A stretch of DNA of 64,000 bases from positions 145,462 through 209,461 of the forward strand of contig JAAEZT010000001.1 of NCBI GenBank assembly GCA_018222765.1, in the 5' to 3' direction. Numbering within the stretch: the first letter of the stretch is position 1; every line of letters begins with the position of its first letter. A model generated the notes under the pieces. The model ran no database searches. It was given only the letters and a program-made list of their open reading frames with translations, and was not told the DNA's origin. Made by a program: the position numbers and the translations under genes. The stretch comes from a bacterium (GTDB lineage Bacteria; Verrucomicrobiota; Verrucomicrobiia; Verrucomicrobiales; Akkermansiaceae). This document shows, piece after piece, positions 1 through 64,000 of this stretch.

Positions 1-696
1 TCACTCATTACTTTCAACAGCTTCGTCTTTCTTAATCTCGTTCAACGCGGTCCTAACAACATTGCTCAGAGCCTCCGGCGGCAGGCGTTCATGCCACTTC
101 TTCACGAGAGTATTTCCCCGGAACACAAGAATTCCCAAATCGTGCGACCACTTACCCTTGGCGGCAGCTTCAATGGGGTCCTTGCGTTCACGAATATCTC
201 CAAACTTCATCTCAGAGCGCATATACTGCCAAAGCGGCTCCCGTTCGGCTTTGACAAACCACCAATTGGAAGGATCAACCGAAAGCGACTTTGTCATTTC
301 CTGAAGCTTCTCCAGAGTATCCTCTTCTGGATCAACCGAGAAACAAACCACCTGGAAATCCTCCTCATTCTTATATTCGTTGTAAACTCCCAGCAGTGAG
401 TTTGCATTGCGGGCCGCACACATCGGACAGGACGTATAATACTGAGCCGCCACCCAGACCTTATTTTTCAGGTCAGAGATTTTCACCGCCGCGCCATCCT
501 GCTTCACCAGATCCAAATCTTTCTCCAGCTCCCAAAGATCTCCCGCTTCTTCCTTTCCGGCGTCTTCCACGATCGGAGCATTCTCCTCACGCAACTTGCC
601 TCTGAGCGTCGTGAGCCAGAATGACACTCCGAGAATCATCGCGCAGATGGCGGCGACGCCCAAATAGATCAGTTGAATTTTTTTCTTATCGGTCAT
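1..696 (-). CDS. SCO-family copper/thiol protein (membrane anchored)
   Basis: A 231-residue protein with one N-terminal membrane helix (about residues 8-28) and a thioredoxin-like SCO/redoxin domain facing the periplasm. The redox site reads TSCPMC, which is CxxC rather than the CxxxC usual in Sco1/SenC, and a histidine in WSHDLGILVF matches the position of the Sco copper ligand. Sco proteins deliver copper or reduce cysteines during assembly of the CuA centre of cytochrome c oxidase. The start overlaps the stop of the upstream gene by ATGA, so translation is probably coupled. It is the last gene of an operon with a second Sco-like protein and heme O synthase, which supports a role in oxidase assembly. 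The CxxC spacing leaves open a thiol-redox role. Confidence 0.8.
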   Translation of the reverse strand: MTDKKKIQLIYLGVAAICAMILGVSFWLTTLRGKLREENAPIVEDAGKEEAGDLWELEKDLDLVKQDGAAVKISDLKNKVWVAAQYYTSCPMCAARNANSLLGVYNEYKNEEDFQVVCFSVDPEEDTLEKLQEMTKSLSVDPSNWWFVKAEREPLWQYMRSEMKFGDIRERKDPIEAAAKGKWSHDLGILVFRGNTLVKKWHERLPPEALSNVVRTALNEIKKDEAVESNE

Positions 697-1487
697 TTTT
701 GTCCTTTCTCGTCCGGATTTTCGTTGAGGTATTCAATTGATTTTTTCAAAAGCTTCACTAGCTCCTCAGTCGATATTTTAGGCGCGACGAGGTCCTCCTC
801 GTCATTGGTTTTTTTCGCCTCGTCATATTGGCGCTCCCAGCCAGCTACTTTTTCAAAATCCCAGCCGATCGGCACCCCGACAGGACCCCGGATTTGCAAA
901 TGCTGATCGAGCAAGACGAGCTGGGAATCATAGATCAGTTTCCCATCTTTCTCGTGGGGATAGATTCCAAAGCGAATCTTGCTCTTCAAAAAAGCCCTCA
1001 GGGAATCTTTCCGGTCCTCGCTCGCCGGCACCCGCCAAACCTCCGGCTCTTGTCCAAACTCGGTGAGAACCTGCGCCACCAATTCCGGCTTCTCCTCATC
1101 TCCATCGAGGACAAAGACGAGTAGCTTCGGCCTCTTTTCCTCATCGGGAAAATCCGCGAGCACTTCTCGCACCGCTGAAATGGTCGGCTCGGATTCCGAC
1201 GCCAACTCGCTCGTCACCGCAAAGGTCAGCACAACGCTCCCTCTTAAATCCTCCATCGTGCGGCGCTCCCCATCCGAGGTGAGAATGTGCACCTCATCAG
1301 CACCACCGATCGCCGAGAGGAAACTCGGACGCTCGGTATCAGACGTCTTTTCAGCAAATCGATTGTAGGCCCATAAAATAGCAAAGCCCCCGACCACCAT
1401 GATCGCGGTAAGAATGAGCGCGGTGTTTCGGAGTTTGACCGGATCGCGGTCGGCAGGTTCCAGCTTGCTGACGTCCATGCGGCGCAA
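693..1487 (-). CDS. SCO-like protein without metal-ligand cysteines
   Basis: A 264-residue protein with a single N-terminal membrane helix (about residues 24-44) followed by a thioredoxin-like domain that resembles the SCO family in order and length. The strand that should carry the CxxxC site reads VVLTFAVTSELASES and has no cysteine, and the usual copper-ligand histidine is also absent. It lies 6 bp after ctaB and overlaps the next sco-like gene by ATGA. Its place between ctaB and a cysteine-bearing Sco protein suggests a non-catalytic partner or scaffold in cytochrome oxidase assembly. That role is inferred; family membership rests on the fold pattern and context only. Confidence 0.65.
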   Translation of the reverse strand: MRRMDVSKLEPADRDPVKLRNTALILTAIMVVGGFAILWAYNRFAEKTSDTERPSFLSAIGGADEVHILTSDGERRTMEDLRGSVVLTFAVTSELASESEPTISAVREVLADFPDEEKRPKLLVFVLDGDEEKPELVAQVLTEFGQEPEVWRVPASEDRKDSLRAFLKSKIRFGIYPHEKDGKLIYDSQLVLLDQHLQIRGPVGVPIGWDFEKVAGWERQYDEAKKTNDEEDLVAPKISTEELVKLLKKSIEYLNENPDEKGQK

Positions 1488-1493
1488 GCTAGC

Positions 1494-2423
1494 TCAACTC
1501 CACACAAAGGCAAGACCCAGCAATATCACCGGTAGATAGAGCAAAGTCCCGAAAAAGGCCTTCCTCATTGGCCCGCGCTCGCCCGAGGCTTTATATTTTA
1601 AGACCGGCACCATCAGGAAAATCACAAAAGGAGTGTGCAAAATCGCCACCAACCAAGGAAACAAGCCGGTCCAGGAGCCCAAAATCACCAGCACCATGAG
1701 ACAAATCGAGAATCCAATGAAGAGTTTCGCAGTCTTTGCGCCCGAAACATCACCATTTGACCACATCTGGTAGCCTGCCTCCTCGTAATCCTCCCTGCAT
1801 AACCAGCTGATTGCCACAAAATGAGGCAATTGCCAAAAAAAGAGCAGTGCGAAGAGGAACCACCCGCCCCAGGCATCCCAGGACCCTCCGGCCCCAACCC
1901 ACCCAATCAAAGGTGGTATGGCTCCGGGGATCGCTCCGACCAAAGTATTCGTGGAATGCCACTTCTTCATCGGCGTGTAGACAAAGACGTAGGTCGCGAT
2001 GGTAATCGCTGCCAGCACCGCCACCACCGGGCTCACCTTGGCCGCCAAATGAATCACCCCGAAGGCTGCCAAGCCCCAACCAATGGCAAAGCCTTTAACA
2101 ACGCCCATTCTACGTGATGGCAACGGTCGGTCCGCCGTCCGCTTCATGCGGGCATCGTCCTCAATCTCCATGAGCTGATTAAAGGCCGCTGACCCAAAGG
2201 CCGCTGCCGCCGTCCCGATCAAGGTGTGGAGCAGTAATATCCAGCGAGTCGACATCCCCCCCTCCAGCCCTTTCGCTGCGAGGAAAAAGCCGAACAAGGT
2301 CGTGATTAGCACGAAAACATTGAGGCGTACCTTCATGAGAACCTGAAGATCCTGGGCCAAACCGGGCGCTTTTGTTGAGTCGGACAAGGGCCAGAGTGTG
2401 CCCTCCCTTTTCTCATCCCGCAA
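1494..2423 (-). CDS. ctaB: Protoheme IX farnesyltransferase (heme O synthase)
   Basis: UbiA-superfamily polytopic membrane prenyltransferase of 309 residues, close to the usual CtaB/CyoE length. It transfers farnesyl from farnesyl diphosphate to heme B, giving heme O for heme-copper oxidases. The first Asp-rich motif lies in NQLMEIEDDARMKRT followed by ADRPLPS, as expected for CtaB, and about eight hydrophobic segments follow. The start taken is TTG at 2423, because no in-frame ATG precedes the first conserved segment (KVRLNVFVLIT). It is the first gene of a minus-strand operon with two Sco-like proteins, all dedicated to oxidase maturation. Confidence 0.92.
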   Translation of the reverse strand: MRDEKREGTLWPLSDSTKAPGLAQDLQVLMKVRLNVFVLITTLFGFFLAAKGLEGGMSTRWILLLHTLIGTAAAAFGSAAFNQLMEIEDDARMKRTADRPLPSRRMGVVKGFAIGWGLAAFGVIHLAAKVSPVVAVLAAITIATYVFVYTPMKKWHSTNTLVGAIPGAIPPLIGWVGAGGSWDAWGGWFLFALLFFWQLPHFVAISWLCREDYEEAGYQMWSNGDVSGAKTAKLFIGFSICLMVLVILGSWTGLFPWLVAILHTPFVIFLMVPVLKYKASGERGPMRKAFFGTLLYLPVILLGLAFVWS

Positions 2424-2492
2424 TCCCCAGTGAACAAGAATCGCGATTTTTGCTTTTCGTAGCCCCTTCTCTTCCTAACAGTCCCCTTCAAC

Positions 2493-4160
2493 ATGAGTGA
2501 TCAAGACCAGTATCAACGCGAACTCGACGTCATCGAAGAGGTCAAAGACAAAGGCCCTGCCGGAAAATTCTTCGGCTATGCCAAAATCTCCGGCCCCGGC
2601 TGGCTTCAAGGCGCCATCACTCTCGGCGGAGGATCACTCGCTGGCGCGCTCTATTTGGGCGTCGTATCCGGGAATGGGCTCCTCTGGGTTCAACCTTTGG
2701 CGATGATCTGCGGCATCATCATGCTCTCGGCAATCGCTTACGTCACCCTGTCGACCGAACAACGTCCGCTCCAACTCATCAACCGCCACCTCCACCCGCT
2801 TCTCGGCTGGTCCTGGCTCATCGCCACCATCATGGCCAACATCGTATGGACGATGCCCCAATTCTCTTTGGGAACCGCTGCCATCCAACAAAACCTCGGA
2901 ATCTTGGGCGGAGATGGCGGTCAATGGACAATCATCGCGATCCTTTTTGCCATTGGTCTCTACGTCAATTACCTCTACCAAGCCGGCGGCGGCGGCGCGA
3001 AACTCTTCGACCGCATTATCAAATGCATGGTCGGCCTGATCGTTCTCTCATTCATGGCCGTGGTCATTACTCTGTTTTCCAGCGGCAGCATCAGCATTGG
3101 CTCCATCCTCGGTGGATTCATTCCAGACCTCTCTCTTCTGGGGAGCAGCTCTTCGACCTTCTCCGCCGACATCGCCGCTTCTTCCAATCCTGAATTTTGG
3201 GAAAAGCATATTGTGGGAACACAGAAGTCCAAAATCTTTGCCGCCTTCGGCACGGCAGTGGGTATCAACATGACCTTTCTTCTCCCCTACACCCTTCTCA
3301 AGAAAAAGTGGGGTAGCAAACATCGAGGTCTCTCCATCACCGACCTCTCGATCGGACTATTCGTTCCTTTCTTCCTCGCGACAGCCTGTGTCGTTATCGC
3401 TTCCGCCTCGTCCTTCCACGGAAAAACCGAAGACGTCGATCCAGTGAAGACCTACCCGACTCTCGCGAAAATGGACAGTGTGAAACCTCTCGTGAAAGAT
3501 CTTCCCAAAAAGAGCGCCGAAGAAAAAGCTGCCTGGAATGAAACCGTCGCCAATGCTCCTTCTCTCAACGAATCTGACTTCAAACTCGCTGCCATGATTC
3601 ACTCACGCGATGCCGGAGCTCTCGCGATCACTCTCAAACCCTTCACCGGAGAAGTTGTTGGCCAAAAAATCTTCGGTATCGGCGTCCTCGGTATGGCCGT
3701 TTCCACCATCATCATCCTAATGCTCATCAATGGACTCGCCTTCCAGCAGCTTTTTGAAAAATCACTGGGATCGGCCAAATCCTACTTCTTGGGATGCGGG
3801 ATTTCGGGATTATCAGGCTGCCTATTTCCCGTCATTTGGAAAGTCGAAGCTAGTAAAGCCGCCCTTGCCATCCCCACGTCTGTCATCGGAGGAGCCTTGA
3901 TTCCGATCGCCTACTTCACCTTCCTCCTTCTCATGAACTCCAAGAAGGTTCTCGGCGATAAGCGTCCTGAGGGAACCGCACGTATTATCTGGAATGTCCT
4001 TATGATCTTCGCCACCACCGTCGCCACCGTCGGCACTTGGTGGGCCACCTCGGGAAAGAAATTCGGCGACGTCCCCGCCGGCATGATCGGAATGTCCTTC
4101 TTGGGGATCCTCTTCGTCGTAGGCACACTGTCCTTCCTAAAAAACGAGAAGAGGGCGTAA
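2493..4160 (+). CDS. Divergent Nramp-family divalent metal transporter
   Basis: A 555-residue polytopic inner-membrane protein with roughly a dozen hydrophobic segments. The opening segment GPGWLQGAITLGGG aligns with the first helix of Nramp Mn/Fe transporters, but the metal-binding DPGN motif of that helix is not present. The sixth-helix region reads MTFLLPYTLLKK where classical Nramp has MPHNLYLHS. A hydrophilic insert of about 80 residues (near 310-390, rich in Lys/Asp/Glu) interrupts the hydrophobic core. The family call comes from helix order and short motifs. Because the standard metal ligands are missing, the substrate may be another cation. It stands alone on the plus strand, divergent from ctaB. 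Confidence 0.65.
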   Translation: MSDQDQYQRELDVIEEVKDKGPAGKFFGYAKISGPGWLQGAITLGGGSLAGALYLGVVSGNGLLWVQPLAMICGIIMLSAIAYVTLSTEQRPLQLINRHLHPLLGWSWLIATIMANIVWTMPQFSLGTAAIQQNLGILGGDGGQWTIIAILFAIGLYVNYLYQAGGGGAKLFDRIIKCMVGLIVLSFMAVVITLFSSGSISIGSILGGFIPDLSLLGSSSSTFSADIAASSNPEFWEKHIVGTQKSKIFAAFGTAVGINMTFLLPYTLLKKKWGSKHRGLSITDLSIGLFVPFFLATACVVIASASSFHGKTEDVDPVKTYPTLAKMDSVKPLVKDLPKKSAEEKAAWNETVANAPSLNESDFKLAAMIHSRDAGALAITLKPFTGEVVGQKIFGIGVLGMAVSTIIILMLINGLAFQQLFEKSLGSAKSYFLGCGISGLSGCLFPVIWKVEASKAALAIPTSVIGGALIPIAYFTFLLLMNSKKVLGDKRPEGTARIIWNVLMIFATTVATVGTWWATSGKKFGDVPAGMIGMSFLGILFVVGTLSFLKNEKRA

Positions 4161-4258
4161 CCCTCAAGGGCAGGCGAAAGCCTCTGGTGCTCTCATCTAC
4201 TTTCCCCAAATTCACCTTTGCCTCTTAACTGCTTAGCGGTTCAAATCAGCGCGACATT

Positions 4259-5302
4259 ATGAAATTCGGAATCATCGGAGCCGGCATGATCGGCCACTTC
4301 CACGCCAAGGCCATTACTGCTATGACAGGAGGCACTCTCCACTCGGTTTTTGACCTGCGTCAAGAGGCCGCCGAAAAGCTCGCTGGAGAATACGGCGGGA
4401 CGGCATATTCCGACATGGCCGAATTCCTCGCCGACAAGGAACTGGAAATCGTCACCGTGGGAACGCCTTCCGGAGCGCACCTCGAGCCCTCACTGGCCGC
4501 CCTCAATGCGGGCAAGCACGTCATTTGCGAGAAGCCCCTCGAGATCACTCTCGAGCGTATCGACCAACTCACCGCCGCAGCCGGAGCCAATGGCAAAACC
4601 ATTGCCGCTGTCCTCAACCGCCGCTTCCACCCCGGCATGGACGCCTTCAAGAAGGCTTCCGACGAAGGACGCTTTGGCACCCTTACAAACGCCTCCGCAT
4701 ACGTGAAGTGGTATCGCGATCAGGCTTACTACGATTCCGCCGGCTGGCGCGGCACCTGGGCCCTCGATGGTGGAGGTGCTCTGATGAATCAATCAATCCA
4801 CACTGTGGACTCCCTTCTCTACTTGGCCGGCCCCGTGAAATCGGTGCAAGCCAACACCGCCTGCCTCGCGCATGAGCGCATTGAGGTGGAAGACATCGTG
4901 GTTGCCATCGTGGAATTCGAAAGCGGTGCCCGCGGCGTCATCGAATGCTCGACCTGCACCTGGTCCAAGGACGGCCACCCCGCCCGCGTACAACTCTCCG
5001 GCACCGAAGGCTCAGTCTTCCTTGCCGACGAAGCCTTTGAGATCTGGGACTTCATGGAGGAGAAGCCTGAAGACGCCGAGATTCAGGCTACTCTCATGAA
5101 AGGCCAGGAAGCCGGGCTCGGAGCCAACGACCCGAGCGCCATTAACTTCCACCAGCACCAGCGCAACTTCGAAGAAGTGGTCAATGCCATCGCCGAGGGC
5201 CGTGAGCCCACCACCTCCGCTTCCGAGGCGCGCAAGCCCGTCGCCCTCATCACCGCGATCTACGAATCCGCGCAAAACGACGGAAAGAAGGTCTTCCTCT
5301 AG
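4259..5302 (+). CDS. Gfo/Idh/MocA-family NAD(P)-dependent oxidoreductase
   Basis: A 347-residue cytosolic oxidoreductase. The N-terminus IIGAGMIGHFHAKAI is a Rossmann nucleotide-binding loop, and the EKPLE segment (near residue 92) is the family signature carrying a catalytic lysine. The C-terminal half fits the Gfo/Idh substrate-binding sheet domain. Members oxidise or reduce cyclic sugars, inositols and related polyols; the substrate cannot be read from sequence. No signal peptide or Tat motif is present, unlike many secreted members in Planctomycetes and Verrucomicrobia. The stop overlaps the stop of the convergent LysE-type gene in the tetranucleotide CTAG. Confidence 0.88.
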   Translation: MKFGIIGAGMIGHFHAKAITAMTGGTLHSVFDLRQEAAEKLAGEYGGTAYSDMAEFLADKELEIVTVGTPSGAHLEPSLAALNAGKHVICEKPLEITLERIDQLTAAAGANGKTIAAVLNRRFHPGMDAFKKASDEGRFGTLTNASAYVKWYRDQAYYDSAGWRGTWALDGGGALMNQSIHTVDSLLYLAGPVKSVQANTACLAHERIEVEDIVVAIVEFESGARGVIECSTCTWSKDGHPARVQLSGTEGSVFLADEAFEIWDFMEEKPEDAEIQATLMKGQEAGLGANDPSAINFHQHQRNFEEVVNAIAEGREPTTSASEARKPVALITAIYESAQNDGKKVFL

Positions 5303-5892
5303 GAAAGCACCAGATTCACCGCTAGCAGGGTCAATCCTGCGGCGAACACAAGATCCAGGGCGCGGCCTAGCTTTTGGTAGCCGCGCCTAATTTTCGGCAC
5401 CTGGAGCAACCACACCCAGAGACACCAAAAGAAGAGACCTTCTCCCACGATCAGCCCCCACAAGACATAGGGCCACCACGATGGATGCCCCTCCGTTAGA
5501 AACGGCGCGACCACGCCCGCAAAAAACACGAGAACCTTCGGGTTGAGCAAATTGCAAAATAGCCCCCGTAAGTAGGGGCTCCTCTTTGGAACCAAGTCCT
5601 CACCTCCCCCCTCCTGTTTCTTCACCAAGCCCCGGGCCAACCAAAGCAAATACCCCGCCGCGAGCCACTTCATGGTCAGCGCAATCACGCCACCCTTTCC
5701 CAAAATTACCGCCATTCCTCCAATTGCGATCGTGGCGTGAAAAGCCAAGCCGGTCACGATTCCAAAAACCATTAACCATCCCGCTCTCAACCCTTCCGCC
5801 AGGGCCGTGCGCGTCAGCAGGAGCATATCCGGACCCGGGCTGAATTGCCCCACCACCATGATCAACGCGAAGGCCAAAAGCTCGCCGATCAT
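5299..5892 (-). CDS. LysE/RhtB-family amino-acid exporter
   Basis: A 197-residue membrane protein with about six hydrophobic segments. The opening LMVVGQFSPGPDMLLL-like segment (actual: MVVGQFSPGPDMLLLTRTAL) holds the SPGPD motif of the LysE/RhtB family, which exports amino acids such as lysine, homoserine and threonine. The start chosen is the ATG at 5892, because it places this motif at the expected distance from the N-terminus. A longer in-frame extension to 6024 would lie wholly inside the upstream HAD gene. With this start the two genes overlap by ATGA, which implies coupled translation. The exported substrate is unknown. Confidence 0.87.
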   Translation of the reverse strand: MIGELLAFALIMVVGQFSPGPDMLLLTRTALAEGLRAGWLMVFGIVTGLAFHATIAIGGMAVILGKGGVIALTMKWLAAGYLLWLARGLVKKQEGGGEDLVPKRSPYLRGLFCNLLNPKVLVFFAGVVAPFLTEGHPSWWPYVLWGLIVGEGLFFWCLWVWLLQVPKIRRGYQKLGRALDLVFAAGLTLLAVNLVLS

Positions 5893-6686
5893 TGGTCGAA
5901 GTAATGGCCGAGAATCTCCATCACGCCACGGCTTCCGTCTTTTGACGCCACCTTTCCTCCGCGATTTGCCACGTAATGCCGCACTTCCGGCACCGCATTG
6001 GCCGGACAACCACTTGCCGAGCAAACAGCTGGCCGAAGCATACTGAGATCGTTGTAATTATCTCCTACCGCAAGGATACTATCTGGGGAAACATCCCACC
6101 GCGCCGCTGACTCCACCAAACAAGTTCCCTTACTAAAATGCCGGTGGCTGAAGCGTAGATAGATGCCATTTCGCTCATAGGCCACCTCCGCCGGAAAATT
6201 CAACTCCCCGACGAATCCCAGAATCTCCTCCATCTCATCCTCCGAGGCCGCAATAATTCCAGCTGGATCGCCTTCCATGGAAACCCATCGTCCGTCGGTT
6301 TCCTTTTCGACAAACTTCTGAACCTTCTTTAGGGGGCGTTTCGCCTTCCGAAAAAGCCTCTTGTGTTCCTTTTCGCAAAGCTGATTCCAGTCATCGTGAC
6401 CAACCCATCGTCCGAACTGTCCTGGAAAATAAATCTCCCGTTCCCGCGCGATGACGAAATCAGGGAGGATGGGAAACTTCGCTTCATTGAACCCCTCGAC
6501 CAGCTGATAAAGCGATCGCCCGGTACAAATCCCCCAAGCTGCACCGTAATTGGATCGAACCCATTGCACGCAGTCGAAAAACTCTGGATCCAACCGAGGA
6601 TTACCGTGAGGCAACATCAGGGTGTCATCGAAATCGAAACCTAGAACAGCTTTCCAAATAGGAGGTTCGGGAGCGATCGTTAACAC
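5889..6686 (-). CDS. HAD-superfamily hydrolase, Cof/sucrose-phosphatase-like
   Basis: A 265-residue cytosolic phosphatase-like protein. Motif I is FDFDDTLMLP, with the nucleophile and acid/base aspartates. Motif II is in ICTGRS, and motif IV is VGDNYNDLSML (GDxxND), which binds magnesium. The long cap between motifs II and III fits a C2-capped HAD of the Cof or sucrose-6-phosphate phosphatase type. Such enzymes remove phosphate from sugar phosphates or other small metabolites; the substrate is unknown. It is translationally coupled (ATGA overlap) to the LysE-type exporter, so it may act in the same pathway. Confidence 0.85.
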   Translation of the reverse strand: MLTIAPEPPIWKAVLGFDFDDTLMLPHGNPRLDPEFFDCVQWVRSNYGAAWGICTGRSLYQLVEGFNEAKFPILPDFVIAREREIYFPGQFGRWVGHDDWNQLCEKEHKRLFRKAKRPLKKVQKFVEKETDGRWVSMEGDPAGIIAASEDEMEEILGFVGELNFPAEVAYERNGIYLRFSHRHFSKGTCLVESAARWDVSPDSILAVGDNYNDLSMLRPAVCSASGCPANAVPEVRHYVANRGGKVASKDGSRGVMEILGHYFDQ

Positions 6687-6739
6687 GGTGATAAACTAGT
6701 AAAAACCTCTCGATTCAGGCAATGAATTTCACCGGGATC

Positions 6740-7942
6740 TTACTCACCCACCGGCAGAGCCTCGGGAATATCCTCCGGAATAATCTCCGCCTTCGGAATA
6801 ATTTCTTCTTCGGAAACGATTTGCGCCTTGGGAATAGGATCCTCCTCAGGAACGATCTGGGCCTTCCCGGGCTTCACCAGCATTTTCACCGGGCGCTCAA
6901 TAGGACCAGGGCGCTCCTTCCGCATCTTGATATCCACCCGACGGTTAGGCGCCTGATCCTCCTTCGATCCAGTTAGAACAATCGGAGAGGTCTTACCAAA
7001 GGATCTGATCAAAATCATCTTGGGATCGAGTTGCAGTGACTTGACCAACCAATCTTTCACCGCCTGGCTGCGCTTGGCCGAGAGGGAATCATTAAGGGCA
7101 TCTCCACCGAAAGTGTCGGTATGCCCCTCCACCCAGCAATACATGGAGGGATTTCGGTCGATCAACATCGCCACCTTCATCAAGGTCAGACGCGCGTCGT
7201 CGCGCAGAGTCGCCTCATTATAGGCGAAGAGAAGATCACTTCCAATCGAGGCTTTATTTTCCTGAAGCTGCCCCGGTGACATTTTGGCATACTCATCGAG
7301 CCCGGTGTATCCCTTAATCACGCCAACTTCACTATTTCCGCCGGCTCCTTGCTTTTTGCCCAATTCAGAAATTACCGCGTCCGGATCAATAACATCCGCG
7401 AGCGGACTCCCGTCATCGATGACAATCTGGCCATTAGCGGCCTCCGGAAAGAGATTCTCAATTTTCCCAGCCTCGGGAATTTCAGCATTGGAATCATTTC
7501 CAACCACGGGCTCGGGGATATTACCATCCTCCTCTCCAATCAAAGCCGGTTGTTCGATTTTCACCTCAGGAAGCAAGGGATCTTCAATCTGTGTGTCGAA
7601 ATCAATTTCAGCGTCTTTTAAATCAAATTGGGCGTCTTCAGTCGAATCGATCAACACCCCATCGATCTCCGGCTTCTCGAAAATCTCGTCAGCTGGTTCC
7701 TCTGCGTCCTCTTCATATTCAGTCTGAATTTCAGACATGTTGACCGGCTGGGAAACCCACTCCTGAGGCTCTGCGACCGGCAGCTTGATGAAATGGCTCC
7801 CGAAATAAATCAAAAGCATCAGGTGAATCACCAAGGCCACAACCACCGCAATGAGAATAGGCCAGCCGAACCCCTCCCGCTTCGGGGGGAGATAACTGCT
7901 AGCTTGTTCCCAAGAATACTCTTTGGCCATGTCTGTATTCAC
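6740..7942 (-). CDS. OmpA-like peptidoglycan-binding protein with acidic tail repeats
   Basis: A 400-residue envelope protein with a short cytoplasmic N-terminus, one membrane helix (about residues 27-49) and a long acidic linker (about 55-190). An OmpA/MotB-type peptidoglycan-binding domain follows (about 230-345; VEGHTDTFGGDALNDSLSAK and NRRVDI are its hallmarks). After it come three acidic repeats, KAQIVPEEDPIP, KAQIVSEEEIIP and KAEIIPEDIP, and the final residues EALPVGE. The inner-membrane anchor plus wall-binding domain suggests a wall-tethering protein. The tail closely resembles that of the penicillin-binding protein at 15829-17910. It is divergent from homoserine dehydrogenase, with 96 bp between the starts. 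Confidence 0.85.
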   Translation of the reverse strand: MNTDMAKEYSWEQASSYLPPKREGFGWPILIAVVVALVIHLMLLIYFGSHFIKLPVAEPQEWVSQPVNMSEIQTEYEEDAEEPADEIFEKPEIDGVLIDSTEDAQFDLKDAEIDFDTQIEDPLLPEVKIEQPALIGEEDGNIPEPVVGNDSNAEIPEAGKIENLFPEAANGQIVIDDGSPLADVIDPDAVISELGKKQGAGGNSEVGVIKGYTGLDEYAKMSPGQLQENKASIGSDLLFAYNEATLRDDARLTLMKVAMLIDRNPSMYCWVEGHTDTFGGDALNDSLSAKRSQAVKDWLVKSLQLDPKMILIRSFGKTSPIVLTGSKEDQAPNRRVDIKMRKERPGPIERPVKMLVKPGKAQIVPEEDPIPKAQIVSEEEIIPKAEIIPEDIPEALPVGE

Positions 7943-8038
7943 TATAACGACACGAAACAGCAGTGCAATTCAGGGAATATGAAGAATTTTTGCGCAATTA
8001 GTATTTCGTATCCCGCAAATTCCCCCTAATCAGGGGCT

Positions 8039-9343
8039 GTGAGTTGCACAGTTACAGGAATTGGTCTCGCAGGATTCGGCACCGTCGGCTCAGGCGTATG
8101 GAACATGCTTCAGGGAAATGGCGGCCTAATCACATCACGAACCCAGGATACGGTGCAGTTGGAAATCCGTAAAATCGCCGTCCGCGACCTCTCCAAAGCC
8201 CGTGATGGCGACGCCCCAGCCGATTTGTTCACCACCAATCTCCTCGATGTCGTCAATGACGACGCCGTCGATGTTGTCGTGGAACTCATCGGCGGAACCG
8301 ATGCTGCCTACGACCTCGTCGAAGCCGCGCTCAAAGCCGGAAAGCCCGTCGTGACCGGAAACAAAGCCCTTCTCGCCGAGCGCGGAGGCCCGCTTTTTGC
8401 TCTTTCTAAAGAGCACAACGCCCCAATTCACTTCGAAGCTGCCGTCGCCGGAGGCATTCCAATCATCAAAGCGGTCCAGGAATCTCTCGTTGGAAATCGT
8501 ATTGAATCCATTGCCGGAATTATCAACGGAACCTCCAACTACATCCTTCAACGCATGACCGAAGCCGGCCTCGGATACCCCGAGGCCCTCAAGGAAGCCA
8601 AGGAACTCGGCTATGCCGAAGCCGACGAAACCCTCGACGTGAACGGTTGGGACGCGGCACACAAGGCCATCCTTCTCGCGTCCCTCGCCCATGGATTCGT
8701 CATTGATCCCGAGCAAGTCTACGTCCGCGGCATCGAAAAGGTGACCCCTCTCGATATCCGCTTTGCCTCCGAATTGGGTTACGTGGTCAAGCTCCTCTCC
8801 ATCGTCCAAAAATGCCAAAACGGCGATATCGAGATCCGCACCCAGCCATCCTTCCTTTCCAAAAAACACATCCTGGCCTCCGTCCACGGCGTCTTTAATG
8901 CCGTCGCGGTCAAAGGGGATCACCTTGGAGAGTCCCTTTTCTACGGTCGCGGGGCCGGACAAGGCCCCACCGCATCCTCTGTTGTCTCTGACCTCGTCGA
9001 AGCCGCCCGTAATTCCCGCGCCGACCGGGGATTCCTCCCCTACAAAGAATCAGGCCCGCTCCGCGAAATCGATGAGAGCAAGACCTCTTATTACGTCCGA
9101 TTCTCCGTGAACGACCAACCCGGAGTCATCGCCGAAATCGCGTCCATTCTCGCCCAACACAAGATCGGCATCTCCGGCACCCACTCCCCTGTCGATGCCG
9201 ACAATCCGGACGCAGAATTCCTCGAAATGGTTTTTCTTCTCCACACCTGCCCCTTCGGCCAGCTCAAACTAGCTCTTCAGGAAGTGGAAAAACTCGCTTG
9301 TATCACCGCCCGCCCTGTTGTTTTCAGGATCGAGAACCTGTAA
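8039..9343 (+). CDS. hom: Homoserine dehydrogenase
   Basis: A 434-residue enzyme that reduces aspartate semialdehyde to homoserine with NAD(P)H, the branch step toward threonine and methionine. The N-terminal Rossmann motif is GLAGFGTVGSGV. The catalytic domain includes GIINGTSNYIL and LGYAEADETLDVNGWDAAHK, both hallmarks of the family, and a C-terminal ACT domain (about residues 355-434) suggests feedback control. The start is GTG at 8039, preceded by AGGGG. Aspartate kinase lies about 0.9 kb downstream on the same strand but is separated by a PEP-CTERM gene and a terminator, so the two are probably not in one transcript. Confidence 0.96.
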   Translation: MSCTVTGIGLAGFGTVGSGVWNMLQGNGGLITSRTQDTVQLEIRKIAVRDLSKARDGDAPADLFTTNLLDVVNDDAVDVVVELIGGTDAAYDLVEAALKAGKPVVTGNKALLAERGGPLFALSKEHNAPIHFEAAVAGGIPIIKAVQESLVGNRIESIAGIINGTSNYILQRMTEAGLGYPEALKEAKELGYAEADETLDVNGWDAAHKAILLASLAHGFVIDPEQVYVRGIEKVTPLDIRFASELGYVVKLLSIVQKCQNGDIEIRTQPSFLSKKHILASVHGVFNAVAVKGDHLGESLFYGRGAGQGPTASSVVSDLVEAARNSRADRGFLPYKESGPLREIDESKTSYYVRFSVNDQPGVIAEIASILAQHKIGISGTHSPVDADNPDAEFLEMVFLLHTCPFGQLKLALQEVEKLACITARPVVFRIENL

Positions 9344-9480
9344 GTCAGAATCTGGTTGCAAGAGACAGTCGTTAGTGACACTCTCCTTTCTAGGAGCCCT
9401 TGGCACAAGCCCTGCTTTCAGCGAACAACCCTATGTTTACGGAAAACTGGCTCGGAGGCCGCACCAAATAATACGCAAAG

Positions 9481-10131
9481 ATGAAAGCCACAAAACTTGT
9501 TATTCTTACGACAATCCTCTCCACCGCTGCATCACATGGTGGTTTGATCATTACGGGCGCATTTGATGGTCCATTGTCTGGAGGAACCCCAAAGGGCGTC
9601 GAACTATATGTCACAGCTGACATTCCCGACTTAAGTATCTATGGCATCGGTTCCGCAAACAATGGCGGAGGTAGTGATAGCGAGGAGTTCACCTTTCCAG
9701 CAGGAGCCGCAACCGTGGGAGACTTTATCTACGTCGCTTCAGAGTCCACCCAGTTTGATAATTTTTTCGGTTTTACTCCAGATGCAACCTCGGGCGCAAT
9801 GGCAATCAATGGGGACGATGCTATTGAGCTTTTTGAGAATGGAACAGTGATTGATGTCTTCGGAGACATCAATGCTGATGGCACAGGCGAAGCTTGGGAA
9901 TACCTTGACGGTTGGGCTTATCGCCTCAATGAGACGGGACCTGATGGCTCGACTTTCGCTCTCGAAAATTGGACTTTCTCAGGCACCAATGTCTTTGACG
10001 GAGAATCCAGCAATGCCACCTCGTCTAACCCGATGCCCATTGGCACCTACACCGCTGTTGCAATACCCGAACCCTCCACTGCCTTCCTCGGTGGCATTGC
10101 TCTCCTCGGCCTCTTCCGCAGACGACGCTAA
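9481..10131 (+). CDS. PEP-CTERM protein with a lone lamin-tail-like domain
   Basis: A 216-residue secreted protein. A short signal peptide (about 1-18) is followed by a domain with GVELYVTADIPDLSIYGIG, INGDDAIELF and WEYLDGWAYR. This pattern is typical of lamin-tail-like domains found at the N-terminus of extracellular nucleases such as ExeM; here no nuclease follows. The C-terminus is IPEPSTAFLGGIALLG plus FRRRR, a textbook PEP-CTERM signal (PEP motif, hydrophobic helix, basic cluster). That signal targets the protein to an exosortase, which is not in this window. The gene sits alone between hom and lysC and has its own terminator. Confidence 0.85.
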   Translation: MKATKLVILTTILSTAASHGGLIITGAFDGPLSGGTPKGVELYVTADIPDLSIYGIGSANNGGGSDSEEFTFPAGAATVGDFIYVASESTQFDNFFGFTPDATSGAMAINGDDAIELFENGTVIDVFGDINADGTGEAWEYLDGWAYRLNETGPDGSTFALENWTFSGTNVFDGESSNATSSNPMPIGTYTAVAIPEPSTAFLGGIALLGLFRRRR

Positions 10132-10152
10132 AACTTCACCAAGACTCTTTTC

Positions 10153-10188
10153 TCCTCCGTTATCAAACGATAACGGAGGATTTTTTTT
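10153..10188 (+). terminator. Rho-independent terminator after the PEP-CTERM gene
   Basis: A perfect 12-bp stem (TCCTCCGTTATC with GATAACGGAGGA) around an AAAC loop is followed directly by eight T residues. It lies 21 bp past the stop codon of the PEP-CTERM gene and separates it from lysC. Confidence 0.93.
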
Positions 10189-10243
10189 GCCCATCCTCAA
10201 GCTTGCCTAATCCGCAAGCGCGCACTAAAGAGACCCCTCAGCT

Positions 10244-11461
10244 ATGGCTCTCATCGTTCAAAAATACGGCGGCACCTCCGTCGGCTCGATTGACCGCATT
10301 AGAAATGTCGCTCAACGCATCAAAGCGGAGCGCGATAAAGGCAATCAAGTCGTCGCCGTGATTTCGGCAATGGGCGGTGTGACCGACAAACTGATCAGCA
10401 TGGCCAATGAACTTGGTCAGGAGCCTGCCGAACGCGAGCTCGACGTTCTCCTCTCTTCGGGAGAACAACAATCCATCGCCCTTCTTTCCATCGCTCTGAA
10501 CGAGGTCGGAGTCGACACTGTTTCCGCCACCGGACGGCAGGCCGGTATCCTCACCAGCGGCTCCCATACCCGCGGCCGCATCGAAGACATCAAGCCTGAC
10601 CTCATCAACAATTATCTCGCCGAAGACAAAACCGTCGTGGTCGCCGGTTTCCAGGGCACCAACCCTGATGGATTAATCCACACCCTCGGCCGCGGTGGCT
10701 CCGACCTTTCAGCCGTTGCCGTCGCTTCCGCCGTGAAAGCTGATCTTTGCCAAATTCTCACCGACGTCGATGGCGTCTATACCGCCGACCCACGCGTCGT
10801 CCAAAAAGCCCGGAAGCTTCCGGAAATTTCCTACGACGAGCTCCTTGAACTTGCCTCGGTCGGCACCAAAGTCATGCAATCCCGCTCTGTCGAGTTTGCC
10901 AAAAAATACGGAGTGAAATTCGAGGTCCGCTCCTCTCTCAATGAAAACCCCGGGACGATAGTCACCGAAGAACACGAAGCCATGGAATCTGTAGTCATTC
11001 GAGGAGTCTCGATCGAGCGCTCCCAAGCCCGCGTCACCATCACCGGCATTCCCGACACTCCGGGCATGTCTGGAAAAATTCTCGGCTCCCTCGCCGAAGC
11101 GGAAATCAACATCGACATGATCGTCTCGAACATCGCCCATGATCGCCTCGCTCGTCATTCTTTCACGATGCATACCAACGACCTCGGGCGCGCGCAGAGT
11201 GCCTTAAAAAAGGTTCTCGACGAGATTTCACCCGAAGCCGAAATCGAAACCGAAGCTGGCATCGCCAAACTTTCCTGCGTCGGCATTGGCATGCGTTCAC
11301 ACTCTGGAGTGGCAGCCAAGATGTTCGAATCTCTCGGCGAAGCCGGCATCAACATCGGCATGATTTCCACCTCGGAAATCAAGATCTCCGTCACGGTGGA
11401 CGAAGGGGAGATAGACGAGGCAGCGCGAGTTGTGCACACGGCCTTTAATCTGGACGATTAA
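10244..11461 (+). CDS. lysC: Aspartate kinase
   Basis: A 405-residue enzyme that phosphorylates aspartate, the entry step to lysine, threonine and methionine. The N-terminal VQKYGGTSVGS motif is the classic aspartokinase signature, and GRGGSDLSAVAVA and LTDVDGVYTADPR form the amino-acid-kinase nucleotide and substrate sites. Two C-terminal ACT repeats (about residues 265-405) imply feedback inhibition, probably by lysine and/or threonine. The length matches class II monofunctional aspartokinases. It follows a strong terminator, so it has its own promoter in the short gap. The next gene is convergent with 3 bp between stops. Confidence 0.96.
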   Translation: MALIVQKYGGTSVGSIDRIRNVAQRIKAERDKGNQVVAVISAMGGVTDKLISMANELGQEPAERELDVLLSSGEQQSIALLSIALNEVGVDTVSATGRQAGILTSGSHTRGRIEDIKPDLINNYLAEDKTVVVAGFQGTNPDGLIHTLGRGGSDLSAVAVASAVKADLCQILTDVDGVYTADPRVVQKARKLPEISYDELLELASVGTKVMQSRSVEFAKKYGVKFEVRSSLNENPGTIVTEEHEAMESVVIRGVSIERSQARVTITGIPDTPGMSGKILGSLAEAEINIDMIVSNIAHDRLARHSFTMHTNDLGRAQSALKKVLDEISPEAEIETEAGIAKLSCVGIGMRSHSGVAAKMFESLGEAGINIGMISTSEIKISVTVDEGEIDEAARVVHTAFNLDD

Positions 11462-11464
11462 TTC

Positions 11465-12160
11465 CTAGCGCCCGCGCTTCTTAACCTGCAAGGGCGCTTT
11501 GAAATCGATATAGGAGATCCCCTTGGTATTTCCTTCCGCATCGAATGAACGCACCTTCATCGTTTTCACGGTATAACGCCCCTTGATATTCATCAGATCG
11601 GTGATTTCAAATTGCTTCAAAGGCAATCTCGACGGCTTGGGCCCGTAGCCGATCACCCGCATGAGCGCGCGCTGCTTTTTGGTAACCCACACACTGGTTT
11701 CCCGGTAGCGCCCGCTCTTACCTGGGTTGGCCACGTGAAGCCTCCAGCAGTCCTGCCCGTTAATCTTATCCTCTCCTACGACGGTAGGATTCGGCCAATA
11801 CAAAAACGACAGAGCGAGGTCCTCATAACTCACATCTGAATCGGCAATGGGTGCGGCAATCTTGGCGGCTGGAAACTTTGCCCGCTTCCCTTCAACCAGC
11901 TGCTCCAGTTGCTGGCTGTTCTGCCCCAAACTCAGCAAAAAATATTCCTTCCCTCCATTCAGCGCGAATTGAATATTCTCCCCGCGAAGAAACATCGAGA
12001 GCGGGGTCTTGGTTCGCCCTTTGCGAATCGCGCCATGCAAATCCTGCGAATCTTGCAAGACGGCCACTTGGCGGACGGACTCCATAATGGCTTCGCCTTC
12101 GTTGGCCAAAGACAGATTGGAAGCCGCGAAAATGAGGCTCAGAGTGAGGATTGCTTTCAT
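11465..12160 (-). CDS. LolA-like outer membrane lipoprotein-sorting domain protein
   Basis: A 231-residue protein with an N-terminal signal peptide (hydrophobic core TLSLIFAASNLSLA, cleavage near residue 19). The mature part resembles the LolA/LppX-type half-barrel fold in the variant called TP-0789-like: a region with DLALSFLYWPNP, then GQDCWRLHV, then a segment with SVWVTKKQRALMRVIGY. Proteins of this type bind lipid or lipoprotein acyl chains in the periplasm, but classical LolA partners (LolBCDE) are not nearby. It is convergent with lysC and divergent from the next gene. The role is inferred from fold type only. Confidence 0.65.
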   Translation of the reverse strand: MKAILTLSLIFAASNLSLANEGEAIMESVRQVAVLQDSQDLHGAIRKGRTKTPLSMFLRGENIQFALNGGKEYFLLSLGQNSQQLEQLVEGKRAKFPAAKIAAPIADSDVSYEDLALSFLYWPNPTVVGEDKINGQDCWRLHVANPGKSGRYRETSVWVTKKQRALMRVIGYGPKPSRLPLKQFEITDLMNIKGRYTVKTMKVRSFDAEGNTKGISYIDFKAPLQVKKRGR

Positions 12161-12363
12161 GCTGTTTTTTTAACAGTTCACCCCGTAAGACGACAAGAGG
12201 AATTCATCCATTCAACGAAACTGAAGAAAGATTTTGTGAATAAGATGTGAAAGCCCAGTGAGTATCGTATTTTTTTTGAATTCTCGCGACTTGGGGCTTG
12301 CCGAAAGCCTCTAGAATCCCGTTGCATTCGGTCCCGTCTTTTCACTTTCGTTTTAAATCATTC

Positions 12364-13353
12364 ATGAGTCTTCGCAACCAGCTCTCGGAGCTTCTCTCCG
12401 ACCTCCTTCCCATCAACCCTAAGGAGGCAGTCAAGGGAACTGAGCTTATTCGCCTTCTGAGGCTTAAACTGAGCGGAGAATACTCGGACGCCTCCCTGCG
12501 ATACCACTTCTCGGTGATGTCCTGTGATCCCAGCTCCCCCATCGCGAAGGTGGAAAAAGGACAAGGCTACTATCGCCGTGGAGCCTCCATGCCCGAGCTC
12601 TCCCGAGTGCAGGGGATTGTTTCGATCTCCCAGCGAAATCTAGACGGCCTCGATGATCACAACGCACTCGATCAGGCGATGCTGCGGCTCAATAAGTTCC
12701 GCGCCATCGTGCAGAAGTATGCCGAAACCAAGGGTCAGTTTACCTTTGAATTTCGTGAATCCCTCTCGAAGGAAGCTCCTCTCGGCAACCTCTGGAAATT
12801 TCCTGAAATGGTAATGATCGATTGGGAGCATGGTGACTTCAGCGAGAACGGTCTTGAACTCGATCCGGCCCATCTCGCCCTGAAACAAACCCTTGGACTT
12901 CCTCCTTACCGTTTGTCCTCGGTGCGCATGCGTGTCGACACCAGCTACGATACCTTCCGCGAAGATCTCTTCCAGGCCATGAGCGCCTCGCTTTGGGCCA
13001 ATGGCGGCGAACTTTATCTTGCCGACAGCATTGCCGATGAAAACCTCGCCGATCAAATCCGTCGTCTGGCTCTTCATCTGGGAATTGGTGTGACTAGCTT
13101 CGGTCTCTCCGCCGAAAACCTCGACGACCTTCCCCATCCTTCCCAGATCACCAACGCCATGGACCGGGAAACGGAAGCTCTCATGAGCCGGGTGAATATC
13201 GAACGCATTTCGGCTGGTGAATCCCGGACCCATTGCGGTTGGGAATCTCTCGAAGCCCTGAGGCGTGATCACCCCGAGATCAACCAACTGCTCGCCTGGC
13301 TGGGCGGCTCACTGGAAAGCGGTATTGTGAAGCCCTTTAACACGGAGCGATAA
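12364..13353 (+). CDS. HTH protein, possibly COG2958-like (nuclease-fold relative)
   Basis: A 329-residue cytosolic protein of no certain family. Residues 1-75 look like a winged helix-turn-helix, ending in KVEKGQGYYRR. The C-terminal half contains FREDLFQAMSASLWANGGEL, then acidic residues, then ALHLGIGVTSFGL. This order (a strand, an F-Q-A-x-S-x-S-x-W-A-N helix, a GIGV strand) recalls COG2958-type proteins that pair a HARE-type HTH with a restriction-endonuclease-like fold; that link is from memory of the pattern and is unproven. The start is the ATG at 12364, which fits the HTH better than a TTG at 12298. Its 3' end overlaps miaA by 17 bp on the opposite strand. Confidence 0.6.
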   Translation: MSLRNQLSELLSDLLPINPKEAVKGTELIRLLRLKLSGEYSDASLRYHFSVMSCDPSSPIAKVEKGQGYYRRGASMPELSRVQGIVSISQRNLDGLDDHNALDQAMLRLNKFRAIVQKYAETKGQFTFEFRESLSKEAPLGNLWKFPEMVMIDWEHGDFSENGLELDPAHLALKQTLGLPPYRLSSVRMRVDTSYDTFREDLFQAMSASLWANGGELYLADSIADENLADQIRRLALHLGIGVTSFGLSAENLDDLPHPSQITNAMDRETEALMSRVNIERISAGESRTHCGWESLEALRRDHPEINQLLAWLGGSLESGIVKPFNTER

Positions 13354-14245
13354 TCGCCTTCGTTTCTTCCACCAATTCGTCGATTGATTTTGCTCCATCC
13401 AAGGGATGGAGCCATTGTTCACGGCGAAACCAATTGCGTTGTCGTTTGGCATATTGCCGGGTCGAGATAGCGATCTTCTCAAGACACTCTTCACGGGTGC
13501 ATTCATCGGCCAAATAAGATTCGATTTCTTTCACGCCGATCGCTTGCCTTACCGTCTCGGCATTTTGCGGCAAGGCCCGCACTTCATCGATCGCACCATG
13601 CTCAAGCATCAACGCAGTACGAAGTTGAATCCGCTCAGCCAGAACCTTCCGGTCCCAGGTTAAGACCACTCCCTTGAGATTAAGTTCGTCAAGTGAGACG
13701 TCAAAATTGCGGCGACGTTCCGAAGCCGTCCCTTCGGTGAGGAGGCAGATCTCCAATGCTCGCGAAAGATGTCGGTGATTGTTGCTGTTCTGCTTCACCT
13801 GTCGGGCCGCCTCTTCCGGGTCGAGTTCCTGAAGTCGACGAAGCACCTCTTCAACTGACAGTTCATCCAACTCTGCTCGCAACACAGGATCAGCGGATGG
13901 CGCTTCGGATACACCGTGCGTGAGGAATTTTAGATACAAACCGGACCCACCAACGACAATTGGAAGCTTTCCCCTCAATTGAATTTCTTCCATCACCGGC
14001 TTGGCCAAACCGGCGTAGCGGGCCGCATCCATCTTTTCCTCCATCGATAGAAACCCAAAAAAATGATGCGGGACTTGCATCATCTCCCCGGCTGAGGGAG
14101 CGGCACTCAGAACTTCCAGCCCACGATAAACCTGAAATGCGTCGCCATTGACAATCTCGCCATCCAAAGCCTCCGCCAAAGACAGCGCCAAGGAGGTCTT
14201 CCCCGACGCCGTCGTTCCGCAAATGTAGAGAGGATCCCGTGGCAC
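13337..14245 (-). CDS. miaA: tRNA dimethylallyltransferase
   Basis: A 302-residue enzyme that transfers a dimethylallyl group to N6 of A37 in tRNAs reading UNN codons. The P-loop is GTTASGKTS (residues 10-18). DAFQVYRGLEVLSAAP matches the family segment that binds the isoprenoid donor and tRNA, and VGGSGLYLKFLTHG and RQYAKRQRNWFRR are MiaA signatures. The start is GTG at 14245. The gene follows a terminator hairpin belonging to the RRM gene upstream, so its promoter must lie in or near that hairpin or it relies on read-through. It is convergent with, and overlaps by 17 bp, the HTH gene. Confidence 0.94.
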   Translation of the reverse strand: MPRDPLYICGTTASGKTSLALSLAEALDGEIVNGDAFQVYRGLEVLSAAPSAGEMMQVPHHFFGFLSMEEKMDAARYAGLAKPVMEEIQLRGKLPIVVGGSGLYLKFLTHGVSEAPSADPVLRAELDELSVEEVLRRLQELDPEEAARQVKQNSNNHRHLSRALEICLLTEGTASERRRNFDVSLDELNLKGVVLTWDRKVLAERIQLRTALMLEHGAIDEVRALPQNAETVRQAIGVKEIESYLADECTREECLEKIAISTRQYAKRQRNWFRREQWLHPLDGAKSIDELVEETKAIIAPC

Positions 14246-14256
14246 GTCCGGAGGAT

Positions 14257-14295
14257 AAAAAAAACGGCCCGTCCGGAAAGCTCCGAACGGGCCGT
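14257..14295 (-). terminator. Rho-independent terminator of the RRM-protein gene
   Basis: On the minus strand a GC-rich stem (ACGGCCCG pairing with CGGGCCGT, extended by six more positions with one mismatch, four-base loop) is followed by eight T residues. It begins 17 bp beyond the stop of the RRM gene and 12 bp before the miaA start. Confidence 0.9.
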
Positions 14296-14311
14296 GGTGA
14301 ATTTTTAGCGA

Positions 14312-15289
14312 TTAATCCTCCTTCTGCTCTTGAGCAGAAGGAGCTTCCTCCGCAGGTGCAGCTTCAACAACGGGTGCCTCTGTCACAGGTGCGGCCTCGG
14401 CTGCCGGCGCCTCTGTCACAGGTGCGGCCTCAGCTGCCGGTGCCTCTTCCGCAGTTGGCGCAGCCTCTTCCACAGGTGCGGCGTCCTCAACAGGGGGGTC
14501 TTCGGCAGGGGCAGCTTCCTCAGTGAGAGCCACTTCAGGAGCAGGCTCGGCAGCAGGCTCTTTTTCTCCAGAGCCGGAATTCGCCTCTCTGGCTTCATCC
14601 TCGCTCATATTGCCTTCATCGGCTGGCCCTTTGGACTTGGCTCCATTGACAATCAAAGTCCGCCCCATAAAGGGCTGGTCGTGAAGAATCTCCACGGCGC
14701 GCTTGGCTTCATCTACTCGTGCCATTGTCACAAAGCCATAGCCTTTCGAACGATGCGTGTTTCGGTTGTAGACGATATCGATGTTACGAACTGATCCAAC
14801 TCCCTTGAAGAGGTCTTCCAGATCGTGCTCGGCAGCATCATAGGAAAGATTGCCCACATAGAGGCGAGAACTTTCTACCGATGAACTATCCGGAGTTTCC
14901 CGTGGCTTTTTACGGCCCTGGGCATTTCTCACGTTACTCTTACGAGGTCCGCGTGGCTTGCGCTCTTTGCGTTCATCTTTCCCATCGAACTTTTTGGCCG
15001 GACGACGCTGCTGGACCTGAGGCTCCTTGTAGAGGCCGATAGCTTTCAATAACTTCTGCCAAAAGGTCAAGGGCCTGCGTTTGGGCGCCTGACGGCGTCC
15101 CCCGCTGCGACGACGGTTGTTGTTATTGTTTCCGCCATTGTTATTTCCCCCTTCACGATTCCCGTGGGAATTGTCGCGATTACGGTTACGATTACGATTT
15201 CTGTTGCGATTGCGGTTTCTATTGCGATTGCGATTCCCGGAGTTCGAGGATGAATCTCCGGCCGACGTGTTTCTATTCGGTTCTGACAT
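14312..15289 (-). CDS. RRM RNA-binding protein with Asn-Arg tract and Pro/Ala/Glu tail
   Basis: A 325-residue protein. Residues 1-75 are low-complexity, with ten Asn-Arg dipeptides (19-38) and further Asn/Gly/Arg runs. A basic linker follows. A single RRM (about 142-220) carries both RNP motifs: RLYVGNL (RNP2) and KGYGFVTM (RNP1). The C-terminal 100 residues are acidic Pro/Ala/Glu repeats with an 11-residue period. RRM proteins bind single-stranded RNA; a glycine-rich type is common in bacteria, but this long basic N-terminus with acidic tail is unusual. The start is the ATG at 15289, chosen over an upstream extension because of a GGA motif and the clean Met-Ser-Glu N-terminus. It ends at a strong terminator. 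Confidence 0.85.
   Translation of the reverse strand: MSEPNRNTSAGDSSSNSGNRNRNRNRNRNRNRNRNRNRDNSHGNREGGNNNGGNNNNNRRRSGGRRQAPKRRPLTFWQKLLKAIGLYKEPQVQQRRPAKKFDGKDERKERKPRGPRKSNVRNAQGRKKPRETPDSSSVESSRLYVGNLSYDAAEHDLEDLFKGVGSVRNIDIVYNRNTHRSKGYGFVTMARVDEAKRAVEILHDQPFMGRTLIVNGAKSKGPADEGNMSEDEAREANSGSGEKEPAAEPAPEVALTEEAAPAEDPPVEDAAPVEEAAPTAEEAPAAEAAPVTEAPAAEAAPVTEAPVVEAAPAEEAPSAQEQKED
14376..14441 (-). repeat. Two tandem 33-bp repeats inside the RRM gene
   Basis: Two adjacent 33-bp units at 14376-14408 and 14409-14441 differ at only two bases and encode an 11-residue Pro/Ala/Glu/Val/Thr unit. More diverged copies flank them. Copy number could change by slippage. Confidence 0.9.
15176..15235 (-). repeat. 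Asn-Arg dipeptide tract (ten units)
   Basis: Ten consecutive Asn-Arg codon pairs. The codons are mixed (AAT/AAC with CGC/CGT/AGA), so the tract is held at protein level and is not a pure DNA microsatellite. Confidence 0.9.
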
Positions 15290-15495
15290 GTTTCCGATTG
15301 GGTTACTTAGTTCCCAAAATTCGCCGGCAAGCTTCGACCCCATGAAACGCGATTCCGAAGTCGCCTACCCATCTTTGCGGATCGGATAAAGGCTAGAGAA
15401 GAAGCTCCGGGAGATCTGAACGTTACTCACATCGGCCGAAAAGATAACTTTCCGACGGTGCATTCGTGAATGCGTTGTCAAACTAGGAGGACGGA

Positions 15496-15534
15496 ATGAT
15501 TAAGCAAGGGGTAATATTACCGACAAGCCGGTAA
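15496..15534 (+). CDS. Possible 12-residue leader peptide
   Basis: A micro-ORF, MIKQGVILPTSR, starts with ATG five bases after a perfect AGGAGG ribosome-binding site (15485-15490), the best such site in the region. Its second half overlaps a 12-bp palindrome GGTAATATTACC (15510-15521) and an overlapping TTACCG/CGGTAA hairpin (15517-15534). It ends 19 bp before the small lipoprotein gene and could be a leader for that gene and the penicillin-binding protein. No regulatory codon run is obvious. It may be chance. Confidence 0.3.
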   Translation: MIKQGVILPTSR

Positions 15535-15553
15535 AAATCATAAATAATCGACG

Positions 15554-15790
15554 GTGTATCCTCGCCGCCTTGCCCTTTTTTTAGCTTTTCCCCTTCTGAG
15601 CTTCCCCAGTTGCGTCCAGTTTTTTACCAAAAACCAAGGATCCCGCCCCACCCCGACAATGGAAATCAACGGCGCCGGGGCCACCAGTGACCTCAAACCC
15701 GTGATCGGAGAGGGCAAATTCAGCATCACCGAATCGATCTTCCTTCCCAGCGAGATCGTCGAGGCAATTCGTGGAAATCCCAGAGAGTGA
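15554..15790 (+). CDS. Small predicted secreted or lipoprotein, unknown function
   Basis: A 78-residue ORF starting with GTG. The N-terminus has two arginines and a hydrophobic core (LALFLAFPLLSFPS) followed by Cys20, which resembles a lipoprotein signal although proline at -2 is atypical. The rest (about 58 residues) matches no family I know. It lies directly upstream of the penicillin-binding protein gene: its TGA overlaps an alternative GTG start of that gene at 15787, and the preferred ATG is 38 bp further on. Co-transcription is likely. A small lipoprotein partner of the transpeptidase is possible but unproven. Confidence 0.5.
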   Translation: MYPRRLALFLAFPLLSFPSCVQFFTKNQGSRPTPTMEINGAGATSDLKPVIGEGKFSITESIFLPSEIVEAIRGNPRE

Positions 15791-15828
15791 GACTGGTAAA
15801 TAACGGAAAAGGCACTATTTTCTGTCGC

Positions 15829-17910
15829 ATGAAGCGGATGATCATCGGAAGCGTCCTGACCTTCCTCTGCACTCTGGCAATTGCCCAGGACACCGAAACC
15901 GAAAATAAAGAGGCCAAGAAGTCCGCCTCCGGAGCCTCCATCTTCACCGATGGCAATGCTCGCACGATGAGCCTCTCCATTCCCGCGCCCCGGGGGCTGG
16001 TCCTCGACCGCGAAGGCCGCCCGCTCGCCCAAACCAAAATGGCCTACCACCTCGCGCTCGATTTCACCCGCTTCACCGAACTCGACTCACCCGAAAAGGC
16101 CATCGTGTGGGCTCAGGCCAAAATCGCCGAGTCGAACGCTCTCACCGGAAATGAAGTCACCTTTTCCGACGAGAAGCTCAATGCTTACTATCGCCATCGT
16201 CGCTGGATTCCTCGTATCGTCTCACAGGTCTTCGATGGCAAAAAAGCACAGTCTCTCGAAGAAAAACTCCCCGACGGGTTGGTCATCCTCCCCGTCTACA
16301 TGCGGCATTATCCCGAGAAATCTCTCGCCGCCCACCTGGTGGGATACGTTGGCACCAAAACCCGCCTGCCCGATGGACCGATTAACGATGGCGACCCCCT
16401 CTTCGAGTCGGTCCAAGGAAAATCGGGTTTCGAAAAAGTTTACGACAAAGCACTCCGCGGCATTCCGGGCCGCAAAAAACTCATCTTCGATACCGAGGGC
16501 AACAAAGTCCTCGAAGAGATCTCTAAAAAACCTCGCCCCGGAGGAAACGTCGTCACCACTCTCGACCTCGACTGGCAACGTCATGCCGAGAGCGTCCTCC
16601 GTTCCGGTTGCAAACGCGGCGCCATGGTCGTCATCGACGTTATCACCGGTGAAGTCCTTGTCATGGCTTCACGCCCCAGCTTCGACCTCAACGAATTCAT
16701 CCCCTACATCACCACCAAGCGCTACGAAGAACTGAAAAAAGACCCCGCCGCGCCACTCTACGCACGATCCTACCAATCGCAGTATCCACCGGCCTCCACC
16801 TTCAAACCCATCGTCGGGCTCGCCGCCATTACCACCGGTGCGATCAAGCCGTGGACTCTCATCAATTGCCCCTACTTTATTGAAATTGGTGGTCAAAAAT
16901 TCCGAAACCACTCCGAAGGCCATCAAGGCGAAATCCCCGTTCAACGCGCCCTCGCCAAATCCGTCAACCCCTGGTTCTACCAGGTCGGTATTATGACCGG
17001 CCCACAAACCTTCCTCAATTCCGCGCGCAAACTCGGCTACGGGTCACGCACTGGTCTACCGCTTGTCGGTGAGACTCCCGGCAATGTTCCCACTCCGGAA
17101 TACATCGAAAAACGCATGGGACGCCCAACCACGGACGGCGACGCCGCCAATCTTTCAATTGGTCAGGGCCTCCTCCTCGCCTCACCTCTCCAGGTTGCCC
17201 AATCAATGGCCGGCATTGCCAATGGAGTAGCCCTGATGGAACTCCGGCTCACGAAGCAAATCCAAGACTTCCACGGACGTGTTCTCGAAGCGCCTCTTCC
17301 CAAAAAACGCTTCGACCTCGATCTAGACCCTGAAGCCGTCGAAGTCGTGCATCAGGGAATGGAAGACGTCGTTCATGCGCCCTACGGAACCGGTCGTAAC
17401 GCCGCCCTCAGCTTCACTATCATGTGCGGCAAAACAGGCACCGCCCAGTGGGGACCAAAATCCAAAAAACAGGGCCTCGCTTGGTTCTCCGGATTTTTCC
17501 CACGGGACAATCCCCGCTACGCCTTCGCCGTGGTCTACGAGGGACTTCCACACGAGAAAGTGAGTGGTGGACGCAAAGCCGCTCCCATGGTCAAAAAATT
17601 CTTCAATGAATTCAAAGACGAGATCAAGGAACAGATCATCGCTCCCGCTCGCGCTGCTGTCATCGACGAGGGAACAAATCAACCCATCACTCCCCTACCC
17701 TATCCCAACTCAAACGAAAGCGATTTCCCGGCAATCCCCAGGGCACAAATTATCAACGAAGACGAAGACATCCCTGTCGCTGAAGTGATCACGGAAGACG
17801 ATCTCACGCCCGAAGCTCCGTCAGATTCACCACCTGCAAGAAAACTCCCTGAAACCGGTCCCCCCGCCCCACCAGTAAAGATCCCCGAGGCGCTTCCCGT
17901 GAACGAATAA
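15829..17910 (+). CDS. Class B penicillin-binding protein (peptidoglycan transpeptidase)
   Basis: A 693-residue D,D-transpeptidase of PBP2/PBP3 type that cross-links peptidoglycan in the periplasm. All three active-site motifs are present: STFK at Ser323, SVN at 378-380 and KTG at 535-537. The N-terminal dimer domain starts with PRGLVLDREGRPLA. The N-terminus (MKRMIIGSVLTFLCTLAIAQ) looks like a signal peptide with an AxA-type cleavage site rather than a plain anchor. The C-terminal 58 residues lie beyond the catalytic domain and contain RAQIINEDEDIP, VAEVITEDDLTP and a final IPEALPVNE, closely resembling the OmpA-like protein at 6740-7942. The start is the ATG at 15829; a GTG at 15787 would hide the signal peptide. 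Confidence 0.93.
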   Translation: MKRMIIGSVLTFLCTLAIAQDTETENKEAKKSASGASIFTDGNARTMSLSIPAPRGLVLDREGRPLAQTKMAYHLALDFTRFTELDSPEKAIVWAQAKIAESNALTGNEVTFSDEKLNAYYRHRRWIPRIVSQVFDGKKAQSLEEKLPDGLVILPVYMRHYPEKSLAAHLVGYVGTKTRLPDGPINDGDPLFESVQGKSGFEKVYDKALRGIPGRKKLIFDTEGNKVLEEISKKPRPGGNVVTTLDLDWQRHAESVLRSGCKRGAMVVIDVITGEVLVMASRPSFDLNEFIPYITTKRYEELKKDPAAPLYARSYQSQYPPASTFKPIVGLAAITTGAIKPWTLINCPYFIEIGGQKFRNHSEGHQGEIPVQRALAKSVNPWFYQVGIMTGPQTFLNSARKLGYGSRTGLPLVGETPGNVPTPEYIEKRMGRPTTDGDAANLSIGQGLLLASPLQVAQSMAGIANGVALMELRLTKQIQDFHGRVLEAPLPKKRFDLDLDPEAVEVVHQGMEDVVHAPYGTGRNAALSFTIMCGKTGTAQWGPKSKKQGLAWFSGFFPRDNPRYAFAVVYEGLPHEKVSGGRKAAPMVKKFFNEFKDEIKEQIIAPARAAVIDEGTNQPITPLPYPNSNESDFPAIPRAQIINEDEDIPVAEVITEDDLTPEAPSDSPPARKLPETGPPAPPVKIPEALPVNE

Positions 17911-17950
17911 TCACCCTTTCAGCCTCTCTTCGGGAATTCTCCCTTTACGC

Positions 17951-17985
17951 GCGGCACGCAACCGTTCAGGAACTTCCCGTGCCGC
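17951..17985 (+). other. Stem-loop between PBP and DUF6941 genes
   Basis: GCGGCACG (17951-17958) pairs perfectly with CGTGCCGC (17978-17985) across a 19-base loop. There is no T tract, so it is not a standard terminator. It could stabilise the PBP mRNA end or act in the leader of the next gene. Confidence 0.4.
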
Positions 17986-18012
17986 AACGGCCCACATTTA
18001 TCAATTTATCTT

Positions 18013-18441
18013 ATGGACTTACAAATTGCATCACTTTGCGACTTCGCTGCCGAATATCAGGGAAAAATGGTTGTCTCCGGGACATTTGACGCCCTCGCAG
18101 CCAAGGCCACTCCCATCGTGCACCCACAGTGTTCGCTCGCCATGCGCTTCTGCTTCACCCCTGAAGATGTCGGCGACCATGAACTCACTATTACAATAAT
18201 CGACGAAGATGGAAATGCCATCAACGACAAAATGCCCATTAAGGGAGCCATGCCCGTTCAGGTTCCCGACAATGTTGCCTTTGTCAGCCGCCACCTCATC
18301 GTGGGATTTCAGGGACTTCAGTTCCCCCAGCCCGGAGTTTACTCGGTAGACATTCTTGTCGACGGGGAACTCATCCAGCGCCTTCCCCTTCGCATTATCA
18401 AGGTAGACGAACAACAGCAAGGCGGACAGCAGCCTGCGTAA
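18013..18441 (+). CDS. DUF6941-like small protein
   Basis: A 142-residue soluble protein with no signal peptide. The opening (MDLQIASLCDFAAEYQGKM, then VSGTFDAL) and the later pattern of beta-strand segments with GFQGLQFPQPGVYSVDILVD match what I recall of the DUF6941 family, whose function is unknown. The C-terminus is Gln/Gly-rich. It sits 12 bp before an SDR gene and may be the first gene of an operon with that SDR, fabG, sixA and possibly proS. No catalytic residues can be proposed. Confidence 0.6.
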   Translation: MDLQIASLCDFAAEYQGKMVVSGTFDALAAKATPIVHPQCSLAMRFCFTPEDVGDHELTITIIDEDGNAINDKMPIKGAMPVQVPDNVAFVSRHLIVGFQGLQFPQPGVYSVDILVDGELIQRLPLRIIKVDEQQQGGQQPA

Positions 18442-18453
18442 CAAACATCACTT

Positions 18454-19263
18454 GTGAACCCTCGATCCAGTTCCACTTTTCGCTGCGTCCTCATCACTGG
18501 GGCCAGTTCTGGATTGGGGCTGGAATTTTCCCGCCAACTCGCTCCGCACGTCCAGACCCTCATTCTCGTCGCCCGACGCGAAAAAGTTCTTGAGGGAATC
18601 GCGGAGGAATTGGTCGCGGCCCACCCCGACCTCAAGGTCAAGGTCCTCGTCAGTGATCTCACCGATCCCGAGGCGCGCATCCACCTCATCAACGCGCTCT
18701 CCGAAGATGATCTCTATCCCGATTGCCTCATCAACAACGCCGGCATGGGCGATTACGGCGAATTTCGTACTTCCGACTGGTCCAAGACCGAGCAGATGAT
18801 CCGCCTCAACATCGAGGCCCTCACCCACCTCTCCCACGCCCTCCTTCCCGGTCTTATCGCCCAGCGTGGTGCCATTCTCAATCTCAGCTCACTGGCGGGC
18901 GACCTCCCCATTCCAGACTTCGCGGTCTACGCCGCGACCAAAGCCTACGTGTCCAGTTTCAGCGAAGCCCTCCGACTGGAACTCCGCTCACAGGGCGTGC
19001 GCGTCCTCGCCGTCTGTCCGGGTCCCATCAAAACCGGCTTCGGTGACACCGCCCGACGCGACAGCACCACCAAACTCCCCGTTCAGGAAACCTTCTACGT
19101 CCCCGCCCATCATGTCGTGCGCGATTCCCTCCAATCTCTCATCAACGACCGTCCCCGCGTCTACCCCGGCCTTAAGGTCGCCGCCGTCGCCGGACTCATC
19201 AGCCTCCTTCCCCTCGCCGTTGTTCGTCTCGTGATGAGCCAGCGCCCTCGCAAAAGCGAATAA
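18454..19263 (+). CDS. Short-chain dehydrogenase/reductase (SDR)
   Basis: A 269-residue classical SDR. The cofactor loop is TGASSGLGLE, the NNAG structural motif is INNAGMGDYG, and the catalytic residues are Ser (LNLSSLAGDLP) and YxxxK (YAATK). The last 30 residues are hydrophobic then basic (LISLLPLAVVRLV, RPRK), suggesting membrane association, as in the DltE/YqjQ-like SDR group. Such enzymes reduce or oxidise ketones or alcohols with NADP(H); the substrate is unknown. The start is GTG at 18454. It lies between a DUF6941-like gene and fabG, all on one strand with short gaps. Confidence 0.88.
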   Translation: MNPRSSSTFRCVLITGASSGLGLEFSRQLAPHVQTLILVARREKVLEGIAEELVAAHPDLKVKVLVSDLTDPEARIHLINALSEDDLYPDCLINNAGMGDYGEFRTSDWSKTEQMIRLNIEALTHLSHALLPGLIAQRGAILNLSSLAGDLPIPDFAVYAATKAYVSSFSEALRLELRSQGVRVLAVCPGPIKTGFGDTARRDSTTKLPVQETFYVPAHHVVRDSLQSLINDRPRVYPGLKVAAVAGLISLLPLAVVRLVMSQRPRKSE

Positions 19264-19301
19264 TCCATCACTCAATAACTTTTAACCCAACAAACCAAGT
19301 A

Positions 19302-20048
19302 ATGTCTCAATTCTCAGGAAAACGTGTTGTCATCACCGGAGCCGGACGCGGCATCGGCAAAGCCATCGCCCACGCCTTCGCTCGCGAAGGAGCAAAAGTC
19401 GCGATCATCAGCAGAAACGAAACCAGCTGTGGCGCGGCGGCCAAGGCCATCAACGCCGAGTTCCCCGACAGTGCCCGCTTCTATGGTCTCGACGTCGCTG
19501 ACTACGATGCCGTTCAGGAAACCGGAAAGCAAATCATCGAAGATCTCGGCGGCATTGATGTCCTCGTCAACAACGCCGGCGTTACGCGCGACGGGCTTCT
19601 CATGCGCATGAAAAGCGAGGACTGGGACACCGTTCTCGATACCAACCTCAAGGGCGCCTTCAACCTCGTCAAAGCCCTTCAGCGTTCGCTAATGAAAGGC
19701 ACCGACCCACGCATCATCAACATCAGCTCCGTCATTGGACTCATTGGAAATGCCGGTCAAGCCAACTACGCCGCCTCCAAGGCCGGCCTCATCGGCTTCA
19801 CAAAATCCATCGCCCGCGAACTCGCCGGACGCAAAGTCACCTGCAACGCCATCGCCCCAGGATTTATCACCACCGACATGACCGACGAGCTCTCTGACGA
19901 CCTCAAGGCCGGCATCGTGGCCAAAGTCCCTCTCGCCGATTTCGGTCAGGTCGATGACATCGCCAATACCGTCCTCTTCCTCGCCAGCCCGGCCGCCCGT
20001 TACATCACAGGCCAGGTCCTCGCAGTCGATGGCGGCATGACGATGTAA
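19302..20048 (+). CDS. fabG: 3-oxoacyl-ACP reductase
   Basis: A 248-residue SDR that reduces 3-oxoacyl-ACP with NADPH in the fatty-acid elongation cycle. The cofactor loop is TGAGRGIGKA, NNAG appears in VLVNNAGVTRDGLLMRM, and the catalytic Ser and YxxxK lie in NISSVIGLIGNAGQANYAAS followed by KAGL. The C-terminus TGQVLAVDGGMTM is the usual FabG ending. Length is exactly that of the family. No acpP or fabD lies beside it; instead it is flanked by an SDR and sixA, the latter 1 bp downstream, so the two are surely co-transcribed. Confidence 0.92.
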   Translation: MSQFSGKRVVITGAGRGIGKAIAHAFAREGAKVAIISRNETSCGAAAKAINAEFPDSARFYGLDVADYDAVQETGKQIIEDLGGIDVLVNNAGVTRDGLLMRMKSEDWDTVLDTNLKGAFNLVKALQRSLMKGTDPRIINISSVIGLIGNAGQANYAASKAGLIGFTKSIARELAGRKVTCNAIAPGFITTDMTDELSDDLKAGIVAKVPLADFGQVDDIANTVLFLASPAARYITGQVLAVDGGMTM

Positions 20049-20049
20049 C

Positions 20050-20523
20050 ATGACTCTTTATCTTATCAGGCACGCCACCGCCGCCGCCCACGGGCTTTCC
20101 GGAGGCGACTTTGTTCGTTCTCTGGTGCCCAAGGGAATCAAGCAAGCCCACAGAGTTGGAACCTTCCTTCGCGAAAGCGACCTCATCCCCGACCTCGTCT
20201 TCACCAGCCCCGTCCTGCGCGCCAAGGAAACCGCGGAGATCCTCGCGGGGGAAGGATGCCCCTCTCCCATTGTCCAGTCCTGGCTCTCCTGCGGCATGCG
20301 GCCCGAAATCGCCCTTCAGGAACTCTCCGCCTACCGCGAGCTTGACGCCGTCGCCATCGTGGGACACGAACCCGACTTCTCAACCTTCATCGAATACCTT
20401 CTCGGCGCCACCCTCTGCACCATCCGAGTCAAGAAAGCTTCCGTCATCTCTCTTGAGATCGACCCACCCCGGCAAGCAGGCTCGCTCAACTTCAGCATCC
20501 CCTGCAAATACCTTCCGGAGTAG
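20050..20523 (+). CDS. sixA: SixA-type phosphohistidine phosphatase
   Basis: A 157-residue histidine-phosphatase-superfamily protein. The RHAT motif near the N-terminus carries the nucleophilic histidine, the TSPVLRAKETAEIL segment supplies a conserved arginine, and VGHEPDFS holds the second catalytic histidine. SixA proteins dephosphorylate histidine on HPt domains or PTS proteins such as NPr. The length fits the small SixA branch. It starts 1 bp after fabG stops. The partner is not visible here. Confidence 0.88.
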   Translation: MTLYLIRHATAAAHGLSGGDFVRSLVPKGIKQAHRVGTFLRESDLIPDLVFTSPVLRAKETAEILAGEGCPSPIVQSWLSCGMRPEIALQELSAYRELDAVAIVGHEPDFSTFIEYLLGATLCTIRVKKASVISLEIDPPRQAGSLNFSIPCKYLPE

Positions 20524-20598
20524 GACATCGACTTTCCATAAATCCTCTCCCGATTTCGCTTTGCCTTACTGCCTCTTTGCCTGATGGTTCGCCTCGTT

Positions 20599-22113
20599 AT
20601 GGCGAAGCCAAAATCTGCAATCACTCCTACCCGCTCTGAGAATTTTCCCGAATGGTATCAACAAGTCGTCCGCGCTGCTGATCTTGCCGAGAATTCCGAA
20701 ACCCGTGGCTGCATGGTGATCAAACCGTGGGGGTTTGCCATTTGGGAAGCGATTCAACGTGACCTCGATGACCGCTTCAAGGCCACCGGGCACCAAAACG
20801 CCTATTTCCCTCTCCTCATCCCCCTTTCCTACCTCGAAAAAGAGGCCGAACACGCTGAAGGTTTCGCCACCGAATGTGCCGTGGTCACCCATCACCGTCT
20901 CGAAGCGGAGAAAGACGAAAACGGCAAGACCCGCATGATTCCCTCCGGGAAACTCAACGAGCCTTATGTCATTCGCCCTACCTCCGAAACCATCATCGGC
21001 AACGCCTTCTCCCGTTGGGTCGAATCCTACCGCGACCTCCCCCTCCTCATCAATCAGTGGGCCAATGTCATGCGCTGGGAAATGCGTCCCCGCCTTTTCC
21101 TTCGCACTGCGGAATTCCTCTGGCAGGAAGGCCATACCGCGCACGAAACCAAAGAGGAAGCCCTTGAAGAAACGCACATGATTCACCAGCTCTATGCCGA
21201 TGCCCTGCGCGACCTCCTCGCGATCCCCGTCGTGATGGGAGAGAAAACGGAAGCCGAACGATTTCCCGGTGCGGATGCCACATTGACTGTCGAAGCCATG
21301 GTCCAGGACCGCAAGGCCATTCAAGCCGGTACTTCACACTACCTCGGCCAAAATTTCGCCAAAGCACAGGAAATTACCTTCGTCGACCGAGACAATAAGG
21401 AGCAACACGTTCATACCACTTCGTGGGGTGTATCGACCCGCCTTGTGGGAACCTTAATCATGGCTCACTCGGACGATGACGGGCTGGTCCTCCCTCCCCG
21501 TGTCGCGCCCCAACAAATCGTTATCGTTCCCGTCACTCCCAAGGAAGACACCCGCGACGCCGTCATTGATGCCTGCCAGGCTCTCGCCACCTGTCTTCGC
21601 GAACAAACTTATGGCGGCGAACCGCTCCGCGTCCACGTCGACAACCGCGACCTTGGTGGCGGAGTTAAGAAATGGGAATGGGTTAAAAAAGGCGTCCCTC
21701 TGCGTGTCGAAATTGGACCCCGCGACCTTGAGGAACGCAAAGTTTGCCTCCAACGTCGCGATCAGCCGGCCAACGAAAAAAGTTTCATCGAAAAAGAAGA
21801 ATTCCTCCGTGAGGTCGTTGAAACCCTGGACAATGTCCACCAATCACTTCTTCAGCGCGCTCTCGATTTCCGCGAAGAAAACATCACCGAATGCTCTGAT
21901 CTCGAGACCTTCGAAAAATTCTGGGAGGAGGAAAACCCTGGTTGGCTCGTCACGCCCTGGGCCGGAAGCCGCGAGCAAGAGGAGGAGCTTTCCAAAAAGC
22001 ATAAGATCACCATCCGCTGCCTCCCTCTCGATAAACAAGCCGGTCCCGAAGCCGATTGCATCCTCACAGGCTCCGCCACCTCATCGCGCGCAATCTGGGG
22101 CCGAAGTTACTAA
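20599..22113 (+). CDS. proS: Proline--tRNA ligase, archaeal/eukaryotic-type
   Basis: A 504-residue class II aminoacyl-tRNA synthetase (type 3 ProRS, no editing insert). Motif 2 is in NVMRWEMRPRLFLRTAEFLW with QEGHTAH, and motif 3 in GTLIMAHSDDDGLVLPPRVA. The anticodon-binding domain follows, then the C-terminal domain that ends in the conserved Arg-Ser-Tyr. Relatives bind zinc in this last domain with four cysteines; only two remain (IRCLPL and ADCILTG), so the site appears degenerate. The start is the ATG at 20599; an in-frame ATG at 20584 is also possible. It is convergent with bioD, with 3 bp between the stops. Confidence 0.94.
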   Translation: MAKPKSAITPTRSENFPEWYQQVVRAADLAENSETRGCMVIKPWGFAIWEAIQRDLDDRFKATGHQNAYFPLLIPLSYLEKEAEHAEGFATECAVVTHHRLEAEKDENGKTRMIPSGKLNEPYVIRPTSETIIGNAFSRWVESYRDLPLLINQWANVMRWEMRPRLFLRTAEFLWQEGHTAHETKEEALEETHMIHQLYADALRDLLAIPVVMGEKTEAERFPGADATLTVEAMVQDRKAIQAGTSHYLGQNFAKAQEITFVDRDNKEQHVHTTSWGVSTRLVGTLIMAHSDDDGLVLPPRVAPQQIVIVPVTPKEDTRDAVIDACQALATCLREQTYGGEPLRVHVDNRDLGGGVKKWEWVKKGVPLRVEIGPRDLEERKVCLQRRDQPANEKSFIEKEEFLREVVETLDNVHQSLLQRALDFREENITECSDLETFEKFWEEENPGWLVTPWAGSREQEEELSKKHKITIRCLPLDKQAGPEADCILTGSATSSRAIWGRSY

Positions 22114-22116
22114 AGT

Positions 22117-22749
22117 CTAGCGCCACTCAATTTCGGTGCCATCCGTCAAGACCTCACCAAGAATGGGGACAGACAATGATTCCTCGAGGATCAAGCGATT
22201 GGTCGTCGCCGCGATATCACGCTCCGCTTCAGGGTGATTGAGAATCACCCCTAGACACTTTACGCCTGCCTCCTCGATGGCCTTCACCGTCAAAATGGTG
22301 TGATTGATCGCACCCAACCAATTACCCACAACCACAATGACAGGCAGCTGAAGTTCCTTCGCCAAGTGGGGAATTCCAAAGTCCTCCCCTAGCGGCACTT
22401 CCCAACCACCGGCGCCTTCCACCAAGGTAAATTCCTGACCTTCTTGAACCGAGCGAATCTGTGAAACCATCTTACTCAACTCCAAGGACGAGCCCTCAAT
22501 CCGCCCTGCCACCAGGGGCGCCACGGGAGTTTGGAAATAGCTCGGATTGATCACCTCCAGATCCAACACACCACCTGAGGCCTCCCACAGTCGTTCGGCA
22601 TCTTCACGACTCCCGCTGCATACCGGTTTTAATCCCACCGCACCAATTCCCTTCTTGCGAAGTTCTTCGACGATGAGTGCCGAGACATAGGTCTTCCCAA
22701 TGCCGGTGTCTGTGCCCGTGACAAACACCCCTGATAATTCCTCAAACAC
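22117..22749 (-). CDS. bioD: Dethiobiotin synthetase
   Basis: A 210-residue enzyme that closes the ureido ring of dethiobiotin from diaminopelargonate, CO2 and ATP. The N-terminus has FVTGTDTGIGKTYVSALIVE, a P-loop with the BioD-specific GTDTGxGKT. LKPVCSGSREDA matches the substrate loop and VEGAGGWEVPL the second BioD signature. The start is GTG. It lies 20 bp downstream of cdaA on the same strand, so co-transcription is likely, although the functions are unrelated. No other bio gene is seen in the window. Confidence 0.94.
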   Translation of the reverse strand: MFEELSGVFVTGTDTGIGKTYVSALIVEELRKKGIGAVGLKPVCSGSREDAERLWEASGGVLDLEVINPSYFQTPVAPLVAGRIEGSSLELSKMVSQIRSVQEGQEFTLVEGAGGWEVPLGEDFGIPHLAKELQLPVIVVVGNWLGAINHTILTVKAIEEAGVKCLGVILNHPEAERDIAATTNRLILEESLSVPILGEVLTDGTEIEWR

Positions 22750-22769
22750 CTTTACCCTAGAGTTGGAGG

Positions 22770-23615
22770 TTAATCAGATACCAGATCGCGATCGCCAGAG
22801 CCAGAGTCGCCGTTTTCGACGTCCAGTTCCTCGCGAACCATTTCTTCAGATGATTGGCCATGGGATAAGAATATATCTTCGAGTTTTTTGCGGAAGTCCG
22901 CTTCGGAAAGATCACGTAACATCTTCCCATCTACAATAATTGAAATCGCTCCGGTCTCTTCACTCACTACAATAGCCACCGCATCAGTATCCTCACTGAC
23001 ACCAAATCCCGCCCGATGCCTGAGTCCGAGAGCGCGATCGGAGAGTTCTTTTTGACTTACTGGAAAGATACAACCAGCAGCCTCCACGCGCTCCTGCGAA
23101 AGAACCATACCACCATCATGAAGAGACGTTTTGGGATGGAAAATTGTCGTTACCAATTCCACCGATAGCTGGGCATCAATCGTGACCCCGGTGGACTCGT
23201 AGTTTTCCAAACTAATATTTCGCTCAATGGCAAACAAAGCACCAAAACGCTTGTTGGAAAGCTTCACCACCGCATCCGACAAAGCATCCAGAAACTCCTG
23301 CTGGTGACGAGTCGAGAAGGAAAAGAGATTAGTGCTCCCAAGTCGGGCCAAGGCATTTCGGAGCTCTGGCTGAAAAATGATCAAAAGGCCAAAAGCCAAA
23401 ATCGCGGCCGCACTTTTAATGATCCACTCGATCACTTTTAGCTCCAGCAATTGCGAAGCGAGGGTCAGCACGATCACCACCACGGCAAGGCCAATTAAAA
23501 TCCGGGCTCCCCTTGTCGAACGAAAAACACGAAAAATCTGGTAGATGAGCAACCAGAGAACTCCGATCTCGGTCGCAGCCCGCCAGTGTTCCTGAAATAA
23601 TTCGATCGCGCTCAC
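22770..23615 (-). CDS. cdaA: Diadenylate cyclase
   Basis: A 281-residue membrane enzyme that makes cyclic di-AMP from two ATP. Three N-terminal hydrophobic segments (about 15-90) are followed by a DisA_N catalytic domain (about 110-260). The RHR motif is LGLRHRAGFG. The other active-site motif reads LHDGGMVLS, so the usual DGA is DGG here. The length and layout match CdaA (DacA). c-di-AMP controls osmolyte transport and wall homeostasis. Neither CdaR nor GlmM, the usual neighbours in Firmicutes, is adjacent. The start is GTG at 23615. The C-terminus is acidic. Confidence 0.93.
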   Translation of the reverse strand: MSAIELFQEHWRAATEIGVLWLLIYQIFRVFRSTRGARILIGLAVVVIVLTLASQLLELKVIEWIIKSAAAILAFGLLIIFQPELRNALARLGSTNLFSFSTRHQQEFLDALSDAVVKLSNKRFGALFAIERNISLENYESTGVTIDAQLSVELVTTIFHPKTSLHDGGMVLSQERVEAAGCIFPVSQKELSDRALGLRHRAGFGVSEDTDAVAIVVSEETGAISIIVDGKMLRDLSEADFRKKLEDIFLSHGQSSEEMVREELDVENGDSGSGDRDLVSD

Positions 23616-23663
23616 TTGTTAGAGCGAGTGTATCGTTAAAAGCAAAAACAAGCAACCATGGCC

Positions 23664-24131
23664 TCACCCGCTGCTATTTTCGAACCGCTCCTCAAGGATT
23701 TTCCGCCGAAAGGCAAAAATCCTCTCCAGTTTCTTACGGACATACAAGGCATGAGCAATTTCACCCAGAAACGACAATCCCACCGAGTAATGCACAAGAT
23801 CGCGCATCAGAGTTCCACCATCCTTGGATTCAAAACAATGACGATGGTGCCAAAACCGATAGGGCCCCGAACGTTGTTCATCGATGAAACTCTCTCCTTC
23901 CTTCACTGATTTAATCTCTGTGACCCAGGGAATCCAAAAGCCGGGGAGAATCTTAACCTGATAGGTGATAATCTCACCCTCATACATTTCCTCCGAGGGC
24001 AGGGTCTCGATTTTAAATCCAAGATCAGGAGGAGTTATCGCATCGAGATTGCGCGGTGATGAGAAAAACTCCCACGCCTCCTCAATCGGAATCGGCAACC
24101 ATTGATCCTGCTCCAGTGAATGAACCTTCAT
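23664..24131 (-). CDS. SRPBCC-fold lipid/ligand-binding protein
   Basis: A 155-residue cytosolic protein. The opening QDQWLPIPIEEAWEFFSSP with NLDAITPP is the usual start of SRPBCC/polyketide-cyclase-like proteins with a helix-grip cavity, similar to the ligand-binding proteins often fused or next to NAD-epimerases (YfcH-like). The second half has SGPYRFWHHRHCFE and the long C-terminal helix ending in RRKILEERF. It binds a hydrophobic ligand of unknown identity. It starts 12 bp after the AsmA-like gene stops and probably shares its mRNA. Confidence 0.78.
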   Translation of the reverse strand: MKVHSLEQDQWLPIPIEEAWEFFSSPRNLDAITPPDLGFKIETLPSEEMYEGEIITYQVKILPGFWIPWVTEIKSVKEGESFIDEQRSGPYRFWHHRHCFESKDGGTLMRDLVHYSVGLSFLGEIAHALYVRKKLERIFAFRRKILEERFENSSG

Positions 24132-24142
24132 TATGGGGCATG

Positions 24143-25762
24143 CTACTCCTCTTTTTGGATCGGTCTTCCGAAAAGATCAAAAAGTGTTCCTACTCCGGCC
24201 TCGATAATCCCTTTACCGGCATCGACCGCACCATCGGGCACCTTGATGATATTGCCCGCACTGTCTCTAATAATGTTGACCGCTCCATCGAGCACTCCCT
24301 CTCCGGCACCAAGGATGACCCCCTGATTCTCCAAGATCACTTTGGTCGACTCCCCAACAACCTCACCGCCGTGCTTCAGCGCCCACTGCCCGGTCTCAGG
24401 AATCATTTCGAACAACCTCTCACCCGCTGCCGCGATCAATCGCTCACTGAGATCTTCCTGAGGCGAATCAATCGTTCCACTGATAACCAACGGGGTCCAA
24501 AGAAGTCCCAATTCCCCTCGCTCGAACACCTTGGTCTCGGCTCCCGGAAGGTGCGCCAGAGTACCGGGGGTGATTCCCAAGCGAAACTGCCCAAAGGTAA
24601 TCCGGTCACCCATTAAGCGAAGCGTCCCTTCCAATCGCACCAAACCCTCACTCGCCAGTTTGATATTGGTAATCTCCAACTGCTCTCCTCGTTTCGAAAA
24701 ATCAAGACTAGCCTCTGACAAAGCCAATCGACGGAATCGGACGGTATTGGCATAAGCCGCAATTCGATCCAAAACAGGGAGCGCGGTCAGAACACCATCA
24801 TCGATCTCGAGAGTCCCTTGAACCCTCGCATCCTGATCAGGTCTCCCGGAAACCTTGTAATCAATCTCAATCGGCCCCATGAGGCGCTGCTTCCAATCTT
24901 CGGCAATCACCTCCTCCACACGGGTCCCAGTCACATCACCGCTAAAATTCCAATGCCCGTCATCGAGTGAGTAATAGCCCTCCATCGTCAGCCGCGAACG
25001 CTCCAAGGCATCGAGGTCAGCCGAAATCAAATGAAAGCGGTTTCCAGAATAGCGACCTTTGGCATTCTTGAGCACAAGCCGATTCACCTTGTCAATCGGT
25101 GAGCGGATCTCTCCACCCCGCAAATCCAAATCATAAACTTCCTCCCCAGAACCGGGCACCACTTTCGCACCCACATTCGACCAGGACCACAATCCATCGT
25201 CGGTCTGGGCCCGACCATCCACCGAGGCCACATCGACCTTCGTCACTTCCACTTTGTCCGGGAGGAATTGCGCCCAGAATCCTGCATCTTCATCTGAACT
25301 ATCCTCCTCAGGAAGAACCTTCGGAGTCACGTCGACAGCTTCCTCGCGATCGCGCTCACGAAAATCGGCCACGACTTTAAGATGACTCAGACGAACATCT
25401 TTGATGCGATATACTCCGTCCCATACAGCTCCAATTTCAACCGAGGCTTCGAGATTTGATCCCTGAATATTTCTAACTCCGTCCTCTCCCGCATAATCGA
25501 AATTATCGACAGACGCATCCCAGCCAGTCCACCGAAAAGAAGAAAAGGAAGCTTCCCCCCCCAGCAAACTTCCAGCCTCTCCTCCCACCATCACCCGGAA
25601 GTCATCACTGCGCAGATAACTCCTGACAGCCCGATAGCCCAAAATAATCCCGACAATCCCGGCAAGCAGTAAAGCCACACTCAACCACGTAAACCACTTC
25701 AACACTCCTTTCCCGGATGTCTTCTTCTGCTTCTGTTTGGTTCGGCGGCTCCGTCTGGACAT
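24143..25762 (-). CDS. AsmA/DUF748-like envelope protein
   Basis: A 539-residue protein with a very basic N-terminus (SRRSRRTKQKQKK), one membrane helix (about 22-45) and a large periplasmic region. It is rich in repeated beta-strand segments of the type seen in AsmA/TamB-like bridge proteins, for example LEASVEIGAVWDGVYRIKDV and ANTVRFRRLALSEASLDF. These proteins form hydrophobic grooves that move phospholipid to the outer membrane. The C-terminal 70 residues are Gly/Ala/Ile-rich and probably helical. The start is the ATG at 25762; an upstream 15-residue extension is unlikely. It is followed closely by the SRPBCC gene. Confidence 0.7.
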   Translation of the reverse strand: MSRRSRRTKQKQKKTSGKGVLKWFTWLSVALLLAGIVGIILGYRAVRSYLRSDDFRVMVGGEAGSLLGGEASFSSFRWTGWDASVDNFDYAGEDGVRNIQGSNLEASVEIGAVWDGVYRIKDVRLSHLKVVADFRERDREEAVDVTPKVLPEEDSSDEDAGFWAQFLPDKVEVTKVDVASVDGRAQTDDGLWSWSNVGAKVVPGSGEEVYDLDLRGGEIRSPIDKVNRLVLKNAKGRYSGNRFHLISADLDALERSRLTMEGYYSLDDGHWNFSGDVTGTRVEEVIAEDWKQRLMGPIEIDYKVSGRPDQDARVQGTLEIDDGVLTALPVLDRIAAYANTVRFRRLALSEASLDFSKRGEQLEITNIKLASEGLVRLEGTLRLMGDRITFGQFRLGITPGTLAHLPGAETKVFERGELGLLWTPLVISGTIDSPQEDLSERLIAAAGERLFEMIPETGQWALKHGGEVVGESTKVILENQGVILGAGEGVLDGAVNIIRDSAGNIIKVPDGAVDAGKGIIEAGVGTLFDLFGRPIQKEE

Positions 25763-25839
25763 GGCGTAAATGTAGCAAGGCCCAGCAGAGAGGCAATCCC
25801 TCAGCAATCGGACCTTATTTCAATAGAATGAATCGATGT

Positions 25840-26508
25840 CTACTCCTTGCGCAAATCCTCCACGATAATCTTCCAGATGGAAAAACCGGACTTCATGAGG
25901 CGCTCGCGCTCGCGATCAGAAATTTCCTTATCTTTCTTCGCGCTCTCCTCCTTTTGTTCGAGCGCGAGTAAGCGACGCTTAACCATCGATTGCTTGCCGC
26001 TGCTCATTGCCGAAGTGTCATCAGCATAAAGAGCAATTTCACCAATCGACCACTGCAGTTTATTAAGCCTCGGCGTCAATGTTGACGCATTCGCTTTATC
26101 GACAATCGATCCCTGCACCGCAGCAGCAAGGCCCTTGAGTGACTCGGAGCTGGAAGACTTCCCTTCTTTTGCCCGCTTACCAATTTTCAACAATTCCTTG
26201 AAGTATTGACGCCCAGCGCTCTCCTGCAGGCGGTCCTCGATCACGGCCTTCTTAATCTTATTGCCCACTTTGATATATTCCCGTCGGAGCGTGGCTTGAT
26301 CCTTGGTGAAATACTCGGCTCCATCAATCCGGGCCACCGCCCAGGCCTTAAAAATATCAGCCGCTTTGGGCCCCAATTCGTGCAATGAGCCGTCGAGCTT
26401 ATCAGGTTTTTCAGTGTCCATGGTAAACAGCTGCGCCTGCATGCTCACTCCGCCCAATGCCCACAAAAACATCGTTGCTCCGACTGTAAATACATCCCGT
26501 CTCTTCAT
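25840..26508 (-). CDS. Secreted protein of unknown function, coiled-coil rich
   Basis: A 222-residue protein. The start at 26508 gives MKRR followed by a hydrophobic stretch (VFTVGATMFLWALGGVSMQ), a plausible signal peptide or anchor. The rest is highly charged and mostly helical by composition, with a Lys/Glu-rich segment (LEQKEESAKKDKEISDRERE) near the C-terminus. I recognise no family and no catalytic motif. It lies between ispH and the AsmA-like gene on the same strand with gaps of about 80 bp, so it may be an independent unit. Confidence 0.6.
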   Translation of the reverse strand: MKRRDVFTVGATMFLWALGGVSMQAQLFTMDTEKPDKLDGSLHELGPKAADIFKAWAVARIDGAEYFTKDQATLRREYIKVGNKIKKAVIEDRLQESAGRQYFKELLKIGKRAKEGKSSSSESLKGLAAAVQGSIVDKANASTLTPRLNKLQWSIGEIALYADDTSAMSSGKQSMVKRRLLALEQKEESAKKDKEISDRERERLMKSGFSIWKIIVEDLRKE

Positions 26509-26589
26509 CCTAGGGGGCAAAGTAGCACCGCTTTGTAAAGGGGTCACGTTTGGCTTTCTGGAAAATTGTAAAGATACCGGCCAATATCT

Positions 26590-27522
26590 TTACAATCTTC
26601 GACATTTTCCACCAAGCTGCTCCATAGCCTGAACCACTTTTTCGACACAAGCCTTCTGGGTCGACGTCCCAGCCGTCACCCCAATCCTCTCCCTCCCACA
26701 CAATTTTTCCCGCGACAATTCTCCAGCTTGGGAAATCAGAAGAGAATCGACCCCCGCTCGACGCGCGGTTTTGACCAATTCCCGGGAATTATTGGAATTT
26801 TGACCTCCGACAACCACGATGAGGTCGCATTTCCCAAGCAATTCTCCCAGAGCCCGTTGACGATTCTTAGTAGGCTGGCAAACGGTGTCCCTGAAACAAA
26901 CTTCGCTTTCAGGAAACTGCTCCTCCATCGCCGACACCAGACACCGCACCCGGTCAATCAGTTGGGTTGTTTGAGAAACTACCCCATATTTTGGCATGAT
27001 CGGCAAAGTCTTCAAATCTTCCATCCCCTCAATCACTCGGGCATCCGGAAAATCTCCTGTCAATCCTCTCACCTCCACGTGCTCTTTCTTTCCGATCACC
27101 ACGGGAAAATATCCTCCGGCTACCAGACTCGCCAGTGAGTCATGAGCTTTCCGGACTAATGGACAAGTCGAGTCCTTGAGGTCGTAACCCATTTTTTCCC
27201 AACGGAGTTTCTCCTGATCGGATGCCCCATGAGCCGTCACCAGCACCTCCCGAGTGGTTGCACGAGCTCCAAACAGGTCACCTTCCCGAATTCCCAAAGA
27301 ACGCATTTTTTCCCGCACCACCTCATTATGAACCAACTCTCCAAGAATCGTCAGCTTAGTGCTCTTTGCCCTCTTTTCAGCAAGAGTAATCGCATCCCTC
27401 ACCCCAAAACACATCCCATAGTGACTCGCTATGATGATCTCAAACCCTTTGCTTTGCCCCACAAAGCCACCCCCTAAAAAAGGGGTCCCTTCTGTCCTTT
27501 TCGATCTCACTTTACTTTGCAT
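26590..27522 (-). CDS. ispH: 4-hydroxy-3-methylbut-2-enyl diphosphate reductase
   Basis: A 310-residue iron-sulfur enzyme, the last step of the MEP isoprenoid pathway, giving IPP and DMAPP. The three cluster cysteines lie in YGMCFGVRDA, DSTCPLVRKAH and FRDTVCQPTKNRQ. Substrate-site motifs include VGGQNSNNSREL and GVTAGTSTQKA. It belongs to a branch slightly divergent from the E. coli type (for example GTST for GAST). The start is the ATG at 27522, which gives a normal family length; a TTG at 27591 would add 23 residues. No other MEP gene is in the window. Confidence 0.92.
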   Translation of the reverse strand: MQSKVRSKRTEGTPFLGGGFVGQSKGFEIIIASHYGMCFGVRDAITLAEKRAKSTKLTILGELVHNEVVREKMRSLGIREGDLFGARATTREVLVTAHGASDQEKLRWEKMGYDLKDSTCPLVRKAHDSLASLVAGGYFPVVIGKKEHVEVRGLTGDFPDARVIEGMEDLKTLPIMPKYGVVSQTTQLIDRVRCLVSAMEEQFPESEVCFRDTVCQPTKNRQRALGELLGKCDLIVVVGGQNSNNSRELVKTARRAGVDSLLISQAGELSREKLCGRERIGVTAGTSTQKACVEKVVQAMEQLGGKCRRL

Positions 27523-27725
27523 TACAAAGCCAGCGTCCTCAGCGGAGAACTTTGTCAAAAAAAATGGAATCTTTGATAAGATATCGTTCAAGGCCTACGT
27601 TCTATCCATAAAGCCTTCCTTACAGTGAAAAATTCCTCAGCCCCCCTCGCCCAGGTTTCCTCTTTTCATAGAATCAGAAACCTCATCTCCACCACCATCA
27701 AAATGATTACCGGACTTCTGCGATC

Positions 27726-28526
27726 CTAGAAGGCCCGATCATAGCGCTCAATCCCGGACACAATTGCCTGCGCCGTCAGATCTTGGTAGCCTGAAGTCTT
27801 ACAACGTGAGCGCTCGTAGGAATTACTAATAAAGCCACATTCAACGAGGACGGCTGGACAAACAGTCTGACGAAGAACCGCAAACCGGCTGAACCGGACA
27901 CCTCGATTTTTCACTTTCAGCTTACGAATTAACTCCCGCTGAATCGCCGAGGCAAGATACCGCCCTTTCTCACCGGTGTAGAAAGTCTCCGCCCCTCGCA
28001 CCGAAGTGTATTTCGTGGCGTTAAAGTGAATACTGACAAAAACAACATTGCGGTAGCGGTTGGCAATCTCAGCCCGCTTGGAAAGACTCAAAAAGACATC
28101 GCTTCTCCTCGTCATCGTGACCTGATAGCCCCTTGCTTTCAGGATCGCCTCGACTTTCCGGGCCACCCGCATATTGAGATCAGCCTCTGCCACCCCGCCC
28201 CACAGGGCCCCGCGGTCTTTTCCTCCATGACCCGGATCGATAATTACCCGCATCGCCTTAGGAGTGACTTTGCGCACCTGTGAAGGCGTCACCTTCACTG
28301 CCGAACTCTTGGATGGAATCCTAATTTTCTGACCCAGTTTCAAGGTTCTAGGATCAGAGACCTTGTTGTAGGCCATCAAACTCGAAACCGGGACCCCATA
28401 CTTTCGGGAAATGGAATAAAAGGTCTCCGATTTTGCGACCACATGCGTCGCCCCGCTGACAAACCCGAAGCCCAACAGAGCAGTCATCAATAAGATGAAT
28501 AAATTTTTACCTCCGCACGTGCTCAT
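27726..28526 (-). CDS. N-acetylmuramoyl-L-alanine amidase with LysM domain
   Basis: A 266-residue secreted wall hydrolase. After a signal peptide (about 1-26) comes a single LysM domain (about 29-72; VAKSETFYSISRKYGVPVSS), which binds glycan strands. An Amidase_3 domain follows (about 90-265). Zinc ligands are consistent with IDPGHGGKDRGA (His), the Glu in GGVAEADLN and SIHFNA (His), and the catalytic Glu is in AVLVECGFISN. It cleaves the amide between muramic acid and L-alanine during daughter-cell separation. The start is the ATG at 28526. It lies downstream of pssA on the same strand, with a strong inverted repeat between them. Confidence 0.93.
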   Translation of the reverse strand: MSTCGGKNLFILLMTALLGFGFVSGATHVVAKSETFYSISRKYGVPVSSLMAYNKVSDPRTLKLGQKIRIPSKSSAVKVTPSQVRKVTPKAMRVIIDPGHGGKDRGALWGGVAEADLNMRVARKVEAILKARGYQVTMTRRSDVFLSLSKRAEIANRYRNVVFVSIHFNATKYTSVRGAETFYTGEKGRYLASAIQRELIRKLKVKNRGVRFSRFAVLRQTVCPAVLVECGFISNSYERSRCKTSGYQDLTAQAIVSGIERYDRAF

Positions 28527-28575
28527 AGATCCCAAATCTAGAGGCAGTGATAGAGATTTATTTAGGACGGGTCAA

Positions 28576-28595
28576 TAAGTTTTTAAAAAAACTTA
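28576..28595. repeat. Perfect 9-bp AT-rich inverted repeat
   Basis: TAAGTTTTT and AAAAACTTA are perfect inverted copies with a two-base centre, framed by GTCAA (28571-28575) and TTGAC (28602-28606). It lies in the pssA-amidase gap. On the minus strand it may serve as a weak terminator for pssA or as an operator for the amidase gene. Confidence 0.5.
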
Positions 28596-28609
28596 ACTAT
28601 TTTGACACC

Positions 28610-29413
28610 CTAGCTTTCAAGCCCATCCACCTTTTGACTCTTTTGGAACCAACGAAAGACGGGAATCAGCAGATAAATCACAAAAATGACCGCTGGGGCG
28701 TAGACCTTGAAATTCATTATAATTCCCAGCAAAACAGCGGTCCCGAGAAGAGTCCAAACGTTTGCCTTCGTCTTCAGGTCAATTTTTTTAAAACTTGGGT
28801 AGCGCACGTTGCTCACCATCAGCAGAGAAATTCCCAAAATCATGGCCGCCAGCACATAAGCCCCCCAGCCCAGAGTTCGTTGCTCTTCATGGAACTTAAT
28901 AATAATAAAGGTCAGCGAGGCCACAAAGCCCGCCGCCATCGGAATGGGTATCCCCCGGAAATCCCTCCCTCCTTTTCCTATGCGGGCCAAACAGTTGAAT
29001 CGAGCCAGGCGGATTCCCCCACAAAGAAGATAGATGAAGGCAAAAGCCCAAGTGATCCCACTCCCTTCAGGATCAAAGGGGGTCACCACTTCCAAATCAG
29101 CCAAGACCGCTCTCGATACCAAAAGGGCGGGAGCCAGCCCAAACGAAACCATATCGGCAAGCGAATCGAATTCCTGGCCAAAAGGCGATTCCTGTCCCCC
29201 CATCCGCGCCAGCCTCCCGTCGAGTAGATCGAACAGGCAGGAACCAAAAATATACAGCATCGCGGTCTGATACGACGGCATCGCAGCAAGAAGGCTTTCT
29301 TCCTGCATCCCCTTGAAAATTGTCAAGATCGCCAGAAAGCCACACAGGAGATTTCCTGCCGTCATCAAATTTGGCAGCAGATAAATTTTGGGTTCTTCGT
29401 CTTCCTGACTCAT
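28610..29413 (-). CDS. pssA: CDP-diacylglycerol--serine O-phosphatidyltransferase
   Basis: A 267-residue membrane enzyme making phosphatidylserine from CDP-diacylglycerol and serine, the route to phosphatidylethanolamine. The CDP-alcohol phosphotransferase motif is DLLDGRLARMGGQESPFGQE followed by FDSLADMVSFG, which carries the DG(x)2AR(x)8G(x)3D(x)3D residues. About seven hydrophobic segments are present. The start is the ATG at 29413 (SQEDEEPKIY), which precedes the first helix. A longer frame to 29464 is less likely. No psd gene is adjacent. Confidence 0.93.
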   Translation of the reverse strand: MSQEDEEPKIYLLPNLMTAGNLLCGFLAILTIFKGMQEESLLAAMPSYQTAMLYIFGSCLFDLLDGRLARMGGQESPFGQEFDSLADMVSFGLAPALLVSRAVLADLEVVTPFDPEGSGITWAFAFIYLLCGGIRLARFNCLARIGKGGRDFRGIPIPMAAGFVASLTFIIIKFHEEQRTLGWGAYVLAAMILGISLLMVSNVRYPSFKKIDLKTKANVWTLLGTAVLLGIIMNFKVYAPAVIFVIYLLIPVFRWFQKSQKVDGLES

Positions 29414-29506
29414 GGTCTTGGGGCGACAATACTGCCAAAGCCAGCCGCAGATTAAAAGCCTCAACTCCCCTCTTTCCCATCCCGGTTTTCATGGCATGAT
29501 CTGCCC

Positions 29507-30046
29507 ATGCAGCTTAGTGGCGACTTAACGATGGGCACCCTCCTTGAACACTACCCCGGTGCCCGGCGAGCTCTATTTTCAGCTTTTCATATCGGCGGAT
29601 GCCAATCCTGCTCCTACGAACTGACCGACACTCTGGCCTCGGTTTGCGAAAAAAACGAAATCGACATGAACGACGCCCTGATTTGCCTCTCCAAGAGTCA
29701 AGCTCATGACATTGAAATGCTCATCTCCCCCTGCGAGCTCAGAGAACTCCTCGCTTCCAACCAAGAATTCATCTTTCTCGACACCCGCACCCGTGAGGAA
29801 TTCGAAGCCACCTCCATCACAGGCTCAGAACTCATGACCCAGGAACGCCAAACGGAAATCTTCGCCGACAAAAACCAAGATCAAAAAATCATCCTCATTG
29901 ATCACCAGGGAAGAAATGTCCTCGACCACTGCGCCTGGTTCCGTGGACACGGCTTAAAGAATACCTTGGGGGTTGATGGCGGAATCGATCGCTATGCCCG
30001 TGAAGTCGACACTTCCATTCCCCGCTATCGACTGGAACTCGACTAA
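29507..30046 (+). CDS. Rhodanese-like protein without the catalytic cysteine, with ScdA/DUF1858-type N-domain
   Basis: A 179-residue cytosolic protein with two parts. Residues 1-65 resemble the DUF1858/ScdA N-terminal helical domain, with LLEHYPGARRALFSAFHIGG and CQSC. Residues 75-170 look like a rhodanese domain (ISPCELRELLASNQEFIFLD, then TREEFEATSITGS). The loop that should hold the sulfur-accepting Cys reads LIDHQGRNVLDH and lacks it, so sulfurtransferase activity is unlikely. The CQSC pair could bind a metal or cluster; ScdA-type domains are linked to iron-sulfur repair. It is divergent from pssA, with 93 bp between the starts. Confidence 0.7.
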   Translation: MQLSGDLTMGTLLEHYPGARRALFSAFHIGGCQSCSYELTDTLASVCEKNEIDMNDALICLSKSQAHDIEMLISPCELRELLASNQEFIFLDTRTREEFEATSITGSELMTQERQTEIFADKNQDQKIILIDHQGRNVLDHCAWFRGHGLKNTLGVDGGIDRYAREVDTSIPRYRLELD

Positions 30047-30099
30047 GCAGTCCTGACAAGCTGGATTAGCGGGATATTTGATTGCATAGCGGCTCAGTA

Positions 30100-30142
30100 T
30101 CTACAAAAAACGGGCCAAAATCTCGACCCCCCGGCCTCGCTC
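30100..30142 (+). promoter_or_regulatory. Conserved 43-bp upstream element, copy 1
   Basis: Begins TCTACAAAAA and aligns without gaps with copies at 35837 and 37126. Shared positions include TCTACAAAAA, G at 14, CC at 16-17, AA at 19-20, TCTC at 22-25 and CCC at 29-31. It lies 59 bp before the PEP-CTERM lectin-like gene. It is probably an operator or promoter element. Confidence 0.75.
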
Positions 30143-30201
30143 ATCTCTGGGTTTTACGCTTCCTTTGGAGGGAACCTCCCACCAAAACTATATTAATCCC
30201 T

Positions 30202-30915
30202 ATGAAAGCACCACTTGCATCCACCCTTCTACTCGCCTCAATTATCAGTGCTGGCCAGGCCGCAATCATCGGATTCAACGAAGACTTTACCGGCGCAACC
30301 CTGGACCCCGCATGGAATACCAATGGGAGCGGAGGAGCTTTGGACGCCGCAAACGGTGCCTATTCAATCACGAATACCAATGGGAGCGGAGGAACCAAGC
30401 TTTCCCGAAACGAGGGTGGAACTCTCGGAGATTACACCCACATGGTCACCCTTGGCCTAAATTCTTTTATGGGTACTGGAGCTGACGTTAAGTGGAAAAC
30501 CTTCGGTGCTGACGGGTTCACGGAAATTGTCTTCAATAGCTTTGGAAATGTGCGCCAGTTTCACACTGGGGGAAACCTTTATACTAATGTTCCAATCACC
30601 GTTGCCGATGGAGACACTCTGAGCTTCAAGCAAGTTTACACACTCTCCACCAATACGATGGATGTAAGCTATTCAGTCAACGGAGGCGCAGATCAGAGTC
30701 TCTACTCAGGCACAGGAAACGGCGCGAGCGGTTTCCAGAATGTCATCACGAGCTTTGCTGAGGTCGAAGTCTTTGAATTCGGAGCCGGTGATCCTGTTCC
30801 GACCATTACAATTCAAGAATGGAGCCTCTCACCGACTGTTGCAATCCCAGAACCAAGCACATCACTGCTCCTCGTAGGCTGCTTTGCTCTCACGGCGATC
30901 AGACGTCGCCGCTAG
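30202..30915 (+). CDS. PEP-CTERM protein with lectin-like (LamG-type) module
   Basis: A 237-residue secreted protein. The signal peptide (about 1-20, LLASIISAGQAA) is followed by a concanavalin/LamG-like beta-sandwich module: NEDFTGATLDPAWNTNGSGG, GGTKLSRNEGG, DGFTEIVFNSFGN and TMDVSYSVNGGAD. The C-terminus is IPEPSTSLLLVGCFAL plus IRRRR, a PEP-CTERM exosortase signal. The same module recurs at 37250-38251 and 42404-43070. It probably binds glycan or coats the cell surface. The start is the ATG at 30202, preceded 59 bp upstream by the conserved 43-bp element. A strong terminator follows, so it is a monocistronic unit at the left edge of the carbohydrate island. Confidence 0.85.
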   Translation: MKAPLASTLLLASIISAGQAAIIGFNEDFTGATLDPAWNTNGSGGALDAANGAYSITNTNGSGGTKLSRNEGGTLGDYTHMVTLGLNSFMGTGADVKWKTFGADGFTEIVFNSFGNVRQFHTGGNLYTNVPITVADGDTLSFKQVYTLSTNTMDVSYSVNGGADQSLYSGTGNGASGFQNVITSFAEVEVFEFGAGDPVPTITIQEWSLSPTVAIPEPSTSLLLVGCFALTAIRRRR

Positions 30916-30940
30916 TTTCAATTTGTAGTTCGCTTGCGAC

Positions 30941-30972
30941 ACCCGAAACCTTAGGGTTTCGGGTTCTCTTTT
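30941..30972 (+). terminator. Rho-independent terminator after the PEP-CTERM lectin-like gene
   Basis: ACCCGAAACC (30941-30950) pairs perfectly with GGTTTCGGGT (30955-30964) around a TTAG loop, followed by TCTCTTTT. It lies 25 bp after the stop. Confidence 0.93.
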
Positions 30973-31066
30973 GTAAACGGCCAGAATTCCATTTAAAGAC
31001 TACTTGGCGAGTTATCCCCGGAGTATCGCTGCACCCTCCAACCTAAACTCTCCACCCACAAGAATC

Positions 31067-33607
31067 ATGCTAGCTCTCTCCAAACAAATGCGATCTTTTC
31101 TCCTCTCGGGCTGTCTTTTGCCAGGTTTCTCGGTTCTCAACGCTCAAGACAAGGTCAAGATTACCTCCTCGGTCGAAGAGGGCGAGGTTGGATCGCTCCT
31201 CGATGCCAACGAGCCCTCGTCCTCCTCGGACTATCGCATTTCGCGACTCAGCTTTCATCCCAAAAGAGGAAGCACCGAATGGATACAATACGAATTCCCG
31301 GCCGCAACACGGATCGAGAACATCGGAGTCTACTGGTTCGACGAAGCGCAAGCTGGCGCCTACGTCCGCAACGAACGAAAGGAAATCCTTCCCCGCTCTT
31401 GGAAGCTCCTCATTTGGAGAAACGGTCAGTGGCAAGCCGCAAAGACCACAGAAGATCAACTCGGCGTTGAGCGAGATTACTACAATGTCGCCAAGCTCAC
31501 CGAAGCGGTAACGACCACCAAGTTCAAAATCGAAGTCGAACTCCATGACGGACTCTCCGGAGGAATCCTCGGCTGTCAGATTAACAAGGCGTCGACCCCC
31601 GAAGCAGAAAAAACCTTCACCGATCCCGATCAAGAATTGAAACGAATCAAAGCAAAGGCCAGCAAGACCTTGGCTTTGGATGTGGACGAGTTCAACGGCT
31701 ACTCCCACCTCAATGGAAACCGTCCAGAGTTCGACGGCTGGCTCAAAAAGGACAACAATGGGGAATTCCTTGAGAAGAACGTTCCCAAGTTCCTTTGTCC
31801 GAACGAAGACTTCACCGAGGTGTTCAACTACCGCTGGTGGATGATTACTAAGCATCTCAAGGAATGGAAAGAAGACGGCAAAAAATTCTACGTCTTTACC
31901 GAGTTCCCGGGATTCCCAGGCTGGGCCGCCAACAGTGGCGCAATCCCCGCTCCGGCAGGTCATCAGTTTTACGATCTTCGCTGGATGCGTGACTCCAAGT
32001 ATCTCAAATCTTACGCCGAATACTGGCTCGCTGGACCGCCCTCCCGTAAAATGCAAATCCAGAACAATTGCTGGTTGGGAACTCTACCAAGACCTCAGAG
32101 CCACCACTACACCAGTTGGATGGTCGATGCTTCCGAAGCCATGCTCAAGATTCACCCGGATGCGGAGTGGAGAGATCGACTGCTTCCCGCGATGGAAAAG
32201 CACCAGGAAGTTTGGGACAAAATTTTCCAAGTGAAGGCTCCGGGCAAGACAACGGACGGGCTCTACAAGTGCCTCGACATGTATGACGCCAACGAGTTCA
32301 CCATTTCAACCACCCTGAGCTTGATCGCATCTGAAGGCGCGTTCTCTAAATACACCGTCGAAATCAATCAGGAAGAACCCTACAAAGGTCAAGAGCGCTG
32401 GCGGCGCTACTTCACCGATGGAAAAGGCTGGCACCTCGCCTTCGACGAAGGGATGAAAAGCGATCCTCTCGTCTATCCTCAACCATTTGATCTGGAGAAT
32501 TACAACACTGTGCCTCAGCCCTTCGGTGGGAACCACGATTGGTACATCGACAAGAATGGAGAGCGCAAAACAAAGAACCCCAACAGCTATCCAAACTGCT
32601 TCACCGTTCGCCCTTCTCTCAACTGCTACATGTTCGGAAACTACCAGTCACTCGGGAATCTCTACGCGCAAAAAGGCGACACTTCCAAGGCGAAAGAATA
32701 CTCCGAACGAGCCGAGAAACTTCAGGAGAAAATCGTGAGCGCGCTCTGGCATAAGCCTGCCAGCAATGACAAGCACGTCTATTATGAGAAGCGCGGCGCT
32801 ATCAATGATCCCTTTTTCTACTCACGTCTCTCCGGTGATAATCTCTACACTGGAGACGTCGGCGATCCACTAGGGATCATTCGGGAGACGGTTGGTTACA
32901 CGCCTTGGTATTTCAACATGCTCCCCGAGGAGGACGCGCAATACGATATTGTTTGGAAACAATTGGCCGATGAAATGGGCTTTAAGCAACCCTTCGGAAT
33001 GTCCACCGCCGAGTATCGTCACGACTTTTTCAACGAGATGTCCTACGGCTGGAATGGCCGCGGTTGGCCCTTTCAAAACTCTGTCGTTTACAAAGCCTTC
33101 GCCAACTACCTCCGGAATTACAAAGACTCTCGCGGTGACATCTCCGAGGAAGATCGGAAGTTACTCTACCATCACATGAGGCAATATGTGGAACTCCACG
33201 GTCGGAGACGCACCATCGGCGAATGGTATCTCCCCCGCACCGGAGGCTACCGCATGCCGGGCGGTGGCGACGTTGTGCAAAGCTCCCCCGCGATGGGCAA
33301 AGGTTTCGGTGACGTGCAGGACTACTTCCACTCCACCTTCCCCGACATGTTGATCGAGGATTTACTCGGCTTCCAATCCAAGCACAAAAAAGAATTCACC
33401 ATTCACCCTCTGCTCCCTGAGGACGAATGGGACTACTTCTATTTGGGAGACCTGCGCTACCACGATCATGAGGTCGACATCCTTTGGAAAAAAGACTGGG
33501 ACGAGAGCAAGCCCGGCAATCAATCCAAGCTCATCGTCTGGATTGATGGGAAGCGGGCTGCTGAAAGCTCTAAGTTGACACGCGCCTTGCAAGTTCCACT
33601 CCCTTGA
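31067..33607 (+). CDS. Secreted glycoside hydrolase, GH63/MGH1-like, with F5/8-type domain
   Basis: An 846-residue exported enzyme. The signal peptide (about 1-27) is followed by an F5/8 type C (discoidin-like) carbohydrate-binding domain (about 30-175; STEWIQYEFPAATRIENIGV). A long six-hairpin (alpha/alpha) domain then resembles the MGH1-like/GH63 group, with CLDMYDANEFTIS, GYTPWYFNMLP and NGRGWPFQNSVVYKAFANYL, the last similar to the NGxxWP segment of that clan. A short C-terminal beta region ends the protein. It likely cleaves exo-linked sugars outside the inner membrane; specificity is unknown. The start is the ATG at 31067. It opens a run of hydrolase genes, with only 40 bp to the next. 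Confidence 0.8.
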   Translation: MLALSKQMRSFLLSGCLLPGFSVLNAQDKVKITSSVEEGEVGSLLDANEPSSSSDYRISRLSFHPKRGSTEWIQYEFPAATRIENIGVYWFDEAQAGAYVRNERKEILPRSWKLLIWRNGQWQAAKTTEDQLGVERDYYNVAKLTEAVTTTKFKIEVELHDGLSGGILGCQINKASTPEAEKTFTDPDQELKRIKAKASKTLALDVDEFNGYSHLNGNRPEFDGWLKKDNNGEFLEKNVPKFLCPNEDFTEVFNYRWWMITKHLKEWKEDGKKFYVFTEFPGFPGWAANSGAIPAPAGHQFYDLRWMRDSKYLKSYAEYWLAGPPSRKMQIQNNCWLGTLPRPQSHHYTSWMVDASEAMLKIHPDAEWRDRLLPAMEKHQEVWDKIFQVKAPGKTTDGLYKCLDMYDANEFTISTTLSLIASEGAFSKYTVEINQEEPYKGQERWRRYFTDGKGWHLAFDEGMKSDPLVYPQPFDLENYNTVPQPFGGNHDWYIDKNGERKTKNPNSYPNCFTVRPSLNCYMFGNYQSLGNLYAQKGDTSKAKEYSERAEKLQEKIVSALWHKPASNDKHVYYEKRGAINDPFFYSRLSGDNLYTGDVGDPLGIIRETVGYTPWYFNMLPEEDAQYDIVWKQLADEMGFKQPFGMSTAEYRHDFFNEMSYGWNGRGWPFQNSVVYKAFANYLRNYKDSRGDISEEDRKLLYHHMRQYVELHGRRRTIGEWYLPRTGGYRMPGGGDVVQSSPAMGKGFGDVQDYFHSTFPDMLIEDLLGFQSKHKKEFTIHPLLPEDEWDYFYLGDLRYHDHEVDILWKKDWDESKPGNQSKLIVWIDGKRAAESSKLTRALQVPLP

Positions 33608-33622
33608 CGTAAAACATTAGCT

Positions 33623-33632
33623 GGAACGTTCC
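33623..33632. promoter_or_regulatory. Palindrome GGAACGTTCC before a hydrolase gene
   Basis: A perfect 10-bp palindrome located 15 bp before the start of the hydrolase gene at 33648, in a 40-bp gap. It could be an operator, but single 10-bp palindromes also occur by chance. Confidence 0.25.
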
Positions 33633-33647
33633 GCTTCTTAACTGGTC

Positions 33648-35819
33648 ATGTTACTCTTTAAAATGGGCATCGTATTTGCGTGCCTTTTCTCTCTGATCTT
33701 TGGCACAGCGGCAAATGCTGACGAAAAGCCCAAGTTCACCGACTACTGCGAGCGTCTCGAGCAAGAAATCCAGGGAAAGAAGCACGGCTTCCTCGCGGGG
33801 AACGTGACTTATTATGTCGGCGGGTATCACGCCAGCTGGAAACTTTACGAAGACGAAACCATCGGGCTAACCCACCCTTTTCATCACGATCTCCGCGGTC
33901 GTGGTGCCGCCCTCGTTGAGAGTGGAATCAGCGGTAGCGAGAATACCGGAAGAGGAAACGACTTCATGAGCTGGGAGTTCTACAAGGACACCCGCGTTCT
34001 CTACGGCAGCGTCATCATTGATGGAAAAACTTACAAACATCCAAAGCCTACGAGCATGCGTTGGCGACCCGACAAGATGATCTGTGAGTATGAAGTCGCC
34101 GGCGTTACGCTCAGGGAAGAAAAATTCATCGGCGCCAATGATGCCGCGGCCTCCATCATCACAGCTTCAAAACCGGTCATCCTCCAGTTCTCCGGTCAGA
34201 GTCTCTTCACTAGGAACAGCGTCTCCTCTTCCGCGACGATCAGATATGATGCCAAAACCAAGGCTCTCGTCATTGCCGAAGCCGGAATGATGAAAGCCCG
34301 ACCCGACCCCGATGGCCCTGAGCGCGTCGGCCCCTCCATCTACACCGGCATGAGCACGGTGATGGGCTCCTCTCGCCAGTTCGCGGAATCTCTGGTCACC
34401 AAGAGGGACGAGAAAGGCATCCAGCATTACACCTTCTCCGTCCCCTGTGACACCAAGGGTACAGTCGTTTCCTGGGCGATGCATGACGACGAAGCCCCCG
34501 CCCTTCAGGCCGCAACCGAGATCATCAAAAATCACCAGTCCTTGCTCTCAGCCAAGACCGCCGAAATGAACCGGCAGCTCAATGAGGAGATCCCCTACTT
34601 TCGGTGCCCAAACGACAAGTTTGTCGATATCTACTATTACCTCTGGTCGCTCTACCTCATGTATCATATCGAAGTGGGTAAGGGATGGGAACTCGAGGGA
34701 CACACCCAAACCGCGGTGAACAATTTCCTCGGACTTCACCGCTATGATGCGGCCTTCCAAATCAAAGTGGGAGCCTGGACCACCGACAAACGCAGGTTCG
34801 CCTATGGCAACGTCCTTACCTGGAAACACCTCACCGAGAACAACCGCTTCCGGGAACACCCCAACGGGGCCCGGGAGATTTCTGACAATAAAGGCACCAC
34901 TTGGCACAGCGGCGCCTACGGACCTGAGACTTCAGAACACATCCTGGGAGCTTGGCAGATCTACCAACACACAGGCGACTTGGACTTCCTTCGGGATGCT
35001 TACGAAGACCATTTCGAGAAACTCTTTCGCAAACGCCTCACCGGTTTCGCAATGAACGACTTCGAGGTTGGCGACACCCTCGAAAACATGGCTCGCGTCC
35101 TCGGCAAGGAAGATGACGTAAAGCACTGGAAAAAATTGATCCGCCGTGACCCCGAACACATCCGGCTTATGTTCGACCAGCGTTGGGAATTAAACGGAGT
35201 GCCCAACTACTTCGCAGCCCCACCAAACAAAATGCTCATGACCAATGCATTTTGGGCCATGCGCTCTCCCTATTTCCCAAAAGAATACGCGCAAGCGATG
35301 GTTGAGGACTGGGCTCTTGATCGAGAGAAAGGCTTTTACGGCGAATGGTTCCCGCTCGCAATGGCTAAGGAATCGGCAAAGAGCTTCGCAACCCAAGACG
35401 ACCATGCTTTCGGCTACACTCCCGACACCGCCTACTTCACGCTCGACGGGATGTTCCGCCAGGGTCTCGTGGCCGAGGCCACCGAGCTAACCCTCAACCA
35501 CCTCTCGCACTACAACTACCACCACGAATGGAAGATCCCTGTCGCCCCCGAAGCCTACGAGCGCGATCTCACCCTCTTCGGCGACCAATATTCCAACTTC
35601 AATGCCGGTAAGATCCTCCTCTATCTCGAAGGCATGGGGGGGCTGAACGTATCCCTCCCGGATCAAAAACTCACCCTTCGTCCCGCATTACCCAAAGCCT
35701 GGGAGTGGATGGAGATCCGGCTTCCCATTCAAAACCAATGGACGCATATTCACTATCGCCACGACCGAATCCAAGTCAAGGGCAGCCCAATTCCTTGGGA
35801 ATTATTTAAGCAGCCCTAA
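33648..35819 (+). CDS. Secreted six-hairpin-type hydrolase, paralogue A
   Basis: A 723-residue exported protein with a signal peptide (about 1-24). The body starts with a beta-rich domain (GLTHPFHHDLRGRG, MRWRPDKMICEYEV) and continues as an all-helical barrel. Motifs include PYFRCPNDKFVDIYYYLWSL, HTQTAVNNFLGLHRYDAAFQ and FGDQYSNFNAGKILLYL. The layout (beta-sandwich plus (alpha/alpha)6 barrel) is that of many glycoside hydrolases, but I cannot assign a GH family. It is clearly paralogous to the C-terminal two thirds of the protein at 42404-45505. Acidic residues conserved in both, such as the Asp in HR(Y/F)DA, are candidate catalytic groups. It sits between a GH63-like gene and an aldose epimerase. 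Confidence 0.8.
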   Translation: MLLFKMGIVFACLFSLIFGTAANADEKPKFTDYCERLEQEIQGKKHGFLAGNVTYYVGGYHASWKLYEDETIGLTHPFHHDLRGRGAALVESGISGSENTGRGNDFMSWEFYKDTRVLYGSVIIDGKTYKHPKPTSMRWRPDKMICEYEVAGVTLREEKFIGANDAAASIITASKPVILQFSGQSLFTRNSVSSSATIRYDAKTKALVIAEAGMMKARPDPDGPERVGPSIYTGMSTVMGSSRQFAESLVTKRDEKGIQHYTFSVPCDTKGTVVSWAMHDDEAPALQAATEIIKNHQSLLSAKTAEMNRQLNEEIPYFRCPNDKFVDIYYYLWSLYLMYHIEVGKGWELEGHTQTAVNNFLGLHRYDAAFQIKVGAWTTDKRRFAYGNVLTWKHLTENNRFREHPNGAREISDNKGTTWHSGAYGPETSEHILGAWQIYQHTGDLDFLRDAYEDHFEKLFRKRLTGFAMNDFEVGDTLENMARVLGKEDDVKHWKKLIRRDPEHIRLMFDQRWELNGVPNYFAAPPNKMLMTNAFWAMRSPYFPKEYAQAMVEDWALDREKGFYGEWFPLAMAKESAKSFATQDDHAFGYTPDTAYFTLDGMFRQGLVAEATELTLNHLSHYNYHHEWKIPVAPEAYERDLTLFGDQYSNFNAGKILLYLEGMGGLNVSLPDQKLTLRPALPKAWEWMEIRLPIQNQWTHIHYRHDRIQVKGSPIPWELFKQP

Positions 35820-35836
35820 AGCCATCAAGCCCACTT

Positions 35837-35879
35837 TCTACAAAAATAAGACCAAACTCTCAATCCCGCACTCTTGCCT
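35837..35879 (+). promoter_or_regulatory. Conserved 43-bp upstream element, copy 2
   Basis: TCTACAAAAATAAGACCAAA begins this copy. It lies 35 bp before the aldose 1-epimerase start and aligns without gaps with the copies at 30100 and 37126. It marks a probable transcription start within the hydrolase gene run. Confidence 0.75.
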
Positions 35880-35914
35880 GCAGATCGAGGCATCCACTGT
35901 AATCCCATTATTCC

Positions 35915-37081
35915 ATGAAATTATTCCACTCTACCTCAACCTTACTCTCTGCCCTTGTCATGACCCTCGCTTCATCCTGCTCCGACCCCGAGAATAACGA
36001 GAATCAACCAACACTCGAAACCTCTGTCTACGGAACACTGCCCGATCAGCAGGAGGTGAAAATCTTCACTCTCACAAACGCAAACGGCATGACCGCAAAG
36101 GTCACCGAATACGGTGCCATTTTGGTATCCGTCACCAGTGCCGACAAAAATGGCAAACAAGCCGACCTAACCCACGGTTACGATGACCTAGACGGATGGC
36201 TCACCAACACTTCCTACTTTGGTTCGAGCGTGGGACGCTTTGGCAATCGAATCGCGGACGGAAAGTTCACTCTTGATGAAAAAGAGTATCAGCTCGCAAC
36301 TAACAACGACCCCGGCGGCATCCCCTGTCATTTGCACGGCGGCATCAAAGGCTTTGATAAGGTTCTTTGGAAAGGCGAGCCATTCGAAACAAAGAACGCC
36401 AGAGGAGTCAAATTCACCTACGTCAGCGCCGATGGCGAAGAAGGCTATCCCGGAAAGCTTACTGTCGAGACGACATACACGCTCAATGACAAAGACGAAT
36501 TGAGTTGGGAAACACAGGCCACCACTGATGCTCCCACGATTTTGAATATCGTGCACCATTCCTATTGGAACCTGAGTGGCGACTCTTCGACCTCGATCAA
36601 TGACCACGAACTCACTCTCTTTGCAGACCACTACCTTCCCACAAATGCTGGCCTGATTCCAACTGGAGAAAAAGCTCCCGTGAGCGGAACACCGCTGGAT
36701 TTCACCGAAGCAACGCCAATTGGAAAACGGGTCGGGGAGGACTTCGAAGCGCTCAAACTGGGCGGCGGCTACGACCACGCTTGGGTGCTTCGTGGCGACA
36801 AGGAGGGCGAACTCACCAAGGCGGCCAGACTACACGATCCAAAGTCGGGAAGAATTCTCGAAATTCTCACCAACCAGCCCGCAATCCAATTTTACGGCGG
36901 GAATTTTCTGGATGGAAAAGTCACCGGAAAAAACGGCCAAAAATATCAATACCGGACCGCACTCTGTCTGGAAACCGAAGGGTGGCCGGACGCTCCAAAC
37001 AACCCCTCAGCTCCAAGTGCCGTCCTTCGCCCTGGAGAAACTTATCGCCACATCATGGTTCACCGCTTCTCTGCGGAATAA
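35915..37081 (+). CDS. Aldose 1-epimerase, lipoprotein form
   Basis: A 388-residue galactose-mutarotase-like enzyme that interconverts alpha and beta anomers of aldoses. The N-terminus is a lipoprotein signal (TLASSCSDPE, lipobox LASSC with Cys22), so the enzyme is exported and lipid-anchored, unlike cytosolic GalM. The fold is shown by SVGRFGNRIADG, CHLHGGIKGFDK (substrate His), NIVHHSYWNLSG (second His) and CLETEGWPDAPNNP (the catalytic Glu; usual text is ETQHFPDSPN). Placing an epimerase outside the cytosol fits processing of sugars freed by the neighbouring hydrolases. The gene is preceded by a copy of the 43-bp element. Confidence 0.92.
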   Translation: MKLFHSTSTLLSALVMTLASSCSDPENNENQPTLETSVYGTLPDQQEVKIFTLTNANGMTAKVTEYGAILVSVTSADKNGKQADLTHGYDDLDGWLTNTSYFGSSVGRFGNRIADGKFTLDEKEYQLATNNDPGGIPCHLHGGIKGFDKVLWKGEPFETKNARGVKFTYVSADGEEGYPGKLTVETTYTLNDKDELSWETQATTDAPTILNIVHHSYWNLSGDSSTSINDHELTLFADHYLPTNAGLIPTGEKAPVSGTPLDFTEATPIGKRVGEDFEALKLGGGYDHAWVLRGDKEGELTKAARLHDPKSGRILEILTNQPAIQFYGGNFLDGKVTGKNGQKYQYRTALCLETEGWPDAPNNPSAPSAVLRPGETYRHIMVHRFSAE

Positions 37082-37125
37082 TTTCACATCAGCGAATTGC
37101 GCCGAGCAACTGCTCCGGTTCGACT

Positions 37126-37168
37126 TCTACAAAAACTGGCCCGAAATCTCAACCCCACAATCTCGCTT
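37126..37168 (+). promoter_or_regulatory. Conserved 43-bp upstream element, copy 3
   Basis: TCTACAAAAACTGGCCCGAA begins this copy, 81 bp before the lectin-like gene at 37250. C(A/G)AAA-type segments recur 12 bp apart within it and in the other copies (positions 5 and 17), which could be direct half-sites for a regulator. Confidence 0.75.
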
Positions 37169-37249
37169 ACCACCGGCTTTGCATCTAGTATTCAGTTGCG
37201 AAATTGTCGCTAGGACTAGTTCCCCAAAAACAAACACCGAATTATCGAC

Positions 37250-38251
37250 ATGAGAAACATCAAACAGACCATTCACAGAGGGAAAAACAATCCGGTTTTC
37301 GTGGTTTTGGCGGCCTTCGCTTGGATTCCGTGTGCCAAGGCGCAAGTCGAGTTTTTCTCTGAAGACTTCACCGGGCCTCTCGATACAGGCGTCTGGTCTC
37401 AAAACGGGAACGCAAATGGCCACACCGGAATTGAGGATGGCTCTTATGTCATGACCGCCGAAAATGGTGCTGGCGGAACAAAGCTGGTCCGCTTCATTGA
37501 TGGCACCGCTGGCTCATTCCGAAATGAAATCGAAGTGGATCTGGAACCCTTCCGTCTTGATGCCAATCCCGGCACCCAGTCGGATTTTAAATGGAAAATG
37601 TTCGGCCCCGACGGCTTCATGGAAATCGTTCTCAACAGCTTTGGAGCGATGCGCTTGTTCCATAATGATTCAGACGGAGGAGGCGGAAACATCCAACCCA
37701 ACACCAACATCGAAATCGCGGATGGCGATCGATTGAAGCTTGTCTATGAGTACAATATCGACACGGATAAAATTACAGTCACCTACGCCCTTAACGACGA
37801 CCCCGAAATCCTGTTTTATAGTGGAGGAGGCATCGATGGGCCGATTGGCGATATCATCACGAACTTTGTTGAGGTCGAGAATTTCAAATGGGGCAGTAAT
37901 CAGGCCATTAAAATTGTCACCGGCATAGACTACTGGAATCTTGTCGATCCGCTTGTCGATCCTGTCGACCCTTCGGAGCCCGAGCCGCTAGCGATCACCG
38001 AGATTGACTACGATCCTGTCGCCGACACTTTCCGCTTCACATGGAATTCAGAGCCCGGAAAAATCTACGCAATCAACTGGGGCTTCGATCTTACCACCTG
38101 GGACTTTGACATCTCAGACGACATTGCCTCTCAAGGAACGACCACGACCTACCCAGCTCTCGAAGAGCCAGCCGAGCCTAACCCTGGGGCAACACCCAGT
38201 GGTCCTCCCAGGGTGATTTTCTTCCGAGTTGAGGAACAATCCGCGCCATAA
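37250..38251 (+). CDS. Secreted lectin-like (LamG-type) protein
   Basis: A 333-residue exported protein. The signal peptide (about 1-32, FVVLAAFAWIPCAKA) is followed by the same lectin-like module as the PEP-CTERM protein at 30202: SEDFTGPLDTGVWSQNG, GGTKLVRFIDG, FGPDGFMEIVLNSFG and KITVTYALNDD. A proline/aspartate-rich linker leads to a C-terminal domain with FRFTWNSEPGKIYAINWGFD and LTTWDF, a motif common in secreted Verrucomicrobia proteins. There is no PEP-CTERM tail. It probably binds the substrate or another surface component. The next gene starts 31 bp downstream, so it leads a likely three-gene operon with CotH and the fused hydrolase. Confidence 0.8.
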   Translation: MRNIKQTIHRGKNNPVFVVLAAFAWIPCAKAQVEFFSEDFTGPLDTGVWSQNGNANGHTGIEDGSYVMTAENGAGGTKLVRFIDGTAGSFRNEIEVDLEPFRLDANPGTQSDFKWKMFGPDGFMEIVLNSFGAMRLFHNDSDGGGGNIQPNTNIEIADGDRLKLVYEYNIDTDKITVTYALNDDPEILFYSGGGIDGPIGDIITNFVEVENFKWGSNQAIKIVTGIDYWNLVDPLVDPVDPSEPEPLAITEIDYDPVADTFRFTWNSEPGKIYAINWGFDLTTWDFDISDDIASQGTTTTYPALEEPAEPNPGATPSGPPRVIFFRVEEQSAP

Positions 38252-38282
38252 TCGCCTGCCGATCTATTTATTCTGTAATCTG

Positions 38283-41200
38283 ATGTGGAAATTGCCCCTG
38301 CTATCCTGCATCGGCATCGCGTCAGGAGCTCCCGTCATCAACGAGATTCACTTCAACCCGCCGGAGAATCCGGTGAGGCAGGAGTTCATCGAAATCTACA
38401 ATCCCGGACCTGACGCGGTCGACCTCAATGGCTGGCGAATTTCTTCGGCCGTCGACTTTACCTTCACCAATCCGACGCCACTTCCGGCAGGCTCTTTCGT
38501 CTTGATTGCAGAAGACCCGGCGACGATGGCGTCTACTTTCGGCGTGTCGTCTCACGGCCCTTGGCTTGGAAAGCTTAATTCCGATGGCGAGACGGTTCGA
38601 CTCCGTGACACGACTGACTCCGTGATCGATGAAGCCGACTACAAGGTGGGATTCCCCTGGCCCGTCACCGCGAATGGCGGAGGCCCTTCAATCGAGCTCA
38701 TCAGCGCGGATCTCGACAACGGACTTGGCAGCTCGTGGCGGTCCTCTCTCTCCGATCCAACACCAGGAAGGATCAACAGCGTCTTCGCGTCAAATGCCGC
38801 GCCCGGAATTCGCAAAGTCACCCACTCGCCAAAGACGCCGACTTCCAGTGATACCATCACCATTACCGCGCGGATCACGGATCCCGATGGTGTCGCTTCG
38901 GTCGCGCTCGACTACCAGCTTGTCACTCCCGGCAACTACCGCCCCTCCCACCTTCCCCACCCGATCGTGAGCAGACGCATCCCGGCAGCCCTCACCAACC
39001 CGGAGACTCCCCTCTCCGAAAATCCAGACTACAACGATCCCGCGAATTGGACCATCCTTACGATGCAAGACGACGGACTTGGTGCCGACGACCTCGCCGA
39101 CGACGGCATCTTTAGCGTGGCAATCCCTCCTCAATCACATCGCACCCTACTACGTTATCGTATCACAGTAGAGGATGAAGAAGGCCTCGCCGCGCGCGTT
39201 CCCTACCCCGATGATTCCGCACTCAACTTCGCATGTTTCATCTACGACGGTGTGCCCGATTACAACGGCCACTCTTCGGAGGATCTGACAACCCTACCTC
39301 TCTACCAGGTGATCACGCGCGACGCTGATTGGCGCGAATGCTACGCCTGGAGCTCGTCCAACCAAATCAATCAGGGTGAAGGTCACCGTGACCGCCATTT
39401 CTACAACTGGACCGGCACCTTCGTATACAACGGCGTTGTTTATGACAATATTCGCTACCGATTGCGCGGAGCCAACGGCCGTTATCAAAAGAGCGGCAAG
39501 CGTTCGATGCGCTTTCGCTTCAACAATGGCCACTACATTCAAGCGCACCGACAGGACGGCACTCCCTTCAAGAAAAAGTGGCGCACTCTCACCACAGGAA
39601 AGGGATTCGAAAACCGTGGCACTCTCACCTACTCGCTCAACGAAGCGATCAATATGTTTCTTTGGAACAAAATCGGCCTACCTGCCCAAGACACTCTGTG
39701 GGCGCACCTGCGGGTCATCGACAGCGTCGAAGAAGCCCCGGATCAGTGGCGTGGTGACTTCTGGGGCCTGCAGTATGTTGTCGAAACCTATGACGTCCGC
39801 TTTCTCGAGGAGCACGGACTGCCCAAAGGAAATCTCTACAAGTTGATCAATCAGGAAAAAGGCTGGGAGCGACAACAACGATACCAGGGAGCCTTCGCAC
39901 CGACCGACGGCTCGGACCACGACACCATTGAAGACACCCTGACTGGAAACAGCAGTGAGGCCTTTATCCGCGAGCATGTCGACCTCAAGAAATACTCCCT
40001 TTATCACGGCCTCTCCGAAGCAATCCGGAGCTACGACTTCTGGCCCAGTGCCAATAAGAACATGGCTTACTACTTTTATCCCGACTACACGGCCAGCAAC
40101 GAAGGCAAAGGCAAGTTGTGGATCTTGCCATGGGACAGTGATGCCACCTGGGGACCCTCTTTTAACGAGGGACATGACGTGGTCTACAATTCCATCTTTC
40201 CCACGACCTCAACCGGAGGTGATAACGCCTCCACTCCGGAACTCTGGCCCGATTACTACAACACCATTCGCGAAATCCGTGACCTCCTCTGGCAGGAGGA
40301 CCAAATAAGCCCGCTGATTGAACAATTTTCCGAAGTGATCGCGCCTATTATCCCGGCAGACTCTGATCGCTGGAAGGGCTCCCCGCCGGATGCTGGAAAC
40401 TACAACGCGCTCGGCGGAAAGGGTGCGATCTCGCTCGACGCATTGGTCGAAGACCTCAACAACTTTGCGTTCGTCGGAGGAAGCTGGCCCGGCGGCAATG
40501 TGGGATCCGGTGGCCGCGCGGCGCACCTTGACAGTCTTGACGTCACAAGCGGCGAGGCTGAGCTCATCCCCGAAACCCCCACCCTCACCTATTCAGGCAC
40601 GGCGGGTTTTCCGAGCGATGGATTAGCCTTCGATTCCTCTCCCTACGCAGATCCCCAGGGTGACGGGAGCTTTGCTGCGATGGAATGGCGGATTGCTGAA
40701 GTCACGCCACCCGGCGGTGGACTTCTCACCATAGTCCCCGCGGGCTCGAACTGGAAGTATCTCGATGACGGGAGTGACCAAGGCACCGCATGGCGGGAAC
40801 CGACATTCGAGGACGAGAGCTGGCCCACGGGCGGCACTCCGGCCGGATATGGTGGAATTTCCGGCGTCGATACTTTCGCAACAACCATCGACTACGGCGG
40901 TATCAATTTCGACCGCCACGAAACCACCTATTTTCGTCGCAGCATCAATCTCGATGATCCCTCTGTCCTCGAATACGTTGAGTTTAACTTGCACCTCGAT
41001 GACGGTGCGGTGATTTACGTCAATGGAACCGAGGTCATCCGCGACGGCTTCGATCCGGACACGGTGATCGCCTACGATGTGCTCTCCGATGATTCTGGAA
41101 ACGAAGGCATCTTCGACAGCTTTCGGATCAGCCCATCATTCTTCGTCGCTGGCGAAAACATCATCGCTGTCGAACTCCATCAAGATTCCCGGGGCAGTAG

Positions 41201-42386
41201 CGATTTGGTTTTTAATCTGGAAGTCACAGCAAAAGAACCTCTGGTCCCAACCGGAGAGACCTTACAGATGGAATGGGACGCCGTCTGGGAATCCGGCGAA
41301 CAAAACACCTTCACGACATCCCAGGCCATCCCATCGGCTCCGATCCGCCCAGGCAGCACCTACCGCGCTCGCGTTCGGCATCAAGACGACACCGGACGTT
41401 GGAGCCACTGGTCAGAGCCCCTGCAGTTAATCGCATCAGCACCAGACACGACCTCTCTTAAGCAAAGCATTGTCATTTCTGAAATCATGTATCACCCAGC
41501 TGATGCCACCCCGGCGGAAGAAGCACTTGGTTTCAGCGATGAAAGTTTCGAGTTCGTCGAAATCACCAACATCGGAAACGCCACTATTGACCTCTCAGGC
41601 CTCCGTTTCACCAAAGGGGTTGATTTTGATTTTCTCGAGGGTGCCCTCACCGATATCGCCCCTGGAGCGCGCGTTCTCGTGGTCAACAACCAAGCCGCCT
41701 TCGAGTCACGTAATGGGGCTGGTCATCCCATCGCCGGCGAATGGGAAATAGGCGACCGCCTCTCCAACAGCGGCGAACAGCTCAAATTATCATATGGCGC
41801 AGGCATCCCGATTCGTGACTTCGTTTACTTCGACGAATCACCTTGGTCTTCGGCACCAGATGGCAATGGCTTTTCCCTCACTTTGATTGATCCCAACTCC
41901 AACCCCGACCATGGCGACCCAGCAAATTGGCGCCCCAGCGTCTCCCAAGGAGGAAGTCCGGGCGACGAGGATGCCTGTAGCTTCGCCTCTTGGGCCGCAG
42001 GCTTCGGACTCACGCCAGACGACCCGAATCTCGACATCGACAAAGACGGGATTGGCTTATTTCGAGAATATGCGCAAGGCGGCCGGCCTGACGCCGCGCT
42101 TCCTGAAGAGGGACTCATTCATCTTAAAATCGAAGACCTCCTCATCGAGCAATCTCCTTCCCCTTACGTGCTCCTCAGCGTCACTCGCAAGCTCGCCGCC
42201 GATGACCTTGAACTCCGCATCGAGAGCAACTCAGGCTCCCTCTCCGGTCCATGGGAAAACGTCACCGACGAGTTCGTCCTGCACTCTCATCAACCTCTTG
42301 CCGGCGGAAACGCCCTCTTACAATACCGGAGCCCCCGACGAGACGATCCCCAACAATATTGGCGGTTAAGATTCATCACAAAGTAG
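38283..42386 (+). CDS. CotH-kinase and lamin-tail giant secreted protein
   Basis: A 1367-residue exported protein. After a short signal peptide come a lamin-tail domain (about 18-160; INEIHFNPPENPVRQEFIEI) and a spacer. A CotH kinase-like domain follows (about 350-640) with NIRYRLRGANGRYQKSGKRS, NMAYYFYP and ILPWDSDATWG, the last carrying the conserved Asp of CotH. Next is a galactose-binding-like domain (about 815-980; YFRRSINLDD, DDGAVIYVNGTEV), a fibronectin-like segment, and a second lamin-tail domain (about 1060-1200). CotH of Bacillus phosphorylates spore-coat proteins; relatives here may modify extracellular proteins. The start is the ATG at 38283. The stop lies 17 bp before the fused hydrolase gene. 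Confidence 0.85.
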   Translation: MWKLPLLSCIGIASGAPVINEIHFNPPENPVRQEFIEIYNPGPDAVDLNGWRISSAVDFTFTNPTPLPAGSFVLIAEDPATMASTFGVSSHGPWLGKLNSDGETVRLRDTTDSVIDEADYKVGFPWPVTANGGGPSIELISADLDNGLGSSWRSSLSDPTPGRINSVFASNAAPGIRKVTHSPKTPTSSDTITITARITDPDGVASVALDYQLVTPGNYRPSHLPHPIVSRRIPAALTNPETPLSENPDYNDPANWTILTMQDDGLGADDLADDGIFSVAIPPQSHRTLLRYRITVEDEEGLAARVPYPDDSALNFACFIYDGVPDYNGHSSEDLTTLPLYQVITRDADWRECYAWSSSNQINQGEGHRDRHFYNWTGTFVYNGVVYDNIRYRLRGANGRYQKSGKRSMRFRFNNGHYIQAHRQDGTPFKKKWRTLTTGKGFENRGTLTYSLNEAINMFLWNKIGLPAQDTLWAHLRVIDSVEEAPDQWRGDFWGLQYVVETYDVRFLEEHGLPKGNLYKLINQEKGWERQQRYQGAFAPTDGSDHDTIEDTLTGNSSEAFIREHVDLKKYSLYHGLSEAIRSYDFWPSANKNMAYYFYPDYTASNEGKGKLWILPWDSDATWGPSFNEGHDVVYNSIFPTTSTGGDNASTPELWPDYYNTIREIRDLLWQEDQISPLIEQFSEVIAPIIPADSDRWKGSPPDAGNYNALGGKGAISLDALVEDLNNFAFVGGSWPGGNVGSGGRAAHLDSLDVTSGEAELIPETPTLTYSGTAGFPSDGLAFDSSPYADPQGDGSFAAMEWRIAEVTPPGGGLLTIVPAGSNWKYLDDGSDQGTAWREPTFEDESWPTGGTPAGYGGISGVDTFATTIDYGGINFDRHETTYFRRSINLDDPSVLEYVEFNLHLDDGAVIYVNGTEVIRDGFDPDTVIAYDVLSDDSGNEGIFDSFRISPSFFVAGENIIAVELHQDSRGSSDLVFNLEVTAKEPLVPTGETLQMEWDAVWESGEQNTFTTSQAIPSAPIRPGSTYRARVRHQDDTGRWSHWSEPLQLIASAPDTTSLKQSIVISEIMYHPADATPAEEALGFSDESFEFVEITNIGNATIDLSGLRFTKGVDFDFLEGALTDIAPGARVLVVNNQAAFESRNGAGHPIAGEWEIGDRLSNSGEQLKLSYGAGIPIRDFVYFDESPWSSAPDGNGFSLTLIDPNSNPDHGDPANWRPSVSQGGSPGDEDACSFASWAAGFGLTPDDPNLDIDKDGIGLFREYAQGGRPDAALPEEGLIHLKIEDLLIEQSPSPYVLLSVTRKLAADDLELRIESNSGSLSGPWENVTDEFVLHSHQPLAGGNALLQYRSPRRDDPQQYWRLRFITK

Positions 42387-42403
42387 CTTCGCACGCCGAT
42401 CAA

Positions 42404-45400
42404 ATGATTTCATTAGCCCAGCTTCAGGTCGCCGCCTCCCTGCTCATCGCTTTGGCGAGCACCAGCTGGGCACAGGTTCAAAATTTTGCAGATAACTTCG
42501 AGGGAACAGACTTGGATCCGGAATGGACTGCCATCAATCCCGCAGCCCACGACGGCTTCGATGGAACCGGTCATTATCTCATCCGCGGCCCCCAGAGTTC
42601 CACTGCCGGACTCCGACGCGACGTCGGAGGACAAGGTGACTTCACCGCCGAGGTAAGTCTTGAACTCGGCCCCTTTTTTCTCAACGGATCCGGCGGCACC
42701 CTGTCTGATCTCAAGGTTCGCTTCACCGGGCCGGGCGCCTCGCTCGAAGTAGTCTTGAACAGCTTTAAGAACCTCAGAGCCTCTTCATCGGAACTCGGAG
42801 GCAATCTCGAAGACCCGATCTCAGTGGGCGGGATCGAAGACGGAGATGACTTCAATCTTCAATTTAATTATCAGGAAGCAAGCAACACCATGACGGTGAG
42901 CTACTCCGTCAATGACGACGCATGGAGTCAACTTACCTCCGCAGTCGGCATCACTCCTACGGCTCTGCAAACTTCCGAGATCGTTCTGTTCAAGTTCGGC
43001 GACAACGAGGCGACTTTACCGCGCATGAAGCTCGATCGTTACGAGGTGTCCAATCTTGACTATGCCCCGGTCACCTCAGGTTTGGAACTCATCTCGGGCA
43101 CTGATGACAGCATCATCACCTGGGACAGCAAGCCCTCGAAAATCTACCAGGTCCAATGGTCAACTGATCTCATCAACTGGCTGCCAGCGGCGAATCATCT
43201 TCCGGCCACCCCGCCAACAAACACCGAATATCTCAAAGGGGTTAGTAGTGGGCCCAAGGGCTTTTTCCGAATCAGCGAACAAGACGCCACCACCTGGCCT
43301 CACGAAAACTACTGCACTATGCTCACTCAGGAAATTCAGGGGAAGAAGCATGCCTTCCTCGCTGGAAATGTGAGCTACTATATTGGAGGGCAATACAACG
43401 TTTGGAATCTTCAGGAACACGAAACCTTGGGATTGACCCACCCCTTCCACCACGACCTGCGCGGGCGTGGGATTGGCATTGTTACAGAAGAAACCACCGG
43501 AACCGGTCACGACTTTCAAGGCTGGGAATTCTACCGGGATTCCAAGGTCGCCTATGGCACGGTCCTCGTAAACGGACAATCCTTCCCTAACCCCGTCCCT
43601 AAAAAAATGTTTTGGCGGCCTGACCGGGTGATCTGCGAATACGAAGTCGGTGGCGTCGAAATTCGTGAGGATAAATTTATCGCTCTCAACGACGTCGCGT
43701 GCACCCTCATCACGGCCTCTGAGCCAATTGAAATTCAGTTCGCCGGTCAGAGTTACGTTAGCAGTAATCGCAGCGTGCAAACAACCTCCACCGTTCGCCA
43801 CGACACCACAAACAACATGGTGCATGTCACCGAAGGCGGCACGGCATTAGCGCGACCGCTTGAAGGAACCGACATGGAGGGAGCGCTCATGTATGACGGA
43901 ATGAGCACGGTAGTCTCAACTTCCGAAACCTTTACCGACTACTCCGCATTTAAAGATGTCGACGGACGACAGCAGTATTCTTTCAAAGTAGCCTGTGGTC
44001 CGGAAGGCGTCGCCCTCGGCTGGGCAATGCACGACACTTTTTCCGATGCACGCGACCGGGTGAGCACCGTCCTCGCTGACCCGGCAGGACACCTTGCTGC
44101 CAAAACGGCACACATGAACGACCTGCTGACGAACCAGATTCCCTACTTCCGTTGCTCCGACCCTGACATCGTCAATATCTACTACTACCTTTGGGCAATC
44201 TACCTGATGTATTACATCGACGTCGACGAAGGATGGGAAGTCTACCCGCACACCCAGACCGCGGTAAATAATTTCATGGGCATGCATCGCTTCGACGCAA
44301 ACTTTCAGATCAAGGTGGGCGCTTGGGTCGCGGATAAAGATTACTATGCCTACGGCAACGTGCTCACATGGTCTGCCCTGCTCCCACATGCCAAGTCCGG
44401 CGGCAGACTTCCGGACAACATGGGCCAGTCTTGGTTCTCACCCGTGTGGGGAGCGACCACCGATCATGTCATCGGCGCGTGGGACATTTACGAACACACC
44501 GGCGATCTCGGCTTCATCGAAGACATCTACGAACCCTATTTCAAACCACTCTTCTGGGACGGAATGCTGAAACATTGGGGCGCGAGTTACGATGCGGTCG
44601 AATGCCTCAAGCAGATGGCCATCCTGACTGGAAATCCTGCTGACGTGGCTCACTGGCATTCGGTGGGTGACGTCGACAATCTCGAGAACTGGATGAACAG
44701 TGAGTGGGAACGGGCGGAGCCTGACTACTGGGGGAATAACGCTGCTGCGATTTATCCTCCCGGCAGCCCCGACCGCGCACTCTACTGGACCGGGATGGCC
44801 TACATGCGCAATAACTGGTTCCCCGAGGATTGGGCACGCCGCATGACCGACACCTGGGCGGTCAATAGCGAGACTGGTTTCAACGGCCCGGTCCCGCCGA
44901 CTCTGGTCGCGATGCAAGATGTCGATCACATCTTCCCTGACTTCGCCTCCGCTCCCGACCTCGCCTACTACTCAATTATGGGCATGTATGATCGCCACGT
45001 TGGTAAAAACGCTAATATCATGGGGCTCGGACACCTGAAGAAATACAACCTCAAGTGGGGCATTCCAGTCGCCCCCGAATCGTACGACAGCGGTTGGGAA
45101 ATCTGGGGAGACCAATACTCCAACTTCAATGCGGGTAAAATCCTTCTCATCCTCAACGGCATTGCCGGACTGGATTACTCGATCCCCGACGGCACGTTTG
45201 AAATTGCTGATCACATGCCCGAGGAGTGGAGCTTCATGGAACTCAAAGTCCCGGTCACACAACCCGGCCAAACCGATTGGGTCGATGTCCGTATCGACCG
45301 CTCCGATCTTGGTAATGGCGTGACTGAGAAGACCGTCACTGTGACCGGTAATCCACTCCAGACCTTAAAAATCCAACCGTGGCTTGAAGAAAACATCCTC

Positions 45401-45505
45401 ATCAAATCCCCGACTGGACAGGACGCCGATTCCCCCACCGGCCATCAATCGTATTCCTTCGACGCCACACCAACGGCGACTGTCACGATTCATCTTCAAG
45501 AGTAA
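42404..45505 (+). CDS. Secreted fusion: lectin-like module plus six-hairpin hydrolase, paralogue B
   Basis: A 1033-residue exported protein. After the signal peptide (about 1-23, ALASTSWA) comes the lectin-like module (about 24-225; FADNFEGTDLDPEWTAINP, LEVVLNSFKNLR, TMTVSYSVNDD). A short domain with ITWDSKPSKIYQVQWSTDLI follows (about 230-300). A hydrolase region (about 305-1033) is paralogous along its length to the protein at 33648: EIQGKKHAFLAGN, GLTHPFHHDLRGRG, HTQTAVNNFMGMHRFDANFQ and GDQYSNFNAGKIL. The fusion ties glycan binding to the catalytic body. The start is the ATG at 42404, just after the CotH gene. It ends 11 bp before the convergent regulator gene. Confidence 0.82.
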   Translation: MISLAQLQVAASLLIALASTSWAQVQNFADNFEGTDLDPEWTAINPAAHDGFDGTGHYLIRGPQSSTAGLRRDVGGQGDFTAEVSLELGPFFLNGSGGTLSDLKVRFTGPGASLEVVLNSFKNLRASSSELGGNLEDPISVGGIEDGDDFNLQFNYQEASNTMTVSYSVNDDAWSQLTSAVGITPTALQTSEIVLFKFGDNEATLPRMKLDRYEVSNLDYAPVTSGLELISGTDDSIITWDSKPSKIYQVQWSTDLINWLPAANHLPATPPTNTEYLKGVSSGPKGFFRISEQDATTWPHENYCTMLTQEIQGKKHAFLAGNVSYYIGGQYNVWNLQEHETLGLTHPFHHDLRGRGIGIVTEETTGTGHDFQGWEFYRDSKVAYGTVLVNGQSFPNPVPKKMFWRPDRVICEYEVGGVEIREDKFIALNDVACTLITASEPIEIQFAGQSYVSSNRSVQTTSTVRHDTTNNMVHVTEGGTALARPLEGTDMEGALMYDGMSTVVSTSETFTDYSAFKDVDGRQQYSFKVACGPEGVALGWAMHDTFSDARDRVSTVLADPAGHLAAKTAHMNDLLTNQIPYFRCSDPDIVNIYYYLWAIYLMYYIDVDEGWEVYPHTQTAVNNFMGMHRFDANFQIKVGAWVADKDYYAYGNVLTWSALLPHAKSGGRLPDNMGQSWFSPVWGATTDHVIGAWDIYEHTGDLGFIEDIYEPYFKPLFWDGMLKHWGASYDAVECLKQMAILTGNPADVAHWHSVGDVDNLENWMNSEWERAEPDYWGNNAAAIYPPGSPDRALYWTGMAYMRNNWFPEDWARRMTDTWAVNSETGFNGPVPPTLVAMQDVDHIFPDFASAPDLAYYSIMGMYDRHVGKNANIMGLGHLKKYNLKWGIPVAPESYDSGWEIWGDQYSNFNAGKILLILNGIAGLDYSIPDGTFEIADHMPEEWSFMELKVPVTQPGQTDWVDVRIDRSDLGNGVTEKTVTVTGNPLQTLKIQPWLEENILIKSPTGQDADSPTGHQSYSFDATPTATVTIHLQE

Positions 45506-45516
45506 GAAATCAGTCA

Positions 45517-46680
45517 CTACGAAGAAAGAGAACTTGCCTCCATCCGCAACTTTCTCGGCGTAACACCCCGCTCTTTTTTCAAGACATACCCTAGGTATTC
45601 GTGATGCCGAAATCCGCAACGTTCGGCTATGTCAGCAAAGGTTAGGTCGGTGAACTGAATCAACTTCTCGGCTTGCCGCAACCGCCGCTCGGCCAAGAAT
45701 TCGCGGAGACTCATCCCAACCTCGGCCCGGAAGCGAACTTGCATTCGGGTTCTTGAAAGACCCACCGCTCTCGCGATTGTCTCATTGGTGATCGGTTCCG
45801 AGAGATGTTCGCGCATGAACTGGATCGCATTTCTTACACTGGCATCAGAAATACTGCGAGCGTCAGAAGAATCGCGGACGACAATCTCATTGGGAGGAAT
45901 CAAAATCCGATCGGAGGACACGGGCGTATCGTCGATCAATCGATTCAACAGACTGGCAGCTTCGAATCCCACCTTCTGATGCCCGCCTCGAATACTTGAG
46001 AGGTTCGGCGTTGCCACCTCACAGAGAGCGTGATCATTATCCACACTCACCACTGCGACTTCCTCGGGCACGGTAATATCCGCGGCCCGGCAGGCCTCAA
46101 CAAGAGTCAGGCCACATTGATCGCTGCACGTCATCATCGCTAATGGTTTGGGGAGCGAGAGGAGCCATTCCTTGAGTTTGGAAAAGTGCGCGCTGTTGCA
46201 TTCCGAGATCCCACGAAGTGAATTAAGGGAAGCATACGATTTCCCGCTCGCGGTGGCTTGACGAAAAGCATCCTCCCGCCGCCGCGACCAACTCTCCCCT
46301 TCAATCCCATAAAAAGCAAAATGATCAAAGCTCCGATCCAGAAAGTGCTTCGCTATTTTTCCAGAAATTTTTTCATCATCGACCCGCACCAAGGGCAAAT
46401 CGTGATTGGGTACCCCCAGGACATCGACAACCGGGATCTCTAATTTCTTCAGAGCACTCAACATCCCTTCGTCTTGGATACGGGCAATGACGCCATCGCC
46501 CTCCCAGGATTCCAACCAATCAGGGACGACATCCTCAAGACCACGGGGAGCATACAGGAGCTCCCAATTTCCGACCTGCCGGGAAAATTGAGAAATCCCC
46601 CGAAGAATCGATCTCCCCGATCCGAGGGAAGATTCAACCAAGAGGGCGATCCGCTTACGCTTTGAGGTTTGAAGTTTCAT
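45517..46680 (-). CDS. XylR-type regulator (LacI-like sensor plus AraC HTH)
   Basis: A 387-residue DNA-binding regulator. The N-terminal part (about 1-275) is a type 1 periplasmic-binding/LacI-like sugar-sensor domain (RKRIALLVESSLGSGRSILR, VVSVDNDHALCEVATPNLSS). The C-terminal part (about 285-380) is an AraC-family double HTH (ETIARAVGLSRTRMQVRF, ADIAERCGFRHHEYLGYVLK). XylR of E. coli has the same architecture and activates genes on xylose binding. Here it is the last gene of the ECF-FecR-sulfatase operon and convergent with the hydrolase arm, so it is a good candidate for controlling that arm. The sensed sugar is unknown. Confidence 0.92.
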   Translation of the reverse strand: MKLQTSKRKRIALLVESSLGSGRSILRGISQFSRQVGNWELLYAPRGLEDVVPDWLESWEGDGVIARIQDEGMLSALKKLEIPVVDVLGVPNHDLPLVRVDDEKISGKIAKHFLDRSFDHFAFYGIEGESWSRRREDAFRQATASGKSYASLNSLRGISECNSAHFSKLKEWLLSLPKPLAMMTCSDQCGLTLVEACRAADITVPEEVAVVSVDNDHALCEVATPNLSSIRGGHQKVGFEAASLLNRLIDDTPVSSDRILIPPNEIVVRDSSDARSISDASVRNAIQFMREHLSEPITNETIARAVGLSRTRMQVRFRAEVGMSLREFLAERRLRQAEKLIQFTDLTFADIAERCGFRHHEYLGYVLKKERGVTPRKLRMEASSLSS

Positions 46681-46704
46681 TTGTGCAATTCCCTGTAATA
46701 TTCG

Positions 46705-48306
46705 CTAAAACCATCGTGATGAGTTTCGCTGCGCTTTCAGCAGTTCGATATTCTTCTCATGTTTCTCCAAATTCTGTCGCGAGGATTCCAGTTGGGATTT
46801 CAGTTTGTCGCGTTTACCAGCATCAAGACCCGGTGTCTCCAGCTGCTTCCTGTTTTCCGTGATACGTAACTTGTCGCGTTCGATCCATTCATCGAGTTCT
46901 TCCTGTCGGGTATCGTAAACCTCTCTCATGGTCCACGCGCCGACCTTCTTAAGATAGGCATCCAAATCTCGAACCATTTCCGCGGCTTTTTCCGGCATTT
47001 CTTTTGAGAGCTCCTTCGTCTCCCCCATATCATCTGCGACATTGAAGAGTTTTATCTCTCCGGTATTCAGTTGGCGCATGAGCTTATAATTACCCGCGCG
47101 AAATGAAGTGATTGGCGTGGTGTAAAAAGCAGGAAAGTGAAAGACGAAGCCTGTGTCCCGCTCCGCAAGCTGACCGGCATTCCCATTTTCAAGAACCGGA
47201 CGAAGACTGATACCATCGAGTGTTTTGGGCAAGGGAACTTCGCTACCCACGAGGTCATGCAAGGTAGTGAGATAATCCCACTGAGCCACCGGCCGATCGC
47301 ATTGCGAGTTGGGCGCAATCCCGGGTCCGGCAACGATCATTGGAACCCGCAAACCACCTTCCCACATCTTGGCCTTACCACCCTGAAGTGGCGGATTCTG
47401 GTTTCCGCCACCATTATCGGAGGAGAAGATAACGTAGGTGTTTTTATCAAACCCCGCGGTCTTTAATTTATCCAGCACGAGGCCGATGGAAGTATCCATG
47501 TCTTCCATCATGGCGGCATAGTTGGCTTTTTCCCAAAGCGAGTGGAGCTTACCACTCGTGGTCTCATTGGCGTCAGAAATCCCACCTTCTATTCCGTTCT
47601 GCTCTGCGATAATTTTTAGATACCTCTCACGAGTCTGCTTCAGGGAAGTATTGCGCACGTGCACGGCGTAGTGCGAGATCGTAAGGAAGAAGGGCTTTTT
47701 GTCTTCACCCCGTTTCTCAAGGAAATCAACCGAGCTTCTTGCGAGACTAAAAACTCGCTTGGGGTCGTCATCAGGAATGGGAGTCTTGGTCTGAGGCTCC
47801 CACCAATCGCCGTGGGCATTGCCGTTCGGGTGAGTGTGATTGAAGTCGGTGACATCATATCCATGATCCTTAAACCACCCCATCGGTGTGCAGCCCTTGC
47901 CAAAAAAAGCAGTCACGTAATCCTTGTTCGCAGCCTTAATCATCTCTGCAATCGACAAGTTCTTGCTCATGTCGATCTCGCGCTTGTTCATCACAACGTC
48001 GTGAATCGAAATACACCCGACACGCGCGGTAGTCATTCCGAATTGAATACTCGCACGCGATGGCGTGCAAACCGGCGATGGCGCATAGGCACTTGAAAAA
48101 CGCATCCCGCGTTTTGCAAGCTTCGCGATATTTGGCGTCTGATGAAGCGGATGAGCATATTCCGGCTTGTCTTTCATCATCGGAACGCTGAGTTGGCTAT
48201 AGCCAAGGTCGTCAGCGTAGATGATCACGAAGTTGGGGGCCTTCGCACCGAAAATCACGGAAGGCAGGAGAAGCAACAGGAAAAGATTGTGCATATGAAA
48301 TCTCAT
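46705..48306 (-). CDS. Secreted S1-type sulfatase (1)
   Basis: A 533-residue exported arylsulfatase-like enzyme. The signal peptide covers about residues 1-20. Metal ligands are in FVIIYADDLGYS (Asp-Asp), and the formylglycine motif is VCTPSR with Cys80, modified from cysteine by a formylglycine-generating enzyme that is not in this window. The second half carries VIFSSDNGGG (Asp-Asn metal ligands). The C-terminal 70 residues are charged and probably coiled-coil (RKQLETPGLDAGKRDKLKSQ). It removes sulfate esters, probably from glycans. It lies 9 bp after the FecR-like gene and 24 bp before the XylR-type gene in one operon. Confidence 0.92.
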   Translation of the reverse strand: MRFHMHNLFLLLLLPSVIFGAKAPNFVIIYADDLGYSQLSVPMMKDKPEYAHPLHQTPNIAKLAKRGMRFSSAYAPSPVCTPSRASIQFGMTTARVGCISIHDVVMNKREIDMSKNLSIAEMIKAANKDYVTAFFGKGCTPMGWFKDHGYDVTDFNHTHPNGNAHGDWWEPQTKTPIPDDDPKRVFSLARSSVDFLEKRGEDKKPFFLTISHYAVHVRNTSLKQTRERYLKIIAEQNGIEGGISDANETTSGKLHSLWEKANYAAMMEDMDTSIGLVLDKLKTAGFDKNTYVIFSSDNGGGNQNPPLQGGKAKMWEGGLRVPMIVAGPGIAPNSQCDRPVAQWDYLTTLHDLVGSEVPLPKTLDGISLRPVLENGNAGQLAERDTGFVFHFPAFYTTPITSFRAGNYKLMRQLNTGEIKLFNVADDMGETKELSKEMPEKAAEMVRDLDAYLKKVGAWTMREVYDTRQEELDEWIERDKLRITENRKQLETPGLDAGKRDKLKSQLESSRQNLEKHEKNIELLKAQRNSSRWF

Positions 48307-48315
48307 TGGACGTTT

Positions 48316-49638
48316 CTATTCAGCTTCAACCAGTACTCGAACCTGGTCCAGATGGCCCGGATTTTCCTGTAATTCGATGATGAGCGTCCTCCGGTCAGCC
48401 ACCAGGATCAGGGTGTCAAATCCCGGTCGTTTGTCTCCTTCGGGACGGGGCTCGATCATTCGGGCACTCGGATAAGTGACGTTGGGAATCCCAAAAATCG
48501 CCTCCGACTCAATCAGCACGCGGTTATCGGAAATCACCCCAACAATGGGCTTGGAAAATGTAATTTGCCCGCGAACACTCCGCCTGCGATTGGGATTCTC
48601 TCCTTCTGGATAGGCATTTAACTGAAGGAGATAGCTGGTCAGACGTCGCCCCGTTGGCAGGACCGCCTTGTCATCGTAATGTGAAATGACAAACTCGCCG
48701 GGATCAACCAAATCCAAACGAAGCTCCTTCTCCGAAACAAAATCCCTGCGCTCAGGAAAGACGATGATGTGCTCGTTGTCTTCATAGTTTCCGGGATGGA
48801 AATTTGGTCCTGGAGAAACAAAACGCATCGAACCTGTCGTTTGTAACACCCCGGAATTCATTGGCCACGCATTCTCAAAGCGAGCGGTTTCATAGGCTAC
48901 CGAGTCAATCGCCTTCGATGGCCCGCTGGTCCGAACAGCCTGACCTTCCCGCACGACGCGAGGGGCCGCGTCTGTTTGGTTGGTTACTTCTACTTCACCA
49001 TCAAAGACACACACATCGGTTGAGCCGTCCTCACTCACCGCAACTCCAAATGAAGTTCCGAGATCAAGCACTTGGGCCGCGGCGGTATCGACAACAAAAC
49101 CAATCGCCGATTCAGGGATTGTGGCCGTTACCACTCCGCGATGCAACACCATGCGCTTCTCACTGCTTATCTCAAATTCAGCAGGGCCTTCGATGGTAAC
49201 CCGGGCACCATTCGAAAAATCCAAGCGCATCAGACCCCGGTCGAGAGAATGATTACCCAATGTCACCAGCTCTCCGGCGACATAAGCGCTCCCATCGCTG
49301 CGATAGGCGCCAACCACTTGTGCAATTGAGGCGGGCGATTTCGAATCGGACTCCAAGATCGACAAAATTCCAGCAACTAAAGCCAGAGACGCTGCCACAG
49401 CCAAGCCGACAACAAACCTCCGCCTATTCTTATTGGGAACGATATTGAGAGATGATACCTGCTCTACGTCAACGGAGAACCTCCGGCGCAAGGAGGAGTG
49501 AAGATACACCTCATTTAAGTAGTGAGCCCGGGCCTCTGCATCGCATAGCAAGCGTTGCTCAAGAGCTTTCGCTTCTTTTTCCGTCGCGGTTTCGCTCAAG
49601 GATTTGTCAATCCAGCACTGCAATTCATCATCATTCAT
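48316..49638 (-). CDS. FecR-like transmembrane anti-sigma/sensor protein
   Basis: A 440-residue inner-membrane protein. The cytosolic N-terminus (about 1-70) has the anti-sigma-like start DDELQCWIDKSLSETATEKE. A membrane helix (about 74-93) is followed by a FecR domain (about 105-260; MRLDFSNGARVTIEGPAEFE, VVDTAAAQVLDLGTSFGVAV). The C-terminal 170 residues form an extra periplasmic domain with no family I can name. FecR proteins relay an envelope signal to a cognate sigma factor. The start overlaps the stop of the ECF sigma gene by ATGA, so the two are made together. Classical FecA receptors are not nearby. Confidence 0.88.
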   Translation of the reverse strand: MNDDELQCWIDKSLSETATEKEAKALEQRLLCDAEARAHYLNEVYLHSSLRRRFSVDVEQVSSLNIVPNKNRRRFVVGLAVAASLALVAGILSILESDSKSPASIAQVVGAYRSDGSAYVAGELVTLGNHSLDRGLMRLDFSNGARVTIEGPAEFEISSEKRMVLHRGVVTATIPESAIGFVVDTAAAQVLDLGTSFGVAVSEDGSTDVCVFDGEVEVTNQTDAAPRVVREGQAVRTSGPSKAIDSVAYETARFENAWPMNSGVLQTTGSMRFVSPGPNFHPGNYEDNEHIIVFPERRDFVSEKELRLDLVDPGEFVISHYDDKAVLPTGRRLTSYLLQLNAYPEGENPNRRRSVRGQITFSKPIVGVISDNRVLIESEAIFGIPNVTYPSARMIEPRPEGDKRPGFDTLILVADRRTLIIELQENPGHLDQVRVLVEAE

Positions 49639-50168
49639 TGTCTCACCTCCTCTTGCCCCAACTGAGCTTCAACGCATCTTTGTAAATTGCGGCGAACTCG
49701 ATTGAGTTTTTTGTAAATCTTATTGGCTGTCTCCCCAGCTTGCTCGGAGAAGGACCGAATGGTCGCGCCTTCGCGATAGCACCCCTTCACGATTTCAAGC
49801 TCGTCCGGCGGCAGCTTTTCCACACAGAAATCAAGAGCACGCTGTCTGAAATCGAGATCATCTGCTCGTTCTTCGGCTTCATCAGCGAGCATCGCGATGA
49901 GCTTTTCACTGAAGACATGACGGTCTCGTTTGTTCTTCGACAAAAGGTTGAGCGCTTCGTTTTTAGATATTTGAAACGCCCAAGCCCTGAAGTTAGTCCC
50001 CAGCTCGAAACTCTCGAATCGACGCCACATGGTCACACTTGCCCGCTGAACCACATCTTCGGCGTCCGCCTTGTGCTTCACCAGAGACAGTACGAACGAA
50101 AAGATCGCCGCTTCATTCCTCACGTAGAGGGAAACGAATTCTTCGTGTCGTGATTGATCTTCAGTCAT
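49635..50168 (-). CDS. ECF-type RNA polymerase sigma factor
   Basis: A 177-residue sigma factor with region 2 (about 15-85; DAEDVVQRASVTMWRRFESF and NFRAWAFQISKNEALNLL) and region 4 (about 120-170; ATIRSFSEQAGETANKIYKK). It matches the sigma-70 group of the Rhodopirellula/Verrucomicrobium type. It would redirect RNA polymerase when its FecR-like partner, translationally coupled downstream, signals. It is the first gene of the operon with FecR, sulfatase and XylR-type genes and faces a 405-bp divergent intergenic region. Confidence 0.92.
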   Translation of the reverse strand: MTEDQSRHEEFVSLYVRNEAAIFSFVLSLVKHKADAEDVVQRASVTMWRRFESFELGTNFRAWAFQISKNEALNLLSKNKRDRHVFSEKLIAMLADEAEERADDLDFRQRALDFCVEKLPPDELEIVKGCYREGATIRSFSEQAGETANKIYKKLNRVRRNLQRCVEAQLGQEEVRQ

Positions 50169-50573
50169 CTAAAAGGCACTCGTGTGATGTTCTTACTCAC
50201 TAAGGTTGTCTCAAAGAAGTATTAGCCGGTTTTTTTCTTTTTCGCGATTTCACGCTCTCGGAAAATCCTTCCAGTTCCTTCATCCATTTCGAACTTCCCA
50301 TCATTGTCCTTTTTTTAATAAAAAGGGTCTAAATCAATTTGGAACCTTTCTTCACAGCTCTCCGGGCCCACCTTCTCTCTTCATCGATCGTTGCAATTCA
50401 ATGTCGCGAAGAGAAATGTCGCTTTAATACACAAAATAATCGTTCCTGCACTAGAAATGGATGGTGGAAACGCTAGCTTCCCCCGTGCGTTGAACCAGCC
50501 ATAACCCAACTTCGACACACTCCTCCACATCTCCGTGGTGCCCCCGACTCTACTCAGTTCAAATCAAAAAACA
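50169..50573. promoter_or_regulatory. Divergent intergenic region of 405 bp
   Basis: This is the longest gene-free stretch in the window, lying between the ECF sigma operon (minus) and the DUF6807 operon (plus). It must hold both promoters. The only clear structure is an AT-rich inverted repeat CCTTTTT-TTAAT-AAAAAGG (50308-50326). No gene, tRNA or copy of the 43-bp element is seen. Confidence 0.5.
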
Positions 50574-52661
50574 ATGACCCGACTTCTCTCGTTCCTCCTG
50601 CTGGCCACCACAACCTCTCTTGTGGCCGCTGACAAGCTTCGCCTCGAAAGAGACGAGCACACCGGAACTATCACCGTCCACCGCGAGGCCACTCCGAAAG
50701 CCATTCTTACTCAGGTCGCCGGCCCTACCACCCGCCCATACCTTCACCCCATCGTCGCTCCGGATGGAAAAGGTGACCTCACCGAATTCAGCCCCGGTCA
50801 TCACAAACACCAAACAGGTCTCTACTGGGGATTCACCCGCGTGAACCAGCGCGACTACTTCCACAATCTCCAGTCCGACCACTGGAAACGAAATTACTCC
50901 AAGGTCCTCATCGCGACAGGCCAATCCGTCTCCTGGCAAACTTCCTACGATCTCCTCGGCGACAAAGGTCAAACCGTCCTCACCCAAACCCAGACTTGGA
51001 CCATGACCGCCTCAAATCACGAGCACGTCCTCGACCTCACTTGGGAGGGCGCCGGCAAATCTGATGTCACTATCGGCAAATACAAATACGGCGGTCTCTT
51101 CCTTCGCATGCCCTGGCATCGCGGCAAAACAAAAGGAGAAGTCGTCAATTCCGCTCTCCAAAAAAACAACCGGGCCGAAGGCAAGCGCGCAGTCTGGGTT
51201 GACGTCGGAATGGACATCGAAGGCCGCGACGACTGGGGCCACATCACCATCTTTGATCATCCAGAGAACTCCGACTTCCCCCAACCTTGGCGCGTCGATG
51301 GGCAGCTCGGAATCGGACCTTGCCGGGCCATTCTCGGAGACTGGAAAGTCCCAGAAGGCCAAACGGAAACCATCCGTCATCGCTTCCTGATCCACACTGG
51401 AAAGCTCGATCCAAAAGCGCTCACGAAAAAGTGGGAAGCCTACGGCAAACGCTCCTATGGCGATGTCACCTTCATCACCACTCCGGCCAAGCCTGTCCCC
51501 CTCATTGACCTCAATCAAGCGCGCCTTGAAAAAATCGTCGAGATGGACCGGGAGCATGCCTTTTCCCTCCTCTTCACCCAACTCGCAGCCACCAATAACC
51601 CCGCGATTCAAAAGCCTCTCCTCAATGGCATCCTCCTCGGACTCGACGGCCAACGCAACCTCACTCCGCCCCCCAACTGGTTCCGCCTCCGAACAAGCCT
51701 TCTCGATCAAAAAGATTCTCAACTCAACAAACTCGTCGATCGGCTCAGTCAGGTCTTCGGCGACAAGGAAGCGGCCCAACGGGCTCTCGCCACTCTCAAA
51801 AACAAAGACGCCTCCATTCCCGATCGCAAGCAGGCCCTCGCATCCCTTCTCACCCAGCGTCACAAAGGTCTCGCTCCCACGCTCAAGTCACTCCTCGACG
51901 AACCGGCTCTTCGTATCGACGCCATCCGCGCCTTCACTTCGGCGCCCACCCCCGACGCCGCAAAGCTCCTTCTCGACCGTTACCCAAAATTCCAGCCCGA
52001 GGCCCAAAAGGCCATCATCGAAACTCTCGCTACGCGCAAAGCATACGCCGAAGCACTTCATCTCGCCCTGAAGAAAAAACGAATCTCCCCCAAGGCGCTT
52101 CCCGCTTACGTCACGCGCTCGCTTTCCCTCCTTCTCGGACCCAACTTCGCCAAGGAATTCAGCCTCAAAAAACTCCCCTCAGACAAGGAAGCCGAAATCG
52201 CGAAATACAAAGCACTCGCCACCTCGTCTGCCCTCAACAAAGCCAACGCTTCCTCCGGTAGAAAAATTTACCAAGCCCTCTGCTCGGCCTGCCATGTCAT
52301 GTATGGCGAGGGCGGCAAAATCGGCCCCGAACTCACCGGCTCCAACCGAGGTGACTTAAACTACCTCCTCCTCAACATTCTCTATCCCAGCGACGATATC
52401 GCCGACAGTTACAAGATGGTCACCATCGCTACCAAGGACGGCCGCTCCCTCTCCGGAAACATCAGTCAGGAAGACGGACAAAAAGTCGTCCTCAACATGG
52501 TTGGCCAAAAAACCACCATCCCCAAGAGTGATATCAAATCCCGCACCGTCTCCGACTTTTCAATGATGCCCGCCGGACTTCTGCAGGCCCTCAAAAATGA
52601 AGAGGTCCTCGCTCTCTTCAAATACATGCAGACCAAGCAACAAGTCCCACTCTCCAAGTAA
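50574..52661 (+). CDS. DUF6807 (PmoA-like) protein fused to PVC-type cytochrome c
   Basis: A 695-residue exported protein. The signal peptide (about 1-19) is followed by a DUF6807 domain (about 20-300; TRPYLHPIVAPDGKGDLTEF, PGHHKHQTGLYWGF), often mislabelled methane oxygenase PmoA. A helical HEAT-like region (about 310-560) follows. The C-terminal cytochrome c domain has heme motif CSACH at 570-574, GGKIGPELTGSNRG and a candidate axial Met in DFSMMPAGLL. This terminal domain is the one usually attached to PVC-type dehydrogenases (TIGR02603 type). The next gene begins immediately after the stop, with no gap, and is such a dehydrogenase lacking a heme motif. The two proteins probably work as a pair. 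Confidence 0.85.
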   Translation: MTRLLSFLLLATTTSLVAADKLRLERDEHTGTITVHREATPKAILTQVAGPTTRPYLHPIVAPDGKGDLTEFSPGHHKHQTGLYWGFTRVNQRDYFHNLQSDHWKRNYSKVLIATGQSVSWQTSYDLLGDKGQTVLTQTQTWTMTASNHEHVLDLTWEGAGKSDVTIGKYKYGGLFLRMPWHRGKTKGEVVNSALQKNNRAEGKRAVWVDVGMDIEGRDDWGHITIFDHPENSDFPQPWRVDGQLGIGPCRAILGDWKVPEGQTETIRHRFLIHTGKLDPKALTKKWEAYGKRSYGDVTFITTPAKPVPLIDLNQARLEKIVEMDREHAFSLLFTQLAATNNPAIQKPLLNGILLGLDGQRNLTPPPNWFRLRTSLLDQKDSQLNKLVDRLSQVFGDKEAAQRALATLKNKDASIPDRKQALASLLTQRHKGLAPTLKSLLDEPALRIDAIRAFTSAPTPDAAKLLLDRYPKFQPEAQKAIIETLATRKAYAEALHLALKKKRISPKALPAYVTRSLSLLLGPNFAKEFSLKKLPSDKEAEIAKYKALATSSALNKANASSGRKIYQALCSACHVMYGEGGKIGPELTGSNRGDLNYLLLNILYPSDDIADSYKMVTIATKDGRSLSGNISQEDGQKVVLNMVGQKTTIPKSDIKSRTVSDFSMMPAGLLQALKNEEVLALFKYMQTKQQVPLSK

Positions 52662-54926
52662 ATGAAAACGCTCACTCTATTTCTCTCCATCTCTGCCTTG
52701 GCAATCACCTCATCGCTTGCCCAGAACCGTGGCAAGCAACACAAATCGAGCGACGCCCCCTTCCTCACACCCAAAGAAGCGGTCGCCAAGATGTCCATCC
52801 CGGAGGGATTCGATGTTTCCATTTACACCTCCGAACCACACATCGGCGAACCCATCGCCTTTACCTTTGACGGCCGAGGCCGCGTCTGGGTCGTGGAGAA
52901 CTATAACTACGTCAACCGGCGCTCCCACAAAAACGAACAACTCAGCCGTATTCAGATTTTTGAAGATACCGATAGCGATGGCGTCTTCGACACCAAAAAA
53001 CTCTTCCACGACAAGATCACCTTCGCCTCCGGCATCGCGATTGGACACGGTGGGGTCTACCTCGGCGCGCCGCCCAATCTCGTCTTCATTCCCGATGCCA
53101 ATGGCGACGACGTTCCCGACGCCGAACCCGAAGTTCTTCTCGACGGCTGGGGCATGCAGGACCGCCACGAAACGCTCAACAGTTTCATCTGGGGACCCGA
53201 CGGCTGGCTCTACGGTTGCCAAGGCGTTTTTACCCACTCTCTCATCGGAAAACCTGGTGCGCCTAAAGACGACCGCCTCTACCTCGATGCTGGCATCTGG
53301 CGCTTCCACCCCGAGACCCGCGATTTCGAAATCTTCGCACGTGGCCTCTCCAATCCGTGGGGTTTCGACTTCAATGATCTCGGCCACGGCTTTGCCACCT
53401 GTTGCGTCATCCCCCACCTCTTCCACATCGTCCAAGGCGGCATCTACCACAAACAATCCCGCCCCAATCTCAATCCCTACACCTACGCGCCCATCCAGAC
53501 GATCCGTGACCACACCCACCTCTCTGCACACGGCGGAGCCCGCTTCTATTTAGCCGACACCTTCCCCGCAGAATACCATGACCAACTCTTCATGTGCAAT
53601 ATCCACGAACATGCCGTCCTCGCCGATTACATGGAACCCAATGGCTCCACCTACATCGGACGACACGGCAGCGACTTTATGCCCACCAACGACCTTGCCT
53701 GGGTTGGCTTCAGCATGGAAATCGGACCTGATGGCGGGGTCTACATCCTTGACTGGCACGACACCGACATCTGCGGAAACGCCATCAACTTCCCAAAGAG
53801 TGGGCGCATCTATCGCATCATGCCTCAGGACGCGAAACGCATTGCGCGACCCAACATCCCCGCGCTTTCCGACCTCGAACTTTGCCAACTTCAGAACCAC
53901 TCGAACGATTGGTTCGTCCGCCAAGCCCGCACCGAGCTGCACCACCGCACCATCTCCGGAAAGCTCGATCGGAAAGCTACCCACAAAGCTCTCGACGAAT
54001 TCTTCGCGAGCTCAAAAACCTCCCCAAAACGTCTCCGTGCCCTCTGGGCTCAACACGTCACCAGACGCTTCGCCGACGATGCCAAGCAGAAGCTCGTGCA
54101 GCTTCTCTCCCACTCTGACGAACACGTCCGCGCCTGGGCCATTCAACTTCTCAGCGAAGACCAAACTCCACCCGCTTCCATCAAGCCTATCCTGGAAAAA
54201 CTCGCCCAGAGCGACTCCTCTCCCACCGTCCGTCTCTACCTTGCTGCCGCCACTCCGAGACTCCCTCTCGAGTATCGCTTCCCCATCCTGAACGCGCTTT
54301 CCCAACGCGCTGAGGATATCGAAGATCCCAAACTTCCCCGCATGATCTGGTTCGCCTTGGAACCTCTCGTCACCGAGCACCCAAAAAAGGCCCTCGCTCT
54401 CGCCGCTCAAACAAAAATCCCCTTCCTCACCGAATCCGTTGCCCGTCGTATGATCAGCGGCTCTCCCCAGAGCCACAAAAAACCGCGCCAAAACCTCCGC
54501 GCCAAGTGGGCCAAAGCCATCGATGCGATCGCTCCCGGCTTCAAAGTGGTAAACGTTGGCGAAGGTGGCGTCGTTTCTCTGAAAAGTTTCCGAAACGAGA
54601 AGGCCGTCCAAACCCATCCCCTCGACAAGAAAACTCCCTGCTCACTTAAACGCGAACTCCAAGTCCCCAAAGGTAAATCCACCCGCCTCAAAATTCGCTG
54701 CAGCTACCATCCCCACGGCGACTGGCAGCTTCGCGTTCTCGCAAACAGCAAAGTCCTTCACGATCAAATCGTTTCCTTCAAAACGGTCAAATCGGAGTGG
54801 CTCGAACTCGACATCGACCTCACCAAATTCGCGGGCCAAAAAATCGATCTCACTCTCGAAAACCGCCCCAACGACTGGCGTTATGAATTTGGCTTCTGGC
54901 ACTCCGTCCAAATCACCAGCAAATAA
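52662..54926 (+). CDS. PVC-type dehydrogenase (Piru_Ver N-terminal domain) without cytochrome domain
   Basis: A 754-residue exported protein with a signal peptide (about 1-20). A six-bladed propeller-like dehydrogenase domain of the Planctomycetes/Verrucomicrobia type (TIGR02604-like) follows: IPEGFDVSIYTSEPHIGEPI, DTDSDGVFDTKKLFHD, SFIWGPDGWLYG and GLSNPWGFDFNDLG. HEAT-like repeats (about 420-610) and a C-terminal beta domain (about 620-750) complete it. Family members usually end in a cytochrome c domain; no CxxCH occurs here. It likely oxidises a sugar and passes electrons to the cytochrome domain of the preceding gene. The substrate is unknown. Confidence 0.85.
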   Translation: MKTLTLFLSISALAITSSLAQNRGKQHKSSDAPFLTPKEAVAKMSIPEGFDVSIYTSEPHIGEPIAFTFDGRGRVWVVENYNYVNRRSHKNEQLSRIQIFEDTDSDGVFDTKKLFHDKITFASGIAIGHGGVYLGAPPNLVFIPDANGDDVPDAEPEVLLDGWGMQDRHETLNSFIWGPDGWLYGCQGVFTHSLIGKPGAPKDDRLYLDAGIWRFHPETRDFEIFARGLSNPWGFDFNDLGHGFATCCVIPHLFHIVQGGIYHKQSRPNLNPYTYAPIQTIRDHTHLSAHGGARFYLADTFPAEYHDQLFMCNIHEHAVLADYMEPNGSTYIGRHGSDFMPTNDLAWVGFSMEIGPDGGVYILDWHDTDICGNAINFPKSGRIYRIMPQDAKRIARPNIPALSDLELCQLQNHSNDWFVRQARTELHHRTISGKLDRKATHKALDEFFASSKTSPKRLRALWAQHVTRRFADDAKQKLVQLLSHSDEHVRAWAIQLLSEDQTPPASIKPILEKLAQSDSSPTVRLYLAAATPRLPLEYRFPILNALSQRAEDIEDPKLPRMIWFALEPLVTEHPKKALALAAQTKIPFLTESVARRMISGSPQSHKKPRQNLRAKWAKAIDAIAPGFKVVNVGEGGVVSLKSFRNEKAVQTHPLDKKTPCSLKRELQVPKGKSTRLKIRCSYHPHGDWQLRVLANSKVLHDQIVSFKTVKSEWLELDIDLTKFAGQKIDLTLENRPNDWRYEFGFWHSVQITSK

Positions 54927-54928
54927 CC

Positions 54929-56764
54929 ATGACCAACTTCCGGCTCCTCTTGGCGTGCCTTTTCCTCCCCCTTACCCTCGGCGCGGCCCCTCAACCCAAC
55001 GTCATCATCGTGATGACCGATGACCAGGGCTACCCCGAACTCTCCGTTCACGGGAACCCCGTCCTGAAAACTCCTCACCTCGACAAACTCCACGGCCAAA
55101 GCATTCGACTGACCGACTATCATGTCGCTCCGATGTGCACCCCCACGCGCGGGCAATTGCTCACCGGAATCGACGCCGCCCGAAATGGTGCGAGCAATGT
55201 CAGCAGTGGTCGCGCCCTCCTGCGCCCCGAGATCCCAACGATCGCAAACTACTTTGGCGATGCCGGATACTCTACGGGCGTCTTCGGAAAATGGCACCTC
55301 GGCGCGAACTATCCCTACCGCCCCCAGGACCGCGGCTTCCAGGAAAGCGTCTGGTATCCCTCCTCGTCAATTCCCTCAGTTCCCGCCTACTGGGGTAACG
55401 ACTACTTCGACGATGTCTACACCAAGAATGGCATGGAGGAACGATTCAAAGGCTACTGCACCGATGTCTTCTTCTCCGAAGCCAAACAGTTCATCCAAAA
55501 CTCCGCCGAGCAGAATAAACCCTTCCTCTGTTACCTCGCCACTAACACCCCTCACGGCCCTTTCATTCCGAAACCAGAAGACCGCGAAGTCATTGCCAAA
55601 AGACTCACCGACCCCCAATTCGATCATCTCAACAAGGGGCTCAAAAACCGCCTCGCCAGTTACCTCGGCATGATTCGCAACATCGACTCCAATATGGGAG
55701 ATTTGATGAAGTTCCTCGATCATCAAGGTCTATCCAGAAACACCATCCTTATTTTCAAAACAGACAACGGCAGCCTTCTCGGCCCACAGTATTTCAACGC
55801 CGGAATGCGAGGCAAAAAAACCGAACTCTGGGAAGGCGGACACCGCGTCCCCTGCTTCATCCGATGGCCCGAGGGCAATCTTGCCAAGCCACAAGACATC
55901 GGTGGCCTCACTCAGGCTCAGGATCTCCTTCCCACCCTACTCGACCTCTGCAAAATCAAGCCCAAAGCCGGACCAGAGTTCGACGGCATCAACCTCGCTC
56001 CTGTTCTTCGCGGCGAAGAACAGGTCTCCAACGAGCGCATCCTCATCATGAATTACAGCCGCATGCCAGGCTTCGCAAACTACCCCTCGCCTCATAGCCA
56101 GACCCAGATGCGAGCCGATCAAGCCGGCGTGCTTTACAAGCGTTGGCGCCTCCTCGAAGACCGTGAACTCTACAACCTCGGATCCGACCCTCTTCAAAAA
56201 AGAAATGTCATCAATCAACACCCCGAGCTCGTCGAAAAGCTCCGTGATCACCTCGCGAGATGGTGGGAAAGAGTTGGCCCACTGGCCAACGAAGAACAAC
56301 GTATCATCATCGGCACCGAGCACGAAAACCCCACCAAGCTTTCCGGCACCGAATGGCTCGATGTCTTCATCGATCAGCAGAACCAGATCCGCAGAGGTGT
56401 ACAGAAAAGCGGCTACTGGCTCATCGATGTCGCGCGAGCTGGCGAATACGAAATTGAACTCCGGCGCTGGCCCAAAGAAGCCGACGGAACCATCAGCGGA
56501 ACCCTCCCTGATGGCACCGGAACCGCCCTCCCCATCACTCAAGCGAGCCTCTTCGTCAGCGGTCACAACCACCTGAGCATCGGCGAAAAACGCTCCTACC
56601 AATTTGAGGGACTGACCAAGCAAGTGAAGGAGAAAGACAAAGGCGCCAGATTTACCATGAACCTCAAAAAAGGGCCCACCGCTCTTCACACTTGGTTCCG
56701 GGGCAAGGACACTATCCTGAGTGCCTACTACGTCTACGTAACCCGGAAGGGAGATTCCAAATGA
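54929..56764 (+). CDS. Secreted S1-type sulfatase (2) with C-terminal beta domain
   Basis: A 611-residue exported sulfatase. The signal peptide spans about 1-19. Metal ligands are in VIIVMTDDQGYP, the formylglycine site is MCTPTRG with Cys70, and FGKWHLG and FKTDNGS are conserved family segments. The last 140 residues (about 470-611) form an added beta-rich domain. This is the third gene of the DUF6807-dehydrogenase operon (2 bp gap), so sulfate removal is linked to sugar oxidation. Its stop overlaps the ATG of a short remnant frame at 56761. Confidence 0.92.
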   Translation: MTNFRLLLACLFLPLTLGAAPQPNVIIVMTDDQGYPELSVHGNPVLKTPHLDKLHGQSIRLTDYHVAPMCTPTRGQLLTGIDAARNGASNVSSGRALLRPEIPTIANYFGDAGYSTGVFGKWHLGANYPYRPQDRGFQESVWYPSSSIPSVPAYWGNDYFDDVYTKNGMEERFKGYCTDVFFSEAKQFIQNSAEQNKPFLCYLATNTPHGPFIPKPEDREVIAKRLTDPQFDHLNKGLKNRLASYLGMIRNIDSNMGDLMKFLDHQGLSRNTILIFKTDNGSLLGPQYFNAGMRGKKTELWEGGHRVPCFIRWPEGNLAKPQDIGGLTQAQDLLPTLLDLCKIKPKAGPEFDGINLAPVLRGEEQVSNERILIMNYSRMPGFANYPSPHSQTQMRADQAGVLYKRWRLLEDRELYNLGSDPLQKRNVINQHPELVEKLRDHLARWWERVGPLANEEQRIIIGTEHENPTKLSGTEWLDVFIDQQNQIRRGVQKSGYWLIDVARAGEYEIELRRWPKEADGTISGTLPDGTGTALPITQASLFVSGHNHLSIGEKRSYQFEGLTKQVKEKDKGARFTMNLKKGPTALHTWFRGKDTILSAYYVYVTRKGDSK

Positions 56765-56844
56765 CCATGAAAAATCTCACCGCCCTCTTCCTGATCACCC
56801 TTGCCCATACCTGGCCGCAGCGCCCGCCAGCAGCAAACTCCTAG
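56761..56844 (+). pseudogene. Remnant of a secreted-protein gene (signal peptide only)
   Basis: A 27-codon frame begins at an ATG overlapping the sulfatase stop (ATGA). It reads MTMKNLTALFLITL followed by an abrupt change to AHTWPQRPPAANS and a stop. The start looks like a real signal peptide, and another frame of the same DNA continues YLAAAPASSKLLATM, as a signal peptide would. This suggests a fourth operon gene that was frameshifted and then deleted. Confidence 0.35.
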
Positions 56845-56877
56845 CAACAATGGTTACCCCTCCGGAGTTTGCCATCT

Positions 56878-58164
56878 TCACTTCGCTTTCCCCAACGAGA
56901 GCAAACGCGATTCGGTGCGTAGATACATCACGCCATTCGCGATGGCCGGGGTGGCAAAGGTTTTTTCTTTGAGATCCACCCTCCCCAGTTCTTGAAACTC
57001 TTTGCTGGCCGCTAGGACGATGACTTCGCCGTGCTTGCTGATTCCATAGAGACGACCCTCAATCCAGACCGGCGAACTGTAACAGCTATGGCCAACCCGC
57101 TCCTGCCAATGCAACTTACCGGTCGGTGCATCGAGACAAGTCACCACCCCGTTGTCCGCCCACAAGAAGAGGAGGTCATCTTTGACCACAAAGCTGGGAA
57201 CCAGGGGCACTCTTTTCGTCACATCGTAAACAAGCTCGCCTTTCTTCCCTCCGCTCTTATCAGGGCGGACTGCAACGAAGCGTTGCCCGGAAAGCCCCTT
57301 CCCGAAGCTACCGAAGACGAGATCACCGTGAAGCTGCGGAGAGCTGACGGTACGATCATCCCAGAGCTTGTCGATCTCCCAGCTGATCTCACCGCTTTGC
57401 AAGTCGACCGCGGTGATGCCATGGGCCGTGCTGGTAAAGATGGCCTCCGGCCGCTTCCCAACCCGCCGGATACACGGCGTTGCGTAACCCGCCAACTCGG
57501 ACTTCCGATCGATCTTCCAGCGTGTCTTTCCGGTCTTTCGTTCGAGCGCAATCAGAAAGCTTTTCCCCGAGTTCCAGTCCGTGTCCTCCGGAAGGTAGAA
57601 GGAGAAACGCTTGGGATTCATCTGATCATTTGCCAGGAGGACCGAGCCGTCGGCGATAATCGGAGAACTCGCCGAGCCATGCAATCCCCTGAAGGGTCCG
57701 AGGTCCCGACGCCACTTTTCCTTCCCGTCCAAACCGAGAGCGATCATGAGAACTTGTTTCGGTGTCGACCAGACAACGATCACGCCATCCTCATCAACAC
57801 AGGGAGTGGCCGAGGCAAAATCATTGTCACGGTGCAGGTGGTAGCTATCGAAGGTGTAGTCACGGCGCCACATAAGCCGACTGCTTTCCGCATCGAAGCA
57901 GAGAATACTGCGGCTCTTCTTTTCAGCGTCATCTCCCGTGAGAAAGATCTGTTTGCCCCACAATACCGGTGAGCTGCTCCCCTCAACCGGAAGGTCGACC
58001 TTCCAGTTGTAGTCGCTATCAGTCCAGGTGACGGGGATCCCGGTGACCTCACTAATGCCTGACCCATTCGGACCACGAAAGCGCGACCACTCCTGAGCTT
58101 GTGAACTGATACACAGGAGAACCTGGACCAGAATTAGAAGAAAAACTACGGGATACTTGCGCAT
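56878..58164 (-). CDS. PQQ-type beta-propeller secreted protein
   Basis: A 428-residue exported protein. The signal peptide (about 1-23) is followed by repeated propeller blades of the PQQ-binding-like/BamB type: WSRFRGPNGSGISEV, GLDGKEKWRRDL, LERKTGKTRWKIDRKSE, DLQSGEISWEIDK and APTGKLHWQERVG. The opening FRGPNGSG is typical of the large Planctomycetes/Verrucomicrobia family with this fold. The known catalytic residues of quinoprotein alcohol dehydrogenases cannot be identified, so it may be a binding or scaffold protein rather than an enzyme. It is convergent with the sulfatase operon. Confidence 0.85.
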   Translation of the reverse strand: MRKYPVVFLLILVQVLLCISSQAQEWSRFRGPNGSGISEVTGIPVTWTDSDYNWKVDLPVEGSSSPVLWGKQIFLTGDDAEKKSRSILCFDAESSRLMWRRDYTFDSYHLHRDNDFASATPCVDEDGVIVVWSTPKQVLMIALGLDGKEKWRRDLGPFRGLHGSASSPIIADGSVLLANDQMNPKRFSFYLPEDTDWNSGKSFLIALERKTGKTRWKIDRKSELAGYATPCIRRVGKRPEAIFTSTAHGITAVDLQSGEISWEIDKLWDDRTVSSPQLHGDLVFGSFGKGLSGQRFVAVRPDKSGGKKGELVYDVTKRVPLVPSFVVKDDLLFLWADNGVVTCLDAPTGKLHWQERVGHSCYSSPVWIEGRLYGISKHGEVIVLAASKEFQELGRVDLKEKTFATPAIANGVMYLRTESRLLSLGKAK

Positions 58165-58345
58165 GCCAACGACCCTACACCAAAAAGGATAACCTTATCA
58201 ATTCCTCTTGGCAGGACCTCTTTCGACAACTTCCTAAAGATTAAAAATCTTCGACGCCCTCACCCCCGGTCTAAAAAAAGAAAAAGCCACGCCCGGATGC
58301 CAAACTGGTGCAACCCGCGCTCGCGAACCGGACTTCTTGAGCCTT

Positions 58346-58930
58346 TTAACGCATCGCTTCGCGGAAATGCTTTCGACACATCGCGACATAGCGCTCGTTG
58401 CCGCCGATCTCAACTTGAGATCCTTCCTTGATCGCGTTCCCCTTCTCATCGGTACGGAGATTCATGGTGGCCTTGCAGCCACAGTGGCAAATCGTCTTCA
58501 GCTCGGTGAGATTGTCGGCCCAACCGAGCAAGGCGGCACTGCCGGGAAAGAGGTTCCCTTGAAAGTCGGTCCGTAGTCCGTAGCAAAGCACCGGGATATC
58601 CAGATCGTCGGAGACTTGAGCCAGTTGCTCCACTTGCGGACGCGTCAAAAACTGCGCTTCATCGATTAAGACACAAGCCACCCCGGCAAGAGCCGGATCA
58701 TCCTCACCTGCCTCGACAAGGGCATGCAAGTCGTCGTCCTGACGAAAGGTCCGGGCACCGGCTTCGAGGCCGATTCGGGAAGCAATTTTCCCGAGGCCCG
58801 CTCGTTGATCAATTTCGGGAGTCAGGAGAAGGGTGTTCATCCCGCGCTCCTGGTAGTTGTGACTCGATTGCAAGAGGTTGGTACTCTTGCCCGCATTCAT
58901 CGCGGAATAGTAAAAGTAGAGTTTTGCCAT
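58346..58930 (-). CDS. tdk: Thymidine kinase
   Basis: A 194-residue type II thymidine kinase that phosphorylates thymidine for salvage. The P-loop is SAMNAGKST (residues 9-17). The DEAQF segment is IDEAQFLT, and the Zn-binding region contains [12 protein letters not shown] and later AMCRKHF. Length and motif spacing match the family. The start is the ATG at 58930. It is flanked by unrelated genes of the carbohydrate island, being the only housekeeping gene there. Confidence 0.95.
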
Positions 58931-58983
58931 TTTGAAAATCGTGAGAATCCTAGGACTTGAGAGCCGCTGAGGTGAAAACCTTC

Positions 58984-60123
58984 TTAACGCTTCAAGAAGC
59001 GAATGCACACGGCGGCCGGAACTTTGATTTGATGGCCGGTTGGATCCAGAGAGCCGGTTTCCTGATTGATCTTGAGCACGGTAACATTGTCGGAGCGTTG
59101 GTTGCCTGCGATGAGAAATTTTCCGCTGGGATCGATGCCGAAATTTCGCGGAATCTCGCCCTGTGTGGATTCGCGCTCGATGAAGTCGAGTTTCCCGGTT
59201 TCTTGATTAATAGCGAACGCAGCGATCGTGTTATGACCACGGTTGGAAACATACACCCACTTTCCTGTCGGATGCACCAAACACTCGGCCGTGCTGTTGC
59301 CTTTTCGCTCCGTTCCGTCCGGCACGGTCGATTCGATTTCCAGGACTTCGAGCGCGCCGGTTTTGACGTCGTGGCTCAAGGCTGCGACCTGGAGTGACAT
59401 CTCCAGGTTCGTGTAGGCCCACTTGCCGCTCGGGTGAAACGAGAAGTGTCGCGGCCCGGTGGCATCCGGCAATTTGAGGAACGCCGGATCATTTGGCGTG
59501 ATCGTTCCGGCAGCTGCGTCGAGTTTGTAGATGAGGACTTTGTCCAAGCCCAAATCCGCGACAAAGGCGCGTTTGCCGGACGGGTCGACATTCACCGAGT
59601 GCGCATGCGGCGAGGCCTGACGCGGAAGTTGAGCGCCCTGGCCTTCATGCTGGATGAAGCCGCCGGCAGTTGGTGAAACGAGTTTTCCATTGGCGGCAAT
59701 CTGGTAACTTGAGGTGCTGCCGCCCATGTAATTGGCCACCAGGACGCTCTTGCCTTCGGGATCGGTTGAAATGTGACAGGGCGCGCCGCCGCCGGAGTTG
59801 ACTTGGTTGATAAGCGTTAATCCGCCGTTTTTACCAATCGCGAACGAACTAACGCCGCCACCCTCTTTGCCTTTGAACTTTCCGTTTTCGGAAACGGCGA
59901 AAAGATACTTCTGGTCCGGACTGACAACGAGGAAGGATGGGTTCTCCAGCTCCGCCGCGATCACTGGATTGGACAGCTCTCCAGTTGCCTCATCGAGCGT
60001 CGAACGGTAGATCCCCTTGCTTTCGCCCCGCGTATAAGTTCCGAGGTAAACGAGCGTTTCGGCAGCCACCACTGCGGGAACGGTGAGAGCTAGGAGGGAT
60101 ACGAACTTCTGGAACCGAGTCAT
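58984..60123 (-). CDS. Secreted lactonase-family beta-propeller
   Basis: A 379-residue exported protein of the 6-phosphogluconolactonase/carboxy-cis,cis-muconate cyclase propeller family. The signal peptide (about 1-20, [13 protein letters not shown]) is followed by [20 protein letters not shown], the usual family start, then seven blades, including [20 protein letters not shown] and [19 protein letters not shown]. It hydrolyses sugar lactones or similar rings; as it is exported, an extracellular sugar lactone, such as one made by the dehydrogenase at 52662, is a possible substrate (inference). The start is the ATG at 60123. Confidence 0.88.
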
Positions 60124-60283
60124 GGGAAATGCTGGTTTCACAAGCCAGATAAATCAATAGCCAAAAACGGAACGTTGTTTTTGATCTTGGGAAGAATGAT
60201 CCAAATGTGGGGAGCCTTTCGAAGTTGTTTAGCCCGGATCCAACCTCGACGGGACAGCACCAACATTCTTCAATCTCATAAAA

Positions 60284-62044
60284 CTACTTCTCCGGGGTGT
60301 TTTGATCGTTCGCCTTGGCCTCCTCACGAGCCTTTTTACGCGCCTCGCGCTTCGCTTTTTTCTTCACCTTGTTGTCGGGAGAAGGCTCCTCGACTTCTCC
60401 CGGGTTCCTCTTTAACCCTTCCGGCACTATCACCTTTTTCCCTTTGATCTCGATCTGTTTCACCATTGCGATCTGCTCATTAATTTGACCGGGCTTCGCG
60501 GCGTTTCCTCCAGGAAGGAACTCGCCAAACGGTCGACCGATCGTCTCGAGGTCCTGTTGCAAGAGATTCCGCATCTCTCTCACGCGACTGGCCTGACCTT
60601 TTTGATTCGCCAGGTTCTTCATTTCCTTCGGGTCACTCTTTAGGTGGTAAAGTTGATCTTCGTCAAAGAAACCGGGTCGATCGGCCCCTCTGACGCCGAT
60701 ACCCAAACGACCGATGTAGGACATAGCTTTGGGTAGGTTTTGCGGCGTAGCTTTTTTGATCGCTGCGATTTGTTCCTTGGTATGGCGAACGGCAATGTAG
60801 GTCCAATCTTTAGTGACCGTTGCCCGCGCTGCTCCCATTTCGAGATAAAGATGACTCCTCCAATCACTGGCTTTACCCTCCCTGAAAAGTGAAGTGAGAC
60901 TTCGTCCATCAATCCGGTAAGACGCCGGCTTCTCGGCTTTACCCAACTCGAAGAATGTGGGCACCAGGTCGATGTTTTGTACGAGTTCTTCGCATGCCTG
61001 TCCTGCTGGAATTCCTCTGGGCCAACGCATGATCATGGGGACTTGAGCCGCACCATGGGAAAAAACGGAGGCTTTTCCATCGCGACCATGATCTGGCGCA
61101 AAGATCACAAGTGTGTTGTCGTCGATTTCGAGTTCCTTGAGTTTCCGCATCACGGCCCCGAGCGAATCGTCGATCCACGCTTCGCCGGCCACGTGGCTGT
61201 CTGGGTCAAACCCTTTTTCCTTGATGGTTTTGAGAAGTTCGGCGCGAGGGGTCATGACCTCGGGAAGGCTTTTAACTTCCCCCTCGCCGGTGATGAGCGG
61301 ATGATCCATGGATTTTCGCCAAGACTTATCGGGCCCATGCAGCAGAGTGCTGCAGAGATGAAGGTAAAACGGGCCGTCTTTGTTCTCTTCAATAAATTCC
61401 AAAGCCGCCACCGTCGTCCACTCGGGGTTATGTTCGGAGTATGGCTTGGGCATATTCTCCGCGTACACGTTCTTCGCCCAGGAAAAGCCCAACGATTCAA
61501 GGTAGCGACGCATCCATCGTTCGTTGTGCTTGAATTGAGCCGAGGATTCCGGTCCGGGACGCGCGTCCTTGGAGATGTCGATCCATCCGTTCTTACCTTT
61601 ATAGAACTCCGGAAAGTCCGACTTGGAAGTGAGATGAAATTTCCCAACGAACCCAGTTGTGTAACCGGCTTCTCGGAGAACATTTCCAACGTTCATTTTG
61701 TCGCGCTCCAAGGCGACATTGAACCCGGGAAGCCCCTGGTTCTTGATGTCCCCGACTGCTTCGGCGTAGAGCTTACTGTATGAATTTCCCGCATAACGAC
61801 CGGTCAGGAAGCTGTATCGGGAAGGAGTGCAAACCGAGCTACTGACGTAGGCGCGGGTGAACTTCATGCCCTCCTCTGCCATACGATCTAGGTTGGGAGT
61901 GTATGTTTCGCCCCCAAATGCGGCGATGCTCGATGGGTTCTGATCGTCGATCAGAAACATAATAATGTTGGGACGTTCTTCGCGATCGGCTGAGGCGCCC
62001 ATTACCGACAGGCAGAGGAGCGAAAATGAGAAAAAGGATTTCAT
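60284..62044 (-). CDS. Secreted S1-type sulfatase (3) with basic C-terminal tail
   Basis: A 586-residue exported sulfatase. The signal peptide spans about 1-19. Metal ligands are in IIMFLIDDQNPS, the formylglycine site is SVCTPSRYSFLTGR with Cys72, and VIFAPDHGRDG carries the second metal pair (DH). The C-terminal 30 residues are Lys/Arg/Glu-rich and predicted helical (KVKKKAKREARKKAREEAK). The start is the ATG at 62044. It follows the next sulfatase by 41 bp on the same strand, so the two are likely co-expressed. Substrate is unknown. Confidence 0.92.
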   Translation of the reverse strand: MKSFFSFSLLCLSVMGASADREERPNIIMFLIDDQNPSSIAAFGGETYTPNLDRMAEEGMKFTRAYVSSSVCTPSRYSFLTGRYAGNSYSKLYAEAVGDIKNQGLPGFNVALERDKMNVGNVLREAGYTTGFVGKFHLTSKSDFPEFYKGKNGWIDISKDARPGPESSAQFKHNERWMRRYLESLGFSWAKNVYAENMPKPYSEHNPEWTTVAALEFIEENKDGPFYLHLCSTLLHGPDKSWRKSMDHPLITGEGEVKSLPEVMTPRAELLKTIKEKGFDPDSHVAGEAWIDDSLGAVMRKLKELEIDDNTLVIFAPDHGRDGKASVFSHGAAQVPMIMRWPRGIPAGQACEELVQNIDLVPTFFELGKAEKPASYRIDGRSLTSLFREGKASDWRSHLYLEMGAARATVTKDWTYIAVRHTKEQIAAIKKATPQNLPKAMSYIGRLGIGVRGADRPGFFDEDQLYHLKSDPKEMKNLANQKGQASRVREMRNLLQQDLETIGRPFGEFLPGGNAAKPGQINEQIAMVKQIEIKGKKVIVPEGLKRNPGEVEEPSPDNKVKKKAKREARKKAREEAKANDQNTPEK

Positions 62045-62085
62045 GGTGAGATTAATCAAGTGGAATACGTTCCGCACAGGGCCGA

Positions 62086-63519
62086 TCATTTCGATGGTTC
62101 AGGAGTTGGGCTGCTCTTCTTTGCTTCGCGTTCCTTGATACGATCAGCTTTCTTTTTCTCGCGTGCCGCTTTCTTTTCTTTATTCGACATTTTTTTGACG
62201 GGCGCACCGACATCAGGCTTCCAGCGTTTGGCCTGCTTACTTACCGGATCTGCCATCTCGTCGAGCCATGTATTGTATTTGGCGGTGAGTTCGGAAACCA
62301 CTTTCGGGTATTTGGCCGCGAGGTCTGTTGTTTCGCCGAGGTCTTTTTCGAGATCGAAGAGTTCAGTACGTTTTTTCTCTGCGACCAACTTCCAATTCCC
62401 GGAACGAATGGCCCACTTTCCTTTTTCACCCGCAGAACTCCAATACAATTCGTCGTGGAGTTTGTCGGTCTTACCTTTGAGGGCGGGCAGGATGCTCTTG
62501 CCGTCCAAGGCTTTGTCCTTCGGCATCGGAAGCCCGGCCGCGTCAAGGGCGGTGGCAAAGAGATCGATCGACCACATGGGAACGTCACACTTCTTCCCGC
62601 CTTTTAGTTGGTCGGGCCACGAGACAACGAAGGGAACATGAACTCCACCCTCGTAGTCCATCTGCTTGAAGCCACGAAGCGGAGCATTGTTGGCGCTCAT
62701 GGCCCCCGAACCGCCATTGTCCGTGAGAAAGATGAGCAGGGTATTGTCAAAAAGGTCGTGCCTTTTCAGCGAGTTCACAATCTCGCCCACTCCGAGATCG
62801 AGATGCTTGATCATGGCCATCAGAGTATCGCGTTTCTTGTCCCCGGTCACATTCTTGATATCTTCCTCGGGAGCTTCCGGTGGCGAATGCACGGCGTTGT
62901 AGGCGACATAGAGAAAGAATGGATTCTCCTTGTGGCGATCGATAAAGTCGACCGCTTCCTCCGTGATTCGAGTGGTGAGGTAGCCCTCTTCGTTGATCGG
63001 TTTAAAGCCGCGGTATATGGGATGATCCATATCCGAGTGGTCAAAGTAGGGATGTGCCCCGCGCCCCATAAAACCATAGAATTCATCGAAGCCCCGATTC
63101 ATTGCGTGATACTCTTTCGTGAGTCCGAGGTGCCACTTGCCCAAGGCGCCGGAGACGTAGCCGCCTGGCTTGAGTCGTTGAGGAATAAACACCTCATCAA
63201 GCGGAACGCCTGATCCTCCCTCGCCGGCGGTATAGATTCCAAAGCGTTGCTGGTAACGACCTGTCATGAGCCCGGCACGAGTCGTCGAACACACGTGCCC
63301 ACTGGTGTAGCCCTCAGTACAGATGATGGACGAATGAGCAAGGGCATCGATATTCGGCGTACTAACTTCCGGTGGAGAATGGGGATTGTAGCTGACGTCG
63401 GCATAGCCCTGGTCGTCGCTGAGAATGATGACGATGTTCGGTTTGTCTTCCGCCAAAACAATGGAAGGTATTCCGCTCAGGCTGAAGACTAGTGTATATA
63501 GGATGTATCGAAGTTTCAT
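62086..63519 (-). CDS. Secreted S1-type sulfatase (4) with variant CSTTR motif
   Basis: A 477-residue exported sulfatase. The signal peptide spans about 1-23. Metal ligands are in VIILSDDQGYAD. The formylglycine motif reads VCSTTRAGLMTGR with Cys77, so the usual proline (CxPxR) is a threonine. GKWHLGL and LIFLTDNGGSG are as expected. The C-terminal 40 residues are again Lys/Arg/Glu-rich (NKEKKAAREKKKADRIKERE). It is upstream of sulfatase 3 in one unit and follows a LamG gene that is cut by the window edge. Confidence 0.9.
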   Translation of the reverse strand: MKLRYILYTLVFSLSGIPSIVLAEDKPNIVIILSDDQGYADVSYNPHSPPEVSTPNIDALAHSSIICTEGYTSGHVCSTTRAGLMTGRYQQRFGIYTAGEGGSGVPLDEVFIPQRLKPGGYVSGALGKWHLGLTKEYHAMNRGFDEFYGFMGRGAHPYFDHSDMDHPIYRGFKPINEEGYLTTRITEEAVDFIDRHKENPFFLYVAYNAVHSPPEAPEEDIKNVTGDKKRDTLMAMIKHLDLGVGEIVNSLKRHDLFDNTLLIFLTDNGGSGAMSANNAPLRGFKQMDYEGGVHVPFVVSWPDQLKGGKKCDVPMWSIDLFATALDAAGLPMPKDKALDGKSILPALKGKTDKLHDELYWSSAGEKGKWAIRSGNWKLVAEKKRTELFDLEKDLGETTDLAAKYPKVVSELTAKYNTWLDEMADPVSKQAKRWKPDVGAPVKKMSNKEKKAAREKKKADRIKEREAKKSSPTPEPSK

Positions 63520-63534
63520 CGTTACTTTTGGGAT

Positions 63535-64000
63535 TTAGTTGGATGGAGTAATGTTAAAAAGATGCTCGATCTGTTCGCTGGTCAGAGCGGATTCGAAGAA
63601 GGCGAGTTCGTCGATCCGTCCGTGCCAAAAGCCTGATCGTTGATAGCGTCTCCTACCGTCGGATTTCTTGGGTGTTCCCCCGATGCTGAAAGGCTTGTGT
63701 GCTCGTGCTTGAAACCCATCCATTGGCTCTGAGGAAACGAGGACTCCGTCTCGGTATAGCTGCAAACTTTCACTGGCCTTAACAACGGCAACATGCGTCC
63801 AGTCTTCGAGCGGCAAGGGTGACGAGTCTACGATTTGTAAAGATCGCTCTTCGTTCACGAGAGTGAAACCTAAATGCCCATGATCACCAACAAGCCCCAA
63901 ACGAAATGTCTCATCGCCCGAGAGACTCATGTCTGAGACAAGAACGGCATCCCTTGGAAAGGTCTTGGTGCGGATCCAAGCCATGATGGTGAACTCTCTT
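63535..64000 (-). CDS. LamG-domain protein, truncated at window edge
   Basis: The 3' 155 codons of a gene whose 5' part lies beyond the window; the frame is open through position 64000. The visible part is a LamG/concanavalin-like domain: REFTIMAWIRTKTFPRDAVL, PLEDWTHVAVVKAS, LQLYRDGVLVSS and HGRIDELAFFESALTSEQI. The last of these is the classic end of such domains. In Verrucomicrobia this domain often forms the C-terminus of FecR-type proteins that precede sulfatase genes, which fits its place 15 bp before sulfatase 4. That is inference until the missing part is seen. Confidence 0.8.
   Translation of the reverse strand, partial: REFTIMAWIRTKTFPRDAVLVSDMSLSGDETFRLGLVGDHGHLGFTLVNEERSLQIVDSSPLPLEDWTHVAVVKASESLQLYRDGVLVSSEPMDGFQARAHKPFSIGGTPKKSDGRRRYQRSGFWHGRIDELAFFESALTSEQIEHLFNITPSN

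Follow-up and report, generated by a model that had tools for sequence, protein, structure and literature searches.

A short motif, roughly (I/V/P)-P-(K/R)-A-x-(P/I/V)-V-x-(E/D)-(E/D), is repeated in the C-terminal tails of two cell-wall proteins, an OmpA-like protein and a class B penicillin-binding protein (PBP), encoded in the 64,000-nucleotide stretch of Akkermansiaceae DNA analysed here (the window). The motif is conserved among relatives, recurs in further carriers and is restricted to a clade. We infer for it a function in binding to a receptor: acting as a periplasmic short linear motif, it would rather probably gather wall synthases, remodellers and anchors on a shared putative receptor.

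Two wall proteins of the window and their tails

A preliminary description of the window had reported a repeat tail shared by these two proteins, and its observation is borne out. Both tails are present at the ends of the proteins, and when every window ORF of at least 100 aa was scanned in all six frames the strict motif was found in these two only (three units in the OmpA-like protein and one in the PBP). A terminal copy, such as IPEALPVxE, is frequent at the end of such tails. The OmpA-like protein comprises the following features:

6740..7942, minus strand: OmpA-like protein, 400 aa, an ORF with an N-terminal membrane helix, an acidic linker, an OmpA peptidoglycan-binding domain and a motif tail
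7790..7867, minus strand: predicted membrane helix, residues 26-51 (structure model, pLDDT 92-95 over residues 31-50)
6941..7231, minus strand: OmpA domain, residues 238-334 (Pfam PF00691, 9.6e-16)
6842..6871, minus strand: motif unit 1, PGKAQIVPEE (strict motif scan)
6806..6835, minus strand: motif unit 2, IPKAQIVSEE (strict motif scan)
6770..6799, minus strand: motif unit 3, IPKAEIIPED (strict motif scan)
6743..6769, minus strand: terminal unit, IPEALPVGE (ORF and degenerate DNA pattern)

The C-terminus of this protein reads KAQIVPEEDPIPKAQIVSEEEIIPKAEIIPEDIPEALPVGE. Its OmpA domain passes the Pfam cut-off (58.4 bits against 27.2) and is separated from the membrane helix by a long acidic linker, and none of the 25 NCBIfam models listed reached its curated cut-off. 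The structure model of the protein, obtained from the single sequence, is poor (mean pLDDT 43.8) and was used solely for the membrane helix. No match was returned by a PDB sequence search with the tail. The second protein is laid out as follows:

15829..17910, plus strand: class B PBP, MrdA (PBP2)-like, 693 aa, with motif tail (ORF, Pfam, NCBIfam, fold matches)
15829..15885, plus strand: probable cleavable signal peptide, MKRMIIGSVLTFLCTLAIA cut before Q (sequence reading; homolog comparison)
15979..16512, plus strand: PBP dimerisation domain (PBP_dimer), residues 51-228 (Pfam PF03717, 1.3e-21)
16618..17601, plus strand: transpeptidase domain, residues 264-591 (Pfam PF00905, 1.2e-59)
17641..17673, plus strand: looser motif unit APARAAVIDEG, directly after the transpeptidase domain (matching position in homologs: PPPRAMLIDED / PAARALIVSEE)
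17734..17763, plus strand: motif unit IPRAQIINED (motif pattern scans)
17770..17802, plus strand: variant unit IPVAEVITEDD (ORF translation)
17881..17907, plus strand: terminal unit IPEALPVNE (ORF and degenerate DNA pattern)

The ORF of the PBP may start at 15787 or 15829 and ends at 17910 on the plus strand, its product terminating in IPRAQIINEDEDIPVAEVITEDDL...KIPEALPVNE. The tail units that had been listed before are all present, and APARAAVIDEG has to be added to them. The PBP2-like fold and the dimerisation and transpeptidase domains are all present. With MrdA (PBP2) the protein has in common its best NCBIfam model, TIGR03423, and its best fold matches, which are PBP2 structures; it differs from MrdA in a score below the curated cut-off (421.4 bits against 455), in the probable cleavable signal peptide and in the added motif tail. 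Its N-terminus reads MKRMIIGSVLTFLCTLAIA followed by QD. Signal peptides were judged at 23 of 28 homologous loci (L036-L063), the remaining five, including the copy of the window, being without an anchor match, and 22 of the 23 display an A-x-A type site right behind a short hydrophobic core. This pattern suggests that the class B PBP is secreted through a cleavable signal peptide and has no membrane anchor, an arrangement that is unusual for a class B PBP. Without such an anchor, other means of holding the enzyme in place would be needed. In an AlphaFold model built with 46 PBP-B sequences the enzyme is confident, with 494 of 693 residues at a pLDDT of 90 or more, and the tail is disordered (pLDDT 36-51). 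Docking of the tail back onto its own PBP finds no support in this disordered state.

At the DNA level, a degenerate pattern for IPEALPV occurs at these two places only in the 4.33 Mb of the source genome, and the reversed pattern is absent. The IPEALPV codons of the two genes carry synonymous differences at four of seven positions. This rules out a recent exchange of DNA between the genes and implies that the shared ends have been kept or reinvented at the protein level, not freshly copied. A wider pattern is uninformative by itself in this genome, since it gives 10 matches against seven for the reversed control: three units of the OmpA-like protein and the PBP, one in a CvpA-like protein, and the remainder in enzymes, unrelated proteins and short frames. 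Patterns that require I or V after the alanine miss the Q/E form of the source genome, so that their four matches include none in the OmpA-like protein or the PBP. Clear units are found in this genome only in the OmpA-like protein, the PBP-B and the CvpA-like protein. A second match, in a 40-residue frame on contig C12, lies in no frame of 70 aa or more. The class A PBP of the genome has at its C-terminus merely a weak IRDALPLDQ, and no RodZ homolog was found with the query used.

Conservation of the motif among relatives

Homologs were collected from 58 related genomes, an OmpA-domain match being obtained in 58 and a PBP match in 53 with the cut used. The OmpA tails (30 loci) and the PBP-B tails (28 loci) have in common a repeated unit, (P/G)(K/R)Ax(I/P/V)(V/I)x(E/D)(E/D), which is kept throughout the genus and in most of the family. 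A lack of genomes retaining the motif in both genes, which had been named as a refutation of the original observation, was not seen. With a relaxed core, which misses variants such as RAMMIEEE and KAIEVDED, 28 family genomes have both tails readable and 25 of them carry the motif in each; the exceptions are G007 and G031, with variant units in the PBP, and G028, with none. Named carriers of the PBP-B motif include Luteolibacter pohnpeiensis, Persicirhabdus sediminis and Haloferula sp. (68 of 80 named loci readable; at 12 no GKTGTAQW lay in frame close to the match). The unit is also widespread in the class A PBP tails of the family and reaches six copies in L260.

The tails are low in complexity and the linkers between units vary freely, so it could be argued that they are acidic, proline-rich spacers whose likeness arises from shared composition or slippage in periplasmic disorder and entails no specific binding. 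The window indeed holds another acidic low-complexity tail, at 14312-15343 on the minus strand, where an RNA-binding protein with an RN-repeat N-terminal part ends in a long APVEEA-type stretch without the motif. We nevertheless regard the spacer explanation as quite unlikely, because the order of residues matters. A nine-residue matrix trained exclusively on genus OmpA tails (threshold 7) was applied to native tails and to 200 shuffles of them. It recognised 53 units in the 28 PBP-B tails, where shuffling left 0.9 on average (maximum 4), and 24 in the 37 PBP-A tails, where it left 0.3 (maximum 2); on reversed tails it found five and 11 units, respectively. The loci behind these figures number 53 of 54 for OmpA, 28 for PBP-B (L036-L063) and 37 of 46 for PBP-A, those omitted having no frame with the anchor pattern, and members of the genus are orthologs, hence not independent events. 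The loss of units upon shuffling rules out pure composition as the source of the likeness, and the tails do not fall within unrelated low-complexity sequence, the outcome that had been named as fatal to the original observation. DNA patterns applied without regard to the carrier point the same way. A first one gave eight matches in 27 genus genomes and none when reversed, six of them in the class A PBP tail (...IPRAIPVEDDEIPRAIPVR) and two in OmpA; a second, genus-wide one gave 41 matches against two, distributed over PBP-B (22), OmpA (10), class A PBP (8) and a deacetylase-like secreted protein whose Pfam score is slightly under the cut-off. Also against a mere spacer stand the clade restriction of the motif form and the fact that, between close relatives, amino-acid changes in the tails are fewer than expected (binomial p 0.003-0.007 per pair, the pairs not being independent because they share ancestry). 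Over two pairs, one of 16 changes in the PBP tail falls inside a unit, with units covering 36 of 100 residues, and in OmpA tails nonsynonymous changes do not avoid the units.

Further carriers, motif position and clade limits

A single-unit HMM built from 43 sequences of OmpA, PBP-B and PBP-A was run on the 58 relatives and returned at least 150 rows. Among the 150 matches listed, 44 are OmpA, 42 PBP-B, 15 PBP-A, 11 very short frames and 38 others; a single unit yields weak E-values (0.007-0.9), and circularity affects the counts for the three families that supplied the training sequences. The families of the 38 others all lie outside the training set. RodZ-like proteins, found in 28 of the 58 genomes and in several cases with units at the end, combine an HTH_25 domain and a hydrophobic segment with a C-terminal ...PPPRAILVEED. 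A second kind of MrdA-like PBP has an N-terminal hydrophobic segment and ends in KPSRAMIVDEE. Further carriers are a LysM lipoprotein (a class to which the rows of G013 and G025 were assigned by frame length alone), other LysM proteins, a YkuD L,D-transpeptidase, an OmpA-domain protein, an AsmA/YhdP-like protein, a DUF6600 protein, a CvpA-like membrane protein and TPR proteins, together with two proteins without a Pfam match, L336 (770 aa, of uncertain export) and the secreted-looking L331 (231 aa). By annotation, the AsmA-like, DUF6600 and CvpA-like carriers and L336 are not wall proteins. The question whether all carriers belong to the envelope, raised at the outset, is thus answered almost fully in the affirmative: the further carriers are nearly all exported or membrane proteins, and most are wall-related. 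A clear false positive of the HMM is L339, where MRALIVEDD is the start of a cytoplasmic response regulator, and the match in L377 looks like a chance frame.

The CvpA-like membrane protein of the source genome (L378:945-1769, contig C52) bears IPRAEVIEE near its C-terminus and has counterparts in L375 and L332; it is a possible third motif carrier in that genome. Large TPR/YfiO-like proteins of related families (L317, L333-L335, L340, L371-L373) display one or more units right behind the signal peptide; they might act as a hub or be a further client.

The position of the motif varies among carriers, from the C-terminus to the mature N-terminus (PBP-B of families f3 and f4, TPR proteins) and to linkers (LysM proteins). 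The motif is therefore not strictly a tail: the C-terminal copies reported before are there in both window proteins, and their restriction to tails, and to these two proteins, does not hold. PBP-B proteins of the order-level family f4 have the unit at the mature N-terminus (AQDAPKALPVENV) and finish in a GGFFRKLFGR-type segment of amphipathic appearance (eight of 20 order-level PBP-B loci were readable). Verrucomicrobiaceae-type PBPs (L278, L279, L282, L274, L193, L200, L209, L217) likewise end in such a segment, which might serve them as a membrane anchor, and some orthologs of this type have motif units at the mature N-terminus. The units are probably periplasmic, judging by topology, because they lie C-terminal to the transpeptidase and OmpA domains and to the hydrophobic segment of RodZ.

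This variety of positions bears on a further proposal, namely that the motif is a signal for sorting, processing or covalent attachment (of sortase or PEP-CTERM type, or a protease tag) and not a docking site. Many copies do sit at the very C-terminus (IPEALPVGE, IPRAIPVR, IPKAIPVEE), as such a signal would. The presence of the motif at mature N-termini, in linkers and in tandem, without the hydrophobic segment of sortase and PEP-CTERM signals, dismisses a C-terminal sorting signal, and the alternation of K and R at the basic place argues against an isopeptide bond through lysine, so that a signal of any of these kinds appears highly improbable. The window also encodes secreted proteins at 9481-10131 and 30082-30915 (plus strand) with C-terminal signals that we take to be PEP-CTERM-like.

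The motif is restricted to a clade, being essentially absent from the 95 other genomes of the phylum sample. With E-values up to 0.3, the HMM matched in five of 96 phylum genomes, the source genome and four others with one match each. None of these four lies in a convincing protein: two are longer frames that look like antisense readings of GC-rich genes, and two are frames of 21 and 35 residues. In the 58 relatives, 118 rows were counted by hand at the same limit among the matches listed (G028 and G038 belong to both samples). No HMM match was obtained in any of the 10 genomes of group g3, which we equate, by inference, with Akkermansia. In G028, a member of this group, no unit was found with the relaxed core in any of the three main carriers; its OmpA tail ends with a short CIPAQPVAR and its PBP with SGWDDGRSRH. 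All 15 Akkermansia-type PBP loci read (L187-L192, L194, L198, L201, L206, L208, L215, L216, L221, L226) are without the motif and share a different conserved ending, W(D/N)DGR followed by two or three residues, as seen in G028.

A putative docking motif and its relation to known systems

In Verrucomicrobiales other than Akkermansia, the motif extends across the peptidoglycan machinery, its carriers being a class A PBP, two MrdA-like PBP kinds, RodZ, an OmpA-domain anchor, LysM proteins, an L,D-transpeptidase and TPR proteins. A shared putative periplasmic receptor, or a few such receptors, would bind the motif and gather synthases, remodellers and wall anchors where the wall grows, and the repeats may provide avidity. 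For the class B PBP that seems to lack an anchor, the tail could be the tether to an assembly containing the membrane-anchored, wall-gripping OmpA-like protein. We also speculate that the I-x-x-A-x-x-V spacing fits one face of a polyproline-like strand. A bolder formulation, in which a periplasmic peptide code movable between protein ends recruits much of the wall machinery to a common putative receptor and was lost whole in Akkermansia, is tentative and falls somewhat short of an even chance.

Clustering might instead proceed without a separate receptor if the units were homotypic stickers that pair as basic-hydrophobic-acidic strands. Each unit does combine a basic residue with a hydrophobic core and an acidic end, and several units can share one tail, which is then multivalent, as with the six units of the class A PBP L260. 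Many carriers, however, have one or two units only, among them RodZ and many class A PBPs, and no pairing of units within the chain is seen in the PBP model, a matter on which AlphaFold is weak. Self-pairing is accordingly judged unlikely, and recruitment to a shared receptor remains the reading that we prefer.

To our knowledge, it is poorly understood, except in a few model bacteria, how the periplasm assembles its many wall-growth enzymes, and receptor docking, if true, would be a novel principle in the organisation of wall growth. With a portable motif on RodZ, MrdA-like PBPs, class A PBPs and anchors, the protein that binds the peptide would be an organiser of the machine. The motif also offers a way to test how a class B PBP functions without a membrane anchor and what took its place in Akkermansia. 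In the open-access PMC literature no paper that appeared to describe this motif was found.

Among known systems, the TonB box and other periplasmic peptide motifs are likewise short periplasmic peptides read by one partner; the carriers of the TonB box are outer-membrane transporters, unlike those described here. Regulation by SPOR proteins and by MreC/MreD relies on folded-domain contacts and not on a portable peptide motif. The enzymes concerned are nonetheless identical to those considered here for recruitment, class A PBPs being regulated by SPOR proteins and PBP2 by MreC/MreD in the elongasome, according to the accessible text of PMC7642682 and PMC7793260. The accessible text of PMC5147048, in which neither OmpA nor the word motif appears, notes that RodZ might connect MreB with PBPs in Verrucomicrobia. 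The closest parallel is that of the GpsB-binding mini-domains of Firmicutes PBPs, whose motif is (S/T)-R-x-x-R-(R/K) (accessible text of PMC6335420 and PMC11062636). Several PBPs, and FtsZ in S. aureus, are docked on one adaptor through a short motif that they have in common, and S. aureus PBP4 and FtsZ carry it with a repeated copy (accessible text of PMC11062636). In both cases one short motif is common to otherwise different wall enzymes. The GpsB motif is cytoplasmic and arginine-rich and has a known receptor, whereas the Verrucomicrobia motif is, by its likely topology, periplasmic, is rich in proline and acidic residues, has a putative receptor and occurs on more kinds of protein. Its units, which read (I/P)P(K/R)Ax(P/I/V)Vx(E/D)(E/D), do not match (S/T)-R-x-x-R-(R/K). 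Since sequence and compartment differ, the motif is not a member of the GpsB system; it would, if the docking proposal is true, be an extracytoplasmic counterpart of GpsB docking.

Follow-up and report, generated by a model that had tools for sequence, protein, structure and literature searches.

A tandem direct-repeat element at three promoters as a predicted galactose-responsive operator of a XylR-type regulator in Verrucomicrobiales

The element and the genes behind it

The window, that is the whole 64-kb stretch of DNA that was analysed, contains a short element in three copies, each in front of a gene or a group of genes on the plus strand (Table 1). An earlier note on this DNA had described three copies that align without gaps (at 30100, 35837 and 37126) and lie 59, 35 and 81 bp from the start codons. 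Sequence inspection and alignment confirmed the copies, the ungapped alignment and the distances. The length of 43 bp given there holds only in part, as the copies are real but the conserved unit begins about 5 bp further upstream, and a conserved TTG has to be added at its 3' end.

It was found that the 25-bp core TCTACAAAAANNNNNCCRAAMTCTC matches the plus strand of the window at these three positions without a mismatch, against a chance expectation of 0.01 even at three or fewer mismatches in dinucleotide shuffles. The whole genome (4.33 Mb, 87 contigs) was covered by pattern searches together with matrix scoring of the fetched loci. The three window sites are its only copies of the core with 0-1 mismatches. 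A refined pattern finds the three sites at 0-2 mismatches, and the sole other match in the genome has 3 mismatches and no matrix support. Matches with 2-3 mismatches elsewhere (L004-L011, L172) score below 4 bits with the matrix and were discarded as sites. A scattered repeat family, for which a genome search had been suggested, is thus ruled out; the element occurs only three times in the genome and always at a promoter. The copies are genuine, confined to one region and tied to promoters.

Table 1. Features of the element and of the associated genes (coordinates of the window; bits, score with the site matrix; self-match, identical positions of the element at offset 21)
Feature	Coordinates	Strand	Remarks
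Site 1	30094..30127	+	half-sites CAGTATCTACAA at 30095 and CAAAATCTCGAC at 30116 (21 bp later); upstream of PEP-CTERM lectin-like gene 30202-30915; 43.5 bits; self-match 7/12
Site 1 -35-like hexamer	30137..30142	+	TCGCTC, at fixed distance from the half-sites
Lectin-like PEP-CTERM protein	30202..30915	+	first gene behind site 1; paralogue of 37250
MGH1-like/GH domain protein	31004..33607	+	distantly resembles the beta-L-arabinobiosidases 5mqr and 6m5a; probably part of the transcript from site 1
Protein with GH65 C-terminal-like domain	33648..35819	+	probably co-transcribed from site 1
Site 2	35831..35864	+	half-sites CACTTTCTACAA at 35832 and CAAACTCTCAAT at 35853; upstream of galM 35915-37081; 42.0 bits; self-match 6/12
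Predicted galM promoter	35874..35903	+	-35 TTGCCT, 18-bp spacer, -10 TGTAAT; predicted from consensus
Galactose mutarotase (aldose 1-epimerase, galM)	35915..37081	+	behind site 2
Site 3	37120..37153	+	half-sites CGACTTCTACAA at 37121 and CGAAATCTCAAC at 37142; upstream of 37250-38251, 38229-42386 and 42251-45505; 55.9 bits; self-match 7/12
Predicted promoter of the 37250 operon	37163..37191	+	-35-like TCGCTT, 17-bp spacer, -10-like TAGTAT; predicted
Lectin-like protein	37250..38251	+	behind site 3
Lamin-tail-domain (LTD)/CotH kinase protein	38229..42386	+	behind site 3
Large ORF	42251..45505	+	overlaps the end of the CotH gene; orthologues in the clusters of relatives
XylR-type regulator, proposed binder	45517..46680	-	PBP1_XylR/Peripla_BP_3 sensor and AraC-type HTH_18 (Pfam)

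The genes behind the three sites had been taken to be otherwise different. This is wrong for sites 1 and 3, as the lectin-like proteins encoded at 30202 and 37250 are paralogues with 40% identity. Part of the large ORF at 42251 is also related to them (32%), which suggests that the cluster grew partly by duplication. This ORF and the CotH gene overlap by about 135 bp, and translation of the ORF probably begins at a more downstream position. No site was found at the galactokinase gene of this genome, which lies elsewhere (C42), and part of the galactose pathway would therefore lie outside the regulon here.

The protein encoded at 45517-46680 combines an N-terminal PBP1/LacI-like sensor with a C-terminal AraC double HTH, as is typical of the XylR class, and it matches E. 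coli XylR (4fe4/4fe7) over its full length (residues 6-380, E 8e-53). No second full-length protein of the XylR type was found in the genome. Matrix scoring revealed no site of its own for xylR in the window, and the three sites are distant from it. Genes for an ECF sigma factor, a FecR-type anti-sigma factor, a sulfatase and XylR lie head to tail on the minus strand (45517-50168) with gaps of about -3 to 25 bp; this order and the small gaps indicate that xylR is probably co-transcribed with the other three.

Anatomy of the element

For the analysis of the element, stretches of up to 20 kb around about 30 orthologues of the regulator were scanned with a matrix made from the first ten sites. 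Clear matches were obtained, and the reversed matrix gave almost none. The consensus of 28 non-redundant sites is ..GtcCGATtTCTACAAA.at..g.CCg.atTCTCAA......a..cTTG. When the 28 sites were compared with themselves at all offsets, a peak was observed at 21 bp with 6.75 matches out of 12, as compared to 1.75-4.93 at other offsets, and the three window copies alone gave 7, 6 and 7. Two direct half-sites about 21 bp apart, the arrangement that defines a tandem operator, are thus present both in the 28-site set and in the window. The element is a direct repeat whose two half-sites are exactly 21 bp, or two helical turns, apart. This spacing of direct repeats is known for AraC-type operators. The earlier note had placed half-sites of the form C(A/G)AAA 12 bp apart; offset 12 scores only 4.04 out of 12 in the 28-site set and is also the weaker spacing in the three window copies, so this proposal was dropped. 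The CAAA pair is a by-product.

A TTG (columns 48-50) follows the half-sites at a fixed distance, with T in all 28 sites, T in 23 and G in 27. It fits a -35 hexamer, and the constant position of the half-sites beside a putative -35 resembles an AraC-type tandem operator. Many copies continue after 17-18 bp into a TANNNT-like -10, giving promoters of the form TTGccN-18-TANNNT, for example TTGCCG-18-TAGAAT in L154 and TTGCCT-18-TGTAAT before galM in the window. Inspection against the promoter consensus gave no convincing -10 for site 1. Start codons lie 34-39 nt 3' of the -35-like TTG, both for the window's galM and for the majority of the galactokinase copies (L141-L163). This leaves almost no room for a leader, and the galM and galK messages are probably leaderless or nearly so; with its ATG at 35915, the predicted galM mRNA would be nearly leaderless.

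Among the three closest genomes, positions in the half-sites are conserved to 96% and the flanks to 83% (p 4e-4), and all three copies are kept in the same places in the close relatives G008 and G017. The second half-site is weak in some relatives, which counts against the reading as an operator, as do the poor -10 of site 1 and the galactokinase gene of this genome that has no site. In two such loci (L156 and L158) the first half-site is kept and the second is degenerate, and the regulators are 51% identical to the one described here.

Distribution and gene context in relatives

The site is found beside XylR orthologues of 49-96% identity. In four genomes (G016, G019, G023 and G025) the core is present with two mismatches on contigs that carry an orthologue of 74% identity. 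The genes behind the site in the 74% relatives are galactokinase, the orthologue of the 31004 hydrolase and lectin-like genes. G253 has the site before both lectin-like genes and, as a weak match, before galactokinase. Eighteen relatives with a XylR of 49-70% identity have it between xylR and a divergently transcribed galactokinase gene; galM and a sodium:solute symporter often come next. The galactokinases tested in relatives exceed the TIGR00131 cut-off. In many relatives of family f2 (L146-L149, L152, L156, L158, L163) the xylR-galK pair is likewise flanked by genes of the sigma/FecR type.

A stringent pattern of the element was found in 17 of 387 genomes of the order, namely in 14 of the 33 with the XylR orthologue as compared to 3 of the 354 without it (Fisher p 3e-14, a value that ignores shared ancestry). 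The reversed pattern gave no match in the 387 genomes. One of the 3 exceptions, the match in G383, fails the matrix and was rejected as a chance match. The other two that carry the pattern without an orthologue (G339 and G186) have the site before galactokinase. In G186 a broken XylR-like remnant lies at about 2303-2695 of L195 (C253), next to a galactokinase-like gene and a site that looks intact, and the regulator may have been lost there recently. The matrix scan detected no site at more distant XylR-type loci (34-43% identity). As a point against the proposed pairing of site and regulator, G085 and G170 have orthologues of 52% identity with no detectable site nearby, though also with no galactokinase in the fetched stretches, one of these contigs being only 4 kb long. 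A phylum-wide draw of 388 genomes gave no further close orthologue.

In the HTH region, Q314 (HTH1) and H359-x-E-Y-[LM]-G (HTH2) are invariant or nearly so in the orthologues that have the site and are mostly replaced in the others; they are putative recognition residues. Three rows of this alignment (L116, L046 and L053) are disregarded, as their sequences were taken from the wrong strand.

The proposed regulator and its signal

The earlier note had taken the element to be regulatory and had named the XylR-type protein at 45517 as the leading candidate to bind it. Comparative genomics strongly supports this assignment, through the co-occurrence with the orthologue and through gene context. 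We consider it very probable that the element is the tandem operator of the regulator at 45517-46680. What the sequences show is the site with its anatomy, its conservation, its restriction to these promoters, its co-occurrence with the orthologue and its gene context; that the regulator binds it, that it activates rather than represses and that galactose is the ligand are inferences. The HTH domains of the regulator would bind the two direct half-sites, with the consensus CGATtTCTACAA and CgnwtTCTCAA, on one face of the DNA at a spacing of 21 bp, or two helical turns. From its position directly upstream of the -35-like hexamer at a fixed distance, the bound protein could touch RNA polymerase as an AraC-type activator does. 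Galactose, or a breakdown product that contains it, would most probably be the inducing ligand. In this genome the liganded regulator would turn on galM together with the genes for the secreted glycoside hydrolase and for the lectin-like and CotH proteins; in relatives its targets would be galactokinase, mutarotase and a Na+/sugar symporter.

The common denominator of the linked genes is galactose, and by this linkage the regulator is probably a galactose sensor, most likely a galactose-responsive activator. Genes of the Leloir pathway stand behind the site, namely galM in the window and galactokinase in 18 relatives, as in a galactose regulon. The linked genes are galactokinase, mutarotase, symporter and glycoside hydrolases, not the xylA/xylB/xylFGH set that an E. 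coli-type xylose regulon controls. The cluster in the window probably serves a galactose-containing glycan. On balance we favour a broader reading, in which this Verrucomicrobiales clade of XylR-type proteins would be a galactose regulator, an AraC-headed stand-in for GalR, with a new 21-bp tandem operator and nearly leaderless galK and galM; in the lineage of the window it would control a secreted glycan-degrading cluster and leave the galactokinase of the genome outside the regulon.

It could also be that the same protein chiefly represses, or that it has a dual role at the divergent genes xylR and galK, as the site lies between these two genes in relatives. This is unlikely, because a site just upstream of -35 in constant phase is typical of activators (AraC, XylS, XylR), and xylR of the window is far off and without a site of its own. 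Another regulator linked to xylR, such as the ECF sigma/FecR pair (48316-50168), is a quite improbable binder: these genes are found close to xylR both here and in many relatives of family f2, but tandem 21-bp direct repeats fit pairs of AraC-type HTHs and not the -35/-10 promoter of an ECF sigma factor, and no such genes are present in the fetched stretches of the site-bearing L109, L144, L150, L159 and L160. The similarity of the copies might be left over from duplicated promoter regions, if the lectin paralogues (30202 and 37250) had brought their upstream DNA along. Besides the relatedness of the two proteins, a stretch of 55 bp is 75% alike between sites 1 and 3. Site 2, however, precedes the unrelated galM, and in another family conservation before galactokinase falls on the same columns, with no constraint visible in the spacers. 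Duplication could account for the origin of one copy but not for the persistence of the half-sites alone, and the galK sites of the relatives already largely refute it, so that it is highly improbable. A riboswitch-like RNA leader, suggested by the position upstream of coding starts, is next to negligible, as the element has no match in Rfam and, with the TTG only 34-39 nt ahead of the start codon in galM and in the majority of galK copies, it would fall outside the transcript.

The predicted operator of the XylR-type regulator is newly mapped; the kind of switch, that of AraC/XylR-type operators, is already known. No earlier description of the regulator or the motif in Verrucomicrobiota was found in the part of the literature that was covered. 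The organism groups with Akkermansiaceae MAGs of marine type. Marine Verrucomicrobiota use many hydrolases and sulfatases to break down complex glycans from algae and elsewhere, yet a DNA site or a signal is known for few of their regulators. The analysis provides a testable operator with its regulator, a likely inducer and a boundary of the regulon. Together these give a handle on the glycan that the cluster serves, which is probably galactose-containing.

In the arabinose operon of E. coli, the AraC operator I1-I2 is a pair of direct half-sites with a spacing of 21 bp, immediately before the -35. The arrangement is as here, whereas the sensor domain and the DNA sequence differ. The gal regulon of E. 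coli is governed by GalR and GalS, which have a LacI/GalR-type sensor; GalR recognizes palindromes through a LacI-type HTH and acts as a repressor. As predicted here, galactose kinase and mutarotase genes are placed under a regulator with such a sensor, but the present regulator has an AraC-type HTH, direct repeats and a likely activating role. E. coli XylR (4fe4, 4fe7) is the same two-domain protein over its full length, with a LacI/GalR-like sensor and an AraC HTH, and its operators at xylA and xylF are likewise described as direct repeats (Ni et al. 2013, as quoted in PMC12125979). The half-site sequence and the HTH recognition residues differ here, and the predicted targets are galactose and glycan genes and not xylA/xylF. 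In Vibrio, XylRA is a XylR-type activator of beta-1,3-xylan use, and its binding to direct-repeat sites was proven by gel shift (EMSA) (PMC12125979). As in the present case, a motif of two direct repeats precedes several promoters within a polysaccharide locus, and the effector in Vibrio is a monosaccharide (PMC12125979). The Vibrio system has an AT-rich xylose motif and xylose as effector and belongs to Gammaproteobacteria (PMC12125979), whereas the element described here has a half-site of the CGATTTCTACAA type and is linked to galactokinase and mutarotase.
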